DNA from: Galerina marginata
Taxonomy: Eukaryota > Basidiomycota > Agaricomycetes > Agaricales > Galerinaceae
Assembly (NCBI GenBank): GCA_023014335.1
Contig: JAECYW010000017.1
Coordinates: 1 to 64,000 of the forward strand
DNA length: 64,000 nt
Direction of reading: 5' to 3'
A program made the translations under genes and the position numbers. Positions 1 through 64,000 of the stretch are shown here, one piece after another. Each line of letters starts with the position of its first letter. The first letter of the stretch is position 1. The notes below the pieces were generated by a model. It did no database searches and had not been told where the DNA came from. It saw nothing but the letters and a program-made list of their open reading frames with translations.

Positions 1-1036
1 TCCTGCCCATGCCAAACTCCAGGTCGGCGTTTTTGTCGCTGCCTTTCAAGATGCTGTAAATCGTGCGAGGCAACTGGAGGTAATCACATCCATGAGTGTC
101 CCACTGGGATTCCCGTCTCGCTTTTTGGTGTCCATTGACGAAGGACCTCCTCCGTCGGAAGTACTGAAGAAGTTGCTATCGAGGCGCATGATTACTGTTG
201 ACGATCCTCCAGAGCAATTGGACCCGAGGGTGAGTGCCTGCATATTATTCCTTATACGCCTGTCCTAAATTGAAATTGGTTTCCAACTAGACCTTTCTAG
301 AGCACATAACAAATTTATCTGCGGTTGCGATTCATTTTCATAGACGGCCAAAAGGACATAGGACGCCTGTAACTAATCCCTCCAATTCTCATACATGGAC
401 CTTAAACCGTCTGTCAGCAACTGCAATGACTTCCACCTATGCATCAGACTTGGTGCTATTCCTTGATTACGAGGATGAGTTCGCCTTAGGTACCAAAGTG
501 CACCAAGTCTATGTCGGCCTGCTTGACAGCAGACTGAACCCTCCTCGGTATCACACGAAGCGCGTGGTCATGAAAATGGCATGCAACTTACATGAGAGGA
601 CTCGGTTGCGGAAAGAGTACGAAATGTACAATCTACTTTCTAATAGTGAAACGGCGCCACCAAGAGCACAAATACAGGGACATGTTAATCGTCACGGGTG
701 AGCTCTCTTTTGCCCAGCCCTTTCGACCAAAACAGTAGCTGACTATTTGTCGGCAATAAAAGGTCGAAATACACAGAAGCCATAGCAACTCTTCACGGAG
801 GGGGTTTTGTCCACAAAAATATCAACAACACTCACGTCTTGTTGGACCTTGGCGCAACCAAGAAAGTACCCAAGTTCATTAGCTTGGCAGGATGCGAGAA
901 ATCAGATTCTCCAACGGATAAAGTCAAAGATATTCAATCTCTAAACGATGCATTAGGTCGATCCTCTCAGGCGGTACAACAAGCAGTCCAGAATCCACTT
1001 GCTGGACGAATTTTGGAAACAGACATCCTCTTCTAG
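1..1036 (+). CDS. Kinase-like protein, degenerate, 5' partial
   Basis: Three exons read through without a stop: up to 229, 291-697 and 763-1036, with GT-AG introns whose phases match (phase 0, then phase 2). The middle exon holds a lysine-containing strand (VVMKMA) and a helix rich in R, K and E, like the beta3-alphaC part of a protein kinase. The last exon has LHGGGFVHKN followed by VLLDLG, which looks like a catalytic loop in which the usual HRD aspartate is missing (H-K-N). The DFG site is also unrecognisable (ISLAG). The segment between the lobes is very short. I read this as a pseudokinase or decaying member of a large basidiomycete kinase-like family. The 5' end lies outside the window. 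The kinase relationship is inferred from motifs; function is unknown. Confidence 0.55.
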
Positions 1037-1715
1037 ACTGTAAATTGGTAACTGGTAATAGATTTGACTGACTACGTCAAAGGTCGGAAGAACCTTCGCG
1101 TTCGTTATTATCCCATATTCTTCTTCCGTCAAGCACCAACGCATACAACAAAACTACCCCCCTTCGTTTGCGAGATTATTCGCCATTACATTACTCGACT
1201 TCGACGAGTTGGAGAGAAGACGAAGCGCCGAACATGTGCCTGTTCGCCATCCCCATAGCAAAGGCGCCGATACCAGAATATCGTCAATCTTACTTAGTGC
1301 ACCTGGCACAGCGACAGATGCCGGTAATGACTTCTGCAAGGTTTCTGCTCTAAGGCTTCCGTTGGTCTTCGCGCCGATATTCCTGACTTTCAACCGGCTG
1401 GGTCATTATTGTAAGCAAGGCCACCCATAACGTCCCGTAAGACATTGAATGATGAAGGGAGTTGCTGGATCTCACAGTTGCAAGAGTGTCTGGATGAAGG
1501 AAATGAATATGTAGTTTCAATTTTGTAAGCGTTGCCCTTCGATAATTGCCATTCGGCTGGTCAGCGCTAGTCAGCGCCTGGTCCTTCGTCGTGAGCTCAA
1601 TCCGACTATTATTTAAAAGCAATTATTTAAAAGCAATATACAAATATACAACTAAAAGATAGGGCTATCCGAAATATAGAGATACTATCAAGGAAACAAC
1701 TAAATGTATGTAGAT
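1037..1715. other. Intergenic stretch, no supportable gene
   Basis: About 680 bp between the 3' end of the plus-strand kinase-like gene and the 3' end of the minus-strand kinase-like gene. Only short overlapping frames without start or splice support are present. An A/T-rich segment around 1600-1700 contains a short direct repeat (attatttaaaagcaat twice near 1610-1636). Confidence 0.5.
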
Positions 1716-2334
1716 TCACGGATAGTAATTTTTTTGTTGATATCGCCCTTCGAGAACAGCATTCATGCATATAATCTCCTGCTCCTTCTTGTCTTCATAA
1801 ACATCGTTATCGGCACAGTCAAAGTCAATAATGAAAACCTGATGGTCGGAGTTGACGAGAAGGTTATCAGCCCGAATGTCATGATGCCTGATGCCGGCGC
1901 GGTGTATGCTATTCAAAGCCCGTAAAAAGGAGTCCCTGAAAAAGCGAAGCTTATTCAGAAACAGCAAATGAGAGTAAATGATTAAAAAAACAATTGTACT
2001 TCTCTTCACTGGTAGTCACCACCTGGACAGCGTCTCCGCTGCGCTCCATCTCACGACGGCGAAGTGACACACCTCCATCCGACATAAGTATAGCCAAAGC
2101 CGAGGATTCCCGGTCTTTAAAAAGGCCATGCACAGTAACAATACCCTCGACACCTTCCTGCTTTGAGAGATGCTGGTAAATCTGGAATTCGTGATACAAT
2201 TTTTCCATTTGTTCGAAAGAAAACGCGAGCTTGAAAATAAGGTTCTGCGTTAAGATTTCACCCGATTCCAGAACAACCTCCAACGTAGCAGGATGAACAA
2301 CGCCAACAGCACCGCGGCCGAGCAGCCATAGCAG
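1716..2334 (-). pseudogene. Kinase-like gene, catalytic C-terminal exons (split gene, part 3)
   Basis: Exons 2334-2000 and 1935-1716 on the minus strand, joined by a phase-2 GT-AG intron. They encode a kinase fold: glycine loop LGRGAVGVV, a beta3-like lysine (IFKLAF), an alphaC-like glutamate (YHEFQIY), a catalytic loop HHDIRADN that keeps the Asp and Asn, and DFD in place of DFG. The protein stops about 35 residues after DFD, as in short basidiomycete kinase-like proteins. The key catalytic residues are present, so the ancestral protein may have been an active atypical kinase. The upstream exon lies at 17785, on the far side of mobile element 1. Rejoining across one copy of the target duplication gives a 50-nt intron and a phase-0 junction, so the element appears to sit in that intron. 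Because the gene is split by about 15 kb, and a fragment further upstream has a frameshift, I call it a pseudogene. Confidence 0.7.
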
Positions 2335-2353
2335 CTATAATTATATATGATGT

Positions 2354-2361
2354 ATAGTTAG
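2354..2361. repeat. Left target-site duplication of element 1
   Basis: ATAGTTAG here and ATAGTTAC at 17754-17761 directly flank the outermost inverted-repeat bases (TCTGCTAAC at left, GTTAGCAGA at right). Seven of eight bases match. An 8-bp duplication is, as I recall, what Zisupton-type members of the KDZ superfamily make; that point is from memory. Confidence 0.75.
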
Positions 2362-3590
2362 TCTGCTAACTAAAGTCTGATATCCCTGGCGCATTTTTGC
2401 CAAGTTGGCAAACTTGCCAACAGCACAGATCTTAGCCATATATGCATGCCGGGGGTGCCGGGGACTGGGTATTTGATTGCTACTGGGGGCGGGACACTGT
2501 AAACACACGTCAACAATGGCTAAAGGGCATTCCGAGGTGCCCGAGACTGTAATTTGGGTCGCGCTCGCTGTTGGGGGCGCATTTGGGCGCGGAAAAAAGA
2601 TATTCAGGGTCTAATAATATTTTTACATGCGCCCCGACCCTTTGCGCACCCCTCCGGGGGCGGGAATGGATGGATGGGCGGGGATGCCTTTGGATGACGC
2701 GGCTATATTGGGCGGGCAAGCTGTCAAACAGCTGTCAACAATGCCAGGAACACTATTCCGGGGTGCCCGACGTGGTATTTTGGCTCGCGCTCGACGTGGG
2801 GCGCGTATTTCGCCGCGGAAAAAATTGCAATAGGGTAATATATTTATTTGCTACCTAATGGCGCCCTTTGCGCGCCTCACGGGGGGCGGGAGAGGATGGA
2901 TTGGCGCGGATGCCTTTGGATGACGTTCCCAATATAGAATGCGCCCATCAAATGACACCGTGGAAGTCAATCTAAGAATAGATTGCAACCATCAAATGTC
3001 GTTCCGAATCCGAAATCAGGTACGTGCCTGTATTCTTATCTTTTAGATTAGATATTGTCGTTCCGATCCGAAATCAGGTATGTGCCTGTATTCTTATCTT
3101 TTAGATTAGATATCTTCAATTACCCAGGCCCTCGCATTGCGGCACGGTTGATATATTAATAGAATGGCTCATTTTTGCGTGCCTCCGCTCCTCCCGTTGG
3201 ATATTATTGAATTAAATAAGATTTATGTAAACTACAGGCATATAGTAACCTAATAGCACCCTTTTTGTGCTTGAGAACGGATGGGATGGGGATGGATGGC
3301 TTACTGCTCATCTGGATGACCTTCTCACCACCTTCCGCATTCGTCGTGATGCGAGCAGGGCACGATTTAAAAATAGATTCGTACCATTTTTGCTTACCGC
3401 CTGCTATTCCTGCTGGTTCCGCTTGAAATGGAGTACGTATATGTAAAGTACTTGTATTTAGAATGCTATTGATACTTTTTTCGTGCTTCAAATCGACCGG
3501 GAAGAGGGTGGATGGCTTGCTTTCATTTTGGATGACGTTCGGCATTAGTTCCGCATTCGGATTCACTTCCGAAATGTTTGATTGCCCCAC
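2362..3590 (+). repeat. Left terminal inverted repeat of element 1
   Basis: Inverted homologue of about 16600-17753. The first bases, TCTGCTAACTAAAGTCTG, are followed by a palindromic stretch (TTGGCAAACTTGCCAA near 2405) that could be a transposase binding site. The middle is GC-rich with repeated GGATGGATGG and TTTGGATGACG motifs. The inner part contains roughly 240-bp units. Compared with the right copy, the left one has an extra tandem duplication near 3001-3110. The inner limit is approximate because similarity fades. Confidence 0.85.
3001..3112. repeat. Tandem duplication inside the left TIR
   Basis: A block of about 55 bp that starts at GTTCCGA(A)TCCGAAATCAGG and ends at TTTTAGATTAGATAT occurs twice head to tail here. 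The right TIR has only one copy (near 17055-17125). The duplication must therefore have arisen after the two TIRs became distinct, or been lost from the right one. Confidence 0.8.
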
Positions 3591-3700
3591 CGCAAAAGCA
3601 AGTTCAGTACTGTTTTTTGTGCTGCCCGCCTCTCCTCTTGCCCGTACACTAAACGAAGTAAATAGACATAAATTATTTTTCATTCTGAACAATTTGATAC
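3204..3700 (-). repeat. Two subterminal repeat units at the inner end of the left TIR
   Basis: Read on the minus strand, two units of about 240 bp share the order GCGGAA...GTCATCC...AAGCCATCCA...TTCCC...TTGAAGCACRAAAAAG. The right TIR contains one full and one partial unit (16600-16960). Both TIRs of element 2 contain related units. The 162-codon open frame across them exists because the unit length preserves frame; I do not regard it as a gene. Confidence 0.65.
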
Positions 3701-3868
3701 CAGATTTATGCCTTAAAGATCAGTTCCCCTGATATCCCTTACATATTCTTTGCCAAACTTCGGTCAACTCAAGTTACGGGGTCGTGATTCAATTGGGAGC
3801 TACGTATAAGACAAAATGAAACAGAATGAATCAGTAAGCTGCGAGCTGGCAAGAGCTTCAATAGGTAC

Positions 3869-6800
3869 CTATGAATCCTCGAGGAGTTCCTCTTCGTCCA
3901 TGCAATCCTCTGCACCCCCATCCTGGCCCTCCTCTTCATTCTCGTCGTCCTCGTCGTCCTCGTCCTCGTCATTGTCGGCGTCCTCGTCGTTGCTCAAAGA
4001 TTCAGCGAGCGGGGCCTTCCAGAGCTCGCGGAAATGCTGAGCAAGGTCGGCCTGAAGACCCGCCTGCGCATTCGCGAACGCTTCAATCCCCTCGGCCAAT
4101 TCCTTGGTCAAACCCGTCCTCGAATCCTTTCTGTCCTTCCACCAATTCGACTTCCACTCGAGGAATTCGAGAACTCGCCTCATCTCTTCTTTAAGGAGCA
4201 TGACCTCCTCCGTTGACCTCATTGACCTTGCTCTACTCTTGGCCCACTCCACTCGTAGGATATCGTCCTTGTCATCTTCGTTACTGCTCGTGGACGGGCT
4301 AGCAGTTAACCATATCCAAGATAAGGTTCGTCGAGTCTCGCCAGTCCCGTCCCGCTTGGTTCGAGCTTCGTTGTACAGCTCAAAATCGTCGTCGTCGGCT
4401 TCAATTTCATCGGCGTCGTTTTCGTTGTCATCTAGAGGTGGGGGTTGACGGGAATTCTGGCCACCGCCTGCCAACGGGCTGTCCTCCCAAACCCCTTTGC
4501 GACCAGTGCGAGGACGCAGACGGTTCGGGTCCTGGTATCCCCGAATGTCCTTATCCTCCAGCACGCGAAGGGTCGTCTCCCATGAACCAGGTCCTGCCAG
4601 CGCCAACTTCGCTCGCCGAGCTGCTCGATATTTGTCCGCTGCGTTACGAGCCTTCATGTGAACCTTGTCGATAACCGTCCTAGACCGAGTCCCATCGCGC
4701 TGGCCTCGAATATTCTTATTCTTGAAGTCCACCATGCGACTCTTGATCTTCAGGACCTGCCGGATTTTGTGCAGGGCATCCGCACATTGAGCATCACGGA
4801 GCCTTTCTTCCATCTTCGCAAGACCCTTAAAACAAATTGAAGCTCGGAGGCCAGCTGGAAGGCGGGAGGGGAGCCAAACGTCGGCATCCTCTGGGTAATT
4901 GGACTTCTGGGTGTTCTGGGAAGGAGTGGCTTTGCGAGCCAAGTCTGTTTGATACTGGAGGAGCCCCGGTAGGTAGATAGGTACCAGATGCTCCCATGCT
5001 CGCAGGCGAACATGTAAGTTGTTTCTTTCGTCGGTAATGCTTCGATCTTGGGCCCATGTCCCACTGAACTTCGACGCGAGTACTTTCGCTAAGCGTTTAA
5101 TACGACGCCTGCATCTACATCAGTGCCTTGAGGAAGTAAGAATGGGTGGTGCGACTTACTGAGTTTCCTCCAGATCCAGACCCATCTGAATAAAGGCTGC
5201 CGCGGACGTCGAGTGGAGTGATACCCCACCCTCTGCGAGCCTATGCTCCTCCTCATCAGCAAGCTCTTTCTTCACTTGTGCTTCGGAAATATCTGAGAAA
5301 TGGCATAAGTGATGGTTCTAAATTAGTGACGGCTTAACGTACAAGCTTCCTCTAAATGGTACGGGTTTTTCTTCTTCTTGGGGAAAGAATCGGCCTCCCA
5401 ATCAACGCACATCCCTTCCCACTTCTTGACGAGCTCAGGGTCCAATGATTCGGTAAGTCCTCGGTGACCTTCCTGTTGTAGGTTTCGCTGGGCGACGGCC
5501 GCCTTGTACTTTCGTAACAGCGTTGAGCCCAGGCCGATATACTTCAGCCAATTCCAAAACCCGAAATGGTCGTCGAGCACGTCGTGGCGAGATCCAGGCC
5601 CCATTGTTTTCGTCGAGTTGCCCAGGGCATTATGGGGCGACCAAACACGTTCGGGGCACTCACAGTCCGAATGCCCACATCCTGGGATGAAGTTGAGCGA
5701 ATAAACTTGATGCCCTTTCGCTTCGTGCATGGGCTCATGAAGTTTCGGGATTGCAGGTACCAAAGTTATGCCCTCACGTAACTTGATTTCTTCGGGCCAG
5801 TGTCCCATCCGTTTGAACAGATTAATGAACCATTGGCAAGCGATATCGTAGCTGATAAGGATGAGGGATATGTAGACGAAGCGGAGAACAAGCGCGAATA
5901 GATAATCCATATTCGCGTATCTGCAAGCTTCATAAGTTTCGCGACGTCAGTCATTGCAAAAGATACGTACCTTTCCCCCTTCTGCAAGTTTCCTACACCG
6001 CACGGAAAGATCATCTCGGAGCGACCACAGACTGCGAGATTCACGCCGGTGTACCTCTGGCCTCTGGAGTATCTCGTATGCGCCTGCGCAAGCGCTTGCA
6101 AGCCCACGCAAGTGCTAATCTGCACAAAAGTCAGTAAAGAGGAGGGGCGTTGAGATTGAAGACTTACATCTTCATCACTTGCTCTGCTTAAAGCATATTC
6201 TTCATAGCCCTTCCTTGGCATCATATATGCCCAACCAGTTCCCAGCCCCGGATCCTGCGAGTAGTTGGAAACGAGTTGGTTTTTGAGGCGAAAATTCGCG
6301 TCCATGCAGATGAAGACCATGTAAAGGAACCTTTGAAGCTTTAGTTCAGATAGTATGACAAAAAGCGAACGGAAACACTCACTTTGCACCCTCAGGAGCG
6401 CTTTCCCAGTCTACGGGCAGGTTGATGCCTGGGCGAGGGCAGGACGGGCACAAAATGGCGAGCTCTCCAAGCTTCGTTCCGTGAACTCCCGAAGCATCAT
6501 TAGCCCTTCCTGCACGCTTGAGCAACTGGAGGTGGCGCCATTGCAAATTCATTCGCATAAGTGCACGGTAGCGCGACTTCGGAACATCCAAGCCAGTGTT
6601 GCAGGTGGATTTCTCCAACGCCCGGTAGAAGTCGTACGTAGATGCTTTTGTCGTCAGGGCGAGAAGGTGCAGGTGTTCGAGAAGTTCGAAGGTCGCACAG
6701 GTTTTCGCAGTGATCTCGGATGCGGGGTACAGTCGTCGGCGGAGCAACTGCAGGTGCTGGGGGATAGCCTTCTCGCAGCCGCAGTAGCGAATGTCGACTT

Positions 6801-7650
6801 CGTGGATTCCATTGGTGTGCAGAACCAACAAATTTGCATGGCAGGGCACGGGATTTGGGCAGTACATGCCCCCGTGGTTGAGCTGGAGACGGAGGCCTAG
6901 GGATTTGAGGGTAACTTTGACAAAATGAGACCCTGTCCATTTCTAGATAAGTAAGAATTAGTAACAGCCTAATAAGAATAATGTTTCAATTACCTTGATG
7001 ACATGAAATGGGTGCATTCGGTGTCTCCTCAGACAGCACGAGCTGCAGGTGAGGTCGGGAAGGAAGCACTGCTCGCAGCGGTACTCCGGAAAACCTGGCT
7101 GTTCCGCATTGCGCGAGATGCAGTCTGGGCACTCCTTAGCGAACCGAAAGTCTGCACGCCCAGCCCATCGAATAAGCTCATCCAAGAATTCCTCTCGGTG
7201 GAGGTCCATCCAAACAACGTTTGGACGCCGCTATGGAAGAAATACGAGAAAATCATTAAAAAACATGACACGTACGGAATAAACTGCAAAAATACTCACC
7301 GAAACTTTGCTTTTTTTCTTTACTTCGTCGGCAACTGAAGGCGGCTCCTCCATAACGTCGGCCGCCAACGCCGCGTCGTACAGTTCTCCCGAAGGATCCA
7401 GAGCATATTCGGTGCTATCAGGAGGGGCCCAGGAGGTGAGCTTCTTCCAAGTCTTCAGCGTTGACTGAACCGCTCGCTGAAGGAAGGTGGTGCGGGGAAC
7501 GTTGCCGACTATTTTCACCGTCCCTTCGGTGGCATGGACGATATCAAAGTCGGAGGCACTGGGAACCGAGTCGCGCCAAGCCGTTTGTAAAGTGGGATGA
7601 TGGCTCGACAACCCGGTACGTTGACGCTTGGTGGGTCGGCCAGCTGCCAT
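3869..7650 (-). CDS. KDZ-superfamily transposase with CxC zinc cluster
   Basis: Eight exons (7650-7300, 7230-6994, 6942-6383, 6330-6168, 6119-5971, 5920-5343, 5292-5160, 5108-3869) join in matching phases to give 1136 aa without a stop. Residues about 118-200 form a cysteine/histidine cluster (CPDC, CEQC, CSSC, HRMHPFH) of the CxC2 type found before KDZ transposase domains. The RNase H-like core follows: D393 in FICMDANF, D512 in SYDIACQW, and E577 in CPERVW are the likely catalytic triad. Also typical are GNLQKGERY and SRHDVLDDHFGFWNW. A long helical C-terminal region and an extremely acidic tail (Asp/Glu from about residue 1100) complete it. It starts at MAAGRPTKRQR, a nuclear-type basic N-terminus. 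It is divergent to the TET/JBP gene across 392 bp. The length and intact frames suggest a functional copy. Confidence 0.92.
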
Positions 7651-8042
7651 GAAGTAGGAGGAGGAGGAGCAATTGGCGGAAAGCCAACGGCCCGGTGGTT
7701 TGTTGAGAAAGATACGTGTGAAGTTGATGCGGATGGGGAGTCGTGGGAGTGTTAGATTATCGCTCCTCCTCCCATTATCCCTCACCTCAACCCCCCTCGC
7801 GCGGTGACCAGCACAGCAAGCACTCCGGAGTTCTCCCTCACTGGAAAGTCATCTCTAGGTAAGTTTTTCAGCTTTCATTCCTTTTTTTCTCCATACCTTC
7901 ATTGGGTACCCGAGAATCGTCAAGAGAGCCAAGCAACGGCCAGGAATCTTCGCGCCCGGGGATACACTGCTGTGAACTTACTCTCAGAACGCGCTCTTCT
8001 AGGGCACCCCTTCTTTCTCATTTTCGAACCTCGACAATCACT
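7651..8042. promoter_or_regulatory. Shared promoter region of transposase and TET/JBP genes
   Basis: The 392 bp between the divergent start codons are rich in C/T tracts on the plus strand and contain no other supportable gene. The two genes could be co-regulated from here. A possible non-coding first exon ending at the donor near 7858 (TCTAG|GTAAGT) lies inside this interval. No specific binding site was identified. Confidence 0.4.
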
Positions 8043-9713
8043 ATGGGACTAACAAACCTTACCCCGCTCCCTAATAGTTTGACAGATGCTTTTATACCCA
8101 CACCCGGCCTCCCTCGCGCTGCAGGTAAGGCCCCACAGCATCTCGAACCGTCAATGATAACTTATTGCACAACATACGCGCGAATTTAGCCCCTCGCAGA
8201 TACCTGGAACGGTGAACACGTGACCGCGAACACCTCGTTTGACCTTGAGAAGTTGCTGCAAGCTTCGATCGACCGCGAAGACGAGCCAGCCAACCCCACC
8301 AGCGATCCTGAAAATATGTTTAGCATGTCGCCACTCACCTCGCCCGAGTCTACCCCCCCGTCCTCACCTCTTCTATCGCCTACGAAACCCCTTGAACTTC
8401 TCCCTTTCGACGACGACCTAAACGACTCCGACTCGGTTGGTTCATCGTCAAACAAGCCTCGAAAAAAGTACAAGGATCGAAAGACGCGTCGCAAGGCCAA
8501 CGCCTATGCCACTCGTCGGAAGAAAAGGGGGCGGGAAAACGAAGTTTACGGACACCACCGTCCTCGAGACGCAGTGAAGAGCTACATGAACAATTCGCAG
8601 GCTATCGTCTGCGACATCGTCCTCGAAAACTCAAGGGTCACCAGTACCGGCTTCACTGGGTTGGACAACAAAGCCCGCCCCCGCGATGTTTTCCGTTTGG
8701 ATGAGCTGGTGGGCGAGCAGTCGGAGCATAAAATGAGGCTTGTTAGGTGGAACGGGCGGTGAGTCCTCCAGCAACACTAATTTCATTCGAGGCTAACGGG
8801 GCACTACAGCGACGCCATACCAATCTGCGACAGCAAGCGACGCGTTCACGCCGTACTCGCTGGCCAACCCAACGAACCCGAATGGGATTCACTGGCCAAC
8901 CAGGCAGCCCAGGCCCTCGAGGAGCGTCGCTGTCGAGTCCGCGTACCCCAAAGCAAGCTCATACACCGGCGTGGAACTTTCGTCGCCCTATCCAGTGGCG
9001 TCTCACACGGCCAAGGGCAAACCGCACCCGGTAACCTAGCCCATAAGGGGTCCAACGCCCGCGTCGTGCAGGAGCTCAACCATATGGAATCTTTCAAGAG
9101 GCTGGCGGGTTTTTCATCTTGTAAGTTGTTTTTACTCCTATTGACTGCAAGCTAACTCTAAAAAATACAAGCCGTCATGGCCAGTTGGGCCCCAGCACTC
9201 TACGACCACTACGTTACGGACCTAGGCAAGCTGTTCCACGAAGACCCATCGCTCAAACGGAATTTTCCATCCAGCGTGTTCGCCGCCGCCACCTATAACT
9301 TCGGCCCCTCCACAGTGTGTTTCAAACATATCGACTTCGCTAACCTTCCTTTTGGCTGGTGCTCCGTCACCGCCCTTGGCTCGTTCGATCCGACGAAAGG
9401 CGGCCACCTAATCCTATGGGACTGCGGACTCGTTATAGAATTCCCGCCCGGCTCTACCATCCTACTCCCTTCAGCAATCATTGCCCACTCAAACGTCGCA
9501 ATCTCCGAACATGAAAAGCGCTATTCGTTTGCTCAGTACAGCGCCGGCGCCTTATTTCGATGGGTCGCAAACGGTAACAAGCTGGCCACCGTTTACAACG
9601 CAACCTTATCAGAGGAACAGCGGCGGGAGTTGAAGGCGAAGAATAGGACACGATTTAAGCTGGGGCTGTCCCTCTTCCCGGTACTGAAGAAGGAAGGGCA
9701 GGAAGTTAACTAG
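8043..9713 (+). CDS. TET/JBP-family 2-oxoglutarate/Fe(II) dioxygenase, transposon-borne
   Basis: Exons 8043-8124, 8200-8758, 8810-9120 and 9172-9713 join in phase to give about 497 aa. The family oxidises 5-methylcytosine or thymine in DNA using Fe(II), oxygen and 2-oxoglutarate. Residues about 75-115 are strongly basic (RRKANAYATRRKKRGRE), probably a nuclear and DNA-contact segment. The middle has the block GVSHGQGQTAPGNLAHKGSNA, typical of the basidiomycete group. The double-stranded beta-helix carries H370 and D372 (FKHIDF), the distal H423 (IIAHSN), and R434 or R447 (KRYSFAQY, LFRWV) for co-substrate binding. All expected ligands are present. The start at 8043 is the first ATG in frame; an upstream exon is possible. 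It shares its promoter with the transposase. Substrate specificity is not visible. Confidence 0.88.
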
Positions 9714-10344
9714 TTTATTTTACATGCCTCGAAAATGTACTAAATTGCCTTCAATCGTATTTACTTGTTTTTTGGCCATCCTGACAGTGCTGAGAGACAA
9801 GCGTAGTTGGAATCTGCAAGTGAGGGGTGCGTTTCGTTTGTGCGGTAAGGCCGTGGTGATTTACGGTACCCACCAAAACTTGGCGAAATAAAAAGACAAT
9901 TAACTTGATGAATATATGCAATAGTTTCATTAATAGCCCCCCATAGTCATAGGCCATACAACCACTTGCTTTCTAGATACTTGCTAGACCACAGTAACCC
10001 TACTGAGTGGAGGACGGAGCAACGGTACATTGAGAAACGAAATTGTTCAAGATTCAATGAGAACAATGGCTTGATACTTTGCCAAATGGTGAACGTGGGT
10101 CCAACAAAAACTGCCCTAACAAAAAATGTAGCTACGTTATTCAACACACTTTTTGCACCTTCAAAATGTTAACTGCAGTGACTTTCAGGTTATAATCGCG
10201 TTTGTAAGTTCAAGGAGTGGTGATTTCGGGCGCGCGACCTTCGATAAATATAGATTCAAAGTTGCTGCTTTCGGAGATTAGCACTTGATCCCACCTACCT
10301 TGCCCTTTGCTCTTCCTCGACGCAGCCCACCTCTTGCCCTTTTC
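9714..10344. other. Spacer within element 1
   Basis: About 630 bp between the stop of the TET/JBP gene and the start of the small basic gene. It is A/T-rich and holds no frame with start and splice support. It presumably contains the terminator of the first gene and the promoter of the next, but no motif stands out. Confidence 0.4.
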
Positions 10345-10854
10345 ATGATGGCAACAAAAATGTCGGGTGACCAGGCGCGAAAGAGGAAACGCGAATATTA
10401 TGCCAGGTATGTTATTTACATCTATGCGTTTAATTCCGGGTCTGACCATCCATTGACCGAAATTTCGTATTCTAACAGAAATATAAATCGAGAGCGCGAG
10501 AGCGCTCGTATACGGGCACAAAGGTAAGCGAATTGTCTGGAAATAAATTCTCAAATACTAATAAGACCTTGTAGGAAAAAAGAACGGATGTTGTTGGAAG
10601 ATGAAGAGACTCAAAAGCTAAGGAAGGAGCGTCATCGACTGACTCAAGCAAAATACCGAGAATCCAATCGCCTTAAGTTGCGGGTGGATGCATGGCAATA
10701 CAGGTATGCTTGGTTTTCAGTCCTTTAGATCATACATTGACATATTTCGCCATGTAGAGCGAGGGTCAAACACGCAAAACAAAAATTGCGGGATGACGAG
10801 GAGTACGACGCTCTCATGAGTGCGGGGGACGTTAGCATGGACAGATCTAATTGA
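10345..10854 (+). CDS. Small basic coiled-coil protein (bZIP-like basic segment)
   Basis: Four exons (10345-10406, 10479-10523, 10575-10703, 10758-10854) give a 110-aa protein. All three introns fall at phase 2 in an AG|R arginine codon, so exons look like modular units that each end in Tyr/Gln-Arg. The product is about 40% charged, beginning with QARKRKREYY and continuing with RERESARIRAQRKKER and ERHRLTQAKYRESNRLKLR. The last resembles the basic region of a bZIP protein, but no regular leucine zipper follows. It ends with a short acidic tail (DDEEYDALMSAGD). It is inside element 1, between the dioxygenase and the next cargo gene. A DNA-binding or chromatin-tethering role is an inference only; I do not recognise the family. 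Confidence 0.65.
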
Positions 10855-11004
10855 GGAATAGTGTCCAGCGAAAGTGCCTGGTAGTTGCCTTAGTTCATTA
10901 AGTTCATTTAGAGAGTTCGTTTGTAATTTTTTCCTTAAAGTGCCTTGGTGCAAAATTTAAGCCGATCAAATGATATATTGAAAGGGTTTATAATGACTAC
11001 GAAG

Positions 11005-11118
11005 TCCAGCGAGTAGCTAAGCATAAAAGGTACGTATGGAGGGCATAGTTATGGGCATAATCATAGGTAGCTAAGCACAAAAAGGTACGGATGTAGGGGC
11101 GTAGGCTTGGGCATAATT
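11005..11118. repeat. Imperfect 57-bp tandem repeat
   Basis: GTAGCTAAGCATAAAAGGTACG near 11012 recurs as GTAGCTAAGCACAAAAAGGTACG near 11069, each followed by a similar tail that ends in GGGCATAAT. Two diverged copies lie between the convergent 3' ends of the small basic gene and the next gene. Confidence 0.65.
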
Positions 11119-11208
11119 GAGCATATGGGTAAACAGAAAAAGGGGCAGGGAAGGAGGTATCTACTTTATCAGAAATGAGCGATCCCTGTGGCACGACGAA
11201 GAAAAATT

Positions 11209-12842
11209 TCAGGCTGATGTGGTCGAGCTGTCGGCGTCCGTTTCGGTCAGATAGTCGAGATCGTCGAGATCCGCAGTCCCAATGTCGGAGAAGTTACTCT
11301 CCATTTCAGTTTCGGTTGCAGACGAGTAGCTGGGAAACGGCGTAGACATCACGCCGACTGAGCGGTATGCGGTGAAGCGGGTCAGAGCAGGCGGTGCTGC
11401 AGTGCTTGTAGAGGCGCTAGCAATCGGGGATGAGAGTGAGCTACCAGACTGGGCCTGTGTCGAGCTCGGGGTTGACGCTGCAGCCTGCGAAGGTCCCTCG
11501 GTAGGGAAGCAAGCCTCAATAATGCGAAGGCGTCGGTCCCGAGCTTCTGGACTGGTGGCTGAATGCTGCCTGGCTTTTTTTGCCATGGGGCCTTCGGTGG
11601 ATGGGGTGGGAGATGGCTCGAATAGGGGGCTAAACCGCTTCTTGCTGTTGTGTGGCGGAGTCGGCGGAATGCCTTCTGGGGAGGACAGTGGGGACGGCAC
11701 CGGAAATGGGCGAATGGCAGGGCGAGGAGTCCCATACGACGGGATATGCGCCAACTCCTCAGGTTCGGAGTCGGTGTGAACGATAACAGTGCCAACGAAG
11801 ACCTTCTTTGGGGATTTTTCGACATCGGAATCTTCGGCAAGAACTTTCCCGGCGCTGGTATCGGAGCTCGAGGGATCGAGGTACGCAGGAAGAGCAGATT
11901 TCGCCTTATTTGCGGGGGTAGGGGAGGCTAAGGAAGGCACGGGCGAGTTTACAGGCTTGGGAGGCGGGGGTAGCAAGTAGCTTCGGGGTACCAAAGCTCC
12001 GGACTGGTTGGCTTTTGGGACCGGTGCCGAATGCTTCAAGGGAGCAGGCTTTGGCGCCGCCGCCTTTGGAGCAGTGGACTTGGAGGCCGCCATGGAGGCC
12101 ACTGGCTTTCTGGTGACGGGCTTAGGGGCTGTTTGTTTCGGGGTGCTAGGCGTCGGGGTGATGTGCTGTATGGCAGGGATGGGCGTCGTTGGGAGCGAAA
12201 TAGGGTGACCGAACGCGCCAGGAGGAACTGGAGCAGGGGTCGGGGCGTTCGAGGGTATAACGAAAGGGTTGAGGCCCGTTCCAGGGGAAGGAGTTGGCTG
12301 ACGGTCTTCGGCAGGAACCAGTCGGACGAGGCCGAGGTTGTAGTAAGCGCGGTAAAGCCCACGCGCTTCATACCAATTAGAAAATGGATGTACGTGCGAC
12401 TCCACATCATCACGACCGGACATGGGGCTAGCAGAAATCAAGGGTTTGCATGAGTATAAATTTTCTAGATAAAATCGGGGAACTTACTTTACGCCATGTG
12501 CGACGCCAATCGGAAGTCCCACAGTGATGGCGAAAAACGAACCATCAAGGGGGTCTGGGGCCACGATCATGGTGTCTGGAACTGGTATGCCCACGAGCGA
12601 GAGGTTGGGCTGGCCTGGCACTTCCTCAGCATCATCAACGACGATGTTAGGCCCTAGAAAATGGATATTGGCATCAAAAGCCAACGAGTAGATACAAGAA
12701 AATGCATACCCTGAACATGAACGCCCCCAGGGGCAGCGTTCGCATCAAGAGGAGCAGGCAGGGCGTCGTTTGCAAGAGCTGGGTTAACGTTGGGAACATT
12801 CGGAGCGGGGTTGGCAAATTGAGTGGTAGAGGGGTTTGGCAT
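11209..12842 (-). CDS. Cargo protein with possible RNase H1 N-terminal-like domain and Pro-rich tail
   Basis: Exons 12842-12710, 12653-12488 and 12427-11209 join in phase to give 505 aa. Residues about 75-135 read FFAITVGLPIGVAHGV ... HVHPFSNWYEARGLYR, which resembles the RNase H1 N-terminal / caulimovirus VI-type fold (F/YYAVxxGxxxGIY ... VxGFxxAxYKxFxTxEEA) that binds RNA-DNA hybrids. The match is by pattern only. The remaining 370 residues are low-complexity Pro, Ser, Thr and Ala with several basic patches (KKRF, KKARQ) and end in an acidic Asp/Glu run (DLDDLDYLTETDADSS). The frame is uninterrupted, so the gene is probably real. It is the only minus-strand cargo besides the transposase in element 1. 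Confidence 0.6.
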
Positions 12843-13082
12843 TGTAGATTGAGTTGATGAGTTTGATCGTGTTGAGGGTGCGGCTTTTAAGCAAAGAAAA
12901 ATGCGAAAATATCGGAGGGTCTTCGCGCGTTGCTGGCCCTTCTGAGTGAACTGCAGGATCGTTGGCCTATCACAGAGGCCGACGTCAGGAAAATGAATGA
13001 ACAAATGAGAAAATCGAAACCTGAGGAGCGCCACGGCGGCGCTGGTCGCACGAGAATCGCTTCTTGGTAACTGTATGGTCAT

Positions 13083-13445
13083 TGACCCTGTTGAATTTGC
13101 TGTAAAAAAGTGTTAGGCCGATATCGAGATTGATTCCAGGAAAAAAAACACATACCGAATCCAGTCTTTGGGTTCCGTTGGTAAAGTTTGAATCGCATTT
13201 CTAAGGGCGTGGCGTCGGCCGGGGCTGAAAAACTGTCAAAAGAAAATTCAAGCAACAATCGAGATTGAATACTTGTATGATTGGGGGAGAGCTGGAGAAA
13301 CCTTGACCAAATTAATCCTTTCTTTGGGTTCTGTTGGCCAGGTTTCAATCGCATTCGCTTGTAAGGGTGTGGCGTCACTGGGTTGAAAAGATTGTCAGGC
13401 AGTTATCGAGATTGATTAGCACGAAATGGGCATACGATTAGGGCA
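13083..13445. repeat. Diverged tandem repeat upstream of the minus-strand cargo gene
   Basis: Two units of about 170 bp share TTTGGGTTCYGTTGGYMA, TTTGAATCGCATTT or TTTCAATCGCATTC, and GGTGTGGCGTC in the same order. A third, more diverged partial unit lies at 13400-13500. The block may belong to the promoter of the gene that starts at 12842. Confidence 0.6.
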
Positions 13446-13946
13446 GAGGCGCCTTGGCCGAGTTCAAATCCAAACGGGGATGGTGATGCGTTCGCTGGAA
13501 TGCCGTTGTATTAAACTCCTGGAAGGATTTCGCGTGAAGTTTCGACCAGCCGCCTCACAGCCTTGTACCGAGTTCTCGTCCGTAACTGCGTTTTCAACAC
13601 CTGGACCTATAGACTTTCTGTAAGTTTTCGATTTGCGCGTCGCAAGAATATATATCCTTACCTTCTCTTCGAATAGAGCCCAACTACACCGGTCCTGAAG
13701 TACACGTTGGGTATTAAGTACTCGAGGCTTCAATCAATCCTTCTAATTGAAGTATAGGTCAGTTTCCATGAGCCTTTCACTGATTTAAATTAACGGGACG
13801 TACCATTTCAATATCATCAGCTAGACAACACCGATCTTCGGTTTTTATTTATATTGCTTGTGGAATCTACAAGACACACTGTAAGCACTGGTCTCTGAAC
13901 AATCTAGTAGGGTGAGGTTACTGACCAAAACTCACAGATCGAAATT

Positions 13947-16364
13947 ATGGTCAATCCTGGGGCATTTCGAGGCGCTCGCAAGGAGTTTTTGATCAGCCAA
14001 AAAGAATTCTATAGCACGGCAGTCGTCGAAGGCCATGCTGCTGAGGCTGTGGCTCATGTTCAGCGAAGATATTTCAAACGTTTTCCAGTTGACCTACCGC
14101 ATGACGAGGAGCCAACAGCAGAGTATTTGGCAGGTGTTGACGACGACGCAATTGATCCCGATTATGAAGAGCCCAACGCAGAAAAGTTGTCGCCGGAGGA
14201 GTATGCTGAGGCGTTGACAAAGTTGGGAGCGAGGCAGAAGGTCCTTGACTTCCGCCGTGCCGTAAGTTGTGGTTTGTTTGATACAGTGGCCTCCAGCTGA
14301 TTTCCAATGCACAGCAAATTAAACGTTGGTTAGCGTATCAACACATGAAAGACCACGACCTCGATCCGACTGAGACTGGGGCTCATAACCCTTACCGACC
14401 TCTCCTCTTTAAACTCACTGGGTCCGGCGCGAAACCCCCACGACTCCAAAAACCCGTCAACTTGTGGCGAAAAACTCAAAAGGACCTGATTGAAACGACA
14501 CTCAAGAACCGTGCCGCGCTTTTAGGAACACAAAGAGCGGGTTTGGCTAAGCTTCGCGAGGAAATCGCGAGAGAGTTATTTGCGAAGCTCTGTCAGGAAG
14601 AGCAGGATTCCTGGAAGGCGAAGGTTGTAAAGGAGCACGAGGAAGCCACCGAGGCTTGGAAGCGTGAGGCGGTGGCACCATGTTCAACCGATCCCGCTGA
14701 TCGCCAAAGGTCAGCATTGAAATTTTTCTCATGTTTTTCGTTTTTTCCTTACCTCCCAGTTTTTATACAGGTGTATAATGGGTTTGGTGCGATTCGCGCA
14801 ACCAATCCTCGACCTTATTTCTGAGGCTACCGGTTGGAAAGCAACGTTGATTGCTGGTGGGCCCGAGCCTGCTCAGGACGGGCGTCTTAACATTCTCAGG
14901 TATTTTTATCTATTACTTGGTTTGCCCTATTCCTAACCACTCCTCTGCAGCATTCATTCCGGCACTACTACAGGCGACGTGCCAATGAACTTTGGTCGCG
15001 CCGAACGCCTACGCTATAAATCCCACATTGTCCCTATTTTCGGGACCTTTCTCCAGCAGTGCTACAGTACGTTTCGTCTGCATTTTATCTCTTCGGATCC
15101 TGACTGGAATGGCCTATCAGCTCCGGAGGACTGTCGTTCTCGGGCTCTCAACAAGGAGGACGGTTTTATGTCAATGGATACGCTCGACCTCGACCCGGAC
15201 GACGTCAGCTTCGATCCAGTGAATCAACCAACTCCGATCTCTCCCTCAAACTCTACTGGGCCCGTGCCTGGACTCGCAGTTGCATCAGCACCTACCCGGT
15301 CCACTGCCACTGCAGCTACACCCGCAAACTCTTCCGTGCTCGTACCTTCACTCGTACCTCCTTCCCTTCCAGTGCCGCCCCGTGCTAGCTCTGTACCACC
15401 TCCTTCGGCGCCTCCTTCGCAGCCTTGTTCACCGCTGCGTGGCGGTTCACTACCCCCTTCGCCCCTTCGTTCGCCCCCTCGCTCTCCAACCACAGTACAA
15501 CCATTCGTCGCCCTGCAAAATCCGCGTTCGCAACCCCCATCGCCAATGCTCGGAACCCCAGTCCTTACCGAGCAGTGCCTCAACACAGCCTCGAGGCAGA
15601 AGAGGGGTCGCGAGGAATCTGCAGAGCCCCCATCAGCCGCCTCCTCCGCACCAGTTCCCGACATACGTTCAAGCAAACGGCGTCGAGGTGAAAAAGGTGC
15701 TGTTGGGGCGGGGTCGCAGGTAGCAACGTCCACGAAGGCAACGACTCGCTCAGCTAGAAAACAGGCACCACCCAGGCGGAACAACGCGGGGGGCAATGCA
15801 TCCACCCTTACACCCACCCTAGTTTCGACACCTCCGCCCTCTGTGCCGACGCCGACCCCTTCCGCGACCCATGATGATGCACCGCCGTGGTTCGGACTCG
15901 CACTAGCCATGTTCCAACACGACGATGTCGGTAATAGCCAACGGTGGAGGGATTTGGTCAGCGCGTGGGTTGCCTTGGAGGTTCAGTCGGGCTACGAGGG
16001 GAAGGCGAGGTTGAAGTCCACCAATCGTCCAGCAGCTGTAGGTGAATGGATCCAGCGTGCTCAATCGTCGACGTGGCGCCCTACTATCACCAACGTCGAT
16101 CAGTATAAAGCCGGGTTCAACAAGTGGTGGACCGCTCTTCAGCCAGAATGGCGACTTTCGACAGACAAGAAGACCATCAAGGTGGAGGAGGTAGCTGGTG
16201 ACTGGGGGGTGATGAAACGGCCAGGGGTGAACGGCCTTGTCAGCGTTCTTGCGGCGTTGTTTTATTGGGGTTGTGCAGTGCAGGCTACGGAGGAGCGCCA
16301 GGGCGATTGGTTGGCAGCCGTTAATGATTGCCTGACTGCCTTTACTCACGCCGTATCGTCGTAA
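13947..16364 (+). CDS. KDZ-element cargo protein A, unknown function
   Basis: Five exons (13947-14261, 14315-14709, 14771-14899, 14951-15066, 15121-16364) give 732 aa. Exon 1 begins MVNPGAFRG and contains FKRFPVDLPHDEEPTAEY. Exon 2 has NPYRPLLFKLTG and a helical stretch ending ELFAKLCQEEQDSWKAK, faintly like an HMG-box helix. Exons 3-4 hold GWKATLIAGGPEP and GDVPMNFGRAERLR. A Pro/Ser-rich linker with a basic patch (SSKRRRGEKG) follows. The C-terminal domain contains WWTALQPEWR and NGLVSVLAALFYWG. Protein B in element 2 (20496-23042) has the same exon plan with identical phases and nearly identical exon lengths, and both ends are conserved while the linker is not. That pattern argues for selection on the protein. 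The family is common in Agaricomycetes, but I know no function. Confidence 0.8.
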
Positions 16365-16599
16365 TGTAACTATTCCTTGTTGTATATATTTTTCTGCTTT
16401 TTATACTATTTTTTGTGCTGCTATCTGGCTCTGATTTAAGTTTTATTAAGCCTGCCTCCTCATCGTGAAATTAAGTAGGTCGGATGGGTATCAAATTGTT
16501 CAATTTTGTTAGTAATTCAAGCCTAACTACTTGGTTCAATGCGCATACTGCAGAGGAGCCACGCGACACGAAAATCACTGCTGCATCCACGATTTCGGC

Positions 16600-17753
16600 T
16601 TTGATCCAAATGCGGAAGTGAGGCTGGGCGTCATCCAAACCCATTGTGTGCCATCCATCCCCTTCCCGGTCGATTTGAAGCATGAAAAAAGTATCAATAG
16701 AATTGGAAATACCGGTACTTTACATATACGTTATACGTACTTTATTTCGAGCAGAATCAACGGGACGGGCAAGCGGTGAGCAAGAATGGGACGAATCTAT
16801 TTTTAAATCACGCCCTGCTCGCATCACGACGAATGCGGAAGGTGGTGAGAAGGTCATCCGGATGAGCTGCAAGCCATCCATCCTCTTCCCATCCGTTCTC
16901 AAGCAAAAAAAGGGTGCCATTGAGTTCTAAAGTGCTGTAGTTTACATATATGCTATATTAATTTCCAATATACAACGGGAGGAGCGGGGGTGCGCGAAAA
17001 TGAACCATTTCTATTAATATATCAACCGTGCCGCAATGCGAGGGCCTGGGTAATTGAGGATATCTAATCTAAAAGATAAGAATACAGGCACGTACCTGAT
17101 TTCGGATTCGGAACGACATTTGATGGTTGCAATCTATTCTTAGATTGACTTCCACGGTGTCATTTGATGGGCGCATTCTATATTGGGAACGTCATCCAAA
17201 GGCATCCGCGCCAATCCATCCTCTCCCGCCCCCCGTGAGGCGCGCAAAGGGCGCCATTAGGTAGCAAATAAATATATTACCCTATTGCAATTTTTTCCGC
17301 GGCGAAATACGCGCCCCACGTCGAGCGCGAGCCAAAATACCACGTCGGGCACCCCGGAATAGTGTTCCTGGCATTGTTGACAGCTGTTTGACAGCTTGCC
17401 CGCCCAATATAGCCGCGTCATCCAAAGGCATCCCCGCCCATCCATCCATTCCCGCCCCCGGAGGTGTGCGCAAAGGGTCGGGGCGCATGTAAAAATATTA
17501 TTAGACCCTGAATATTTTTTTTCCGCGCCCAAATGCGCCCCCAACAGCGAGCGCGACCCAAATTACAGTCTCGGGCACCTCGGAATGCCCTCTGGGCATT
17601 GTTGACATGTGTTTACAGTGTCCCGCCCCCAGTAGCAATCAAATACCCAGTCCCCGGCACCCCCGGCATGCATATATGAGTAAGATCTGTGCTGTTGGCA
17701 AGTTTGCCAACTTGGCAAAAATGCGCCAGGGATATCAGACTTTAGTTAGCAGA
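16600..17753 (-). repeat. Right terminal inverted repeat of element 1
   Basis: Inverted copy of 2362-3590, ending GTTAGCAGA at 17753. It lacks the extra 55-bp duplication of the left copy and has one full plus one partial inner subterminal unit. Single-base differences from the left copy are scattered (for example GGTGCCC region and TCTTACTC/TCTTAGCC near the end). Confidence 0.85.
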
Positions 17754-17761
17754 ATAGTTAC
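17754..17761. repeat. Right target-site duplication of element 1
   Basis: ATAGTTAC, matching ATAGTTAG at 2354-2361 in seven of eight positions. Confidence 0.75.
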
Positions 17762-17784
17762 ATATGATATATGGTACTGGCAAC

Positions 17785-19143
17785 CATAGGTGGGCCGAGT
17801 GGTTCTTTTAGGGTGAGGGAGAAATATTCGTGGGCACGATATTTGGCTTTCACCTTGGGATTATCCACCTCATTCATTAGACCAGGAGCACACAATGGCA
17901 CAACGCGGGTGAACGAGGTCGGAACATATGAGCAAAACGCCCCGTATTCCAAGCTAACCAGCGCTAGCTGGCGTTTCGCCAGCTCTTCAGAGATCTTCAG
18001 AATCTGCAATTTGAGAATGGCATTGGGGCAAGGAGAGGTTACATACTTGATGAGGCTCATTTGGTTTAGATTGGGGGTTTTTCTTCCGCCGCTTGGAATC
18101 CGATATTTCTTTTGCTTCTAGGTGTTCTGAGGAGCGCTTTTGACCTACGTTTTGTGCATTGACACGTTCTTGACGTTCCAATGCATCCTTAACAATCATG
18201 ATGTGGAGACCAAGATGAAGCTTCCGATAATGAGGCTCTTGGATGTTGACTGTGTCGATTAGTCCAGACAGATATAGGGTTTGTGATTCGCGGTGGCGAA
18301 TGCCGATCCGCTCATAGCGTCCACAATTCAGGATGATGAATGTGGAATCGTGCATGGCAGCATTTGCCCACGCCTGCTGGCAATATCAACCAACGGCCGA
18401 TAATGTTATTGGCATCAGTGCACGCACCGATTGAAGGAAGTGTCGAAAATCTGGTCGATATCGATTCCTCTTCATAGTGAATTTTGTGGGCGTGACCAAC
18501 TTTGCCTTCACGTTGCGCTTTGTAGGTGGTAACGGCTGGCGTGGTTTTGCTTTTTTCGGGGCCTTCAGAGATAGAGACGACAGGGCGTATTTGGCATCTG
18601 GAGGAGGCCGCTTGTGCGACATGGTTTTGGCTCCCATTGTGTGAGAATATTGCCATATAAATGCTGTGTCCTCCTTCATCGTTTGAAACATACCCATAGC
18701 GGCGTCTGTCATTGCGAACATATGCCACGTCGCCAATCTAGAAGATTTTCTTGACAAGTCCAGGACCTTAGCCTTGGTCGCGTCGGGAAGACAACTTTTA
18801 AGGTCTTCGTGAAGAGAAAGGGATCCATCCTGCCGTCTTACCGACACTTCAAGCCAAGATTGGGTGGTGAAATCGAAATGATTGCCTGTGGGTCTCTCGG
18901 TGAACCTGAAGACCGACTTCCATGTGTCGCATTGCGGGTGAAGGCAGACCTTGGATGCAAAAGCATGGCAAATGCGTGCTATGTATTCACCGTAATAGAA
19001 GCTGACTGAATGGGCGTCGCGAAACTCCTTTGATCTCGTGTGGCGGGAAAAAACATAACCATTGTTGGATAACTTGTGACCATCCTTTAGGAAGCCTCGG
19101 ATCGCGTTATCGCATGCCTTGGAACAGCCATGTCAGCTATATT
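17785..19143 (-). pseudogene. Kinase-like gene, middle exons (split gene, part 2)
   Basis: Minus-strand exons from the edge of element 2 (about 19130) to 18428, 18373-18047 and 18003-17785 join in phase 0. They contain a conserved N-terminal region (HSVSFYYGEYIARICHAF, FRFTERPTGNHF, WHMFAMTDAAMGMF), then HDSTFIILNCGRYERIGIRHR, a lysine/arginine-rich linker (KRSSEHLEAKEISDSKRRKK), and finally SLTLKEPLGPPM just before the kinase glycine loop encoded at 2334. The last exon ends at a GTTGCC donor; with element 1 removed the acceptor at 2335 is 50 nt away. Toward element 2 the frame meets a stop next to the insertion (TGA near 19138), so the join to part 1 is not clean. The three parts together would make a protein of roughly 750 aa. 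Confidence 0.65.
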
Positions 19144-19151
19144 TATATATG
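19144..19151. repeat. Possible left target duplication of element 2
   Basis: TATATATG here and CATACATG at 24066-24073 flank the inverted ends. They match at six of eight positions, and both mismatches are T versus C, as expected for an older, decayed 8-bp duplication. Confidence 0.4.
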
Positions 19152-20000
19152 AAACACTGCCTTTGGCCAGTGAGACGTTATACATCCAGACTGTGTTTTT
19201 GCAGTCTGTGTTTTTGCAGTCCCTATGCTTATAGTAGGGGGTAGGCGTAAAAGCGTTGCTCGGGCTTCGTCGGGGTGGGCGGGGGGGCTGAAAAAGCGCC
19301 AGCCCCCATCAATTATGATGTAGATGCCATCTGGGATGTTTTTATGGGCGTCGGGATAGCGGGAGGTAGCTAAAACGAGTTCGACAACGGATACCATGAG
19401 TCCGACCACCCCGTTTTGGAAATGACGCGCGCGCCTCTGGCACCGCTGCGATATTTTTAGCTTGATGACATCAAATCACATTTTCCCCTCGATATTTATA
19501 GCTCTATGACATCAGATCACATTTCGGGTGCGTACCGGGTGCCTGTGGCTCTGCTCGGGTCCTCCCGCAGCAGCTCTGCTGTACGGCTTGGGGCCTTTGT
19601 GAGCGCGCTGCTGGGTACCCCTTCAGGAATTTCATAGAATAAACTACATATATGTACTCTAGCACTAAATACAATTCTAATGGTGCCCTTAAGTTTCCCG
19701 AAATCGCATGGAAAGGGGGTGGATTCGCCTTTGCATGTTCGGATGACTCTTAGATGCACCTTCCGCATTTGGTAGGCGGTAGAAAACCACCTTGCGACGC
19801 TTTTGTGCGCGCTGCCGGGCGTCCCATTGGGGGATTCATATAATAAACTACATTACTGTGCTCCTCTAATCTATAAGAATCCATTTGTGGCCTTCAATAA
19901 TTAGAAATTGCAGCGGGATAGGATGGATTGCCATCTGGAAGTTCGGATGACGTTGACTTCAACATTCCGCGAACTTCCTAATCCGGCCAAAGTGGTTGAT
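19152..20000 (+). repeat. Left TIR of element 2
   Basis: Inverted homologue of about 23210-24065. The outer 500 bp is nearly identical, with short direct repeats (GTGTTTTTGCAGTC twice at 19192-19222) and a GC-rich hairpin-prone stretch. The inner 350 bp consists of two diverged units of about 220 bp. Confidence 0.8.
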
Positions 20001-20495
20001 TTTACTTGTAGCTCTTCTAAGAGAATAAAAGCGGGTTAATAAAATTAAGAATAAAGCAAGTCAATAATGTCAATACATGTAGGAGTAGAAACATCACTAA
20101 AAACTGGCCGAAACTACACAAAAAGCACTGTACAGACAATATGAAAACAAAGCGGCGGGGGCAAATTGGCCACAAATCGTTGGGTGTCGCAAAACATGGG
20201 CTACGCGACGGAGATGTCGCCTTGTGGTGCCAAACGTTGGCCACGAATTGTCTTCGTCATCGTGCAGCACGAGGTGGGCTACGGGTCGTCATCGTCGTCG
20301 GAAATCGGCCTATACCGTTAGTTCGAAGCTTCCACCTGAGACAACATACTTACTTTTGGCCATAGCGCTTGTTTTCAACGCCCCCTCAATATCTTGTTCA
20401 ATTGTCTAAGTCATTCATTGGACATATCATCGGTGAGCTTGAGTTTGCACAGATGAGCTTAGGTGATACGAAAGGGCTGATTTGACATACCTCAG

Positions 20496-23042
20496 ATGGT
20501 CAATCCAGGTGCTTTTCGGGGCTCACGAAAAGAGTTCCTAATGGGCGAGAAGGAGGAATACGCGAACGGGGTTGCAGATGGTTGCGCAGGCGAAGCTGTT
20601 GCTTTGATTTACCGGCGATATTTCAAACGTTTTCCCCTCGATTTGCCCCATGACCAGGAGCCTACGGCAGAGCATTTGGCAGCCGTAGATGATGAAGCCA
20701 TCGACGCCGACTACGAAGAACCAGACCCAGAGAAAATGTCGTCTGAGGAGTACGGAATAGCCCTAGCCAAGTTGGAGAGCCGACAGCAGACTCTCGAGTT
20801 TCGCAAGGCAGTGAGTTGTGTCATGTTTGTTGTTGAGGCCGTTGAAGTTGACTCGCACGACAAGCAAATCAAGCGGTGGCTTGCTTATCAGTACATGAAG
20901 GACCACGACATCAACCCCAAGGAATCTGGGGCTCAAAATCCTTACCAGGCCCTCCTCTTTAAACTCACCGGGAAGGAAGTTAGCCGACCGCGCCAGAAAC
21001 CCGCCGTCAACCTATGGCGCCAAACGAAGCGAGAAGTGATCGAAAGCAACGTCAAGGCGCGTGCACTGGCTACGAGCGCGGACACTCGGGTGGGATTGGC
21101 CCCGTTGCGCGAGAAGATTGCGCGGGAAATGTTCGCGCAGTTGGACGACTTCGAGCAGCGGAAGTGGAAGGACGAATCCCTGCGCGAACATAGAGTTGCA
21201 ATAGGGGAATGGAAAGCGGAGATGGCAAAGGCGACCTCTACTGCCCCAGAGGACCGCCAGAGGTTTGTTTCGTTTTCTTTGCAGTTGGAGGTCGCTCTAA
21301 CGGGTTTTTTAGGTGCATTATGGGCATGGTACAGTTCATACAGCCCATCCTCGATCTTTTATGCGACGCGACGGGGTGGAAAGCGACGTTAATCGCAGGA
21401 GGGCCCGAGCCAGCGCACGATGGGCGTTTGAATATGATCAGGTATGTTTTATTTTTATTTCGTGACCTGCTTTTTTGTTGACTTTGTCCAGCGTCCATTC
21501 GGGCACCACCACTGGGGACGTTCCTATGAACTTTGGAAGGGCGGAACGTCTGCGATTTCAGAAGCACATCGTCCCCATTTATGGGAGTTTTCTTCAGAAA
21601 TGTTACTGTAAGTCCTTCTTTTGTGCTATCTAACGTTTTCTGACACTTTCGCAGCGCCAGATGAATGTCGTTCTCGCGCCCTCAGCCAAGCAGAAGGCTT
21701 CCTGCCCATGGAGTCTCTCGGCGTGGACAGTGATTCGGCGAATTTCGACACTGTGGATGCGACGCCAGCATCGTCCAGGGATCGATTGCCAAGCGAAACG
21801 TCGGCGACTGGCCCGTCTGCACCCCTCAGCCCAGATTTGCCAGCCGCTTCGTCTGAAGCCCTTGGTGGAAATGGCTCAACTGGACGGCCTCCCTCTCCTG
21901 GGCTCCAGGCGCAGCCCTCGCCTCCTGCTTCACGCCCACACTCGCCTCCTGCTTCACGCCCGCCCTCGCCTCCTGCTTCTCGCCCACCGTCGCCTCCCGT
22001 ATCTCGACCTCCGTCCCCTCTGAGCGCCCAGCCTCAGGCGATCCAGTCATCGACTCCTACTTCACGCCCATCCTCGCCCTCCGTGCCTCGACCTCCATCG
22101 GGAGTTGGCCAGTCTCTGGCCTTGCATACTCAGGCTTCGGTTCCGGCGTTGGCGATGCCCGACGTTCAAATGGAATCCCCTCCTTCTCGCCCACCGTCGC
22201 CTCCCGTATCTCAACCCCATTCGCCTTCAAGCCACGCTGCTTCCGAAACGACCCAGCCAGCAGCAACGCTGGATGCCTCCGCGACTTCGGTAGCTACCCG
22301 TGCACGAAGGCAGGGGCGAAAGGGAGGCAAAGTCGGAACTCCGTCTTCTCAGCCGCTCCCCGCACCGAATGAGAAGAAACAAACAACGTCGACGCCAACG
22401 TCTGAAGGTGGGGGTGCGACTGGAGGGCAGAGTGCACGCGGGCGGAAGCGTGGGCCAGGAGATTCGAAAAATCCACCTGCAAAGCGTCCTCGGACGTCCC
22501 AGAGCACCCTCGAAGCCACCACCACCAGTTTCCAGCGAGTCGAGCCGGCAACGGATGCGCCGGAATGGTTCAAAAATGCCCTCGTAATGCTTCAGGATGA
22601 GAAACTGCATGGCCGGGCGCAGTGGGGGGAGTTGGTGCGAACTTGGGCTGCGTTCGAGTCGCAGGAGAAGTACCTCGGCACCACAAATCTCAAGAGCAAG
22701 CACCGCCCAGGCGTTATCAAGAGCTGGATCCAGCGGGCTCGTTCTGTGACGTGGAGGCCCGATGCTGTCGACGTTTCGCAGTTCGCCGTCGAGTTTTCGA
22801 AGTGGTGGGCATCCCTGCAACCGGACTGGCGCCTGTCAATTGACGAAGAGGTTCTATTCGAGGAGGTGGACGGAGACTGGGAGGTTTTGAGAAAGCCAGG
22901 CATCAATGGGCTCGTCAGCGTCCTTGCGGCGCTGTTCTATTGGGGACTCGCAGCCACTGCGGCTCAGGATGGGGCAGAGAAGTGGGCAGAAGGCGTAGCT
23001 GATTGTTTGACTGCGTTCCGCCGCCTCCTTCGTGCCCGCTAG
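20496..23042 (+). CDS. KDZ-element cargo protein B, unknown function
   Basis: Five exons (20496-20810, 20865-21262, 21313-21441, 21492-21607, 21655-23042) give 781 aa. Exons 1, 3 and 4 are exactly as long as in protein A (315, 129 and 116 nt), exon 2 differs by one codon, and all intron phases agree. Shared blocks are MVNPGAFRG, DLPHDQEPTAE, NPYQALLFKLTG, GWKATLIAGGPEP, GDVPMNFGRAERLR and, at the C-terminus, WWASLQPDWR and NGLVSVLAALFYWG. The linker is longer and holds a Pro-Ser repeat (SRPPSPPASRPPSPP type, about residues 340-390) and a bipartite nuclear signal (RKRGPGDSKNPPAKRPR). It is the only gene in element 2. The frame is intact, so the protein may still be made and may be the reason this element is retained. 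Confidence 0.82.
21930..22025 (+). repeat. In-frame CCG/TCG-rich minisatellite in cargo gene B
   Basis: At least four imperfect copies of a 24-bp unit (CCCTCGCCTCCTGCTTCACG type) encode repeated SRPPSPPA octapeptides. Additional single copies occur near 22060 and 22185. Copy number is likely to vary between alleles. Confidence 0.75.
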
Positions 23043-23209
23043 ATACCACGTCGATCCATTCGTTGTCCCGGCCCCTTTTATTTTCTACCCTCTTGCCATG
23101 ATGTCTTGATTCCCTTTCTTATGTATGCCTGATGTTAAATAATTACCTGAAATATACCTCTTATTTGTCTCCTTTTATTATATAGCCTTCTATGCAATTG
23201 TGGTCTGAA

Positions 23210-24065
23210 CAGCCAGAGATAGGTTTCAACCACTTGTCCAAATGCGGAAGGTGAACTTCAGAGAGTCATCCGAAAATGCAAGGGCCAATCCACCCCCTTC
23301 CCATACGATTTCAGGGGATTGAAGCACAACATTGGGTTTTTATTGACTATTAGAGTACATTCATGTAACTTATTCTATGAATTAGTAAAGGGACGTCCCA
23401 GCAGCGCGCTCGGAAACGTCGTGAGGTGGTTTTCAACCACTTGCCAAATGCGGACAAGTACATCTGAGCGTCATCTGAACCTGCAACAACCAATCCATCC
23501 ACTTCCCATGCGAATCCTGACGATTTAAGGACATATTTAGATTCAAATTGATTATTAGAGTACATACATGCAATAAATTACGGAAAAGTAGCAGAGGGAC
23601 GCTCAACAGCGCGCTCACAAAGGCCCCAAGCCGTACAGCAGAGCTGCTGCGGGAGGACCCGAGCAGAGCCACAGGCACCCGGTACGCACCCGAAATGTGA
23701 TCTGATGTCATAGAGCTATAAATATCGAGGGGAAAATGTGATTTGATGTGATCAAGCTAAAAATATCGCAGCGGTGCCAGAGGCGCGCGCGTCATTTCCA
23801 AAACGGGGTGGTCGGACTCATGGTATCCGTTGTCGAACTCGTTTTAGCTACCTCCCGCTATCCCGACGCCCGTAAAAACATCCCAGATGGCATCTACATC
23901 ATAATTGATGGGGGCTGGCGCTTTTTCAGCCCCCCCGCCCACCCCGACGAAGCCCGAGCAACGCTTTTACGCCTACCCCCTACTATAAGCATAGGGACTG
24001 CAAAAACACAGACTGCAAAAACACAGTCTGGATGTATAACGTCTCACTGGCCAAAGGCAGTGTCT
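23210..24065 (-). repeat. Right TIR of element 2
   Basis: Inverted copy of 19152-20000. The two inner units (about 23210-23430 and 23430-23640) are more diverged from the left copy than the outer 500 bp is, which suggests that the outer part is kept alike by selection, gene conversion or repeated mobilisation. Confidence 0.8.
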
Positions 24066-24073
24066 CATACATG
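24066..24073. repeat. Possible right target duplication of element 2
   Basis: CATACATG, six of eight positions matching TATATATG at 19144-19151. Confidence 0.4.
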
Positions 24074-24087
24074 ACTGTAGCTACTAC

Positions 24088-24620
24088 AGGTGCTTGGAAA
24101 GTGACTGCGTAATTGATGGCAGATAGATCACGTTCTGTAGAACAAGGCTGGGCATGATGTGCCGGTCATAGAAGATTTGAGGAGGCTTTGGAGATATTGG
24201 CACCCCTTCTAGACGCTCCAAGTCGAGGATAATCCCAGGATCGTAGTTTGCTTCAAGAATCTCCTTTAGACGAGGGTAAAACGGGTCAGATATTGGTAGC
24301 ATCAGGGGACAACTTCAACAGGTAGCTGGAGAGCTTTGTGCCAGTCTTGACAGAGGAACAAAGGGCGAGGTTGAATTGCGTCCTCAGTCCTGCGACCTTG
24401 TATATGCTCTCACAATCAGCGTTCCGGCCCGGTATTCTACTTAAAGTTGAACATGAAGCATTTACTTAGTACCTTCACACTCGAGACCTTCCAAGTAAAC
24501 AGGCAGATCGTGCAGGCGAATTGAAACAAGGTAAAATACTCTAATTTGCTTGTCTGCCCATCTTTGATTAGCATCGTAATCAGCAGCCGAGTTTCGAGAT
24601 TCTATTGCCAGCGGAATTCC
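24088..24620 (-). pseudogene. Kinase-like gene, N-terminal exons (split gene, part 1), frameshifted
   Basis: Exons about 24620-24467 and 24437-24088 on the minus strand. The first encodes DYDANQRWADKQIRVFYLV; the second begins IPGRNADCESIYK and includes LCSSVKTGTKLSSYLLKLSP. Near 24288 one extra base shifts the frame from SPDATNI* into DPFYPRLKEILEANYDPG, which then stays open to a GTAGTA donor at 24087, 22 bp from element 2. The order and strand match parts 2 and 3, but the exact junction to part 2 cannot be read because a stop lies next to the insertion. The extra base indicates that the gene is no longer functional. Confidence 0.5.
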
Positions 24621-24639
24621 TTAGATCATCGCCCTCCTC

Positions 24640-25070
24640 AGTGCTAGCAGCCCTTTAGTTCATAAGGCGGTTGGAGATTCAGTTGCCCAACTTTCGGAGC
24701 AAGATATGTACGACATCTAATATCTGGTCTCGTGGCGTTGCTGATGAGCATGGAATCATCGCAGCTGAGTTTCGACGGTCTATTCGGCTTGCCTTTTCCT
24801 CAGATTATCGCCCTCTTCAACGATAAGGACGAGGAGATTCGACACGCTGGTTCACGATCCGTGTCGAATAATGGTAAAGGACTTGCTTTCTCATCTCAGC
24901 CTAGCTTACAAGTTTCCCATTCAGCCGACTTTTTCGAACCCATCCCGGATGCCATGCCTCAGATCGGTGATAAAAGCACTCGTATGGCCGGTGCAAGTTT
25001 GGTGGTGAACCGTTGAAGCAAGGTAAAGTGAAAGGTTTCTAGTTCTATGCAAGCGCCACTGACCAGAAAG
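24640..25070. other. Unassigned stretch with a short HEAT-like frame
   Basis: A plus-strand frame at 24732-25016 contains PQIIALFNDKDEEIRHAGSR, which resembles a HEAT-repeat helix and could belong to the UTP20-like fragments downstream, but it is too short and isolated to assign. Confidence 0.25.
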
Positions 25071-25079
25071 AATCCCAGG

Positions 25080-25565
25080 CGACATCTGAGCCAAGCACGG
25101 CATCTACACCATACCCTGACCACGGAGGGCACATCACCAACTGTACGCTCTCTCACACCTTGCCTTTATTTTCGTCCCAATTTTATCTTTCTTTTCTTTC
25201 TATAGTCTGGTATCACAAAGACTTCCAAGACCGCGTCCTCTGACTCTGGACCTCACTCGCAAAGCACTATAGAAACCACAAATACATCGCAAGCTACAAC
25301 CCGCTCAACAGGCCCACCGACGCCAAACACACTCGCGTCATCGCCGTCTATTCTGCCGTGCACACCGCCATCCGCGCTGTCGACCCGACCACGGGATCTT
25401 CTTCGACGGCAACACCTTCGCATCTGACTTTTCGCACTTCGGGGATGCACAAAAGAAGTGTGACAATACCGCGTACTCGATCCACGACTATTCGTCCTTT
25501 GGGTTATCAGGCGCGCAGGAGTACATGACCAAGACGCGGTGTAAAGTACTCAAAGATCAAGTGGA
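25080..25565 (+). pseudogene. Glycoside hydrolase family 5 fragment
   Basis: In-frame pieces read AKHGIYTI (then a stop), HKDFQDRV (stop), LAKHYRNHKYIASYNPLNRPTDAKH, IRAVDPTTG and, after a one-base shift near 25400, FFDGNTFASDFSHFGDAQKK and YSIHDYSSFG. These are characteristic blocks of fungal GH5 beta-glucanase/glycosylceramidase-type enzymes. The acid/base glutamate of the NEP motif is replaced (NPLNRP instead of NPLNEP). Stops, a frameshift and the missing rest of the enzyme show it is a relic. I infer a duplicated or captured fragment, because no complete copy is in the window. Confidence 0.75.
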
Positions 25566-25865
25566 CATTACAAAAAGGTACACCCATCCATGACATTATC
25601 TATCGACACAGATAATTGTGTCCATAAATTCCACTACACCAAAGGGTCTTGTCCGTTAGGGTTAACTTATTGAGCTTCTAATGCCGTTTTCGTTCTCAAA
25701 TGGTCGCTTTCGCCTTCATTTGCCGCGATTCTCGCTTTATATCCATCTCGCATTCACGTCCTCTTCGACTGGCGGGTCTGCGCCTCTTGGATAGCAGGCT
25801 CATCGCACGACCAGGTGGAGGTGTTCAAGCGGTGCCTGCAAAGCGAAGAGGTTTCTCGTGACATC
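25566..25865. other. Spacer between pseudogene fragments
   Basis: About 300 bp with no recognisable coding match or repeat. Confidence 0.4.
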
Positions 25866-25869
25866 TAAG

Positions 25870-28070
25870 GCGTCAGACAGAGAGTGATAAGGATAGTACA
25901 CAGGCTGTGGGCGACGAGAAAGGAGCGGACCTCTGTGCGAGGTGGTTGATTGCTCAGCTGAAAGTTAACCTGAGACCGCTATGGACGCCGGCTGCCGTTG
26001 CACTTGGGTCGTTGTTGCAGCGGTTCGGCGATTTGGTGTGGAGGTTGCTCTTCAAGGAGCCGAAGAAGGCTACTTTGGATGTTCCGAACCACAACTTGAA
26101 TGTTTCGGCGTCAGAGTCAACGTCTTCTCTAGAGTCTGACTATCAGCTCCTTTCACCACTAGGGAATGCTCGCATTAGCAGAGAAGGATAACCATGACTC
26201 CATTCTCCAAGTTCTCCAGTCCCAAGGCACACTATACAACGGATACTTTCCAATCATTCTAAATCGCCTACCTTTCCCAATCGGACCACGCTCTTCAGAA
26301 CATATCCTATTTGTCTGTTGACCGCACTCAACCCCATATGATTCTCCTTGGAGATGTGTTGAAGAACTTGGGTTCAAGGCTTGAAAGATCCTGGCCTGCA
26401 TTGTTTGGAATGTTGGTCAATGTGACTGCAACCTTACAAGCTCGGATAGATGACACAATACAAGGAAATGGGGGATACTGAAGGAGACGACATTATGTCG
26501 AAGAAACAGGGGCCGACGACTGCTTCAAAGGCAATCCGATCGATAAGGCAGCTGGGCCTTAAACGATTCGCGGATTTCTTCTGCATTCCCATTCTTTTTG
26601 AATTCTCACCATATATGCCCGTTTTTGCGAAGTTGATCTCACCAAGGCTGCCAGCTCTTGATTGGGAGATCGCCTGAGCCCCTTCTGCTCTGTTGGAGCT
26701 GTTCCACGTCTGGATAGTTTGAATGTTTTATTGCCCCCAACGGTCAAGCCTTCACGTCAAATCCAGATCTTGTCTGAGATTGCCCAATACTCCAACTCGG
26801 AACAGGCATCCTCTATTACGAAGACCTGCCAAGATTATACCTGAAAACAGTGAAAGTCGGTTTTCTTGAAATTATCGCATGTTTGATTCCAGATATGAAA
26901 GACAAGACGAGCGCGACATACCAGAAGACGTATGGGTTGGATCACAGCCTGGTCAGCGCAACCTCTTCTCTACATTTCGTCGCGGATGAACCTAACTCGA
27001 ATATCGACTCAGCACGTTTACGTCCTTGAGTGAGAACCTGTACAAGACGATCTCATTTTCCGACTGGTTGCCCATTCTACACAACGTGCTCAACTTCATT
27101 CAAGGCCTGGCTACCCGCAATAGTGCTTCGTATGCAATGCGTCATTTCGTCGACTTCGTTGCCGCTAATGCGTCTGCCAATGACGGAGAAACCTTCCTTA
27201 AGGTGCTCTATCCCGATCTAAAGAACGCTTTACCTTCGAAGAACGAACTCGTTCGAGCGGAGATCCTTGGTTAGCAGTCGACAAATGCACGAATTTGGCG
27301 CTTTTAGAAGTTCTACTGGAAGCTGGCGACGAAGAAGCCAATTTCTTCAACAACATCCTCCATATCCAAGTTCGTCGACGTTCTAGAGCACTTCGTCAGT
27401 TGGCGGATCACCGCGACCAAGGACACTTGCGGAGTACAACCATCGCAGAGATCTTTGTGCCCCTTGTTAGCTAAATTGGGTTGACCTCTTCTTTGCTCTG
27501 CTCGACAATTTTCACTTCTCGATGGAAAAAGCTGTCGCTGTTCCCGAGCCTATAAATTAGGAAGCCATGGCTGAAGACGAGGACAATCCTTAGAGTGACA
27601 CAGGCAGTCAAGAATACTGCACGAATTGCGGATGCCTTCTATCTTCCTACCCACTTGGAGGAATTCAGACAATGGACGACAATACCCGCATACCCATTCC
27701 CATCATTATCATTACACCCAAATCTCAGGAAACGAGAGATCTAACCAGCGATTCTATCAACCGCATTGCCGTTGCCCTTGGGCCTTCTTACCTGCCCATC
27801 ATTCTCCGAGAATTAGGAGCAGCCCTTTTGCATGGCCCATAACTTTATGTGCCTGCATATGCCTTGATAGTTCGGATCACATCTGGCGAACACGTGGAAG
27901 AGTTTTCAAAGTTCGACGACCGCCTCAACGACGCTTGCCTATGTCTTGGTTGAGGTCAGTTGACTCGATGGGCATCGTTGCAAAATATAAACATATCACA
28001 CCTGCTGAGATCAGTAGCCTATCGCTTCCTGTGACGACGATCCTGCACCAGCCGTTTCTGAATTCAAACT
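25870..28070 (+). pseudogene. UTP20 (U3 snoRNP HEAT-repeat protein) relic
   Basis: Collinear pieces of the very large nucleolar protein UTP20 (Drim) occur in all three plus frames: LRPLWTPAAVALGSLLQRFG and VWRLLFKE near 25970, RQLGLKRFADFF and PRLPALDWEIA near 26550-26680 followed after a stop by APSALLELFHVW, FVDFVAANASANDGE near 27150, DVLEHF near 27380, and SQETRDLTSDSINRIAVALG with LPIILRELGAALLHG near 27730-27840. IVAKYKHITPAEISSL at 27975 closes the series. At least eight stops or shifts interrupt it, and large parts of the expected length of more than 2,000 aa are missing. UTP20 is an essential ribosome-biogenesis factor, so a functional copy must exist elsewhere. Confidence 0.8.
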
Positions 28071-29690
28071 CAAGTATTGACAAGTCTGCTCAACGTAAAC
28101 CCAACCTCTCTCCGCTGCCTCACCCTCGAGCGTTTTTGATTGCCCAACATCGGTTGGATTCACCGTATCTTGGATTGTGTCCTCGAGCTGAGTCAAAAGT
28201 GTTTTGGAGATGCTGCTCCTGGGTGGGTGGGTCAGATCGAAGCAGATTATCGGCGTAAGTTTTTATTTTCCTTACGAGGAGCAAGCTAGCTGATAAATTT
28301 ATCGTAGATGACTTTGACACCCACTGCCATCTCCAATCTCAGTGTGAACGCGAAAGAGAGCTCGAGACGGCCGTTGTTATCCTGCCTGCATCCGCGTTAC
28401 TCTCAAGAATGTCAACCTCGCATCGGCATCGGACCAAACGTCGTCTGAAATCTTGCCAAACACTTCTCCTTACACCTGCACCTTAGCCATTGTTGGCGAC
28501 TGGAACCTTGTTTTCTCAAGCTCGCGCACCCACCACCTTCTTTCCGCAGCGACCGTTTCGAAGCGCAAGCAAAGCCACAGCTGCACTCGCCCAATTGCAA
28601 GGAGACACGCAGGCCCTTCCACCGCGTCAATGCTGGCTTACCGTGAGGTCTGCCAGGCCACTGCGTCTCAAACACCAGAGTCTTCACTGCCAGCGCCGTT
28701 GTTGATATTGCAGTAAGTTGGTGGTCGATCTCTTCTGTGGACGGTGGGAGATACTGTGAGGATGAGGTCGAGATCCACTTCGATCTCATCGTCGGCGCCG
28801 GCTCCGGAGATAGACGAGAATATTGAGGTGGGAGTGGAATCTCAGGTCGAAGAAGGAACAAGGATTGTCATTGCCGTTGACTAGTCATAAGTCTGCCTCG
28901 AACATCGAGGTGGACAGACCTGCATCCGAGGTTCCTTCTCCTTCCACTGCCACGCCTGTCGGACTCACTACCCCATGATCGACAGAAGGGTCACTGATCC
29001 CTCAGAGGAGCTGGAGCTGGAGAGTGTGCAGGTGTCATTACTGGGTGTCAGCTTGGCTTAGTTGATGGAGGGTGAAGGAGATCTGGTCCCTGCAGCTGGT
29101 GGTTCGAAGGGAGCGGACATGGGTGCTGATGGAGCTTTGGATGTGGATTTTGGGGTGACTTGGCTCGGATGAAGAGGTCAGGGTACAATTGATGTAGTGC
29201 AAGCTCCGTTCATATGGGCGAAGCAAGGGTATAAGAACATCATTCCGACAGCACCCGCGTAACCAATAGAGAGCAATGCTCATGAAAACCAGTTCACTAA
29301 AATATGGACTGTTACGTGGCAAATAAATTTACATTTCGACATAATAGGTGAAGATGGGTGTGCTGGAGAGCTCGAGGCCAATCCTTTAACCAAGCGAGGA
29401 CCAAAAAGCGATCATTGTCCTTCTGGATCAACAAGTCGAAAGGACTGAGAGGTTACGGTCCTCCCAGCTCACTCATCCAATCCATCATATCGCCTCCACT
29501 TCCACCGTCTTTTACGGTGCCCGCCTAAGCCAAAGGTATAACACATGGTTGATCGGACGGAGGAGCTAGACATTCGATGGAAACGGCCAGAACTTCCTTG
29601 AAAACACTGCATGATGTTCATCTATGGCGTCAGAATATAACATTTCAACTAGAAAAACAAACACTAAGTACATATCGGACAAATTCCAAA
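28071..29690. other. Gene-poor decayed region
   Basis: No frame has convincing start, splice or family support. A 30-bp motif (TCTCAAGCTCGCGCACCCACC) near 28515 recurs near 33312 within a similar context, which marks a dispersed repeat. Possibly further UTP20-derived sequence around 28080-28260, but not assignable by eye. Confidence 0.4.
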
Positions 29691-29697
29691 GGAGGAA

Positions 29698-31752
29698 TTA
29701 CGCACTTGTAAACACTTTGGACGATTCTCTCCCTGACAGGCTCCTGTGCCACAAATATGCAGATCTTGCCCAGTCACAGAGCCATAGCCGCTCCAGTAGT
29801 GGGCATCGTAAATTAAGTTCAGCCTGAACATTTCTATGTTTAGTGTCCACATCCATGGTACCACCTGCGGACCAGTCAATGGACAAAGAGTGCAGTTTGG
29901 ATGGAAATGGAAGCTTGAGAAGATCATCCAAAAAAGTCTTTCAGAGTTTAATGAGAAATGTTTAGTTGATAAAGATAAAGTGTCTTGACATACCGATTTG
30001 GTAGCGACAACGGTGTGGTCAAATTTTAATTTTAACCTAAGGGACAAATCTAAGTCTTGCAGACTCGGAAGCAAAGCAAACAATACTGCCAGATCACTGC
30101 ACTCAATGGAGTTGAACTGGGTGGAAAACTCAGTCACATTTGTTAATTGGAGTGTGTGAGCAGGCGAGGACAAAACTTGCAAACAAATTGAGAAGGGTTC
30201 CCGGTCTTGGCCTTGGTTGTTCAGGTGAATGCTGTATAAAGGCAACGGTCTGGAGGATCTGCCTAATAACACATGGAGGAGATCGTATGGGCCACTATAA
30301 AGTTCAAGGTTGGGCGGCGATGATTCAAGAGAAGGCTTTAAAGCTTCAGCAGTCCGCTTTCCCCCTTCACCCGGTATAAATCCAAAGAGAGGAAGTTGAA
30401 TGAACCGAAGTGCCGGCATTTTGGAGAGGACCAGTGGTAATCGCATGAGCATTTTTTCAGACCTGATAGCTATATCCGCCGTGGAGAGCGACATGAAAGG
30501 TCCTATTGAGGGGATGTCCTGGAAGAATATGGCAGATGCACGAGCTGGGCCAACTTGAATGAACTCAAGGACATCTGAATCCAACATGGATAACCAACGA
30601 TTGACACCTAGCATTTCTAGCTCATGGGGCCTGGCCATGTGCCAGAATCTTAAGGTAGTCAGGCAAAAGGATCTACCAGCTGGGGCTGAAGAAAGTAACT
30701 GGCAGCCGCTGAGGTCCATGTCTCGTAAACCCGGTAATCTTAACAATTGCCGCAACGCGAAGCCATCTATTTCGGTATTGGCACACGTGAAACTCTGGGT
30801 GTTGGTAAAATTTGGTACCGCCTCGTAGAACTTGCGAACTAAAGAGTCGAGAGTGTCTGCTATTCCGACTGAAGATTTCGGAATGATTTGTTCGCCACTC
30901 AGCGGCCATGGGCACAAGTCAAGACGGCGCACAAAATTCGCAACTTGACCGGAGCTGTAAAATTTCAAGCGTTGGATTTCATGAGACGTCTCCTCTGGCG
31001 AAAGTGGAAACCACTCAGATCTTTTCCAGGGCTCCCCGGAGTGTCGTTCTACAGAAAAAGGGTGGAAGACGAGGGTGCGATAAATGAGTGGAAGTGAAAG
31101 TGAGCGAAAAGCTTGGCATGTCAAAGAGACGTTGAACAACGCGGCTTGAGAAAAGTGCATCGTGATGTCCTCAAGTATATGAAACCAGAGATGAACGGGC
31201 AGGCCATCTAGGGCCGACTGAGAAATATGGGCGGATTCCGGGGCATGGTCTTGGGCTGTAAGCTTCAAGATCTCTTGTTGGCGACACTTGGCGACATTGC
31301 CAGTGGAAGCCAAGGGAGCACTTTCTAAGATCGACGCTGAGATCTATCTCATTGTTAGTACCGTTAAGCTGACTTTAAAGACTAGAGAAATGTACCTGTG
31401 GACTCCCCGTGTCTACCTCACCTTGGCCTCGATTATGCATCGGAAGGGTTTTCTGCTCGGTAGGGATAATTTCAATTCCTTGGGATAGTGAAGAGTGTTG
31501 TCTTAGAACCAAAATGGGGGCCTCGGGGTCGTTCTCCATGCCCGACCTAGTAAAAGCGCCTCTCATTTCCAAAGGATTCAACTTGGCTATGCCAGTGGTC
31601 GGTGTTTGCTGAGTAATATAGGTTTCTGTTCGTTCTTCGGCATTGTTGAGTCGCTGGGCTAGACTTCTCGCCTCTGACGCTGTTTCGGTTTGCAACCTCA
31701 TATCCTCGAGGCGGATTTCCGACTGCTCGATATTCGCCCACATTTCGGACAT
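29698..31752 (-). CDS. F-box-like / leucine-rich substrate-adaptor protein
   Basis: Exons 31752-31422, 31336-29994 and 29937-29698 join in phase to 637 aa. The first intron has a clear TACTAAC branch site. The first 110 residues contain a coiled-coil-like segment (EQSEIRLEDMRLQTE) typical of basidiomycete F-box proteins. Residues about 140-190 (LDGLPVHLWFHILEDI ... SLTCQAFRSLSLPLIY) form the F-box, which would dock to SKP1 in an SCF ubiquitin ligase. The rest holds irregular leucine-rich segments that usually recognise the substrate. No interruption is seen. The target is unknown; such genes are highly expanded in this group. The upstream flank to 33590 has no gene I can support. Confidence 0.8.
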
Positions 31753-33590
31753 CCTGTGATCACAGTAGTCAGCACTCCTTTTGTTCGAGAGGGGGTGGGT
31801 GGAAGATATTCAAGCTTTGCTTCCAGTTGAAACGAATCTTCAGCAGGAGGCGGAGTATGGCTTTGGTAAAGGAGAATGTGTACAGGAGGCCTGTTTAACA
31901 AGCGTCGGCGATGGCATCTCTTATATAAAGGTGCTACCAATGCATGAGTCAAGAAATCTTGACCCTAGACATCAGAAAAGTCTGACTCATCGTCGTGCGG
32001 CCCCAGGCAGTCGGAAGAGCTGTAGATCTAGAGCACTGTGGAGGTTTTGATTTTGTCCCTGGCGTTGCGTGATACTCATAAACCGGCCCGTATTGACGAC
32101 CGCCGTGGGAAGTACTACTTAGTTCTGTCCATCCGCCATGATGTTTTTGTCTATGCTGTGCACGGATGGGGCGGTGCTCTTCTACTCTACTACAATGGCC
32201 ACGGTTTCCAAATCAACAGCCGGCGGAGACTTCAACCAAGGATAGAGAATCTGGGCGGCGTGGCAGACATTAGTCGCTTGTGGCCATGACTCCACTGGCA
32301 GCGCTGTGAGCCGGGACGAGGGCGGCCGAGATTCTCTCAAGAAGGTGGCGTAAGTATGACCCTCTCCGTTAGGCAGCGATTATTGACTTGATTTCGTACA
32401 AGTTCGGGGCTATAGTGAGTTGGATCCATGTTTCCTCGACTTCAACACCAACGTCGGTTTCTCGGGCCATGGCAGGCGTTGCACGAGCCACTCTTGCTCG
32501 TGGAATAGCATGTCCACCTGATCCTGTACACATACCTCGTTCTGCCCCATAAATGCCCATATTGTCGTGTGTCCTGTCTCCTCTTTCTTCTACTTCAAGC
32601 CTGACATACGCCCTTCAGCCATCCAACATCAGCTATCACTGCCATGCCCCTTGTTTCGACGCGGAGAAGTACGTGATAACAGGTATATTTATTTTCATCC
32701 ATTTAAAGCTTTTTGAAGATTCTGAACTGACGCACGTACGTCAGATTGGTTATTGTTCATATATCTAGTACCCTTGCACCCCGCCCATCAACTCTAGGAT
32801 TCGACGTGTCGGCGTTCAATGTCCCGCGAGCACGCTGTCAAAGTCGAACCGACATATTGAGATCTTTGATATAACAAACTGAGTACATGCTGAGTATCAA
32901 TTCATATCGTCTTCGAATGCTTACTCACCTGGTTTCCGGCCATTTTCAGGACCCCCAATGCGACCTCGAGATATCAATGTCGAAGTCAGATGTCCCGTGG
33001 TAGTCTGCCAGCAACTGCAGCATCCACCTACCGGAGTCCCGAACGCCTGCACCCACATCCTTCAAGCCGCGGCGTATGTTCCCGCTGCCTGAAAACAATT
33101 CAAGTACCCGATGAACAAATCTTAGCAATGACTCACCAAAACAGCCAGCCAGCCCTACCTGGGCGCTCGTCCTCACCGCCTGCGGCCACACCTCTAAACC
33201 TGGTTGAGAACATACAAGCCCGAAGGCCGAGTGCGGTCTGCCCAATCCGGGTATCTCAACTATTGCTGGCAACTGAAACTTCGCCATTAAATTCATTTGC
33301 CAGCGTTAATTTCTCAAGCTCGCGTACCCACCACCTTCTTCATCCGTAGGAGCTGTTACATAAGACCAAGTGATCGTGCGTGACTGTCTTTTCCTTACGC
33401 GCCAGCTTGGAGGTGCTTGGTAGTGCACCCTCTGCGGGGGGCCAGCCAGCGGTCTTATTTTTTTTTCACAATTTTTTTCCTGAACTTTTACTTTGCCCGA
33501 TATCTCTTTCAATAATTAGCAGCCACCACGATGTCCATGGAAGTCAATTGTTGGTCTTTGACAGAAGCATACCCAGTCTGAGTCTATGAC
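31753..33590. other. Gene-poor region upstream of the F-box gene
   Basis: About 1.8 kb with only short unsupported frames on both strands. It includes the F-box promoter immediately right of 31752 and the second copy of the dispersed TCTCAAGCTCGCGTACCCACC motif near 33312. Confidence 0.4.
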
Positions 33591-33599
33591 CTTCTTCCT

Positions 33600-33822
33600 G
33601 TGCGCCTTTGTATTGAATCATTTATGCCATCCTATCTACGCATTGGGACCGACCAACTTCCACTTTCATCAGCCGCCTCTATTTCTCCTGATCTGACCGA
33701 CGAAGCGACCAATGACTTCCCATTCGCGATGCAGGTGTCCAAGAAGCATGGGATCGTGTTCCTCGTCACGAAATTTGGTTTCATCCACCTCTACGACCTC
33801 AAATCCGGTGCCTGCGTGTATG
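33600..33822 (+). pseudogene. Clathrin heavy chain N-terminal fragment
   Basis: The frame reads [20 protein letters not shown] followed by [16 protein letters not shown], an unmistakable block of the clathrin heavy chain beta-propeller. Only about 60 residues match. The fragment ends at the left inverted repeat of a small element (33825), and nothing clathrin-like resumes after the right repeat at 35498. It is therefore a relic that was already truncated or was cut by the insertion. Confidence 0.75.
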
Positions 33823-33945
33823 TAGTCTGTTTTGTACCACGCCCCCAAAACCACGCTAGAAAATCTTTATGTAATCTTCGGACTTTTAAACCCCGGTCCG
33901 GCCTTGTCGCGTCAATATTCCTCTCTCCAGCTTTGTTCTTGACGC

Positions 33946-34062
33946 GATAATTCAATCATACTTGCCCAGAAATTTCGCTTCTTTGTGGTCTGAAACCAAT
34001 AATTCAATCATAATTGCCCATAAATTTTGATTATTTCGCTTCTTTGTGGTCTGAAACCAATT
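33946..34062. repeat. Tandem duplication of about 56-60 bp
   Basis: ATAATTCAATCATACTTGCCC through TGTGGTCTGAAACCA occurs twice in succession; the second copy carries a short insertion (TTTTGATTA). Confidence 0.75.
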
Positions 34063-34079
34063 ACGAGTCAAAAATAATG

Positions 34080-35110
34080 GCTTCGGGAAACCGCTGGCAG
34101 GATTTCCGAGTCATAGGCCTTGAGACGATTGTAAAGAAAATTCTACCAACCTGGACCGACCGTGACGGTCGACACGCGTTCCACCTTGAGCTCGTTTCTG
34201 GAATCCTGGACAGAAAGGACATGCGACATGGTTTTCTGTACTGCAACTGGTGCCGGAAAGTCAGCTGCGTTTGCCGTTCTCCTTGAGTACAACAGCCCAG
34301 GAGCCTATTCCCATGGTCTTCCTACTCGAGCAAAGCCTATCACACCAACGAGATCTGGCCAAACTCGACGTATCCAGGTTTTCTAAATTCTTACTGCTAC
34401 GCCTTGACCTACCTTGACGGATGCAAGGAAAACTTGACTCCGCTTGGCAACAGAAATCAAGGATTGTGTCAGATGGCAAGTCGTGTGTGTGGACCCAAAG
34501 CATCTCCGTGACAAGAAGTGGCGCGAAATCAGAGAGCTCACCTTTCGATCCAACGCTTATTTGCGTGCGTCGATGAGGTCCACCTGATTAACTCCAGGCC
34601 TTTCTTTTCGTCCCGCTTTCACCGTCATTGGAATATTCTTCCGTGGACGCTTTCCGTCGTCAATTTCTGTTCTTCGGCTCGCAGTAGCTCTCGAACTTGG
34701 TCTTCCAACCGAATCTGTTTGCAGGTCTTGACTTTTTTTGAAGGAATGAGCGCCAAAATACGCACTTCACTATCCTATTCATGGCTCATGGGATGACTGG
34801 CAATAAATTTCCAGAATTACTTCCGTACTTGGCTAGCGGAAGAAAGACGATAATACACTGCCAAACACTTCGTCCAGTCCTCAGCGTACACACTTACCTT
34901 TGGCGCTGTCAACCGAATGGAGCCAACAAACTCATACAAGCTCGAATTTACCATTCGATCAGCACCCTAAAGTACAATCACGAGACGATCCACCTAGTCG
35001 AGACTGATCCTCGTTGTCAAATTGTCATCGCGACAGTCGCTTTTTCTAACGGGCTCAATGCGAAGATGCTGCTTGAATTGGCCTGGGCCGACTCGAAGGT
35101 TCACTGAGCT
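34080..35110 (+). pseudogene. RecQ-type DNA helicase relic
   Basis: Helicase motifs appear in changing frames: Walker A ATGAGKSAAF near 34240, VVCVDPKHLRDKKW near 34490, Walker B ACVDEVHLINS near 34570, FRPAFTVIG and RGRFP, PELLPYLASGRKTIIHC near 34815, and CQIVIATVAFSNGLN near 35015 (motif VI region). Multiple frameshifts and stops break it. It matches a RecQ-like helicase family that is multi-copy in Agaricomycetes. The final arginine-finger part (GRxGRN) is absent. Confidence 0.75.
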
Positions 35111-35497
35111 TGCTGAAGGGAGAGCCGAGAGATGTCAGCGAAGTAATGGGCAAAGAAAGTTGGAGACTATCAGGAGAAGTCTTGACAGATAGCAACGCTC
35201 CAAACTTTGACGAACTGGGTGTAGATTGCGATAGGAAAGAGGAGATGAACCGTGGTGTTTCCGGCCTTGAACTGAGCGTGTTTCCTTGTATGATTGGACA
35301 GTTTGAACATTGTTTTCACTATGAGTCATTCTATAAAGGGGATATAAATTGAATTTGAGATGATAGAACACGTTGTGGAACTATAAATGCGTCGAGAGTC
35401 AAGAATGAGGAGGGAATATTGACGCAACACGGTTTCAAAGTCCAAAGACTATATAAACATTTTCCAGCGCGGTTTTGGGGGCGTGGTAAAAACAGGA

Positions 35498-36635
35498 CTA
35501 GATGAGACTTGAGCTCCATGGGAGGTCTTGCATGGGAGGTCTTGCATTTGACTGTGTTTGAATCGCTTTGCTACAGTAGGAAACAGGGTCCGCAAGAGTC
35601 CTTCGCGACGGAGGTAGTGGTAGGACCCAGACTGGCGTTTGGATTGCCTTGTTGGAGTGGGAAGGAACACAGGCAATCCCAGTGGGTGGAGCCGGCAGTT
35701 TGGTTCGCTCTGATGTTGACCTCATTTGAGTGGCACTGTTGGGGTTTTGAAAACTGGCCTTACCCACTAGGTGGGCGCATCCAAGTGTAGCTGTCAGTGA
35801 TCCTCGTTGGATTGGCCCTGATGGTGCCTGAGGGTTGTTAAAAGGGCGGGGTGATACACTCTTTGACAAGGGTGGTGGTGGGACATGGGTATGGCAGCCG
35901 TTGGAAGCAGGACCGCCTCTTGTTGCTACATTGTCCGCTCGCTTGGGAGGTTTGTTTGCCTGAAGCTTCGTAGATGGGCGACTCGCCACTTGGTCTTCTG
36001 GGTGGTGTTTTTTTCTTGCGGGGACATTCAACTTGTTCGCGTCTGAGTCCAACAATTCATCTCCTTCCGAGTCCGACAGGTCGGAACGAGACCGCTTAGG
36101 GAAGGATAAATATGTGCAATAATTGAGAAGGCTTGGACTAACTTTGATGCTTGTTTTAAATCTGTGCCGTAAGTTATTGTGGTGTGTTCGGGTCAGGCGC
36201 ATAACCAAGTAAATGTTGCTGTCACGGTCCTGCTCCATGAAGCTATCAGGGTATTTTTCCAGGATCTGAGTAGAGGTGTCAGGGTGCCGGACAGAGAACA
36301 GGTGGAGGTGTTGAATCATACCTTATTTTGAATAGTTTCTTCGGCTTTGAGTTGGATGCTTGGAGGGTCATCGATGTTATAGTATGTCTCTGAAAGTGAT
36401 CGAAGGAATTCCTGCTTCCAAGTCGGTATAAATAGCAGACAAAAATCAGTTCACTCACGAGCACCCGTACGAGCACATCAGGGTTATTCTTCAATTTCCA
36501 AGCATCTGCAAGTTGTAACTTGTAGCTGCGTTTGCCAAGAGGAAGAACACCTTCAGGACAATTCTCTCCTGTTTCAATGATCAGCTACAATAACATTGAA
36601 AGAAAAGGCTGGAGCTTACGAATAGATATAGTCAT
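35498..36635 (-). CDS. Unknown 311-aa protein with Ser/Pro-rich tail
   Basis: Five exons (36635-36620, 36568-36459, 36411-36322, 36265-36143, 36094-35498) join in phase from MTISIRENCPEG to the stop. The N-terminal 115 residues look folded (WKLKNNPDVLVRVLEF, EKYPDSFMEQDRDSNIYLVM, RTHHNNLRHRF). The C-terminal 200 residues are low-complexity and basic, with an acidic cluster (SDSEGDELLDSD) and two imperfect copies of a KAIQT motif. Intron phases support a real gene. The stop codon CTA/TAG overlaps the TA next to the helicase element, so the original C-terminus may have been replaced. I do not recognise the family. Confidence 0.6.
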
Positions 36636-36659
36636 TATGCCGTGTAGGATCGAATGCAA

Positions 36660-37470
36660 AAGATAAGTAGAAGGTGAGTCTGAAACCCTTTATACGAATC
36701 ATGTTGACGCGAACCCAATGTTGATCAACAGAGTTTAATCTTTCAGACGCGACGCGTGTCCACATTCGGCCCGGAACGCAGGCGCGGGATCCTTCTTTCT
36801 CACGATTTGTTGGGCGAGCCCACCACTTTCCTCCTCCTAGTTCGACTCGGCCTCACCGCCGCTAACGCCTTACATGCTGGTCAGAGCTTCGCGAATTGTT
36901 GAAGCCAGGCTGAGGTAAGTGACCCGGCATGACAGATTAATGAAGCATTGGAGGTCTAGAGTTCGACAAGGTCAGTATCTCGCAACCTGGCGTATTCAGT
37001 GAAGCCCTCTGACGAAACCTGACGAAATTTGGCCAGTGATGGAAATAGGCGTGAATGACCGTGAGGGCGATCTCGACTGGAGTCCCTGGGTAGGGGGGGT
37101 TGTGGTGCCGGAGGCTTAGAAAAAATTTATTGTTAGGGCGTCAAATTTCGAATTTGGTACCTGCCCACGGTGTACTACATAATAATTTATTCCCTGGGAC
37201 TTTTTATGATACGGAAAAGACTCATTCTTGATAGCTGGTCCACATTTACCTCCGGCGGGGAAGATTTTTGATAACTGACAGGCAAAGCGAGACTTCAAAA
37301 ACAGTGCAGTACCATATATTTGATGCGTATCATATCTCGCGCTGCCGGAGGAGTTTGACAACCTAATTGTAGGAGCCTCCCAGTTCCCCGCAAGTTACTG
37401 ATCTTTGTGTCTGCACAATTTTGTCAGACATCATACAGAGTGCTTGGAATCAACAGCTTTTTGCCCCCCT
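36660..37470. other. Intergenic, no supportable gene
   Basis: About 800 bp upstream of the 311-aa gene and downstream of the next minus-strand gene. It contains TGAAACCTGACGAAA-type short repeats near 37005-37030, but no frame with splice support. Confidence 0.4.
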
Positions 37471-37476
37471 TTCTTC

Positions 37477-38383
37477 CTAAAATCCTTCTTGAGGCCAAGT
37501 CAAAGTTGACAGTGGATCATCCTTATTGATCACGTAGACTATGTCCTCGTCCTTTTTGGCCTAAGTGAGTTGTCAGTTTTTGCCAGTCCTCACAGCAACC
37601 ATGACTGACCTGGAGCTCTTCCAATCTGTCAGTCAATAACTTTTCTGTCTGATGCTTAGCGCGCCAGGTCTCTTCAATTTCTTGCTCCAATTCTATGCGT
37701 CTCCTTTCTTGGTCTGCGATCTGCAAGAAGTTTGAATGGGGTCAGTAACGTTCTTCATAGTTGGAAATCACGTGTACCCTCGCCTTGGATTCTTTGGGCT
37801 CTTGAACAACTCGCTCTTCCGCCTCTTCGAGAGCCTTCACCCTTTCGACGAGAGGGACAAGGAATCTAATGACAGGGTGCACGGCACCGATCCATTTATA
37901 ACATCATGGCCTGCCTGGACAGTGTCAAAGTCATTAGAATAGCCATATAATGGAAAAATAAGACTTACCTAGCAATTTTGCTGCGGATTGGGAAACCATT
38001 TGACAAAAGCACGTAAATCTCCTGTGAGTAAAACGAAAGGATTGCGAAAGGAGGCCCAGTACAGGACCTATCAGAAACTTCACATTTGCCTCGCACCGGG
38101 TGGCTGTACTCAAGTGCAAAGAATGCTCCATGCGTCAACCGCACAGTGCTTAATTTCCCAACCAAATGAACACCAATGTCGTCTACCGCTAACGATATGA
38201 ATTCGGCAAGCCTCCCACAAATGACGCAGCCTTTCCACAACCGTACGCGAGGATGGCAAAGACAGGAAGAATCACTGGCAATGACGACGGCAGCAGCGAC
38301 AACTGGAAGTAATTGAGACTGCTGTCCAACTTTGGGCTAACGTCATTGATTCGGTAGGCGTCCGTGCCTGCCATTGTGCCCAT
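37477..38383 (-). CDS. Small membrane / coiled-coil protein
   Basis: The 3' half is clear: exons ending 37969, 37865-37778, 37720-37610 and 37560-37477 join in phase and encode FLVPLVERVKALEEAEER, a charged coiled coil (ERRRIELEQEIEETWRAK) and the end WPQEGF. The 5' part starts at an ATG at 38383 or 38374 and includes a hydrophobic segment (LSLLPSSLPVILPVFAILAYG, here shortened to its core VILPVFAILAYG) that could span a membrane. The splice between the two parts, around 38190-38060, is uncertain. I do not recognise the family. The product would be about 200-230 aa. Confidence 0.45.
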
Positions 38384-39410
38384 GTATCTATTTTTTTGCT
38401 GCCATCCATCTCGCCAGACGATACCTCCTCCCCTCTCCCTCCAGATTCCGCATAAATTGCTATCAGCATTGACAGCGAAGCCGGTGGCTGCAATAACCGG
38501 AAGCAGTCGAGGCTGCTGTTCCGACTCGGTTGGACGTTGGTGCAATTGTTTTCTTCCATATCAAAGGCGGCGCGGAGGAGCGAGACGTTAACGATAACGG
38601 CGGCGGCTTCCTCAGTGCTTCTCCGACGGTCGTACTGGCCGAACATTGGGTAACGAGAGTTCACTGGCTCTTAGAAACAACGTAAGCAAGTGTTCAACAA
38701 GAGAAGGAATGGGAACCACCTGAGAGCTGCACCGAACGGATGCGTGGAGATCACCACCTCCTAAAGCAAACCTGGCACAATTTCGCATCATTATCTAGGT
38801 GGCGAACGCAAGCAACGACGTTTCCTGTTGTGTCCTTTCGGGGTGTGCGACTACACAGTGGTCGAGCATGGCTTGAGTCACTGCAGTACGATACGAACTG
38901 TTGCTCGTTGGAAATGGAAGGCAAGGAGGGTATGGATGAGCAAAGGGACCTGGTAAGAACGATCCCTGTGCTCGTGAACAAAAGTGCGATGGAAAAAGGA
39001 GTGCGCGGCGTGGGGTAGCAGTGAGTGCGGTCAAAGTGCAGTTGCAGCGTCGAGGATTCGAGAGGGAACCATAACGGTGCAGGAAGAAAATGGTTGGGGC
39101 AGCGAGGACGCCAAATTCCCAACGCACTTGCGCCAGCAAAATAACGGGCAGGATTGAGGTGTCAGTCACGGTGGGTGATGGAGCTGGTAGGTAAAGAAAA
39201 CAAAATTAATCAGGAATCGAGGGGCAATGGTGAAAAAACGTACCAACATTCAAACTTAAGGCCCAGTGACAGTGCGGGTTGTTCAGTTTGGATAAGATTG
39301 GTTGTATTTGGAATTTGTCTGTTCAGATCGGTTACTGTTGGTTGAGTTCAACATCGATTCAAAATCCAGGGGTCTGTGAAGATTATAAGAACTCACTTTT
39401 ACAAAGTAAA
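38384..39410. other. Intergenic, no supportable gene
   Basis: About 1 kb with several overlapping frames on both strands but no consistent splice pattern or family match. A stretch near 38460-38560 resembles 38280-38380 (CCGGTGGCTGCAATAACCGGAAGCAGTCGAGGCTGCTGT versus GACGGCAGCAGCGACAACTGGAAG types), which suggests an old local duplication. Confidence 0.35.
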
Positions 39411-39419
39411 AGACTCGTA

Positions 39420-40840
39420 ACTTGATCCACCTAGCCAGATCACCCCATTCCGTCTTACGTACTACGACAATGAGCAGCAGCAACGTACATTTGCTGCTCG
39501 TATGTCAGCGCGGGGAAATCCATGAGTAAACGCCTAAAGATGTTCATCTACATTAGCTACAATAATAATTGGCAAGGGAGACCGCAAGGAGAACGTACCA
39601 TAATGCCGTCAACAATTCCGTAGTTGTCCCAAAGTGCCTTCGTTCCCAAAGCCTTGAAGAGAGCCTCCGTGAGGTCATGACACCTTCGGACACCTCCATC
39701 AAGATTGTTCCAATGGGCATCGCATCTTTGATGAAGATCAATGGACTGCAAGAAAACACAGTGCTAGGACAAGCTTACCGTGGACACCAATTCTGAACGA
39801 TACATACAAGAAGTACCTGCTCAGGGTAATCAGCGATGTAAGGGCCAAGCCCGTAAAATGTTTGACGATAATGTCCACCCGCATATCGTACGACCTTGGA
39901 TTCCGTCATCGCCGGCTTCAATGATTGAGGAATACGATTTATTGATCCATGAAAAAGCTGGCGACGGAACATCCGGAACCCGTCTGAATCTTCGTGCTCC
40001 TTGGTAGCTTTGAGTACATTTGAGTACAATATAAGACTGATGGTCATGCTCATCAGTGACTTCCTTGGCTGCGAAATGGATCTCAGTCGCAAAGTCCGTT
40101 AGATTAGAGAGTTGGTTGTGGAGCACAATCACCGACGCCGATTGCGTCAATAGTGTCGTACAAGTCCTGCTTGTTAACAAATGGCGGGTCTTGGTCCTCT
40201 GGTAGTGTTGCAGTCCAGATATGTAGGAGCTCGTTGATGTTGGACGCCGACATTTGATTCTTGCGAAATAGTAAGCAAGTTCAAATTCGGCACGGTTCGC
40301 AAAGTCGTCGGCAGGTGGTTGATCCCAGGGTGGCGGCGACGCCCCTTCGGACAGAAAGTTTCCCTTGGAATCACAAGGAAGACCTGCAGGAGAAAGAGGT
40401 CGTGAAATAAGACTGAATTCAAAAGAGGAAGAAAGGCGTACCATCGATTAATGGGTGATATCGAACACTTTCGCCTCTCTTATGCGATGGACCATCTTCC
40501 GTAGTATCCATTGGCTCGTCTTCAGCACCAGAGGCACCTGTGTTCGGACTCGGAGGGTCGTTATTGTTGATAAATTGTTGCTCGGGGGCCGCAGCTTGAT
40601 TTTGTGGCGAAGGTGCATGGTTTTCTGGAACACGCAAGGTGTATTTTGAGATGATTGTTGAGACCACCACGGTTCGTAAATGCCATTCATTGTGGCACTG
40701 GGCATGGAATGTTTCGAGCCTTGATTGTTCGAGGCATTGCGGAGACAAGCTGATGGTTGGAAACGGTGGGAAGGCTGCGTTGACGGAAAGTAAATGAGGT
40801 TGGTCAAATGCATGTACATACGGCTGATCACCCACCGATA
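39420..40840 (-). pseudogene. Plavaka-type transposase remnant
   Basis: Minus-strand pieces in order: DGPSHKRGESVRYHPLIDG (near 40440-40500), GLPCDSKGNFLSEGASPPP and FANRAEFELAYYFAR (40270-40390), NQLSNLTDFATEIHFAAKEV (40050-40110), TKALWDNYGIVDGIM (39600-39650) and a decayed WISPR..HTSSKC block (39490-39530). These correspond to the conserved N-terminal and core blocks of the Plavaka group of CACTA-like transposases in basidiomycetes (YHPLIxGxPCDxxGxFLPxGxPPPP; RLEFELAxFLYR; LWDDYGIVxDIxPFT). Most of the catalytic region is missing and frames change. It is a fossil and cannot encode a transposase. Confidence 0.7.
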
Positions 40841-40864
40841 ATGTGTTGTTACATTACTGTCTTC

Positions 40865-42984
40865 ATGGCGCCAAAAGCTGGGCTCTCCAAGTTCAAACCA
40901 ACGATCGAGACGCGAAGTGGTAACAAGACCCAACACGCTGGCCAAGTCGTCAATGATGCCATGCAAAGGCGTTGGACTCCTGCGGAAATGGCGAAGGTTC
41001 GTGCGGAAGAGGCTCGTGTGCAACTGGAGAAACAGACGGAGGACGCGGCGAACATTCAACGTGCTGCTGATGTTGAAGATTGAAGATCGGCTGCGGAAGG
41101 AAGACATCGACCGTCGATCTTCCAATCGCCACTCAACAAGCCAGGATCCATTTCGTACACCAGTGGCCACTGTCGATGACGCTGAACGAGCTGAAGATAA
41201 AGGTGTGTCAGTTTAATTACAACTTTCTGGAAACGAAACATCAGGTACTCATTTGTTAGGCCGGGAAGTAAACCAAGACCCCAAAGCTACGGATCCAGAT
41301 CATTTAGAGGACCAGATAGTAGTGGCGAGGAATATTCCCCTCCCACCTATGCTGGTGGAGACGAGAGTGAGGTTGAGTCCGAGGAATCCGACTTGGATGG
41401 GGATGTAGAGAGAGGAGCCGAACCACAGAAACCCAAGAGAGGGAAGAAGCCGAAAACAGCAAGAGCTGACATCAGGGCCAAACGGTATTTGCACCCTCGC
41501 CTCGACCGCTCACCAAGCGCAAGGCACATGATAGGTTTGCTCTACATGATGCGATGTCTTGCCTCTTGTACTTGCTGACGAGTCCCTGAATAGTGGCAGA
41601 CAGGAATCCGGCAGACAGGAATCCAGCGGCAATCCAAGAAGAAAAAGGTCAAGGGTTCTGCCGGTTGGGACGCAATCAGTGGACCAGAATCTCGCACCCA
41701 GGATGCCGGCGAGAAAAACGATTCGATGGTGAGACCAGGTGGATTCATGGCAGATGGTGAGACCGATGTTGTGGAGCATAAATCTCTGTCCGGTTTCCAA
41801 GGAAAGAGGATCGTGGTGAGTTGTCATTTTAAAACCTTTGGACGATAAACTCCTGCTTGGCTGTAGGTGAATAACATCAAGATTTCCGACTCCAAACCGA
41901 TGGCCCAAAGCACGAAGAGGGCACAACGTGGCGGCGCTACCAAGTGGAAGCTTGACCACCTTCCATCTGGAGCTGCCTTCACTGAGTCTCTCGCCCCGCT
42001 CGCCAAAAATCAAGGTCGGCACTCTCGATGCCTGGGAAGGGTTCTCGTCAGTCCAGATTCAACATCTGGTTGATGCTATTTTCCCCAAGGATGGACACAT
42101 CATTGAAGATAACGACGTTGGGGCGGCCTGGTAAGATTTAATGTCCAAATTTTTCCCCTTGTTCATCTCTTTGTGGTAGGTTGGCTACCGCCTCAGCAAC
42201 TGGCGTAACGGCTTCTTTACGCGTGCCAGAACCGCGGTCAAGAACTTCCTCGAAGCTGGAGAAGGGATACTTGTCGAGGGCCCGGCTGACATCGCCGAAT
42301 ACCTTAGCTTATTCACTGAGATCCAGGGCAATCCGCCTACTGCCCCATTCCACTGGCGAGTGTGGGACAAAGACGAGGAAACAGGCAAGATCACAAAAAA
42401 GGTATTTCTTTTAGCTATTCACTTACTTGTATTGACTTGAAATTTCGCAATCGTAAAGGGTTGTCTTCAAAATGAGCTTATCATGTCTTTAGCTCATGCT
42501 TATTTTGCCGAATACGAGGACATTCCGGATCCACGCGACCTCTACCCCTCGGAGCCGCCTGGGGGGGCGTTGATACTTGCGATGCAAGCTGTGAGTTTTC
42601 TAACACGTCTTACATGAAGTTGATAATTAACCATCGTCGTTTCAGGTGGAACTTGCTTTCACATTTTGGAGTACTGGAGAATTTATCGAAGATAAGTCCT
42701 CCCATTTCTCTGCGGAAAAATATGGTGACAACGTCAAAAGGAAGCCCAGCGCCGACGGCGGAAGGGCAAAGGATGTCAAGGTCCTGGTTGCTGGTCGATT
42801 CAAGCCGACAATCCGCAGTCTTACCGTGGAGAAACACTGGGTCCCGATCTTCAAAGCCGTCACGGATATTCCCAGTGTCAATCGGAAGAAGAAGGCTCGC
42901 AGCAAATCAGCCTCTTCGCGTGCAAGTTCAGAGATGATCGTCGACGAAACGCCCGAGTTCATATTAGTTTCCGACGAGGACTAG
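40865..42984 (+). pseudogene. Repeat-associated basidiomycete gene, frameshifted by a 7-bp duplication
   Basis: The gene starts MAPKAGLSKFKPTIETRSGN and runs through VRAEEARVQLEKQTEDAANI. At 41077-41090 the heptamer TGAAGAT is duplicated, so the frame hits TGA; removing one copy restores EDRLRKEDIDRRSS. Further exons encode SGEEYSPPTYAGGDESEVES, LAKIKVGTLDAWEG, QIQHLVDAIFP, a YRLSNWRNGF-like block near 42190-42220, AHAYFAEYEDIPDPRDLYPS, LAFTFWSTGEF and the end SSRASSEMIVDE. This order matches a family present in many copies in Agaricomycete genomes, often near transposons; its function is unknown. It is divergent to the Plavaka remnant with a 25-bp gap, so both may derive from one element. 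Confidence 0.65.
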
Positions 42985-43059
42985 TGTTATCTGCAGACTC
43001 TTAGTGTCATCCCCGGTCTTTCAGTTGGTAAGGTTCAGTAACCCTTCCCTTCAAGCTTA

Positions 43060-44010
43060 AGCTTCGAACTAACCAACCATGAGCAGATCTTCAGCCGCAT
43101 CACGCCCATCGCCTCTGAGTGCGTCTTGTTTCGGTGTTCGTATTTTATCTTACCTCTAATTCAATGTTTATTTTGCTCCTAGCTCTGGTCTTAGTGGTCT
43201 ATGATTGTCAGGATGGCGGCTTCAGCAGTCGTTGCTAGACTTTCATTCGGTGAGTTTCACTTTCAGCAACGTTTTCCTTTATCAAACTAAGTATCATGAG
43301 CAGACCTTCTGCTCGTGTAATCCTATCACACCCATGGCCTCTCGGTACGTCCTTTACTGTCATTTTCTTGATCTCAGTTGCCATCTCAGATCTTTTTTTG
43401 ATTCTTAGCACCGCGATACGCTGTACGAGTCGCCGGCAGAAGTGGCTTTGTGACCTTGTCAGAGGTGCGAAAGATAACATATCCGTGTCCCGCTCCCGCT
43501 AACTCTCGCATCAAATCCCCCAGGTAATTTTAGGGTCAGCGGTGGGACGCGTCAACGATACTCGGTCCATGCATTGCCAGGTCTTCGCTGGCGCTGATGA
43601 TGGATACTAAAATCGGCCCAAATCCGGTGAGTCACCGCCGTGCCTTACTCTATTCAATGTACTAACTTTCAGCCCAGGTTTTTCCTCGTCAAGATGGCGT
43701 CAGTGGCCATTGGTGGTCTTTCCATCAGTGAAGTTCAGCGGCATCCTCGTTCTCCAAACTAACCAAGCTTGAGTAGATCTTCTGCCAATGTAACCGTGTC
43801 ACGCTTATCGCCACTGGGTGCATTTTGTGCTATTGTCCATACCTTCTCGTCCTAGGCCGCCATCCCTGCTATTCTTGTCTCGATTATCAGCATGACAACA
43901 AGTTGTACAAGTCAGAAGTGATTAACCTAGGTACGAAAGTAATGAATTTGCGTCCTTCTCCCACTGACTTTTGCATCAGTTTTCCAGGGTAACTGGAAAT
44001 TATTTCGGAG
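43060..44010. repeat. Decayed tandem repeat of about 200-450-bp units
   Basis: Three related units start near 43070, 43285 and 43755 with AACTAA(C/G)...GAG(C/T)AGA(T/C)CTTC(T/A)GC, then (A/T)CACGC and a CCTCT-GG motif. Second-order motifs ATGGCGNCTTCAGCAGTNG (near 43213) and ATGGCGTCAGTGGCCATTGG (near 43694) also repeat. Copies differ at many positions, so the array is old. Confidence 0.55.
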
Positions 44011-44720
44011 TGTTGGATCGGTGGTAGGACAAGGTAATATATTTCATTCCGTAGCATATCTGACTACTTGACAGCACCACGTTACCTCGGCTATTATGGT
44101 AAGCAATCCGCGTTCGCTTTGGCAATAGACGTACTTTAACTTATCGTTAGGTATGATCTATCGGGCTTTATCTATCGCGTCACCGTCCTCCTCGTTGCAG
44201 CCACCTCTCTCTTGCTACCCCCTGGCTGGTATAACGATAGTGAGTTTAAGCTTGACGATCCCGATGGAGTTGTTAGTTCGGAGGATGAAGCAGCTATGTA
44301 ACAGTAACTAGTTTTCACGCAGTTACTCTCGTTATATGATTATGGTTTCTATGATGCGCGGTCTGTTCAGGAAGGTTCTCCTGAGTTATGGTTACAGAAT
44401 GAACTGACTAACCTGGCCCTACTTATACGTGCAGTTCTGACGAGGCTAATTTATGATATCACGACTCATTTGGACACCAAAAGTAAGCTATGGCTTTTGA
44501 AACTGGAAATGTGCAGGTGCATTATGTGGCCACGACTTTCCGAGTCATGGCGGTGTGGAAGCGTCTGGTGCCAGACGTGCCAGACGGATGGAGCTTTCTT
44601 GACGCAAGAAAGAAAATGCTGTCACGCATGGCTACGTCAGGATGTACAGCGCAGCGTCAACAATCTAGGCATTAAACTACAAAGATAGAGCTAAATATTT
44701 CTGTGATAGCCCTCCGGCAT
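44010..44720. other. Spacer, no supportable gene
   Basis: About 700 bp between the repeat block and the minus-strand pseudogene. Short frames only. Confidence 0.35.
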
Positions 44721-44725
44721 ACGAA

Positions 44726-45632
44726 TCACCCTTCTACTCTCTGGAACTCAATGAGGTCCAGGGCAGGTTTAGCGCCGAGTAGACCCTTCTGTACTTCATC
44801 CAAACCATCATACCACATGTCGTCGTAGAAGTTAACTGGCAGTCCAGGAATTGGTCGCCTTAGGGTTTCAGTTGCGTTGACTCTTCGTTTTCATGGCCTC
44901 GGCGCGTTCCCAGTGACATTCTCGTAGCAGTTCTTGAAGTTTCGATCACGATCAACAGTAATCATCCTTGCGACCAAACCTAGCCTCCTCCAGCTCATTT
45001 TCTTGGCAAAATAGATCTTCTGTCCATCATCGTCAATGTCGCTTTCATCAGAACTCATCCCTCCTGCTCCTAGAGTTGCTACTAATTCGTCGAGGTGTTC
45101 CCAGATAACCTGACCATCCCCACACTGTGATGCAGCATTCTGGACTGTTATGCGACTTCGTACCGAAAATCTCTGGTATTTTCGCAAGGATAAATTCGCA
45201 TGACCAAAGCAAGCCAAAAATGCTTACCTCGTTCCTTCTTGAATTACGCCTTTGGTTTGCCAGCACCCGCCGGTGTTGAGTGATTAATCTCTGGTTCATC
45301 TGCATATTGGTTTCACCGATACGTCGCGTAGCTTGCTTCACCTTCTTCTTAAGCCTTCGAAGTCGGTCCATAAACATCTTGCAAATTTCTTCCTGCTGTC
45401 CTCCGTCGATGACGATATATTTCTCCGTATATGCTTCCATGAAAATCTCCAACAGGGCATAGTTCCAGGGACCCTCGATACTGACCCAATCTGGGGCGTA
45501 CGGCGGCGAAGGCCCAGGACCGCGCTCCTCCTCATAGGCTACTATCACATCTTCTTTAACCTCATTTGCATGAACAATGTCAGTGTCATGTTTGATGTCG
45601 AGCAAAGTGTTCATAATGTCTCGTACAGCCCT
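44726..45632 (-). pseudogene. Repeat-associated basidiomycete gene with a premature stop
   Basis: Exons 45632-45228 and 45172 onward join in phase. They encode ALLEIFMEAYTEKYI, CKMFMDRLRRLKKKVKQATR, RRNSRRNE, then VIWEHLDELVATLG and MSSDESDIDDDGQKIYF. At 44893-44891 a TGA replaces the expected CGA (RP-stop-KRRVN); the frame stays open behind it through RRPIPGLPVNFYDDMWYD and LDLIEFQRVEG to a stop at 44726. The MSSDESD...IPGLPxNFYD...WY pattern marks a large family of unknown function in Agaricomycetes. A single C-to-T change would explain the break. Upstream exons probably lie beyond 45640. Confidence 0.65.
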
Positions 45633-45639
45633 CTGAAAT

Positions 45640-46280
45640 AAGGTTATTAGATTAAAGAGAACCAAGGTAGAAACCTTACGAGTTGATCGTTTCTTTGAGG
45701 AGTGGTATGTCTTTGTGGAGGTAGTTTGAAGATTGTTGTCCGTATTTCTTCTTACGCTGAGCCTGATCTATACTGGAACGAGGCCTCCTCTAGCTCTCTT
45801 TCGCGTTCACGCTGGGATGGCGGTGGGTGTCTATAGTAGATTTATCAGCCAACTTGCTCATCCTCGTAGGGCAGACAGAAAATCAAACCTACGCTGATAA
45901 TCCCTTTCCCCACTGGCAGACCCACCCGCCCAGGAGAAGCACCTCCAAATTTAAAAACACTATCGAGTTCGTGCCTGCCCGCGCCGCTTGATCCTAACCC
46001 AGCTCTAGGACACAACCCAAAGTAGGTGAATCCGATGCAAACTTAGTAAAAGGCTCGAGGGTGAGGCCAAAGGTGCACCCCACTGTGGTGAAGAGGACGG
46101 CGCATCTTCGACTTGAGATAGTCAAGGCCACTGTCTGCGTGGTGAATCGACTTGGTCCTCGCCTTGTTTATAATATACTGCGTGCATCAACTGAAGTGGG
46201 GCGGGGGCTTTGAACAACGACGGAGGATACGAAGCCCAGCCAATATGTTGGGAATGCTTGCCTCATCGTTTCCGGCATCA
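45640..46280. other. Spacer left of the LTR element
   Basis: About 640 bp that may hold 5' exons of the minus-strand pseudogene, but none can be supported. It includes the insertion site ACCTG of the LTR element at its right edge. Confidence 0.35.
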
Positions 46281-46285
46281 ACCTG

Positions 46286-46438
46286 TGTTGGACTTAGTCC
46301 GTAGGTGACGACCTCGGTGGTATCCGGACACGGTCACGCCCCCTCGTACATATGTAGTCACTCCTGTACTCGTCGTCTCTATCGCTCAATCCATTTGCAC
46401 TGCCCGCGTGTCTCGTCTCCCTGCTCCGCTTGTCTACA
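46286..46438 (+). repeat. 5' LTR
   Basis: 153 bp, TG...CA, identical to 48636-48788 except one base. A pyrimidine-rich 3' part contains the sequence that also appears inverted near 48823. Confidence 0.9.
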
Positions 46439-47261
46439 GGTTATGGGCCCCGACGCGACCACAGCATAGACGACTTTTTCAACGCGCATCTACGCGTCTT
46501 CTGGACCTTGACAGCTTTCACTTTTGCCGACCTTGCAGCACCGTTTCGGATTCCTGTATCTTCGTCGTGCATTCCTGCCTTCCACAGCGCAGTCGGGTTG
46601 ACTTCTTCGTCAACCGCAATTCATCAACTTCCTTGCATTCGCAATCGGGTTTTGGACGCAAAACCGCAATCTCGCCATCATCCGAGAAGCGTACCAACCT
46701 TATCTTATCACCTGCCGACCCTGCGGCCTCATTCCCGTACCTTCGTCGCGCACTCCTGCTTCTGCAGTCGGGTTTAGGACGCCAAACCGTAATCTCGACG
46801 TCTGTCAAGAAGCGTACCATCTTTGTCTTTTTACCGTCCGACTTTGCGGCTCCCGTGCCGTATATTTGTCCGACGTCGACCATAGCCCATCGGTTTCCGA
46901 GTGCGCTGTCGAATCCATCTCTCGCCGTTCAGCATTATCACTACGTGCCCACTTTTCTAGCCAGCTCCATCGCAGAAATTCCCTCTTCAAGGTCTCGCAT
47001 CTCACCATTTGTCCTTCTCTCGTTCGGCTCTTTTTTCATAAAGCTTTTTCTTCGGACCCTGCCACTCTCCCCACCTTTCTACACAACTGGTTCATTGTTA
47101 CTATCGTTTTGAGTGCATATATTTTATTCCGGACGTCAATTCTTTCTCGGTCATTCTTTATTCGTAAATCTTACCTTTCTTTCTCTTTAAATTCGCTTTT
47201 ACGTGCATATATTCATCTCTCTTTTGCTTGAGCCCTTCGACCCCGCCCCAATCCTTTGAAT

Positions 47262-48425
47262 ATGCCACCCAAACGATCCACAAAAATTTCATCTGGCAGC
47301 AAATCACTGCCTGCTGCTCCATCATCTCGTCGCAAGGTTCAAGGGACACCTCCGGCTGGAACAGCACGTACGGCACCTCAATATCTCGTCATTGACCTGT
47401 CCCTCCCTTCGCATGTAGTCAATGATCGCTCTCTCTTTGCAACCTACACACCATCTCGCAAACTGCATCGGACAACCTTCGGTAACGATATTCTTGTTGA
47501 AGGCTACGGCGACGTGCATATTCGTACTTTTGCGGGTGGAACGTCAATTGTTTTCCGGCTCCGGGACTGTTGGCATGTTCCATCCTCTCCTTACCATTTT
47601 TTCTCATGCGCGAAGGCAATTTCTCAAGGGAAACAAATCATGCTTGCTGGTCGTACCCCCAGGATGATCTACGCCCACAAAGATCGTCTCGCCGAACCTC
47701 GACTGCCGAAGTATGTTCCATTTGCACGAGATGGTGGCCATTTTGTCCTCAATTTTCAAATCCCTGTCGAGGCGTCTGGCGTACAACCAACTGCAGCACC
47801 GCCGTTTTCTTTGCATACTTCGTTTTCTCGACCATTTGCTGGCCTCTCTTTTAATCCGTGTTCCGTTAATACGACCTCCTTTCCGGTTTCCCATTCTCCG
47901 CTTCTTTCAAATTCTTCTACTTCATCTGAATTCTTTGCTTTGCCTCCTGTTATTCAGAGACCTCTTACTTCGCTTTCACTTTCACATTTGCAACCCCATC
48001 TTTCTCCGACTTCTCTCGATGTTTCTTCTACTTCGACTCTACCTTTTTATTCAATTTCATCTCCACCATTACCTCCGCAATCAATGTCATTTTCAATTGA
48101 TCCATCACCTTCTGCCTCGCCCTCATCTCAGCACTTCCCTTTGCATTCTCCTCTTCAGAACCCATTATCTTTGAACCCACTTCCAATTTCGCTTTCTGAA
48201 CATCCTCCACCACTCAAAACTTGCTCTTCTCAAACCCCATTGTCTAATTCCTTTCAATCTCTATCATCAAATTCATCATGTCTTCCCCCACTTTCTTGGT
48301 ATCTTGCATCTTCTCTTTCCTCTCCTGCCATTTCTTCCCTTTCACATTCAAATTTGGGATTAAACCTCTTACCACGCCTTGCTGTTCTTTTCAACCACTT
48401 CCTTGTTTTTGAAGATCCCCCCTAG
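47262..48425 (+). CDS. Copia Pol-derived beta-barrel protein of the LTR element
   Basis: A single frame of 387 aa starting MPPKRSTKISSG. Residues about 45-150 (VVNDRSLFATYTP, FGNDILVEGYGDVHI, CWHVPSSPYHFFS) match the retropepsin-adjacent beta-barrel module found in Pol polyproteins of TNT1/Copia elements. The remaining 230 residues are Ser/Pro/Leu-rich without a recognisable domain. No catalytic aspartate triad (DSG) is present; the position reads DLSLPSH. As the only protein of the element, it may package or bind element RNA, but that is inference. It is intact despite being so reduced, which suggests it is under selection in this element family. Confidence 0.75.
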   Translation: MPPKRSTKISSGSKSLPAAPSSRRKVQGTPPAGTARTAPQYLVIDLSLPSHVVNDRSLFATYTPSRKLHRTTFGNDILVEGYGDVHIRTFAGGTSIVFRLRDCWHVPSSPYHFFSCAKAISQGKQIMLAGRTPRMIYAHKDRLAEPRLPKYVPFARDGGHFVLNFQIPVEASGVQPTAAPPFSLHTSFSRPFAGLSFNPCSVNTTSFPVSHSPLLSNSSTSSEFFALPPVIQRPLTSLSLSHLQPHLSPTSLDVSSTSTLPFYSISSPPLPPQSMSFSIDPSPSASPSSQHFPLHSPLQNPLSLNPLPISLSEHPPPLKTCSSQTPLSNSFQSLSSNSSCLPPLSWYLASSLSSPAISSLSHSNLGLNLLPRLAVLFNHFLVFEDPP

Positions 48426-48635
48426 AGTATATCTTCTTTGCAGGGGGGGGTAATTTCACCCTCCATTGCCCATGTTGCCTCTCTCACTTATTCTGATTCA
48501 TTGTTAATTTTGTTGTTATTCACTTCATATGTGTATGGGGGTGCTCCACTAGCACTGGCCCTTTTTCCTCCTTTTTATGGGGGTGTCTTTCGCTTTTCCT
48601 GTGTCCTTTTCCTGCCCTCGGTAGTCATGGGGGTG

Positions 48636-48788
48636 TGTTGGACTTAGTCCGTAGGTGACGACCTCGGTGGTATCCGGACACGGTCACGCCCCCTCGTACA
48701 TATGTAGTCACTCCTGTACTCGTCGTCTCTATCGCTCAATCCATTCGCACTGCCCGCGTGTCTCGTCTCCCTGCTCCGCTTGTCTACA
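48636..48788 (+). repeat. 3' LTR
   Basis: 153 bp, one base different from the 5' LTR, followed by the ACCTG duplication. Confidence 0.9.
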
Positions 48789-48822
48789 ACCTGGAAGAAC
48801 AGTGTGTTTGAGGTCAGCGATT

Positions 48823-48842
48823 GACAAGCGGAGCAGGGAGAC
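48823..48842 (-). repeat. Inverted copy of the LTR 3' end, outside the element
   Basis: The 20 bases are the exact complement of the last part of the LTR (48764-48783). They lie 35 bp beyond the element's right end, outside its target duplication, so they probably belong to an older, oppositely oriented relative into which or next to which the new copy inserted. Confidence 0.6.
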
Positions 48843-48849
48843 ATGAAAG

Positions 48850-50147
48850 TGGCATCGAGTGTGACGCGTGACCGGAACACCCGCTGAGCGTGTCGAGGGA
48901 CACCCAGCGGCAAGGGTGCCACACGCTCATCGCGCGATACATTTTGCTTGAGCTGAAATAGGCTATTTTGTCTTTGAACAAAATATTTGTGAGAATAACA
49001 TATTTTGACGGTAATGGCAGAGGCACACGTTTTGCCCCACTGCTAAATAAGGAATTCACATGAAGACAAAATCCTGGCAAAATCTGTAGTTTTGATCCTT
49101 CACGTAAAAGCTATATTTCCCACAAAATCAAAACTGGCAGTTTTGCCAGTCGTTTTGCCAGTGGGTAAATATCCTATTTAGACAACAACGCCAAATCAAA
49201 TTTTTTGCCCATCTTTTGCGCTCTATCAAAAAGTTGCATTTCGACCCATTTTTTCCCTCAGGCCAAAACATAAGCGGTCTATCCCACATTTTGACCGCCG
49301 TCAAAATAGTTCCACCCCAGTAGTGACGTCTGGTACCGTTGACAACTGGAACTGTGTATATTTCAGTCGAGCGTTTCGCTTGAATCTGTCAATAACATGA
49401 CATGCATGTGAGGGTTAATTATCAGCTGTCCGTTCCCAATCCGTTCCGGTGCGAACGGTTGCGATGTTTAATGTGCAGAGTCGGCCGGTTGGTAGGCAGA
49501 ACATTAACCATTAACTTAAGTACTTACTTACTTGGGTATGCGGTGTTAATGAGAATGAGGAACGACTTTCTGGTGGCCGCCTGGGTCGTGTCCGCAGTTC
49601 TAAGGTCCTGGGAGTTGTTTACACCGAGTCAGCTCATGCCAGCGACGGGCATTGATCACTTGATTCGCGGAAGAGACAGCCTGAGGTCACGGAGGCGAGT
49701 CAGTAGTGAGAATCAGTGCGCTGCCCGACTGATAGATTACAACGGGATGCCGTACGCGCTTCAACCCTTACATTCCTCTCGATCAACGGAGCCACAATCT
49801 TCAGCTGATCAGCACCGAAAGGCTGACATGGATGCACATGAGCACTTACCGAGACAAGCTGTCGGAACACAGGTTAAGCCACCATCGACGTCTATTCGGG
49901 CATCCACCTTAATTTCCGTTACAGAATGTACTGCCACAGTGAAACATATTCAAATGTCCTCTTGCATGGGCGCTGCAAGCATATGGTGGAAAAATAAGCT
50001 TCACATTCAGTATTCCGTTACACAGAGTAAGTAAACAGGAAAATAAATAAACATGCGCGAAAGCCACAACAACGTTGTAATGGAGAATCTCGGACTGAAC
50101 AGGTTCATTTTCGTAAAAGGAGATGGGAATAATAGAAAGGTAGCAAC
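48850..50147. other. Gene-free region with A/T-rich inverted motifs
   Basis: ATATTTTGACGG near 48999 and its complement CCGTCAAAATAG near 49305 bound a 310-bp stretch full of TTTTGCC/GGCAAAA motifs, which may be a decayed miniature inverted-repeat element. From about 49830 the sequence is similar to 52855-52975 and is the 3' flank of the DUF6535 duplication. No gene is supported. Confidence 0.4.
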
Positions 50148-52457
50148 TCAGCCGCTTTCAGCTTCTGAGCTGCCAAAGGCTGAGAGGGTATCGGCGTCGG
50201 TGTCGTGAGCGTCTTGCGGCGGTATATATTTCATTCTACTGCTCAACCAAACGAAAGCGTCATTATGGCAATGCAAGTTAGAGGGTAAACCATGTTCGAA
50301 CCTTTGGCCGTGATTCTTTTCCAAATCATCGACGACTTGCCCATAGCGTATAAGAACTGGCCCAAGTTGACTGAGGGCAGTGTAAACACTGTCAGGAATC
50401 CAAGATTGACTTTGCATGTATGATGCAAAAGAAGACGCTGCCGAGAATAATAGGTCAGGTCTCCGCGTTGACTCCGGATCGGCCATATGAGTATTTAGAG
50501 TCGTAGTGCAAACATTTATGGTCGCAACAAGACAATCGGCGACGAGGGTCGAATCGATCTTGGCTTCGTGGATGTGCTTTAATCGTGTTATACCGCCCCA
50601 GATGAAGTCCTTGGAGATCCCGTGTGCATGGAAGCTCTGCACCAAGACTTTTTCTGGTATGAAATCGTTTGTGAACGCCTTGAAGAACATGTAAAATGTT
50701 GATGCCCATTGGATCGCAAAGTCTATAACCAATTCCATTAGACCAGCCGCAGACGAGGATAAGTGCTGGTTGAATAATTACCTTCCAACGCCGGTTTACC
50801 CCAATCAGTGACCATGCCAGGATGGTCGAATTTGATTACATAGGGGAAATTTTGCCCGGATGGCTCTTTCAAGAGCTTCGTGGGGAAAAGGGTAAAGAAT
50901 CCTAATACTCGAAGTTGCAGTTCGTGGAAGTGAGTAGTTCTGGGGACAATTTCTTCCAAGTTACGGTTGTTGATCATAACAGTGAGGAAGGCGAGATTAT
51001 TTTCATCGAAGAGGAGGTCGGCATTTTCCCCATCAATGACGTCCGATATGTATCCAAACGTACCGCGCTTGAGGAAACGTTTGACGAGAGCCTGAAGATG
51101 ACGCTGATAGGGATACTGCCAGTGATGAATGTCATGCGTGTTTTGGGCTATCTCTTGGAAGCAATGATAGACCGTGGGGACAAATGTTATAGAATCTTCG
51201 ACTCCGTGTTCCTTTATGGCAGTACCGAGACCGTTAACGATGTCGTAGAGGGGGACATGCAACGGGAATGTCGTGGCCGCGTGAATCCCTTGCCCAGTCG
51301 TCAAGTAATTGTCCCGTACATCCAACCATGCCAAATCAAATTCAATCCATGTCTTTTTATTCCACACCACGAGGATGTCTTCGAGGGGCAGGAGCCACTT
51401 TCTTTGGTCATCTTGTTGGCCGTTGTGGAAAAGTCGGTTTCGTGACCAAATGATGGGATGGTAGAGAACTCGGGTGACGGTTTTAGACCATATCCAAAGG
51501 ATGACACCCGACATAGCACGGAAAGCTTGGGATTGAGGAGATTTGTAGGGACATTGCGCAGGGGCGCCAGCTTTATGGAGCTTTAGATATGGAATGTACA
51601 GCGGGAACGCTTGAAGTGTGGGTAGTAGCGTCGTTCCAATGAGTATGAGGAGCGTAATGATGATTAAAATGATGATGGGTATGGCGACTTTGTGTCCAAG
51701 GGATAATAGGAATTCAACCAGCCCTATGAAAAAGAGAACCAGTGCACCTTGAAGCAGCAAGGGCAAAGAAGCGAGGAGTTGTGGGACATACCACTTCCGC
51801 AGCGCCTCTGCCCGCATGTGAAATATCGCGTAGGATTGTTTGAATGTGATCCCGTCGTACCGTTGGTGTTCCCGCAGCCACTGAAGTGAGATAATCCCGA
51901 GTAGGACAGTGCTGAGACTGAGCACGAGACTAAGGAACCAGAACGTGTTGAGTCGAATAACAAAGGATGGAGGAGAGAACGGTATTTCTACAGGAGGTAG
52001 GGTTGCAGTCGTGTTCAGCGGATTTTCGGGGCGTGTCGCTATCCTGGAGAGCAAATCAATCATCTTGTCGTTAGGATCCGCCTTGAGTCCCTTGTATGAG
52101 TCGATGACAAAAGCCGTCACAACGGCAGAGAAGAGACCAGCCTTGGAGTTTCAATAAGTCGTTTTAGCGGCCGTTTCTGAATGTAATCGGAAGACTCACG
52201 AAGATTAAGAGGTTCTGCACTTCGTCTTTCCATGCATCGCATTGTGCTCTATCTTTCTTCAAGAGCGGCACAAGTAGTCTCTCCCAAGGGTCGTCGGTAG
52301 GCTCAGGCATAGGGTACTTATATTCCGCACTTTGAGGATTACCGCACTTCCATACCTTCGGGTCCTACCAAAACAGATAAGTAACGAGTGGTTGGTGGAA
52401 ATGCGAGTCTCTCACCTCTGCATTGAACCTCAGAGATTCCGTTACGCCCTCAGCCAT
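50148..52457 (-). CDS. DUF6535 multi-pass membrane protein, copy 1
   Basis: Exons 52457-52416, 52364-52200, 52141-50782 and 50722-50148 join in phase to 713 aa. The DUF6535 signature spans residues about 45-250: WERLLVPLLKKD, CDAWKDEVQNLLIF, GLFSAVVTAFVIDSYK, then three long hydrophobic segments (starting FWFLSLVLSLSTVLLGIISL, PLLLQGALVLFFIGLVEFLL and IIILIIITLLILIGTTLLP). The remaining 450 residues are soluble and alpha-helical by composition. Function of the family is unknown; it is restricted to basidiomycetes and highly expanded. Copy 2 lies 0.7 kb upstream in the same orientation with the same exon lengths. The frame is intact. Confidence 0.85.
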
Positions 52458-53186
52458 TTGGTGGGTGGATTGGTAAGATGTGGTCAGAAATTTTAACCGC
52501 TCTTTATGAAGGAGGTATCTAGGATTCGAGAACCTATGAGCTGCTTTCCTCAATTCCGGCGTGCAGTTGAGTTGACAGGCAGGCACCGCAACCCATTGCC
52601 TTCGGAATTATTCCTTCTTGGTATAATATGATAGGGAACTTCGAGAATAGCCTTGGTGTCAAAGTAGTCATCCCAATGGAAGACGATCAGACAAGTAAAC
52701 TTGTGTTACTTATTGTGGACAGATGAATGAGTGGAGGAGAGAAAAGTGAAAGGCGTTTCGGTGGCAGGACTGATTATAATGATTACCCGGTAGTAGCCGG
52801 GCGATCAGTCTGCTGTTCAAACCTGCAGTTTCTGCATAACTTTGACAGCACCTACTTATACCAAGACAAGCTGTCGGAACACAGATCAAGCCACCATCGA
52901 CGTCTATTGGGGCGTCTACCCAAATTTTGGTCACTGAAATGTGTTGAAAAATGAGATACATATTCTGTTACATAAGTAAGCAAACAGGAAAAGTGAAAAA
53001 AATACGAAAGCAACATATGTCATGGTGCGATGGAAAATCTCAGACTGACTTAGAACAAGTCATTTGTAAAGGAAGAAGAAATTTGATGCAAAAGCAGCAT
53101 TGACGATCAGTCGCTGCCAGAAGTTGAGACGATATCAACGTCAGTCTTTTGAGCGTCTTGCGGCGGGACATATTTCAGTCTACTGC

Positions 53187-55400
53187 TCAACCATCGAAAG
53201 CGTCATTATGGCGGTGCAAGTTAGAGGGTAAAACATGTTCGAACCTTTGACCATGATTCTTTTCCAAATTGTCAACGAATTGCCCATAGCGTACAAGAAC
53301 CGGCCCAAGTTGACTGAGGGCAGTGTAAACACTGTCAGGAATCCAAGATTGACTCTGCATGTATGATGCCAAAGAAGATGACGCAGAGAATAACAGGTCA
53401 GGTCTCCGCTTTGACTCTGGATCGGCCATATGAGTGTTCAGAGTGGTGGTGCAAACATTTATTGTTGCAACAAGACAATCGGCGACGAGGGTTGGATCGA
53501 CCTTGGCTTCGTGGATATGCTTTAAACGTGTTATACCGCCCCGAATGAAGTTCTTGGAGAGCTCATGTGCATGGAAACTTTGCACCACGGTCTTTTCTGA
53601 TATGAAGTCCACTGTGAATGCTTTGAAGAATGTGTAAAATGTTGATGCCCATTGGTTCGAAAAGACTAGAAGCAATACTGTTAGATCAATCTGCGGACGA
53701 GGATAAGTGATTGTGGAACGATTACCTTCCAATGTTGGTTTATCCCAAGCCGCGACCATGCCGGGATGATCGAATTTAATCACATAGGGGAAATTTTGTC
53801 CAGACGGCTCTCTCGAGAGCTTCCTAGGATAATGGGTAACGAATCCTAAGATTCGAAGATGCAATTCATGGAAGTGAGTGGTTTTGGGGACAATTGATTC
53901 CAGATTACGGTTGTTGATCATAACAGTAAGAAACGCGAGATTATTTTCATCAAAGAGGAGGTCGGCGTTTTCCCCATCAATGACGTCCGATATGTATCCG
54001 AACGTACCGCGCTTGAGGAAACGTTTGACGAGAGCTTGAAGATGACGCTGATAGGGATACTGCCAGTGATGAATGTCATGTGTGTTTTGGGCTATCTCTT
54101 GGAAGCAATGATAGACTGTGGGGACAAATGCTACGGAATCTTCGGCTCCGTGTTCCTTTATGGCAGTACCGAGGCCGCTAACAATGTCGTAGAGGGGGAC
54201 GTGCAACGGGAATGTCGTGGCCGCGTGGATCCCTTGTCCAGTCGTTAAATAATTGTCTCGTACATCCAACCACGCCAGATCAAATTCGATCCATGTCTTT
54301 TTGTTCCACACCACGAGGATGTCGTCGAAGGGCAGGAGATACTTTCTTTTGTCATTGTGTTGGCTGTTATCAAAAAATTGGTTTCGTAACCAAATGATGG
54401 GATGGTAGAGAACTCGGGTGACGGTTTTAGACCACAGCCAAAGAATGGCGCCCGATAGAGCACGGAAGGCTTGGGACTGAGGGGATTTGTAAGGACATTG
54501 TGCAGGAGCACCAGTTTTATGAAGCTTTAGATATGGGATGTACAGCGGGAATGCCTGGAGTGTGGGCAGTAGTGTCGTTCCAAAGAGGATGAGGAGCGTA
54601 ATGACTATTAAGATGACGATGGGTGCGGCGACTTTGTGTCCAAGGGACAAGAGGAATTCAGCCAACCCAACGAAAAAGAGAACCAAGGCACCTTGAAGCA
54701 GCAAGGGCAAAGAAGCGAAGAGTTGCGGGACATACCACTTCTGCAATGCCTCCGCTCGCAGGTGGAATATCGCGTAGGATTGTTTGAATGTGATCCCGTC
54801 GTAACGCTGGTGTTCCCGCAGCCACTGAAGTGAGATAATCCCGAGTAGGACAGTGCTGAGACTGAGCACGAGACTAAGGAACCAGAACGTGTTGAGTCGA
54901 ATAACAAAGGATGGAGGAGAGAACGGTATTTCCACAGGAGGTAGGGTCGCAGTCGTGTTCAGGGGATTTTCGGCGCGTGTCGCTATCCTGGAAAGCAAAT
55001 CAATCATCTTGTCGTTAGGATCCGCCTTGAGTCCCTTGTATGAGTCGATGACGAAAGCTGTCACAACGGCAGAGAAGAGACCTGCCTTGGAGTTTTGATA
55101 TGTCGGCTTAGCGCCAGTATACGAATATATTGGAAGACTCACAAAGATCAAGAGGTTCTGCACTTCGTCTTTCCATGCATCGCATTGTGCTTTGTCCTTC
55201 TTCAAGAGGGGCACAAGTAGTCTCTCCCATGGATCCCCAGTCGGCTCAGGCATAGGATACTTATACGCCGCATTAAGTGGGTTACCGCAGCCCCATATTT
55301 TTGGGTCCTTGGGGAACAGTAAGAGAAGAACAAATGAGATAATGGTAGGGTCACTGACTTCTGCATTGAACCTAAGGGAATCTGATATCGGCTCAGCCAT
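53187..55400 (-). CDS. DUF6535 multi-pass membrane protein, copy 2, C-terminally truncated
   Basis: Exons 55400-55359, 55307-55143, 55085-53726 and 53665-53187 match copy 1 exon for exon (42, 165 and 1360 nt are identical lengths). The protein is 681 aa. Both small introns are multiples of three without stops, so unspliced reading is also open. Near 53195 copy 2 has lost one base relative to copy 1 (HNDAFVWLSSR becomes HNDAFDG-stop). The following bases, read in the old frame, still encode a related tail (WLSSRLKYVPPQDAQ) to a stop near 53112. The loss is therefore recent and removes only about 30 residues; membrane segments are unaffected. The protein may still work. Confidence 0.82.
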   Translation of the reverse strand: MAEPISDSLRFNAEVSDPTIISFVLLLLFPKDPKIWGCGNPLNAAYKYPMPEPTGDPWERLLVPLLKKDKAQCDAWKDEVQNLLIFVSLPIYSYTGAKPTYQNSKAGLFSAVVTAFVIDSYKGLKADPNDKMIDLLSRIATRAENPLNTTATLPPVEIPFSPPSFVIRLNTFWFLSLVLSLSTVLLGIISLQWLREHQRYDGITFKQSYAIFHLRAEALQKWYVPQLFASLPLLLQGALVLFFVGLAEFLLSLGHKVAAPIVILIVITLLILFGTTLLPTLQAFPLYIPYLKLHKTGAPAQCPYKSPQSQAFRALSGAILWLWSKTVTRVLYHPIIWLRNQFFDNSQHNDKRKYLLPFDDILVVWNKKTWIEFDLAWLDVRDNYLTTGQGIHAATTFPLHVPLYDIVSGLGTAIKEHGAEDSVAFVPTVYHCFQEIAQNTHDIHHWQYPYQRHLQALVKRFLKRGTFGYISDVIDGENADLLFDENNLAFLTVMINNRNLESIVPKTTHFHELHLRILGFVTHYPRKLSREPSGQNFPYVIKFDHPGMVAAWDKPTLEGNRSTITYPRPQIDLTVLLLVFSNQWASTFYTFFKAFTVDFISEKTVVQSFHAHELSKNFIRGGITRLKHIHEAKVDPTLVADCLVATINVCTTTLNTHMADPESKRRPDLLFSASSSLASYMQSQSWIPDSVYTALSQLGPVLVRYGQFVDNLEKNHGQRFEHVLPSNLHRHNDAFDG

Positions 55401-55439
55401 TTGGTTGGTAGATGAGGTATGGGCAGAGACATCAGTTAC

Positions 55440-56120
55440 TGGTGAAAGAGGCCTTTAAAAGTCGAGATTTGACCTTGGCGTTGAAACTTGACAGAGGTAC
55501 CAGTACAAAAAGCATCAGGCACCGCAATCCATTGTCAAAGCTCTTCGGAATTGCTTCTTCAAGGTATGTATACTCAAGTAATAGGAAAGGGGCCTCTAGA
55601 ATAGCACAGGAAAATAGACATCCTTATTGAAGGCGATGAGGTCAAGATACATAGGTGAACAGTGAATCGCCGTGCAGGTCAAGAACGAAGTTGAGAACGC
55701 GTTCCGAGTGTTGGATTACGGATATATGATTGCCGGCATAGCCGCGCGATCACAAACAATTTTGCGAAATAATTGCGGTCCAAATTGAACCACTACTTTC
55801 TAACTATCTACTATCTGAGTCGCTAAGACTCCAAGTGGCAGGCTTTACCGGTTTAATCTGGAAACCATTTCGAAAGATAGTGAACGGAAATTCTCCAGTG
55901 AGAGGCATGGCGGTACTATGAGGACTATTTGCATCCGCGTTCACGCTTCCATCAGTCATTAATTACCAAGACCGGGAAGAATATCGATTGCTTCACAACT
56001 TCTCTCCCAAGCCATGGATGGCATGGACGGCAGCAACTTGAGAGAAGATTGCTCCACCAAGGGCCCAGAATACTGAGGCGGATCTCAAAACAAGTGCTTG
56101 GCGATACTGGGACCACAGCC
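55440..56120. other. Intergenic, no supportable gene
   Basis: About 680 bp upstream of DUF6535 copy 2 and downstream of the F-box gene; nothing recognisable. Confidence 0.4.
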
Positions 56121-56121
56121 A

Positions 56122-57558
56122 TCAGCCACGCAGAGGCACATTGACAGAGTGTCTGTGCTGCCATTCGATGTATATTCCAGGACAAGCATCTCTGAGTGCG
56201 TCAATATATGGTGGCAATGGACGGACTTCCGACAGAGAAGCAGTCAATCTCAACGCCGGACTGCCTTCTCTGAGAGTCAATACCCTGAGAGCCGGGAACA
56301 GGCGGAGCCACACCGGGAGGCGAGTTGTGATATTGTCATCCGTGAATCCCCAATCTCCATTATCCATGACCAGCTCCTCGACACAGTGGAGAAGAGCCTC
56401 TGGCCTCCCGGCCTGCGCCAATCCATTGCGGACGATAGCATCAAACCAAACTCCAAAACTGAGCCCGGTCCTCGTAATTTCGAGGGAGAGGGTGATCTTG
56501 TTCACGCACGATGCAAGACACCGTAGTGCACCTTCAAGAGCGCTGAAGTTCGCTTCGACCATGATGACGATATTCGTGAGGGCAGGTATCCTCGCCATCG
56601 CCGGGAGGAAGTTGAGAATGTGTTCCGGGGTAGTCGTGAGCGCGTGCAAACGTTCGAAGACAGCTTTGTCAATACGTGCCGGCCGTTTGGGCAGAGGGTC
56701 GTATCGGATATGGTGGTATTGAAATTCCTGGATATTTTGATGCTTCGCAAGAAACTTTACGAAGGGGTCTCGTGGGATGACTCCAAATGTAACCGCCAGT
56801 CGGCTGAGGCGCGGAAATTGGAGGTTTGCGAGCATGATTCCCCAGTCGGTGCCACCACCGAACAAGTTCTTGAACGATAGGTCAGTAAGTACCGAAGCGC
56901 TACTTTGAAGGGCGTGATAATAGAAAGGTCTGAGAGATGTCGGAAAGGTTTGGATGGAACACACTTTCAGGTGCTTCGCGCCGCTAGTCAGAGGATCCAC
57001 TCCAGCAGGCCAATAATCTTTGAGCCAATCCGACGGCCTTATTGAGCGTAATGACTTTGGCTCTTCGTACAAGGACGATAACTGGGATGTCGTGATATGC
57101 ATGCTCGTGCATGATTTCTGCAAGATGGTGTGCAGCAGAACGATGTTCGCCGCTTTCCAATGTTTCGACGTCCTAGGAAAGATAGCCAGTCGCAAGGTGA
57201 CTTGATCTATAGACGATAACTTGGCCACGTATCGCGTTAATAGGCGGACCTCCCGAATGACTTGGTCCGGATTATGGATGTACCCAAAGTCGTATGAAAG
57301 GTCGTGCAGAGATGTCCCGACGAGGTCGAGGGATATGGCAAGGCCGGAAAGGGTCCTATAGCACCCGTCGAACGATTTCAGCGAGAGGCTTTTGGAACCT
57401 GGGTCGAAATTCAGTCTCGAAAAGTACTCCGGCAGTGAGAGATCGTGAAGGTGCCGAGATGCTGTCGCTAAGAGGAGCAGGTCTTCATCGTGCTCAACTC
57501 TATCGATGATAGATAACAGGAGCTCTGTCGGAAGGCTTCGGTTTATTTCTACGTCCAT
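56122..57558 (-). CDS. F-box-like protein, single exon
   Basis: An uninterrupted frame of 478 aa from MDVEINRSLPTELLLSIIDR. Residues 8-50 (LPTELLLSIIDRVEHDEDLL ... ASRHLHDLSLPEYFSRL) form the F-box, expected to bind SKP1 in an SCF ubiquitin ligase. The rest has repeated hydrophobic strands (LSRLAVTF, LTNIVIMVEANFSALE, KITLSLEITRTG, LRVLTLREGSP) in an irregular leucine-rich arrangement typical of fungal F-box proteins. It lacks introns, unlike nearly all its neighbours. No damage is seen. The target is unknown. Confidence 0.82.
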   Translation of the reverse strand: MDVEINRSLPTELLLSIIDRVEHDEDLLLLATASRHLHDLSLPEYFSRLNFDPGSKSLSLKSFDGCYRTLSGLAISLDLVGTSLHDLSYDFGYIHNPDQVIREVRLLTRYVAKLSSIDQVTLRLAIFPRTSKHWKAANIVLLHTILQKSCTSMHITTSQLSSLYEEPKSLRSIRPSDWLKDYWPAGVDPLTSGAKHLKVCSIQTFPTSLRPFYYHALQSSASVLTDLSFKNLFGGGTDWGIMLANLQFPRLSRLAVTFGVIPRDPFVKFLAKHQNIQEFQYHHIRYDPLPKRPARIDKAVFERLHALTTTPEHILNFLPAMARIPALTNIVIMVEANFSALEGALRCLASCVNKITLSLEITRTGLSFGVWFDAIVRNGLAQAGRPEALLHCVEELVMDNGDWGFTDDNITTRLPVWLRLFPALRVLTLREGSPALRLTASLSEVRPLPPYIDALRDACPGIYIEWQHRHSVNVPLRG

Positions 57559-57559
57559 G

Positions 57560-58119
57560 TCGGTTGGAAAGAATTAGGACCAAAATACGCTCGTCGCCGT
57601 GGTCGTCCCTTGGAGGAGAATGGAAAGTAACAGTCTCGGTTCGTCGCTCCCTGGGAATTGCAGTGGTAAATGGTAGTTGAGGACGCTGTTGAGTTCGTTT
57701 GCGCCACGCCTCTGAGAGATTTCTGGGATACGGGTAATGTACCTCGGTTGGCCTGTATTCCAAGATCAAAACTAAGTATTTCCCTACGATTTCAATGTGA
57801 TTTAAAGCAGAATGAATTGGAGTGAAGTAGAATCTATCATGGGTCGCCGATGATGCATGGACGTTGGAAGTCAAGTTACTGACATTTATTTTTTTCCAGT
57901 GCCCCTGACATGGTCGGAGGTCAGCTAAAAATAGTCTCCTCTCCGCTCTCCCTCGTTTACAGCAGGCCCTCTGCCTCCTTCGCAGCTGCCGTCGCACTCG
58001 TGCTGAATTGAATGGATATTCACGACTCAGACGCAGACGACGACTAATAATAGCTTCATCATACCAACTACATACAAGATACTACAAGATCGACAGTAAA
58101 TGTCAAATCATTATTCAAG
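57560..58119. promoter_or_regulatory. Promoter side of the F-box gene
   Basis: About 560 bp between the start of the F-box gene and the 3' end of the next minus-strand gene. A partially open frame continues upstream of the ATG but has no start; no specific site is identified. Confidence 0.35.
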
Positions 58120-58120
58120 T

Positions 58121-59916
58121 TCAAACCTCAAGCACAATAGGTGAATTCGACGTGCGCAGACTAACCAGACCTTGGCCCTTTTGTTTCGTATCCCAATGTA
58201 TCTCACCAGTGAGGACACCTTTTCCTACAGTGCGATACACAATCTGTCTCTTTCTCTCTTCTCCAGTCGGGTCTTCCACGCCTGCGTTGCGGTGGACAGT
58301 GGCACCGAAAGTCGACGACGTCTGGAGGCTGAAGTCGCCTTCATACGCAGGGTTGAGGAGAGCTGTTGCACGTCCATTCGATGTCCAGCCGCTGAAGTTC
58401 AGTTTGGAGTTGAGGGGAGAAGCGGGGAACGTAACGCGCAGAGGGGCATTCGAGCTTGTTGTGGTGACGTTGAAAGAGCCACCGGAACTGGAACCTGAGA
58501 TCAGGCTGACATCGGCCTCAAGCATGCTGAATAAAGTACGTCAGCAGCTGAAGAAACCTTATAGTCGAGGACATACCCATTGCTAGTACGAGCGTTGAGG
58601 ACTGGCGTAGTACCTTTTCCCTTGCTTTCCAAGCCGACAGCAACACGAATCGGGGCGTTGGATGTCAAGAGAGTCAACACGGTAGTGGAGTTAAAAACTC
58701 CGGAAATTTGGCCATTAGATGTCTTGATACTCAAGTCCTTGCTATTGAACTTTCCTGAGACCGGAGCGTTGGAGGTTTCGACAATCAACCCAGTCGTGCC
58801 GTTGAAGTTTCCTGAGATCTGACCATTGCTGGTATGAATTTTCCCCTTGATGACTGCCAATGACTATTTTATTAACGTTAGCTTGAGGCTCGAACATTAC
58901 GCAGGTCGGTACTCACCCCAGCGGTAACAGGCCCGTTTGATCCACTAAGGGAGATCGATTCGAAAAGAACCTTGTCATTTAAATCTGCGATCTGGTGAAC
59001 AGAATTATGTACGTCGGTTTCAAAGTTCTTGATAACAAGAGGGGCAGATTTGCCGGTAAGCTCGGGAAGAATGATAGTCATCTTGTAGCCCAGTTGATAG
59101 TCCTGTCCGTGGGGATAGCGGCCTAGTGGCCACACAGGTGCCTAGGGCAATACATCATAAACTTGCTTTGCAGGAACATCATTATCTTGACTCACGAAGA
59201 TTCCAACACCATTTTCGCCTCGGCTGCGGGTTATCATACACACTTTGGCCAGGTCGCGAACCTCTTCGCGACGATACTTAATAACAACCTGCACCGTTGC
59301 TGTGTCTTTCGGTTGGTTTGTCGAAGTAATGACATTGACAACACCGCCCAATAGCTGCCCGCGTGAAAGGAAGAACAGACTTTTGGATGAGAGGGGGAGA
59401 TCGAATGATGTCTCGGATTCGCGAGGGAATGTGATTCCGACCAAACCTTGGGCCATAGCTACAGAGGAATCTGGCTTCAAGCTTGATGACCATGCCCCAC
59501 CCTGAATACACTCTTCGAGGGAAACGCCAGAAGGAATGGTATAATCCCAGCCATCAAGGATCTGCTTTCCACAAAATAATTAACTTCAGACGTATATAGA
59601 AACGATGACGACTCACCAAACCCCCATGACGGTGACTCCAACGGACAACACCGAAAGTGCTTTGAATTAGCACGGTAAAGAGAAACCAAATCAAGGTAGC
59701 CACCAGGAAAGCGCCTATGAAGCGCCGTCCTGCGGTCTGGGGAGGAGGTACCACCACCGCGTAGCCAGTGTACGTCTGGGGGTACGGTTGGACCTGAGGG
59801 TATGCCTGAGAGCTTCCGTAAGACGGTGGTGACTGCTGACCCTCTCCTCTCGGAGGCGGTGGGCTATTTGGACCCTGCTTGGGGGGTATGGGTGTGTCCG
59901 TGTTCGAGTATATCAT
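58121..59916 (-). CDS. Single-pass membrane protein with repetitive SNG/SNA beta-solenoid-like domain
   Basis: Exons 59916-59617, 59561-59196, 59141-58917, 58863-58577 and 58526-58121 join in phase to 527 aa. The first 65 residues are Pro/Tyr-rich and cytoplasmic by the rule of charge. Residues 66-95 (RRFIGAFLVATLIWFLFTVL) are one membrane span, so the protein is probably type II. The large C-terminal part has repeats of the form TSNGQISGxFN / TSNAPVSGxFN spaced about 20 residues apart, as in DUF4097/DUF7330-like right-handed beta-solenoids. This is a known basidiomycete architecture without assigned function; a cell-surface or wall-facing role is plausible. The frame and all splice sites are intact. 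Confidence 0.8.
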
Positions 59917-59919
59917 CGT

Positions 59920-60815
59920 CAGTACTCAGGATAGAGTTGGACCAGAATCGGAATCAAAAGAAGAAAGATTGGACGCAGTTGGCGAAGGTTTCGCTGCCTG
60001 AGCCCTTTATACGGTGATCAAATAAGAGGCGTTGGAGAAGAGGGGTAAAACTTAAAAAGCTGCGGGATGCCGAATTTGGCATCATTCTATAATAGGTTAT
60101 TCTCCCACATGGCACCGATGATGTCAGGCCGCCTTCAGCGGACCTCGTCCTTGCGACGTCCTTGGCACCGATTTACGCAGGTGTAACTGTTAGTTATCTT
60201 GGACTATGGTGTAGAGCGGGGTAGTGGCCTTCTGATCATGAATACTTTGTTCTTAATTTCAACAACTGAGATTTAAAAACTATCCTAGTTTACTCCGGTG
60301 TTAAACGTTAAACATTCAAACGCAGGACCGTGGAAATCGATATCTGTCATGCAGCCATATGGTGATCCGGCCTGGGCTTTGGAGTGACAAAATTCTGAGG
60401 ATGTACACGAGTCAAGTGTGTCCTGATTTACCAGAATCCTGCGCATCTTTTATCGCACGTCAGGCGCAGCCATCCATCCATATGTCGTTCCTTGGAGGTC
60501 TCGTCTGTAACCACTGCGCAGCTGCATAAATTAACATTCTCCGCAGCATGTTTTCTTCCTATCTCCCAGCTCCGATTGCGGCGTTGCCTTCTTGTGGTTC
60601 GCCGCGGTTGTGTCTCCTGGAATGGGATTTAGTACGAGACTGAACTTCAAGTTGTTGGTTTATCAAATTTGGCGTCAAGTGCGAAGAGAAATTTGGGAAG
60701 GAACCCGGAAAGGAGTCTTCGGCCGCCGATCGCAATTTAATAGGAGGCTTCATTATCAATAACCTACATACCGTGGAATTTAGCGCCCAGTTATCGACCA
60801 TCATCTCACTGATTA
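59920..60815. other. Intergenic between divergent genes
   Basis: About 900 bp separate the membrane-protein gene (minus) from the BTB gene (plus). No open frame with support; it presumably holds both promoters. Confidence 0.4.
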
Positions 60816-60819
60816 CCGA

Positions 60820-61558
60820 ATGACCGCTGAACAACCTTCGCGCATCCTTCATGACGAAGAATTTTACTTACGTGACGCGATCTTCCTGGTGCTTCAACCT
60901 GACGATTTTTTGCCTCACGGATAGCATACTCACGGAGCTTCCATAGGTCGAGGATCGGCTGTTCAAGGTCCATGTTTGCCACTTTATCGATGAATCTGCG
61001 GTCTTTCAAGCAATGTTTGAGTTGCCTCCAGGTCCTAATTCCGAGGCAGACGGCCTGACTGACGAACGACCTATCGTGTTGGGGGGGATCAAGAAAGATG
61101 ATTTCAGGCGGCTTTTACGGGTAATGTACGCCAGGTGAGTGGTTCGGCAGTCCAGAAGTCATGCTATTCTTATTTTCTTTTTCATGACCAGAGGGTTCAA
61201 GGAGATAGGAAAGCTAGCAGAAGAAGAATGGGTGTCAGTCTTGGTATTATCCTCGCTGTGGCAAATGGATCGTCTTCGGAGTCTTGCCATCGCCAAGCTC
61301 ACCAAACTCCTGAATGATGGGCGAACGTTGGTTAACTTGGGTCGGAAGTACAACGTAGATTCCTGGGTAATTTCCGGAATCGAAAAATTGGTTACTCGGA
61401 CAGAGCCGATGGACGAAGAAGACGTTCGTTCAATTGGAATATCCGACGTTTTGAAGGTGTCGGCGCTCAGAGAGTGGACCGCACGCATGCGCAACGCGAT
61501 TTCGAATGAGAACATTGTAGAGAAGATCCGGACATCATTCGGTCTAGAGGTTTTCTAG
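60820..61558 (+). CDS. BTB/POZ domain protein, copy 1
   Basis: Exons 60820-60888, 60947-61134 and 61192-61558 join in phase to 207 aa. The BTB core covers residues about 10-100: FYLRDAIFLVEDRLFKVH, FIDESAVFQAMFELPPG, ERPIVLGGIKKDDFRRLLRV. A BACK-like helical region follows (VLVLSSLWQMDRLRSLAIAK, KYNVDSWVISGIEKLV). BTB proteins form dimers or serve as CUL3 adaptors; no second domain is attached here. The first intron uses a weak donor (CTG|GTGCTT), but copy 2 has its intron at the same place, which supports it. Confidence 0.8.
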
Positions 61559-61806
61559 ACTGGATTTATAGCCAAGGTTTATCTGATTATCGCAGGGAGG
61601 TTTTGAATTGAGCTTTATCAGGTCAACAGACTAGCCGACCCAGGACATATTAGTACGAGGCTTTCTAATCCTAAATAAACCTCACAAGTCCGTGTCCAAT
61701 ATTAATGCATAAGTATGTGCGATCAGGTGATCGCACTCAACAGTCGCCCTCGCACATGAGGCGCAGTAGCGCAAGCCTTCGTTATCAACACTCATCGCAC
61801 GGAATA

Positions 61807-62629
61807 ATGGCAGAACAAACTGAAGTCCAAATATCGAAAATTATCCGTGACGAAGATTTTTACCTGCAAAGTGCAGTGTTCTTGGTCAGTTATATTGCTC
61901 ATCTCAAGAATCGCCGTCAAGTCTTACCTCACGTATTCAGGTAGAGGACCGGTTGTTCAAAGTTCCCAATCTCCACTTCATCGAGGAGTCTGAGGTGTTT
62001 AGGGCCATGTTCGAATTGCCCCAGGACCCTCACGTAAATGTGGATGGGATGACGGACGAACAGCCAATCGTATTGGAAGGTGTGAAAAAGGACGATTTCA
62101 AACAGCTTCTAAGGGTTATGTATTCTCGGTGCGCAGCTTGATTGAATCAGCTGGGGGCAGCCCATGACGACAGCCTTATTTCCTCCTCAGACAACATCGA
62201 AGAGAGGAGAAACTCACTACAAAAGAGTGGGAGTCTGTTCTCGTCCTGTCTTCGAAATGGGCTATGGACCTTCTTCGACAACTAGCTATTAGCAAGATTA
62301 CTCCAGACTTAGTCGCTGATCCCCACCGGCTGGTGCTGTGGGGACAGAAATACAACGTAAGCTCATGGGTATCTAAAGGAGTCCAGGCCCTTGTCAATCG
62401 AGAGACTCCAATGAGCGAAGAGGACGTAAAGATTCTAGGGTTGTCTGTCGTGCTCAAAATTTCAGTTATCAGAGAGTGGGTATCTTACAGGGCGCTCGAA
62501 AAGGTGGCGGAGATGTGGTCACCTTGGAAGGTCATTCAGATAAGAGCAGGGGTGAAGGAAGAACAGGAAGCACAAATTGCGACAGGCTTTGGTTTGAATT
62601 TGGTTGCAGAAACTGAAGGCAAGAAATGA
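61807..62629 (+). CDS. BTB/POZ domain protein, copy 2
   Basis: Exons 61807-61884, 61941-62128 and 62191-62629 give 234 aa. Intron positions and phases equal those of copy 1, and exon 2 has the same 188 nt. Conserved pieces include FYLQSAVFLVEDRLFKV, VFRAMFELPQDP, QPIVLEGVKKDDFKQLLRVM, and in the C-terminal part WAMDLLRQLAISKI and KYNVSSWVSKGVQALV. It has an extra basic C-terminal tail. The pair arose by tandem duplication and has diverged strongly (roughly half the residues differ by eye), so it is old and both copies are probably maintained. Confidence 0.82.
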
Positions 62630-62938
62630 TGAGCGATTACATACCTGCATAGAGTAGATGTACCAGTTGTTCTTGACCCCACTTTCGTGCGAAGTCTGCT
62701 GTAGTCTGACGGACACAGACAACTGAACGAGAACCTGCCAGTGGACACATGATAATAAAAGCTAGGACGGCGGGAAGTGAAGTGACCGTAATCCTTGCAT
62801 TGCGTGTCTTCGAATGTCATGTAACTTTTTTCGTGCTTTACATAACTTGTTGAGGTGGCCATTGGGAGATGAAGACGCTGTTGTAACTTCAAATGACCGC
62901 GTTTAACATGACTCGAGGTGATGCGGTCATGTGACAGG

Positions 62939-62944
62939 ACGCGT
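62939..62944. promoter_or_regulatory. MluI cell-cycle box (ACGCGT)
   Basis: ACGCGT is the core site of the fungal MBF (Swi6-Mbp1/Res) G1/S regulator. It lies about 375 bp upstream of the gene at 63317, whose product has APC/C degron-like motifs. A single hexamer can occur by chance, so the link is an inference. Confidence 0.35.
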
Positions 62945-63316
62945 CTTGAGTTCCTTCGTGATTTCTCACGCTCTTAAGAGTCTCACGGTTGACCTATTTC
63001 TGCGTTAGGCATTTCCTGTCACTCCATCTCTTTCCTCAAAACCTTCTTCTTGGAATATCCGTAAGTCCTATCAGAAGATCCTTCCGAATATTTGTTCCCG
63101 AATGCTCACTTTTTAAAGCATTTCCAGGCGAATTGAAGTCCTGTGCCGCCAACAAGGTCCCATCCGACCTGCGTAGGCCCAACCCCATGATTTGGACTTG
63201 CCTCTGCTAATAAAACCTCTTAAGCCTTAAGAAACATTGTCAAACCGAATCTTTATATTATCTTGCAAACTCTCGACAACGAAACTATCCACCCGAATCC
63301 AGATTGGCCCTATATC

Positions 63317-64000
63317 ATGCCCAGAACAAGGAACATATCCCGCTCACAGTGGGACGCCGCAAATGTTTCTCATACGACGACACGGAACCGCAACGAAAAC
63401 CAGAATGTAGACGAAGACGAGAAGGAGAATACTGGCAGAGCGGTGACTCGACCCACACGATCACATACTCGCAGTCATGGTCGGACTGCGGCCTCGGGGA
63501 CGTTGAGTACGGCCGCTCTTGTACCAACCACAGGAGGCAAGGTTCTGGGTGAGCGAACCACAAGGGCAAAAACAGCCTCTAAAGGGAAGGGTAAACCGTC
63601 GACGGCTCCTCTGAAGCGAAAGAAGCTGCCTCTCCAAGATATCACCGACCAATTCCTCCCAGCTCCTGAAGCCGCTAACCGCGGCGAGGAAACACAACAA
63701 GCCAACGCCGACGACATTTTCGAGTCCCCGGACGACGTAAATCATGCTGTCGTCACCACAGCCCCTCCCGCGGAAGTTCAGAATGAGTTCCATCTCCCAC
63801 CTGCGAAATTTACATCTCCACTCCCTCCGTCATCTCCTCCCTCCGATTCAACAAACTCGCCGTTCCTTGAACCTCAACAATCCGCACCCAAGTTTATTGA
63901 TACCTTCACACTCGCATCCAACGCCTCTATCCCTCTTGACCCGTACGATCCATGGCAAGAATTTGACAATGCCCATTCTGTATCCGACGACGCCGTGGCG
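63317..64000 (+). CDS. Protein with KEN-box and D-box-like motifs, 3' partial
   Basis: An open frame of 228 codons from MPRTRNISRSQWDA to the window end. The sequence is disordered and basic/acidic: a KEN motif in DEDEKENTG (residues about 34-42), a repeated THR/SHG basic stretch, a GKVLGERTTRAK segment, RKKLPLQDITDQF (a D-box-like RxxL followed by a DI/DIT motif near residue 110), then acidic and Pro/Ser-rich linker. KEN and D-boxes are signals for the anaphase-promoting complex, so a cell-cycle regulator such as a B-type cyclin N-terminus or a securin-like protein is possible. The diagnostic domain lies beyond the window. The frame has no intron so far. Confidence 0.6.
   Translation, partial: MPRTRNISRSQWDAANVSHTTTRNRNENQNVDEDEKENTGRAVTRPTRSHTRSHGRTAASGTLSTAALVPTTGGKVLGERTTRAKTASKGKGKPSTAPLKRKKLPLQDITDQFLPAPEAANRGEETQQANADDIFESPDDVNHAVVTTAPPAEVQNEFHLPPAKFTSPLPPSSPPSDSTNSPFLEPQQSAPKFIDTFTLASNASIPLDPYDPWQEFDNAHSVSDDAVA

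Follow-up and report, generated by a model that had tools for sequence, protein, structure and literature searches.

We read the element at 2323-17792 of the window as a Kyakuja-like DNA transposon of the KDZ group that is complete and was inserted recently, with the gene roles proposed below, at a probability of roughly 0.85. The window covers the first 64 kb of contig C9 in the Galerina marginata genome (69.3 Mb, 43 contigs), and all comparative results come from this one genome. The genes present and the style of their introns suggest a mushroom-forming basidiomycete. An earlier note had described a complete KDZ transposon with a TET/JBP dioxygenase at this place. The completeness and a 2OG-Fe(II) dioxygenase were upheld, and an empty site shows that the insertion is recent, whereas the ends, the target site duplication (TSD) and the cargo label given to two genes, g3 and g5, had to be revised.

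Borders of the element and its empty landing site

1951..18117, minus strand: host kinase-like open frame, interrupted by the element
2316..2322: left copy of the TSD, GGCCGAG, 7 bp; single copy at the C7 empty site
2323..17792: complete element, 15,470 bp, CA..TG termini, 7-bp TSD GGCCGAG
2323..2361, plus strand: left terminus 5'-CAGCCATAGCAGC..., a CAGCC-type end, conserved in the border alignment of relatives
2362..3575, plus strand: left arm of the subterminal inverted repeat; outer block ~98%, inner block ~84.5%
16592..17753, minus strand: right arm of the subterminal inverted repeat, from the self-comparison
17754..17792, minus strand: right terminus, read inwards 5'-CACCTATGG..., a CACCT-type end, conserved in the border alignment
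17793..17799: right copy of the TSD, GGCCGAG, 7 bp
19125..24092, plus strand: second element of 4,968 bp with termini like those of the first; flanked by the TSD CTTGGAA at 19118-19124 and 24093-24099

The ends had previously been placed at 2362 and 17753 and paired with an 8-bp target duplication. In the self-comparison, the inverted repeats of the element (98.0% over 713 bp and 84.5% over 530 bp) extended beyond these ends; the outermost 39 bp of the two ends were only partly similar in inverted orientation, and the long repeats began directly behind them. When the genome was searched with the left arm as the query, 42 matches were obtained with 40 of the 78 candidates scored, and the best match outside the element among those scored reached 83%. 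In an alignment of the outer sides of the left-arm loci, conservation continued past 2362 and 17753 and stopped sharply at 5'-CAGCC and 5'-CACCT, indicating true ends at 2323 and 17792, each 39 bp outside the earlier ones, in sequence that is conserved in relatives within the same genome.

Twelve end pairs were built from 24 of the 30 loci, with six loci staying unpaired and the border motif itself being used to locate the ends; an exact 7-bp TSD stood at the CAGCC/CACCT borders in nine of these 12 pairs. Of the three pairs that lacked one, two were neighbouring copies in opposite orientation, whose flanks matched crosswise. The proposed 8-bp duplication sits inside the element and matches at 7 of 8 positions in the window, and the 8-mers at the equivalent ends of the other 11 pairs agreed at only 1-2 of 8 positions. 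Since removal at those ends also failed to restore the interrupted kinase-like frame, the 8-bp duplication was rejected. The exact duplication is the 7-bp GGCCGAG, and because the empty site on contig C7 has one GGCCGAG, the border of the element was fixed at 2323/17792.

Dropping 2323-17799, which is the element plus one GGCCGAG, restored the kinase-like frame over 229 codons, and the 134 residues spanning the restored junction matched C7:1975-2376 at 100%. The search for empty sites was thus successful within the same assembly, the site lying on C7 in a stretch that is 98.5-99.6% identical. Three collinear pieces (99.6%, 98.5%, and 99.6% identical) align C7:1-24000 with C9:1-44454, and over 24,050 aligned columns they differ by 37 substitutions. 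The other differences were mostly single-base indels, 26 of the 60 gap events being in a homopolymer context, and the only large differences were the two insertions in the window, for each of which C7 has one 7-bp target copy.

The sequence at C9:62.4 kb has no match on C7, and that at C9:900 kb has no second copy anywhere in the genome, so that the shared end of C7 and C9 would stem either from duplication of a chromosome end or from a haplotype that is separate only locally; on the same grounds, reading C7 and C9 as whole haplotypes is unsupported. These observations, together with the at least 24 kb that the two contig ends have in common, could also be taken to mean that C7 is not the pre-insertion state, and that both elements were excised precisely from C7 or removed by gene conversion. 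Such a history would require two losses, each taking away exactly one TSD copy and leaving no footprint, and cut-and-paste transposons usually leave footprints upon excision. We consider it very improbable. On the preferred reading of C7 as the state before insertion, both insertions would postdate a split of ~0.15% substitutions, barring a footprint-free departure of the two elements from C7.

Gene content and partners of the transposase

3869..7650, minus strand: KDZ transposase with a CxC2 zinc cluster, 1136 aa, 8 exons (7650-7300, 7230-6994, 6942-6383, 6330-6168, 6119-5971, 5920-5343, 5292-5160, 5108-3869)
8043..9713, plus strand: 2OG-Fe(II) dioxygenase, distant TET/JBP relative, 497 aa, 4 exons (8043-8124, 8200-8758, 8810-9120, 9172-9713)
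10345..10854, plus strand: g3, small basic protein, 110 aa, 4 exons (10345-10406, 10479-10523, 10575-10703, 10758-10854); homologues similarly placed in relatives
11209..12842, minus strand: g4, low-complexity protein, 505 aa, 3 exons (12842-12710, 12653-12488, 12427-11209)
13947..16364, plus strand: g5, 750 aa, 4 exons (13947-14261, 14315-14709, 14771-14899, 14951-16364)

All five genes are readable, as had been noted before: the predicted models splice without internal stops through GT..AG introns, and the transposase residues D393, D512, and E577 as well as the dioxygenase residues H370, D372, and H423 are all at the positions given earlier. The HMM searches matched the KDZ domain of the transposase (PF18758, 187.7 bits versus a cut-off of 26.6, E = 3e-55) and, ahead of it, the CxC2 cluster (PF18803, 132.8 bits versus a cut-off of 27, E = 6.8e-39), whereas Pfam Tet_JBP gave no match to the window dioxygenase at E <= 1.

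The search for other copies found relatives with the same kind of ends in the genome. The relative at C18:28182-43636 (15,455 bp, TSD GATTCTT) contains all five genes in identical order, and its transposase keeps the D393 residue (MDANF). Between the window element and this relative, the dN/dS values were 0.06 for KDZ, 0.11 for the dioxygenase, 0.08 for g3, 0.19 for g4, and 0.15 for g5, which are approximate values over the alignable codons only, with dS saturated. All five genes look constrained in this comparison with a diverged relative. A near-identical copy was not found among the 40 of 78 left-arm candidates scored, which would suit a relic, dead or non-autonomous, that has kept its genes open by chance. 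Against such a relic stand the five open genes and their low dN/dS, along with the exact TSD and an empty site separated by those 37 substitutions in 24,050 columns, and we regard it as quite unlikely.

To return to the reading of a complete element, 93 KDZ loci of the genome were typed for partner genes. A g5 gene lay within 15 kb at 19 of them, upstream and divergent in 18 of these 19, and a dioxygenase match stood between KDZ and g5 at 11 of the 18 loci and at none of the remaining seven; these counts are not independent, because several loci duplicate one another. None of the three partners was present at 69 of the 93 loci, some of which are fragments or other KDZ lineages. The spacing between KDZ and g3 was 4.2-5.9 kb in five loci with an intervening dioxygenase and 1.5-3.6 kb in four g5 loci with g3 but without a dioxygenase match, and because of this shorter spacing the dioxygenase gene is probably truly absent there rather than overlooked. 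Counted from the other side, 21 of the 31 g5 loci had a KDZ match no more than 18 kb away. The chance probability of the co-occurrence of g5 and KDZ was put at P ~7e-21, a crude value in that k was set by hand at 20 and the copies are related. Locus L103 gave no match, and L104 matches only the end of a g5. A homologue of g4 was found by genome search at one other locus only, the C18 element.

Three further genes besides the transposase and dioxygenase had been called cargo. From the gene-order counts across KDZ loci, the transposase instead has conserved partners in g3 and g5, and the dioxygenase is an optional gene; the label may stand for g4, which has the look of real cargo or of a gene that changes fast, because its homologue is confined to C18. 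The counts thus suggest that the transposase is accompanied more steadily by the HMG-like g5 than by the dioxygenase.

Exon 2 of g5 has an HMG-box-like fold in the predicted model. Pfam HMG_box gave no accepted match to g5 (E = 1.6 in one of 10 members), and for this reason g5 is classed as HMG-like and not as an HMG-box member. In the elements described by Iyer et al. (2014, PNAS), TET/JBP and KDZ are reportedly linked as in the window element, and a divergent HMG domain is said to be encoded there often. This domain may be g5.

The second element of the window, absent from C7, carries a g5 homologue from 20496, and the other four genes found no match in it; to judge by these matches, it is a non-autonomous element retaining the HMG-like gene. 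Further elements with these ends occur elsewhere. On C5, opposite 5.35-kb copies (C5:1462292-1467642 and C5:1469179-1474529) have the same ends and 7-bp flanks matching crosswise, a pattern resembling an inversion of the sequence that separates them. At C5:1929639-1934980 and C5:1487550-1492861, 5.3-kb elements with such ends split a dioxygenase gene and a KDZ gene; going by these positions, the element family inserts into genes of its own relatives. The same ends and exact 7-bp TSDs were also observed at C8:780753-795916 (15.2 kb), C23:3836124-3864653, and C1:4033324-4061720 (both 28.4-28.5 kb). These three were considered as large cargo carriers and rejected, as none of the KDZ, dioxygenase, and g5 matches listed lies inside them, and tblastn of the five proteins against their end loci gave no match. 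The C23 element contains a retro-like open frame of 1806 codons, and Pfam searches on five open frames of the C8 and C23 elements gave no match at E <= 0.01. Elsewhere in the window, 50011-52470 and 52961-55413 form a direct repeat of ~2.46 kb that is 85.7% identical.

Family and possible substrate of the dioxygenase

The HxD and distal H ligands are invariant in all 20 aligned members of the dioxygenase family in this genome, as is Cys381, and R434 is kept in 19 of the 20. Tet_JBP matched nine of the 20 members weakly (best E 2.6e-5), and 2OG-FeII_Oxy_3 matched 15 of them more weakly still (best E 0.0036). CcTet was not found in the PDB by the window sequence or by profiles. A direct TET assignment by Pfam or PDB was therefore rejected, as the single sequence fails in both and the profiles fail in the PDB. 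In hhalign, the window family matched a CcTET-like set (42%, E 2.6e-4) with a score of 30.7, compared with at most 22.1 in 100 column shuffles; with an intermediate set of Tet_JBP-matching proteins the agreement was stronger (94%, E 1.4e-7) and likewise exceeded every one of 100 column shuffles. Because of this profile-profile comparison, we treat the window dioxygenase as a remote TET/JBP relative, a matter of kinship and not of membership. Of the TET/JBP identity given in the earlier note, the HxD...H motif and a remote profile homology are borne out, whereas a match to Pfam Tet_JBP or to CcTet in the PDB is not.

CcTET of Coprinopsis (PDB 7vpn, 8jkk) can be brought into register through other proteins of this genome. 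L009 matches CcTet with E ~1e-24, and L010 and L011 are 71% alike to L009; via these three, the HxD and distal H of the window dioxygenase align with CcTET by remote homology, although no direct sequence or profile match links the two. The AlphaFold model, made for exon 4 of the dioxygenase only, was poor (pLDDT 57). Asp337 of CcTET is reported to be essential for 5mC (Kojima 2025, PMC12730594). At this position the window protein has Cys381 (ungapped) or Ser382 (in the hhalign register), and Asp is absent. The HxE of the PE-type TET is likewise absent, as HxD is present in all 20 family members. Set against the Kyakuja TET types in the available text, the window dioxygenase is, by these residues, neither AG-like (CcTET) nor of the PE type, and is set apart from those two published types. 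The CcTET-like genes L009-L011 (on C3, C10, and C39) lie ~4 kb from other KDZ matches, and this one genome thus seems to hold two different types of KDZ-linked dioxygenase.

The enzyme had been described as cytosine-oxidising, which was not borne out, since it falls outside the CcTET-like type and is without the Asp that is reported to be essential for 5mC in CcTET. It could still be a genuine TET, oxidising 5mC in copies of its own element and thereby lifting their silencing; the earlier note had suggested that it could regulate the methylation of these copies. The conserved ligands and R434 favour this reading, as do the profile score against the CcTET-like proteins and four DNA-methylase matches in the genome; in addition, oxi-mC at transposable elements is described for Laccaria and Coprinopsis in the available portion of one study (PMC8889193). 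The failed matches to CcTet in the PDB and to Pfam Tet_JBP, the missing Asp, and the seven of 18 related KDZ-g5 loci that have no dioxygenase match all argue against it, and we hold it to be a real possibility at somewhat less than even odds. Alternatively, the dioxygenase may modify another base or substrate (6mA, thymine, RNA, or histone), for example marking the ends for the transposase. Its position outside the CcTET-like type and the Cys381 found throughout the family are consistent with such a substrate, and CcTET itself also acts on 6mA (PMC12730594), whereas characterised TET/JBP enzymes mostly use methylated pyrimidines. This alternative is possible and is put forward with reserve. 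The element has a CpG observed/expected ratio of 1.00, compared with 0.99 for the second element and 0.87-0.98 for the sequence flanking it; the ratio gives no methylation footprint over the element, which fits youth and lack of methylation alike. Because the window dioxygenase is unlike CcTet, the one fungal TET structure that the PDB search returned, activity on 5mC should not be taken for granted. As a tentative proposal, it may represent a further transposon-borne TET/JBP-like type, with HxD and an invariant Cys at the site of the 5mC Asp of CcTET, which would work together with the element-encoded HMG-like protein as an exchangeable part of conserved KDZ-g5 elements, on a base that is possibly other than 5mC.

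Known relatives and a proposed mechanism

TET+ Kyakuja elements of Agaricomycetes have, in the accessible sections of their description, a 7-bp TSD, 5'-CA..TG-3' termini, and a KDZ transposase together with a dioxygenase gene (Kojima 2025, PMC12730594). The window element is like them in all these respects, and its CxC2-KDZ transposase, 7-bp TSD, and CA..TG ends fit Kyakuja. The same sections report two Laccaria Kyakuja families without TIRs (PMC12730594); unlike these, the window element has inverted repeats of ~0.7 kb (~1.2 kb with the weaker inner block), which start 39 bp inside the ends. In intact KDZ elements of Pleurotus, CxC2 always stands ahead, and K, D, and Z are not told apart in the part of that paper at hand (PMC7641404). 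The Cryptococcus elements KDZ1-KDZ3 also encode KDZ transposases, in elements of ~9-11 kb whose insertions were caught in FRR1, but they differ in their cysteine cluster, which is CxC1 and not CxC2, and in having TIRs of 139-241 bp and TSDs of 8 bp (KDZ1) or 4-8 bp (KDZ2 and KDZ3); a dioxygenase is not mentioned in the available excerpt (PMC12810828). A Marasmius genome paper states that TIR motifs of KDZ and Plavaka elements are characterised in its supplement (PMC8290104).

We propose that the transposase, with its CxC2 and KDZ parts, would use the conserved asymmetric CA..TG ends, together with the long inverted repeats just inside them, as recognition sites and would integrate the element by cut-and-paste with a 7-bp stagger. 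The predicted HMG-box-like protein of g5 probably bends DNA and would help to pair ends that are ~15 kb apart, with g3 as a putative small basic helper. The dioxygenase probably oxidises a DNA base and may aid the element against silencing, acting as an optional anti-silencing or marking enzyme.

An element of this kind is already known; here, all of its parts and its empty landing site are legible in one genome. The filled C9 and the empty C7 form a natural before-and-after pair for maps of 5mC and oxidised bases, with which an action of the dioxygenase on its own element could be tested.
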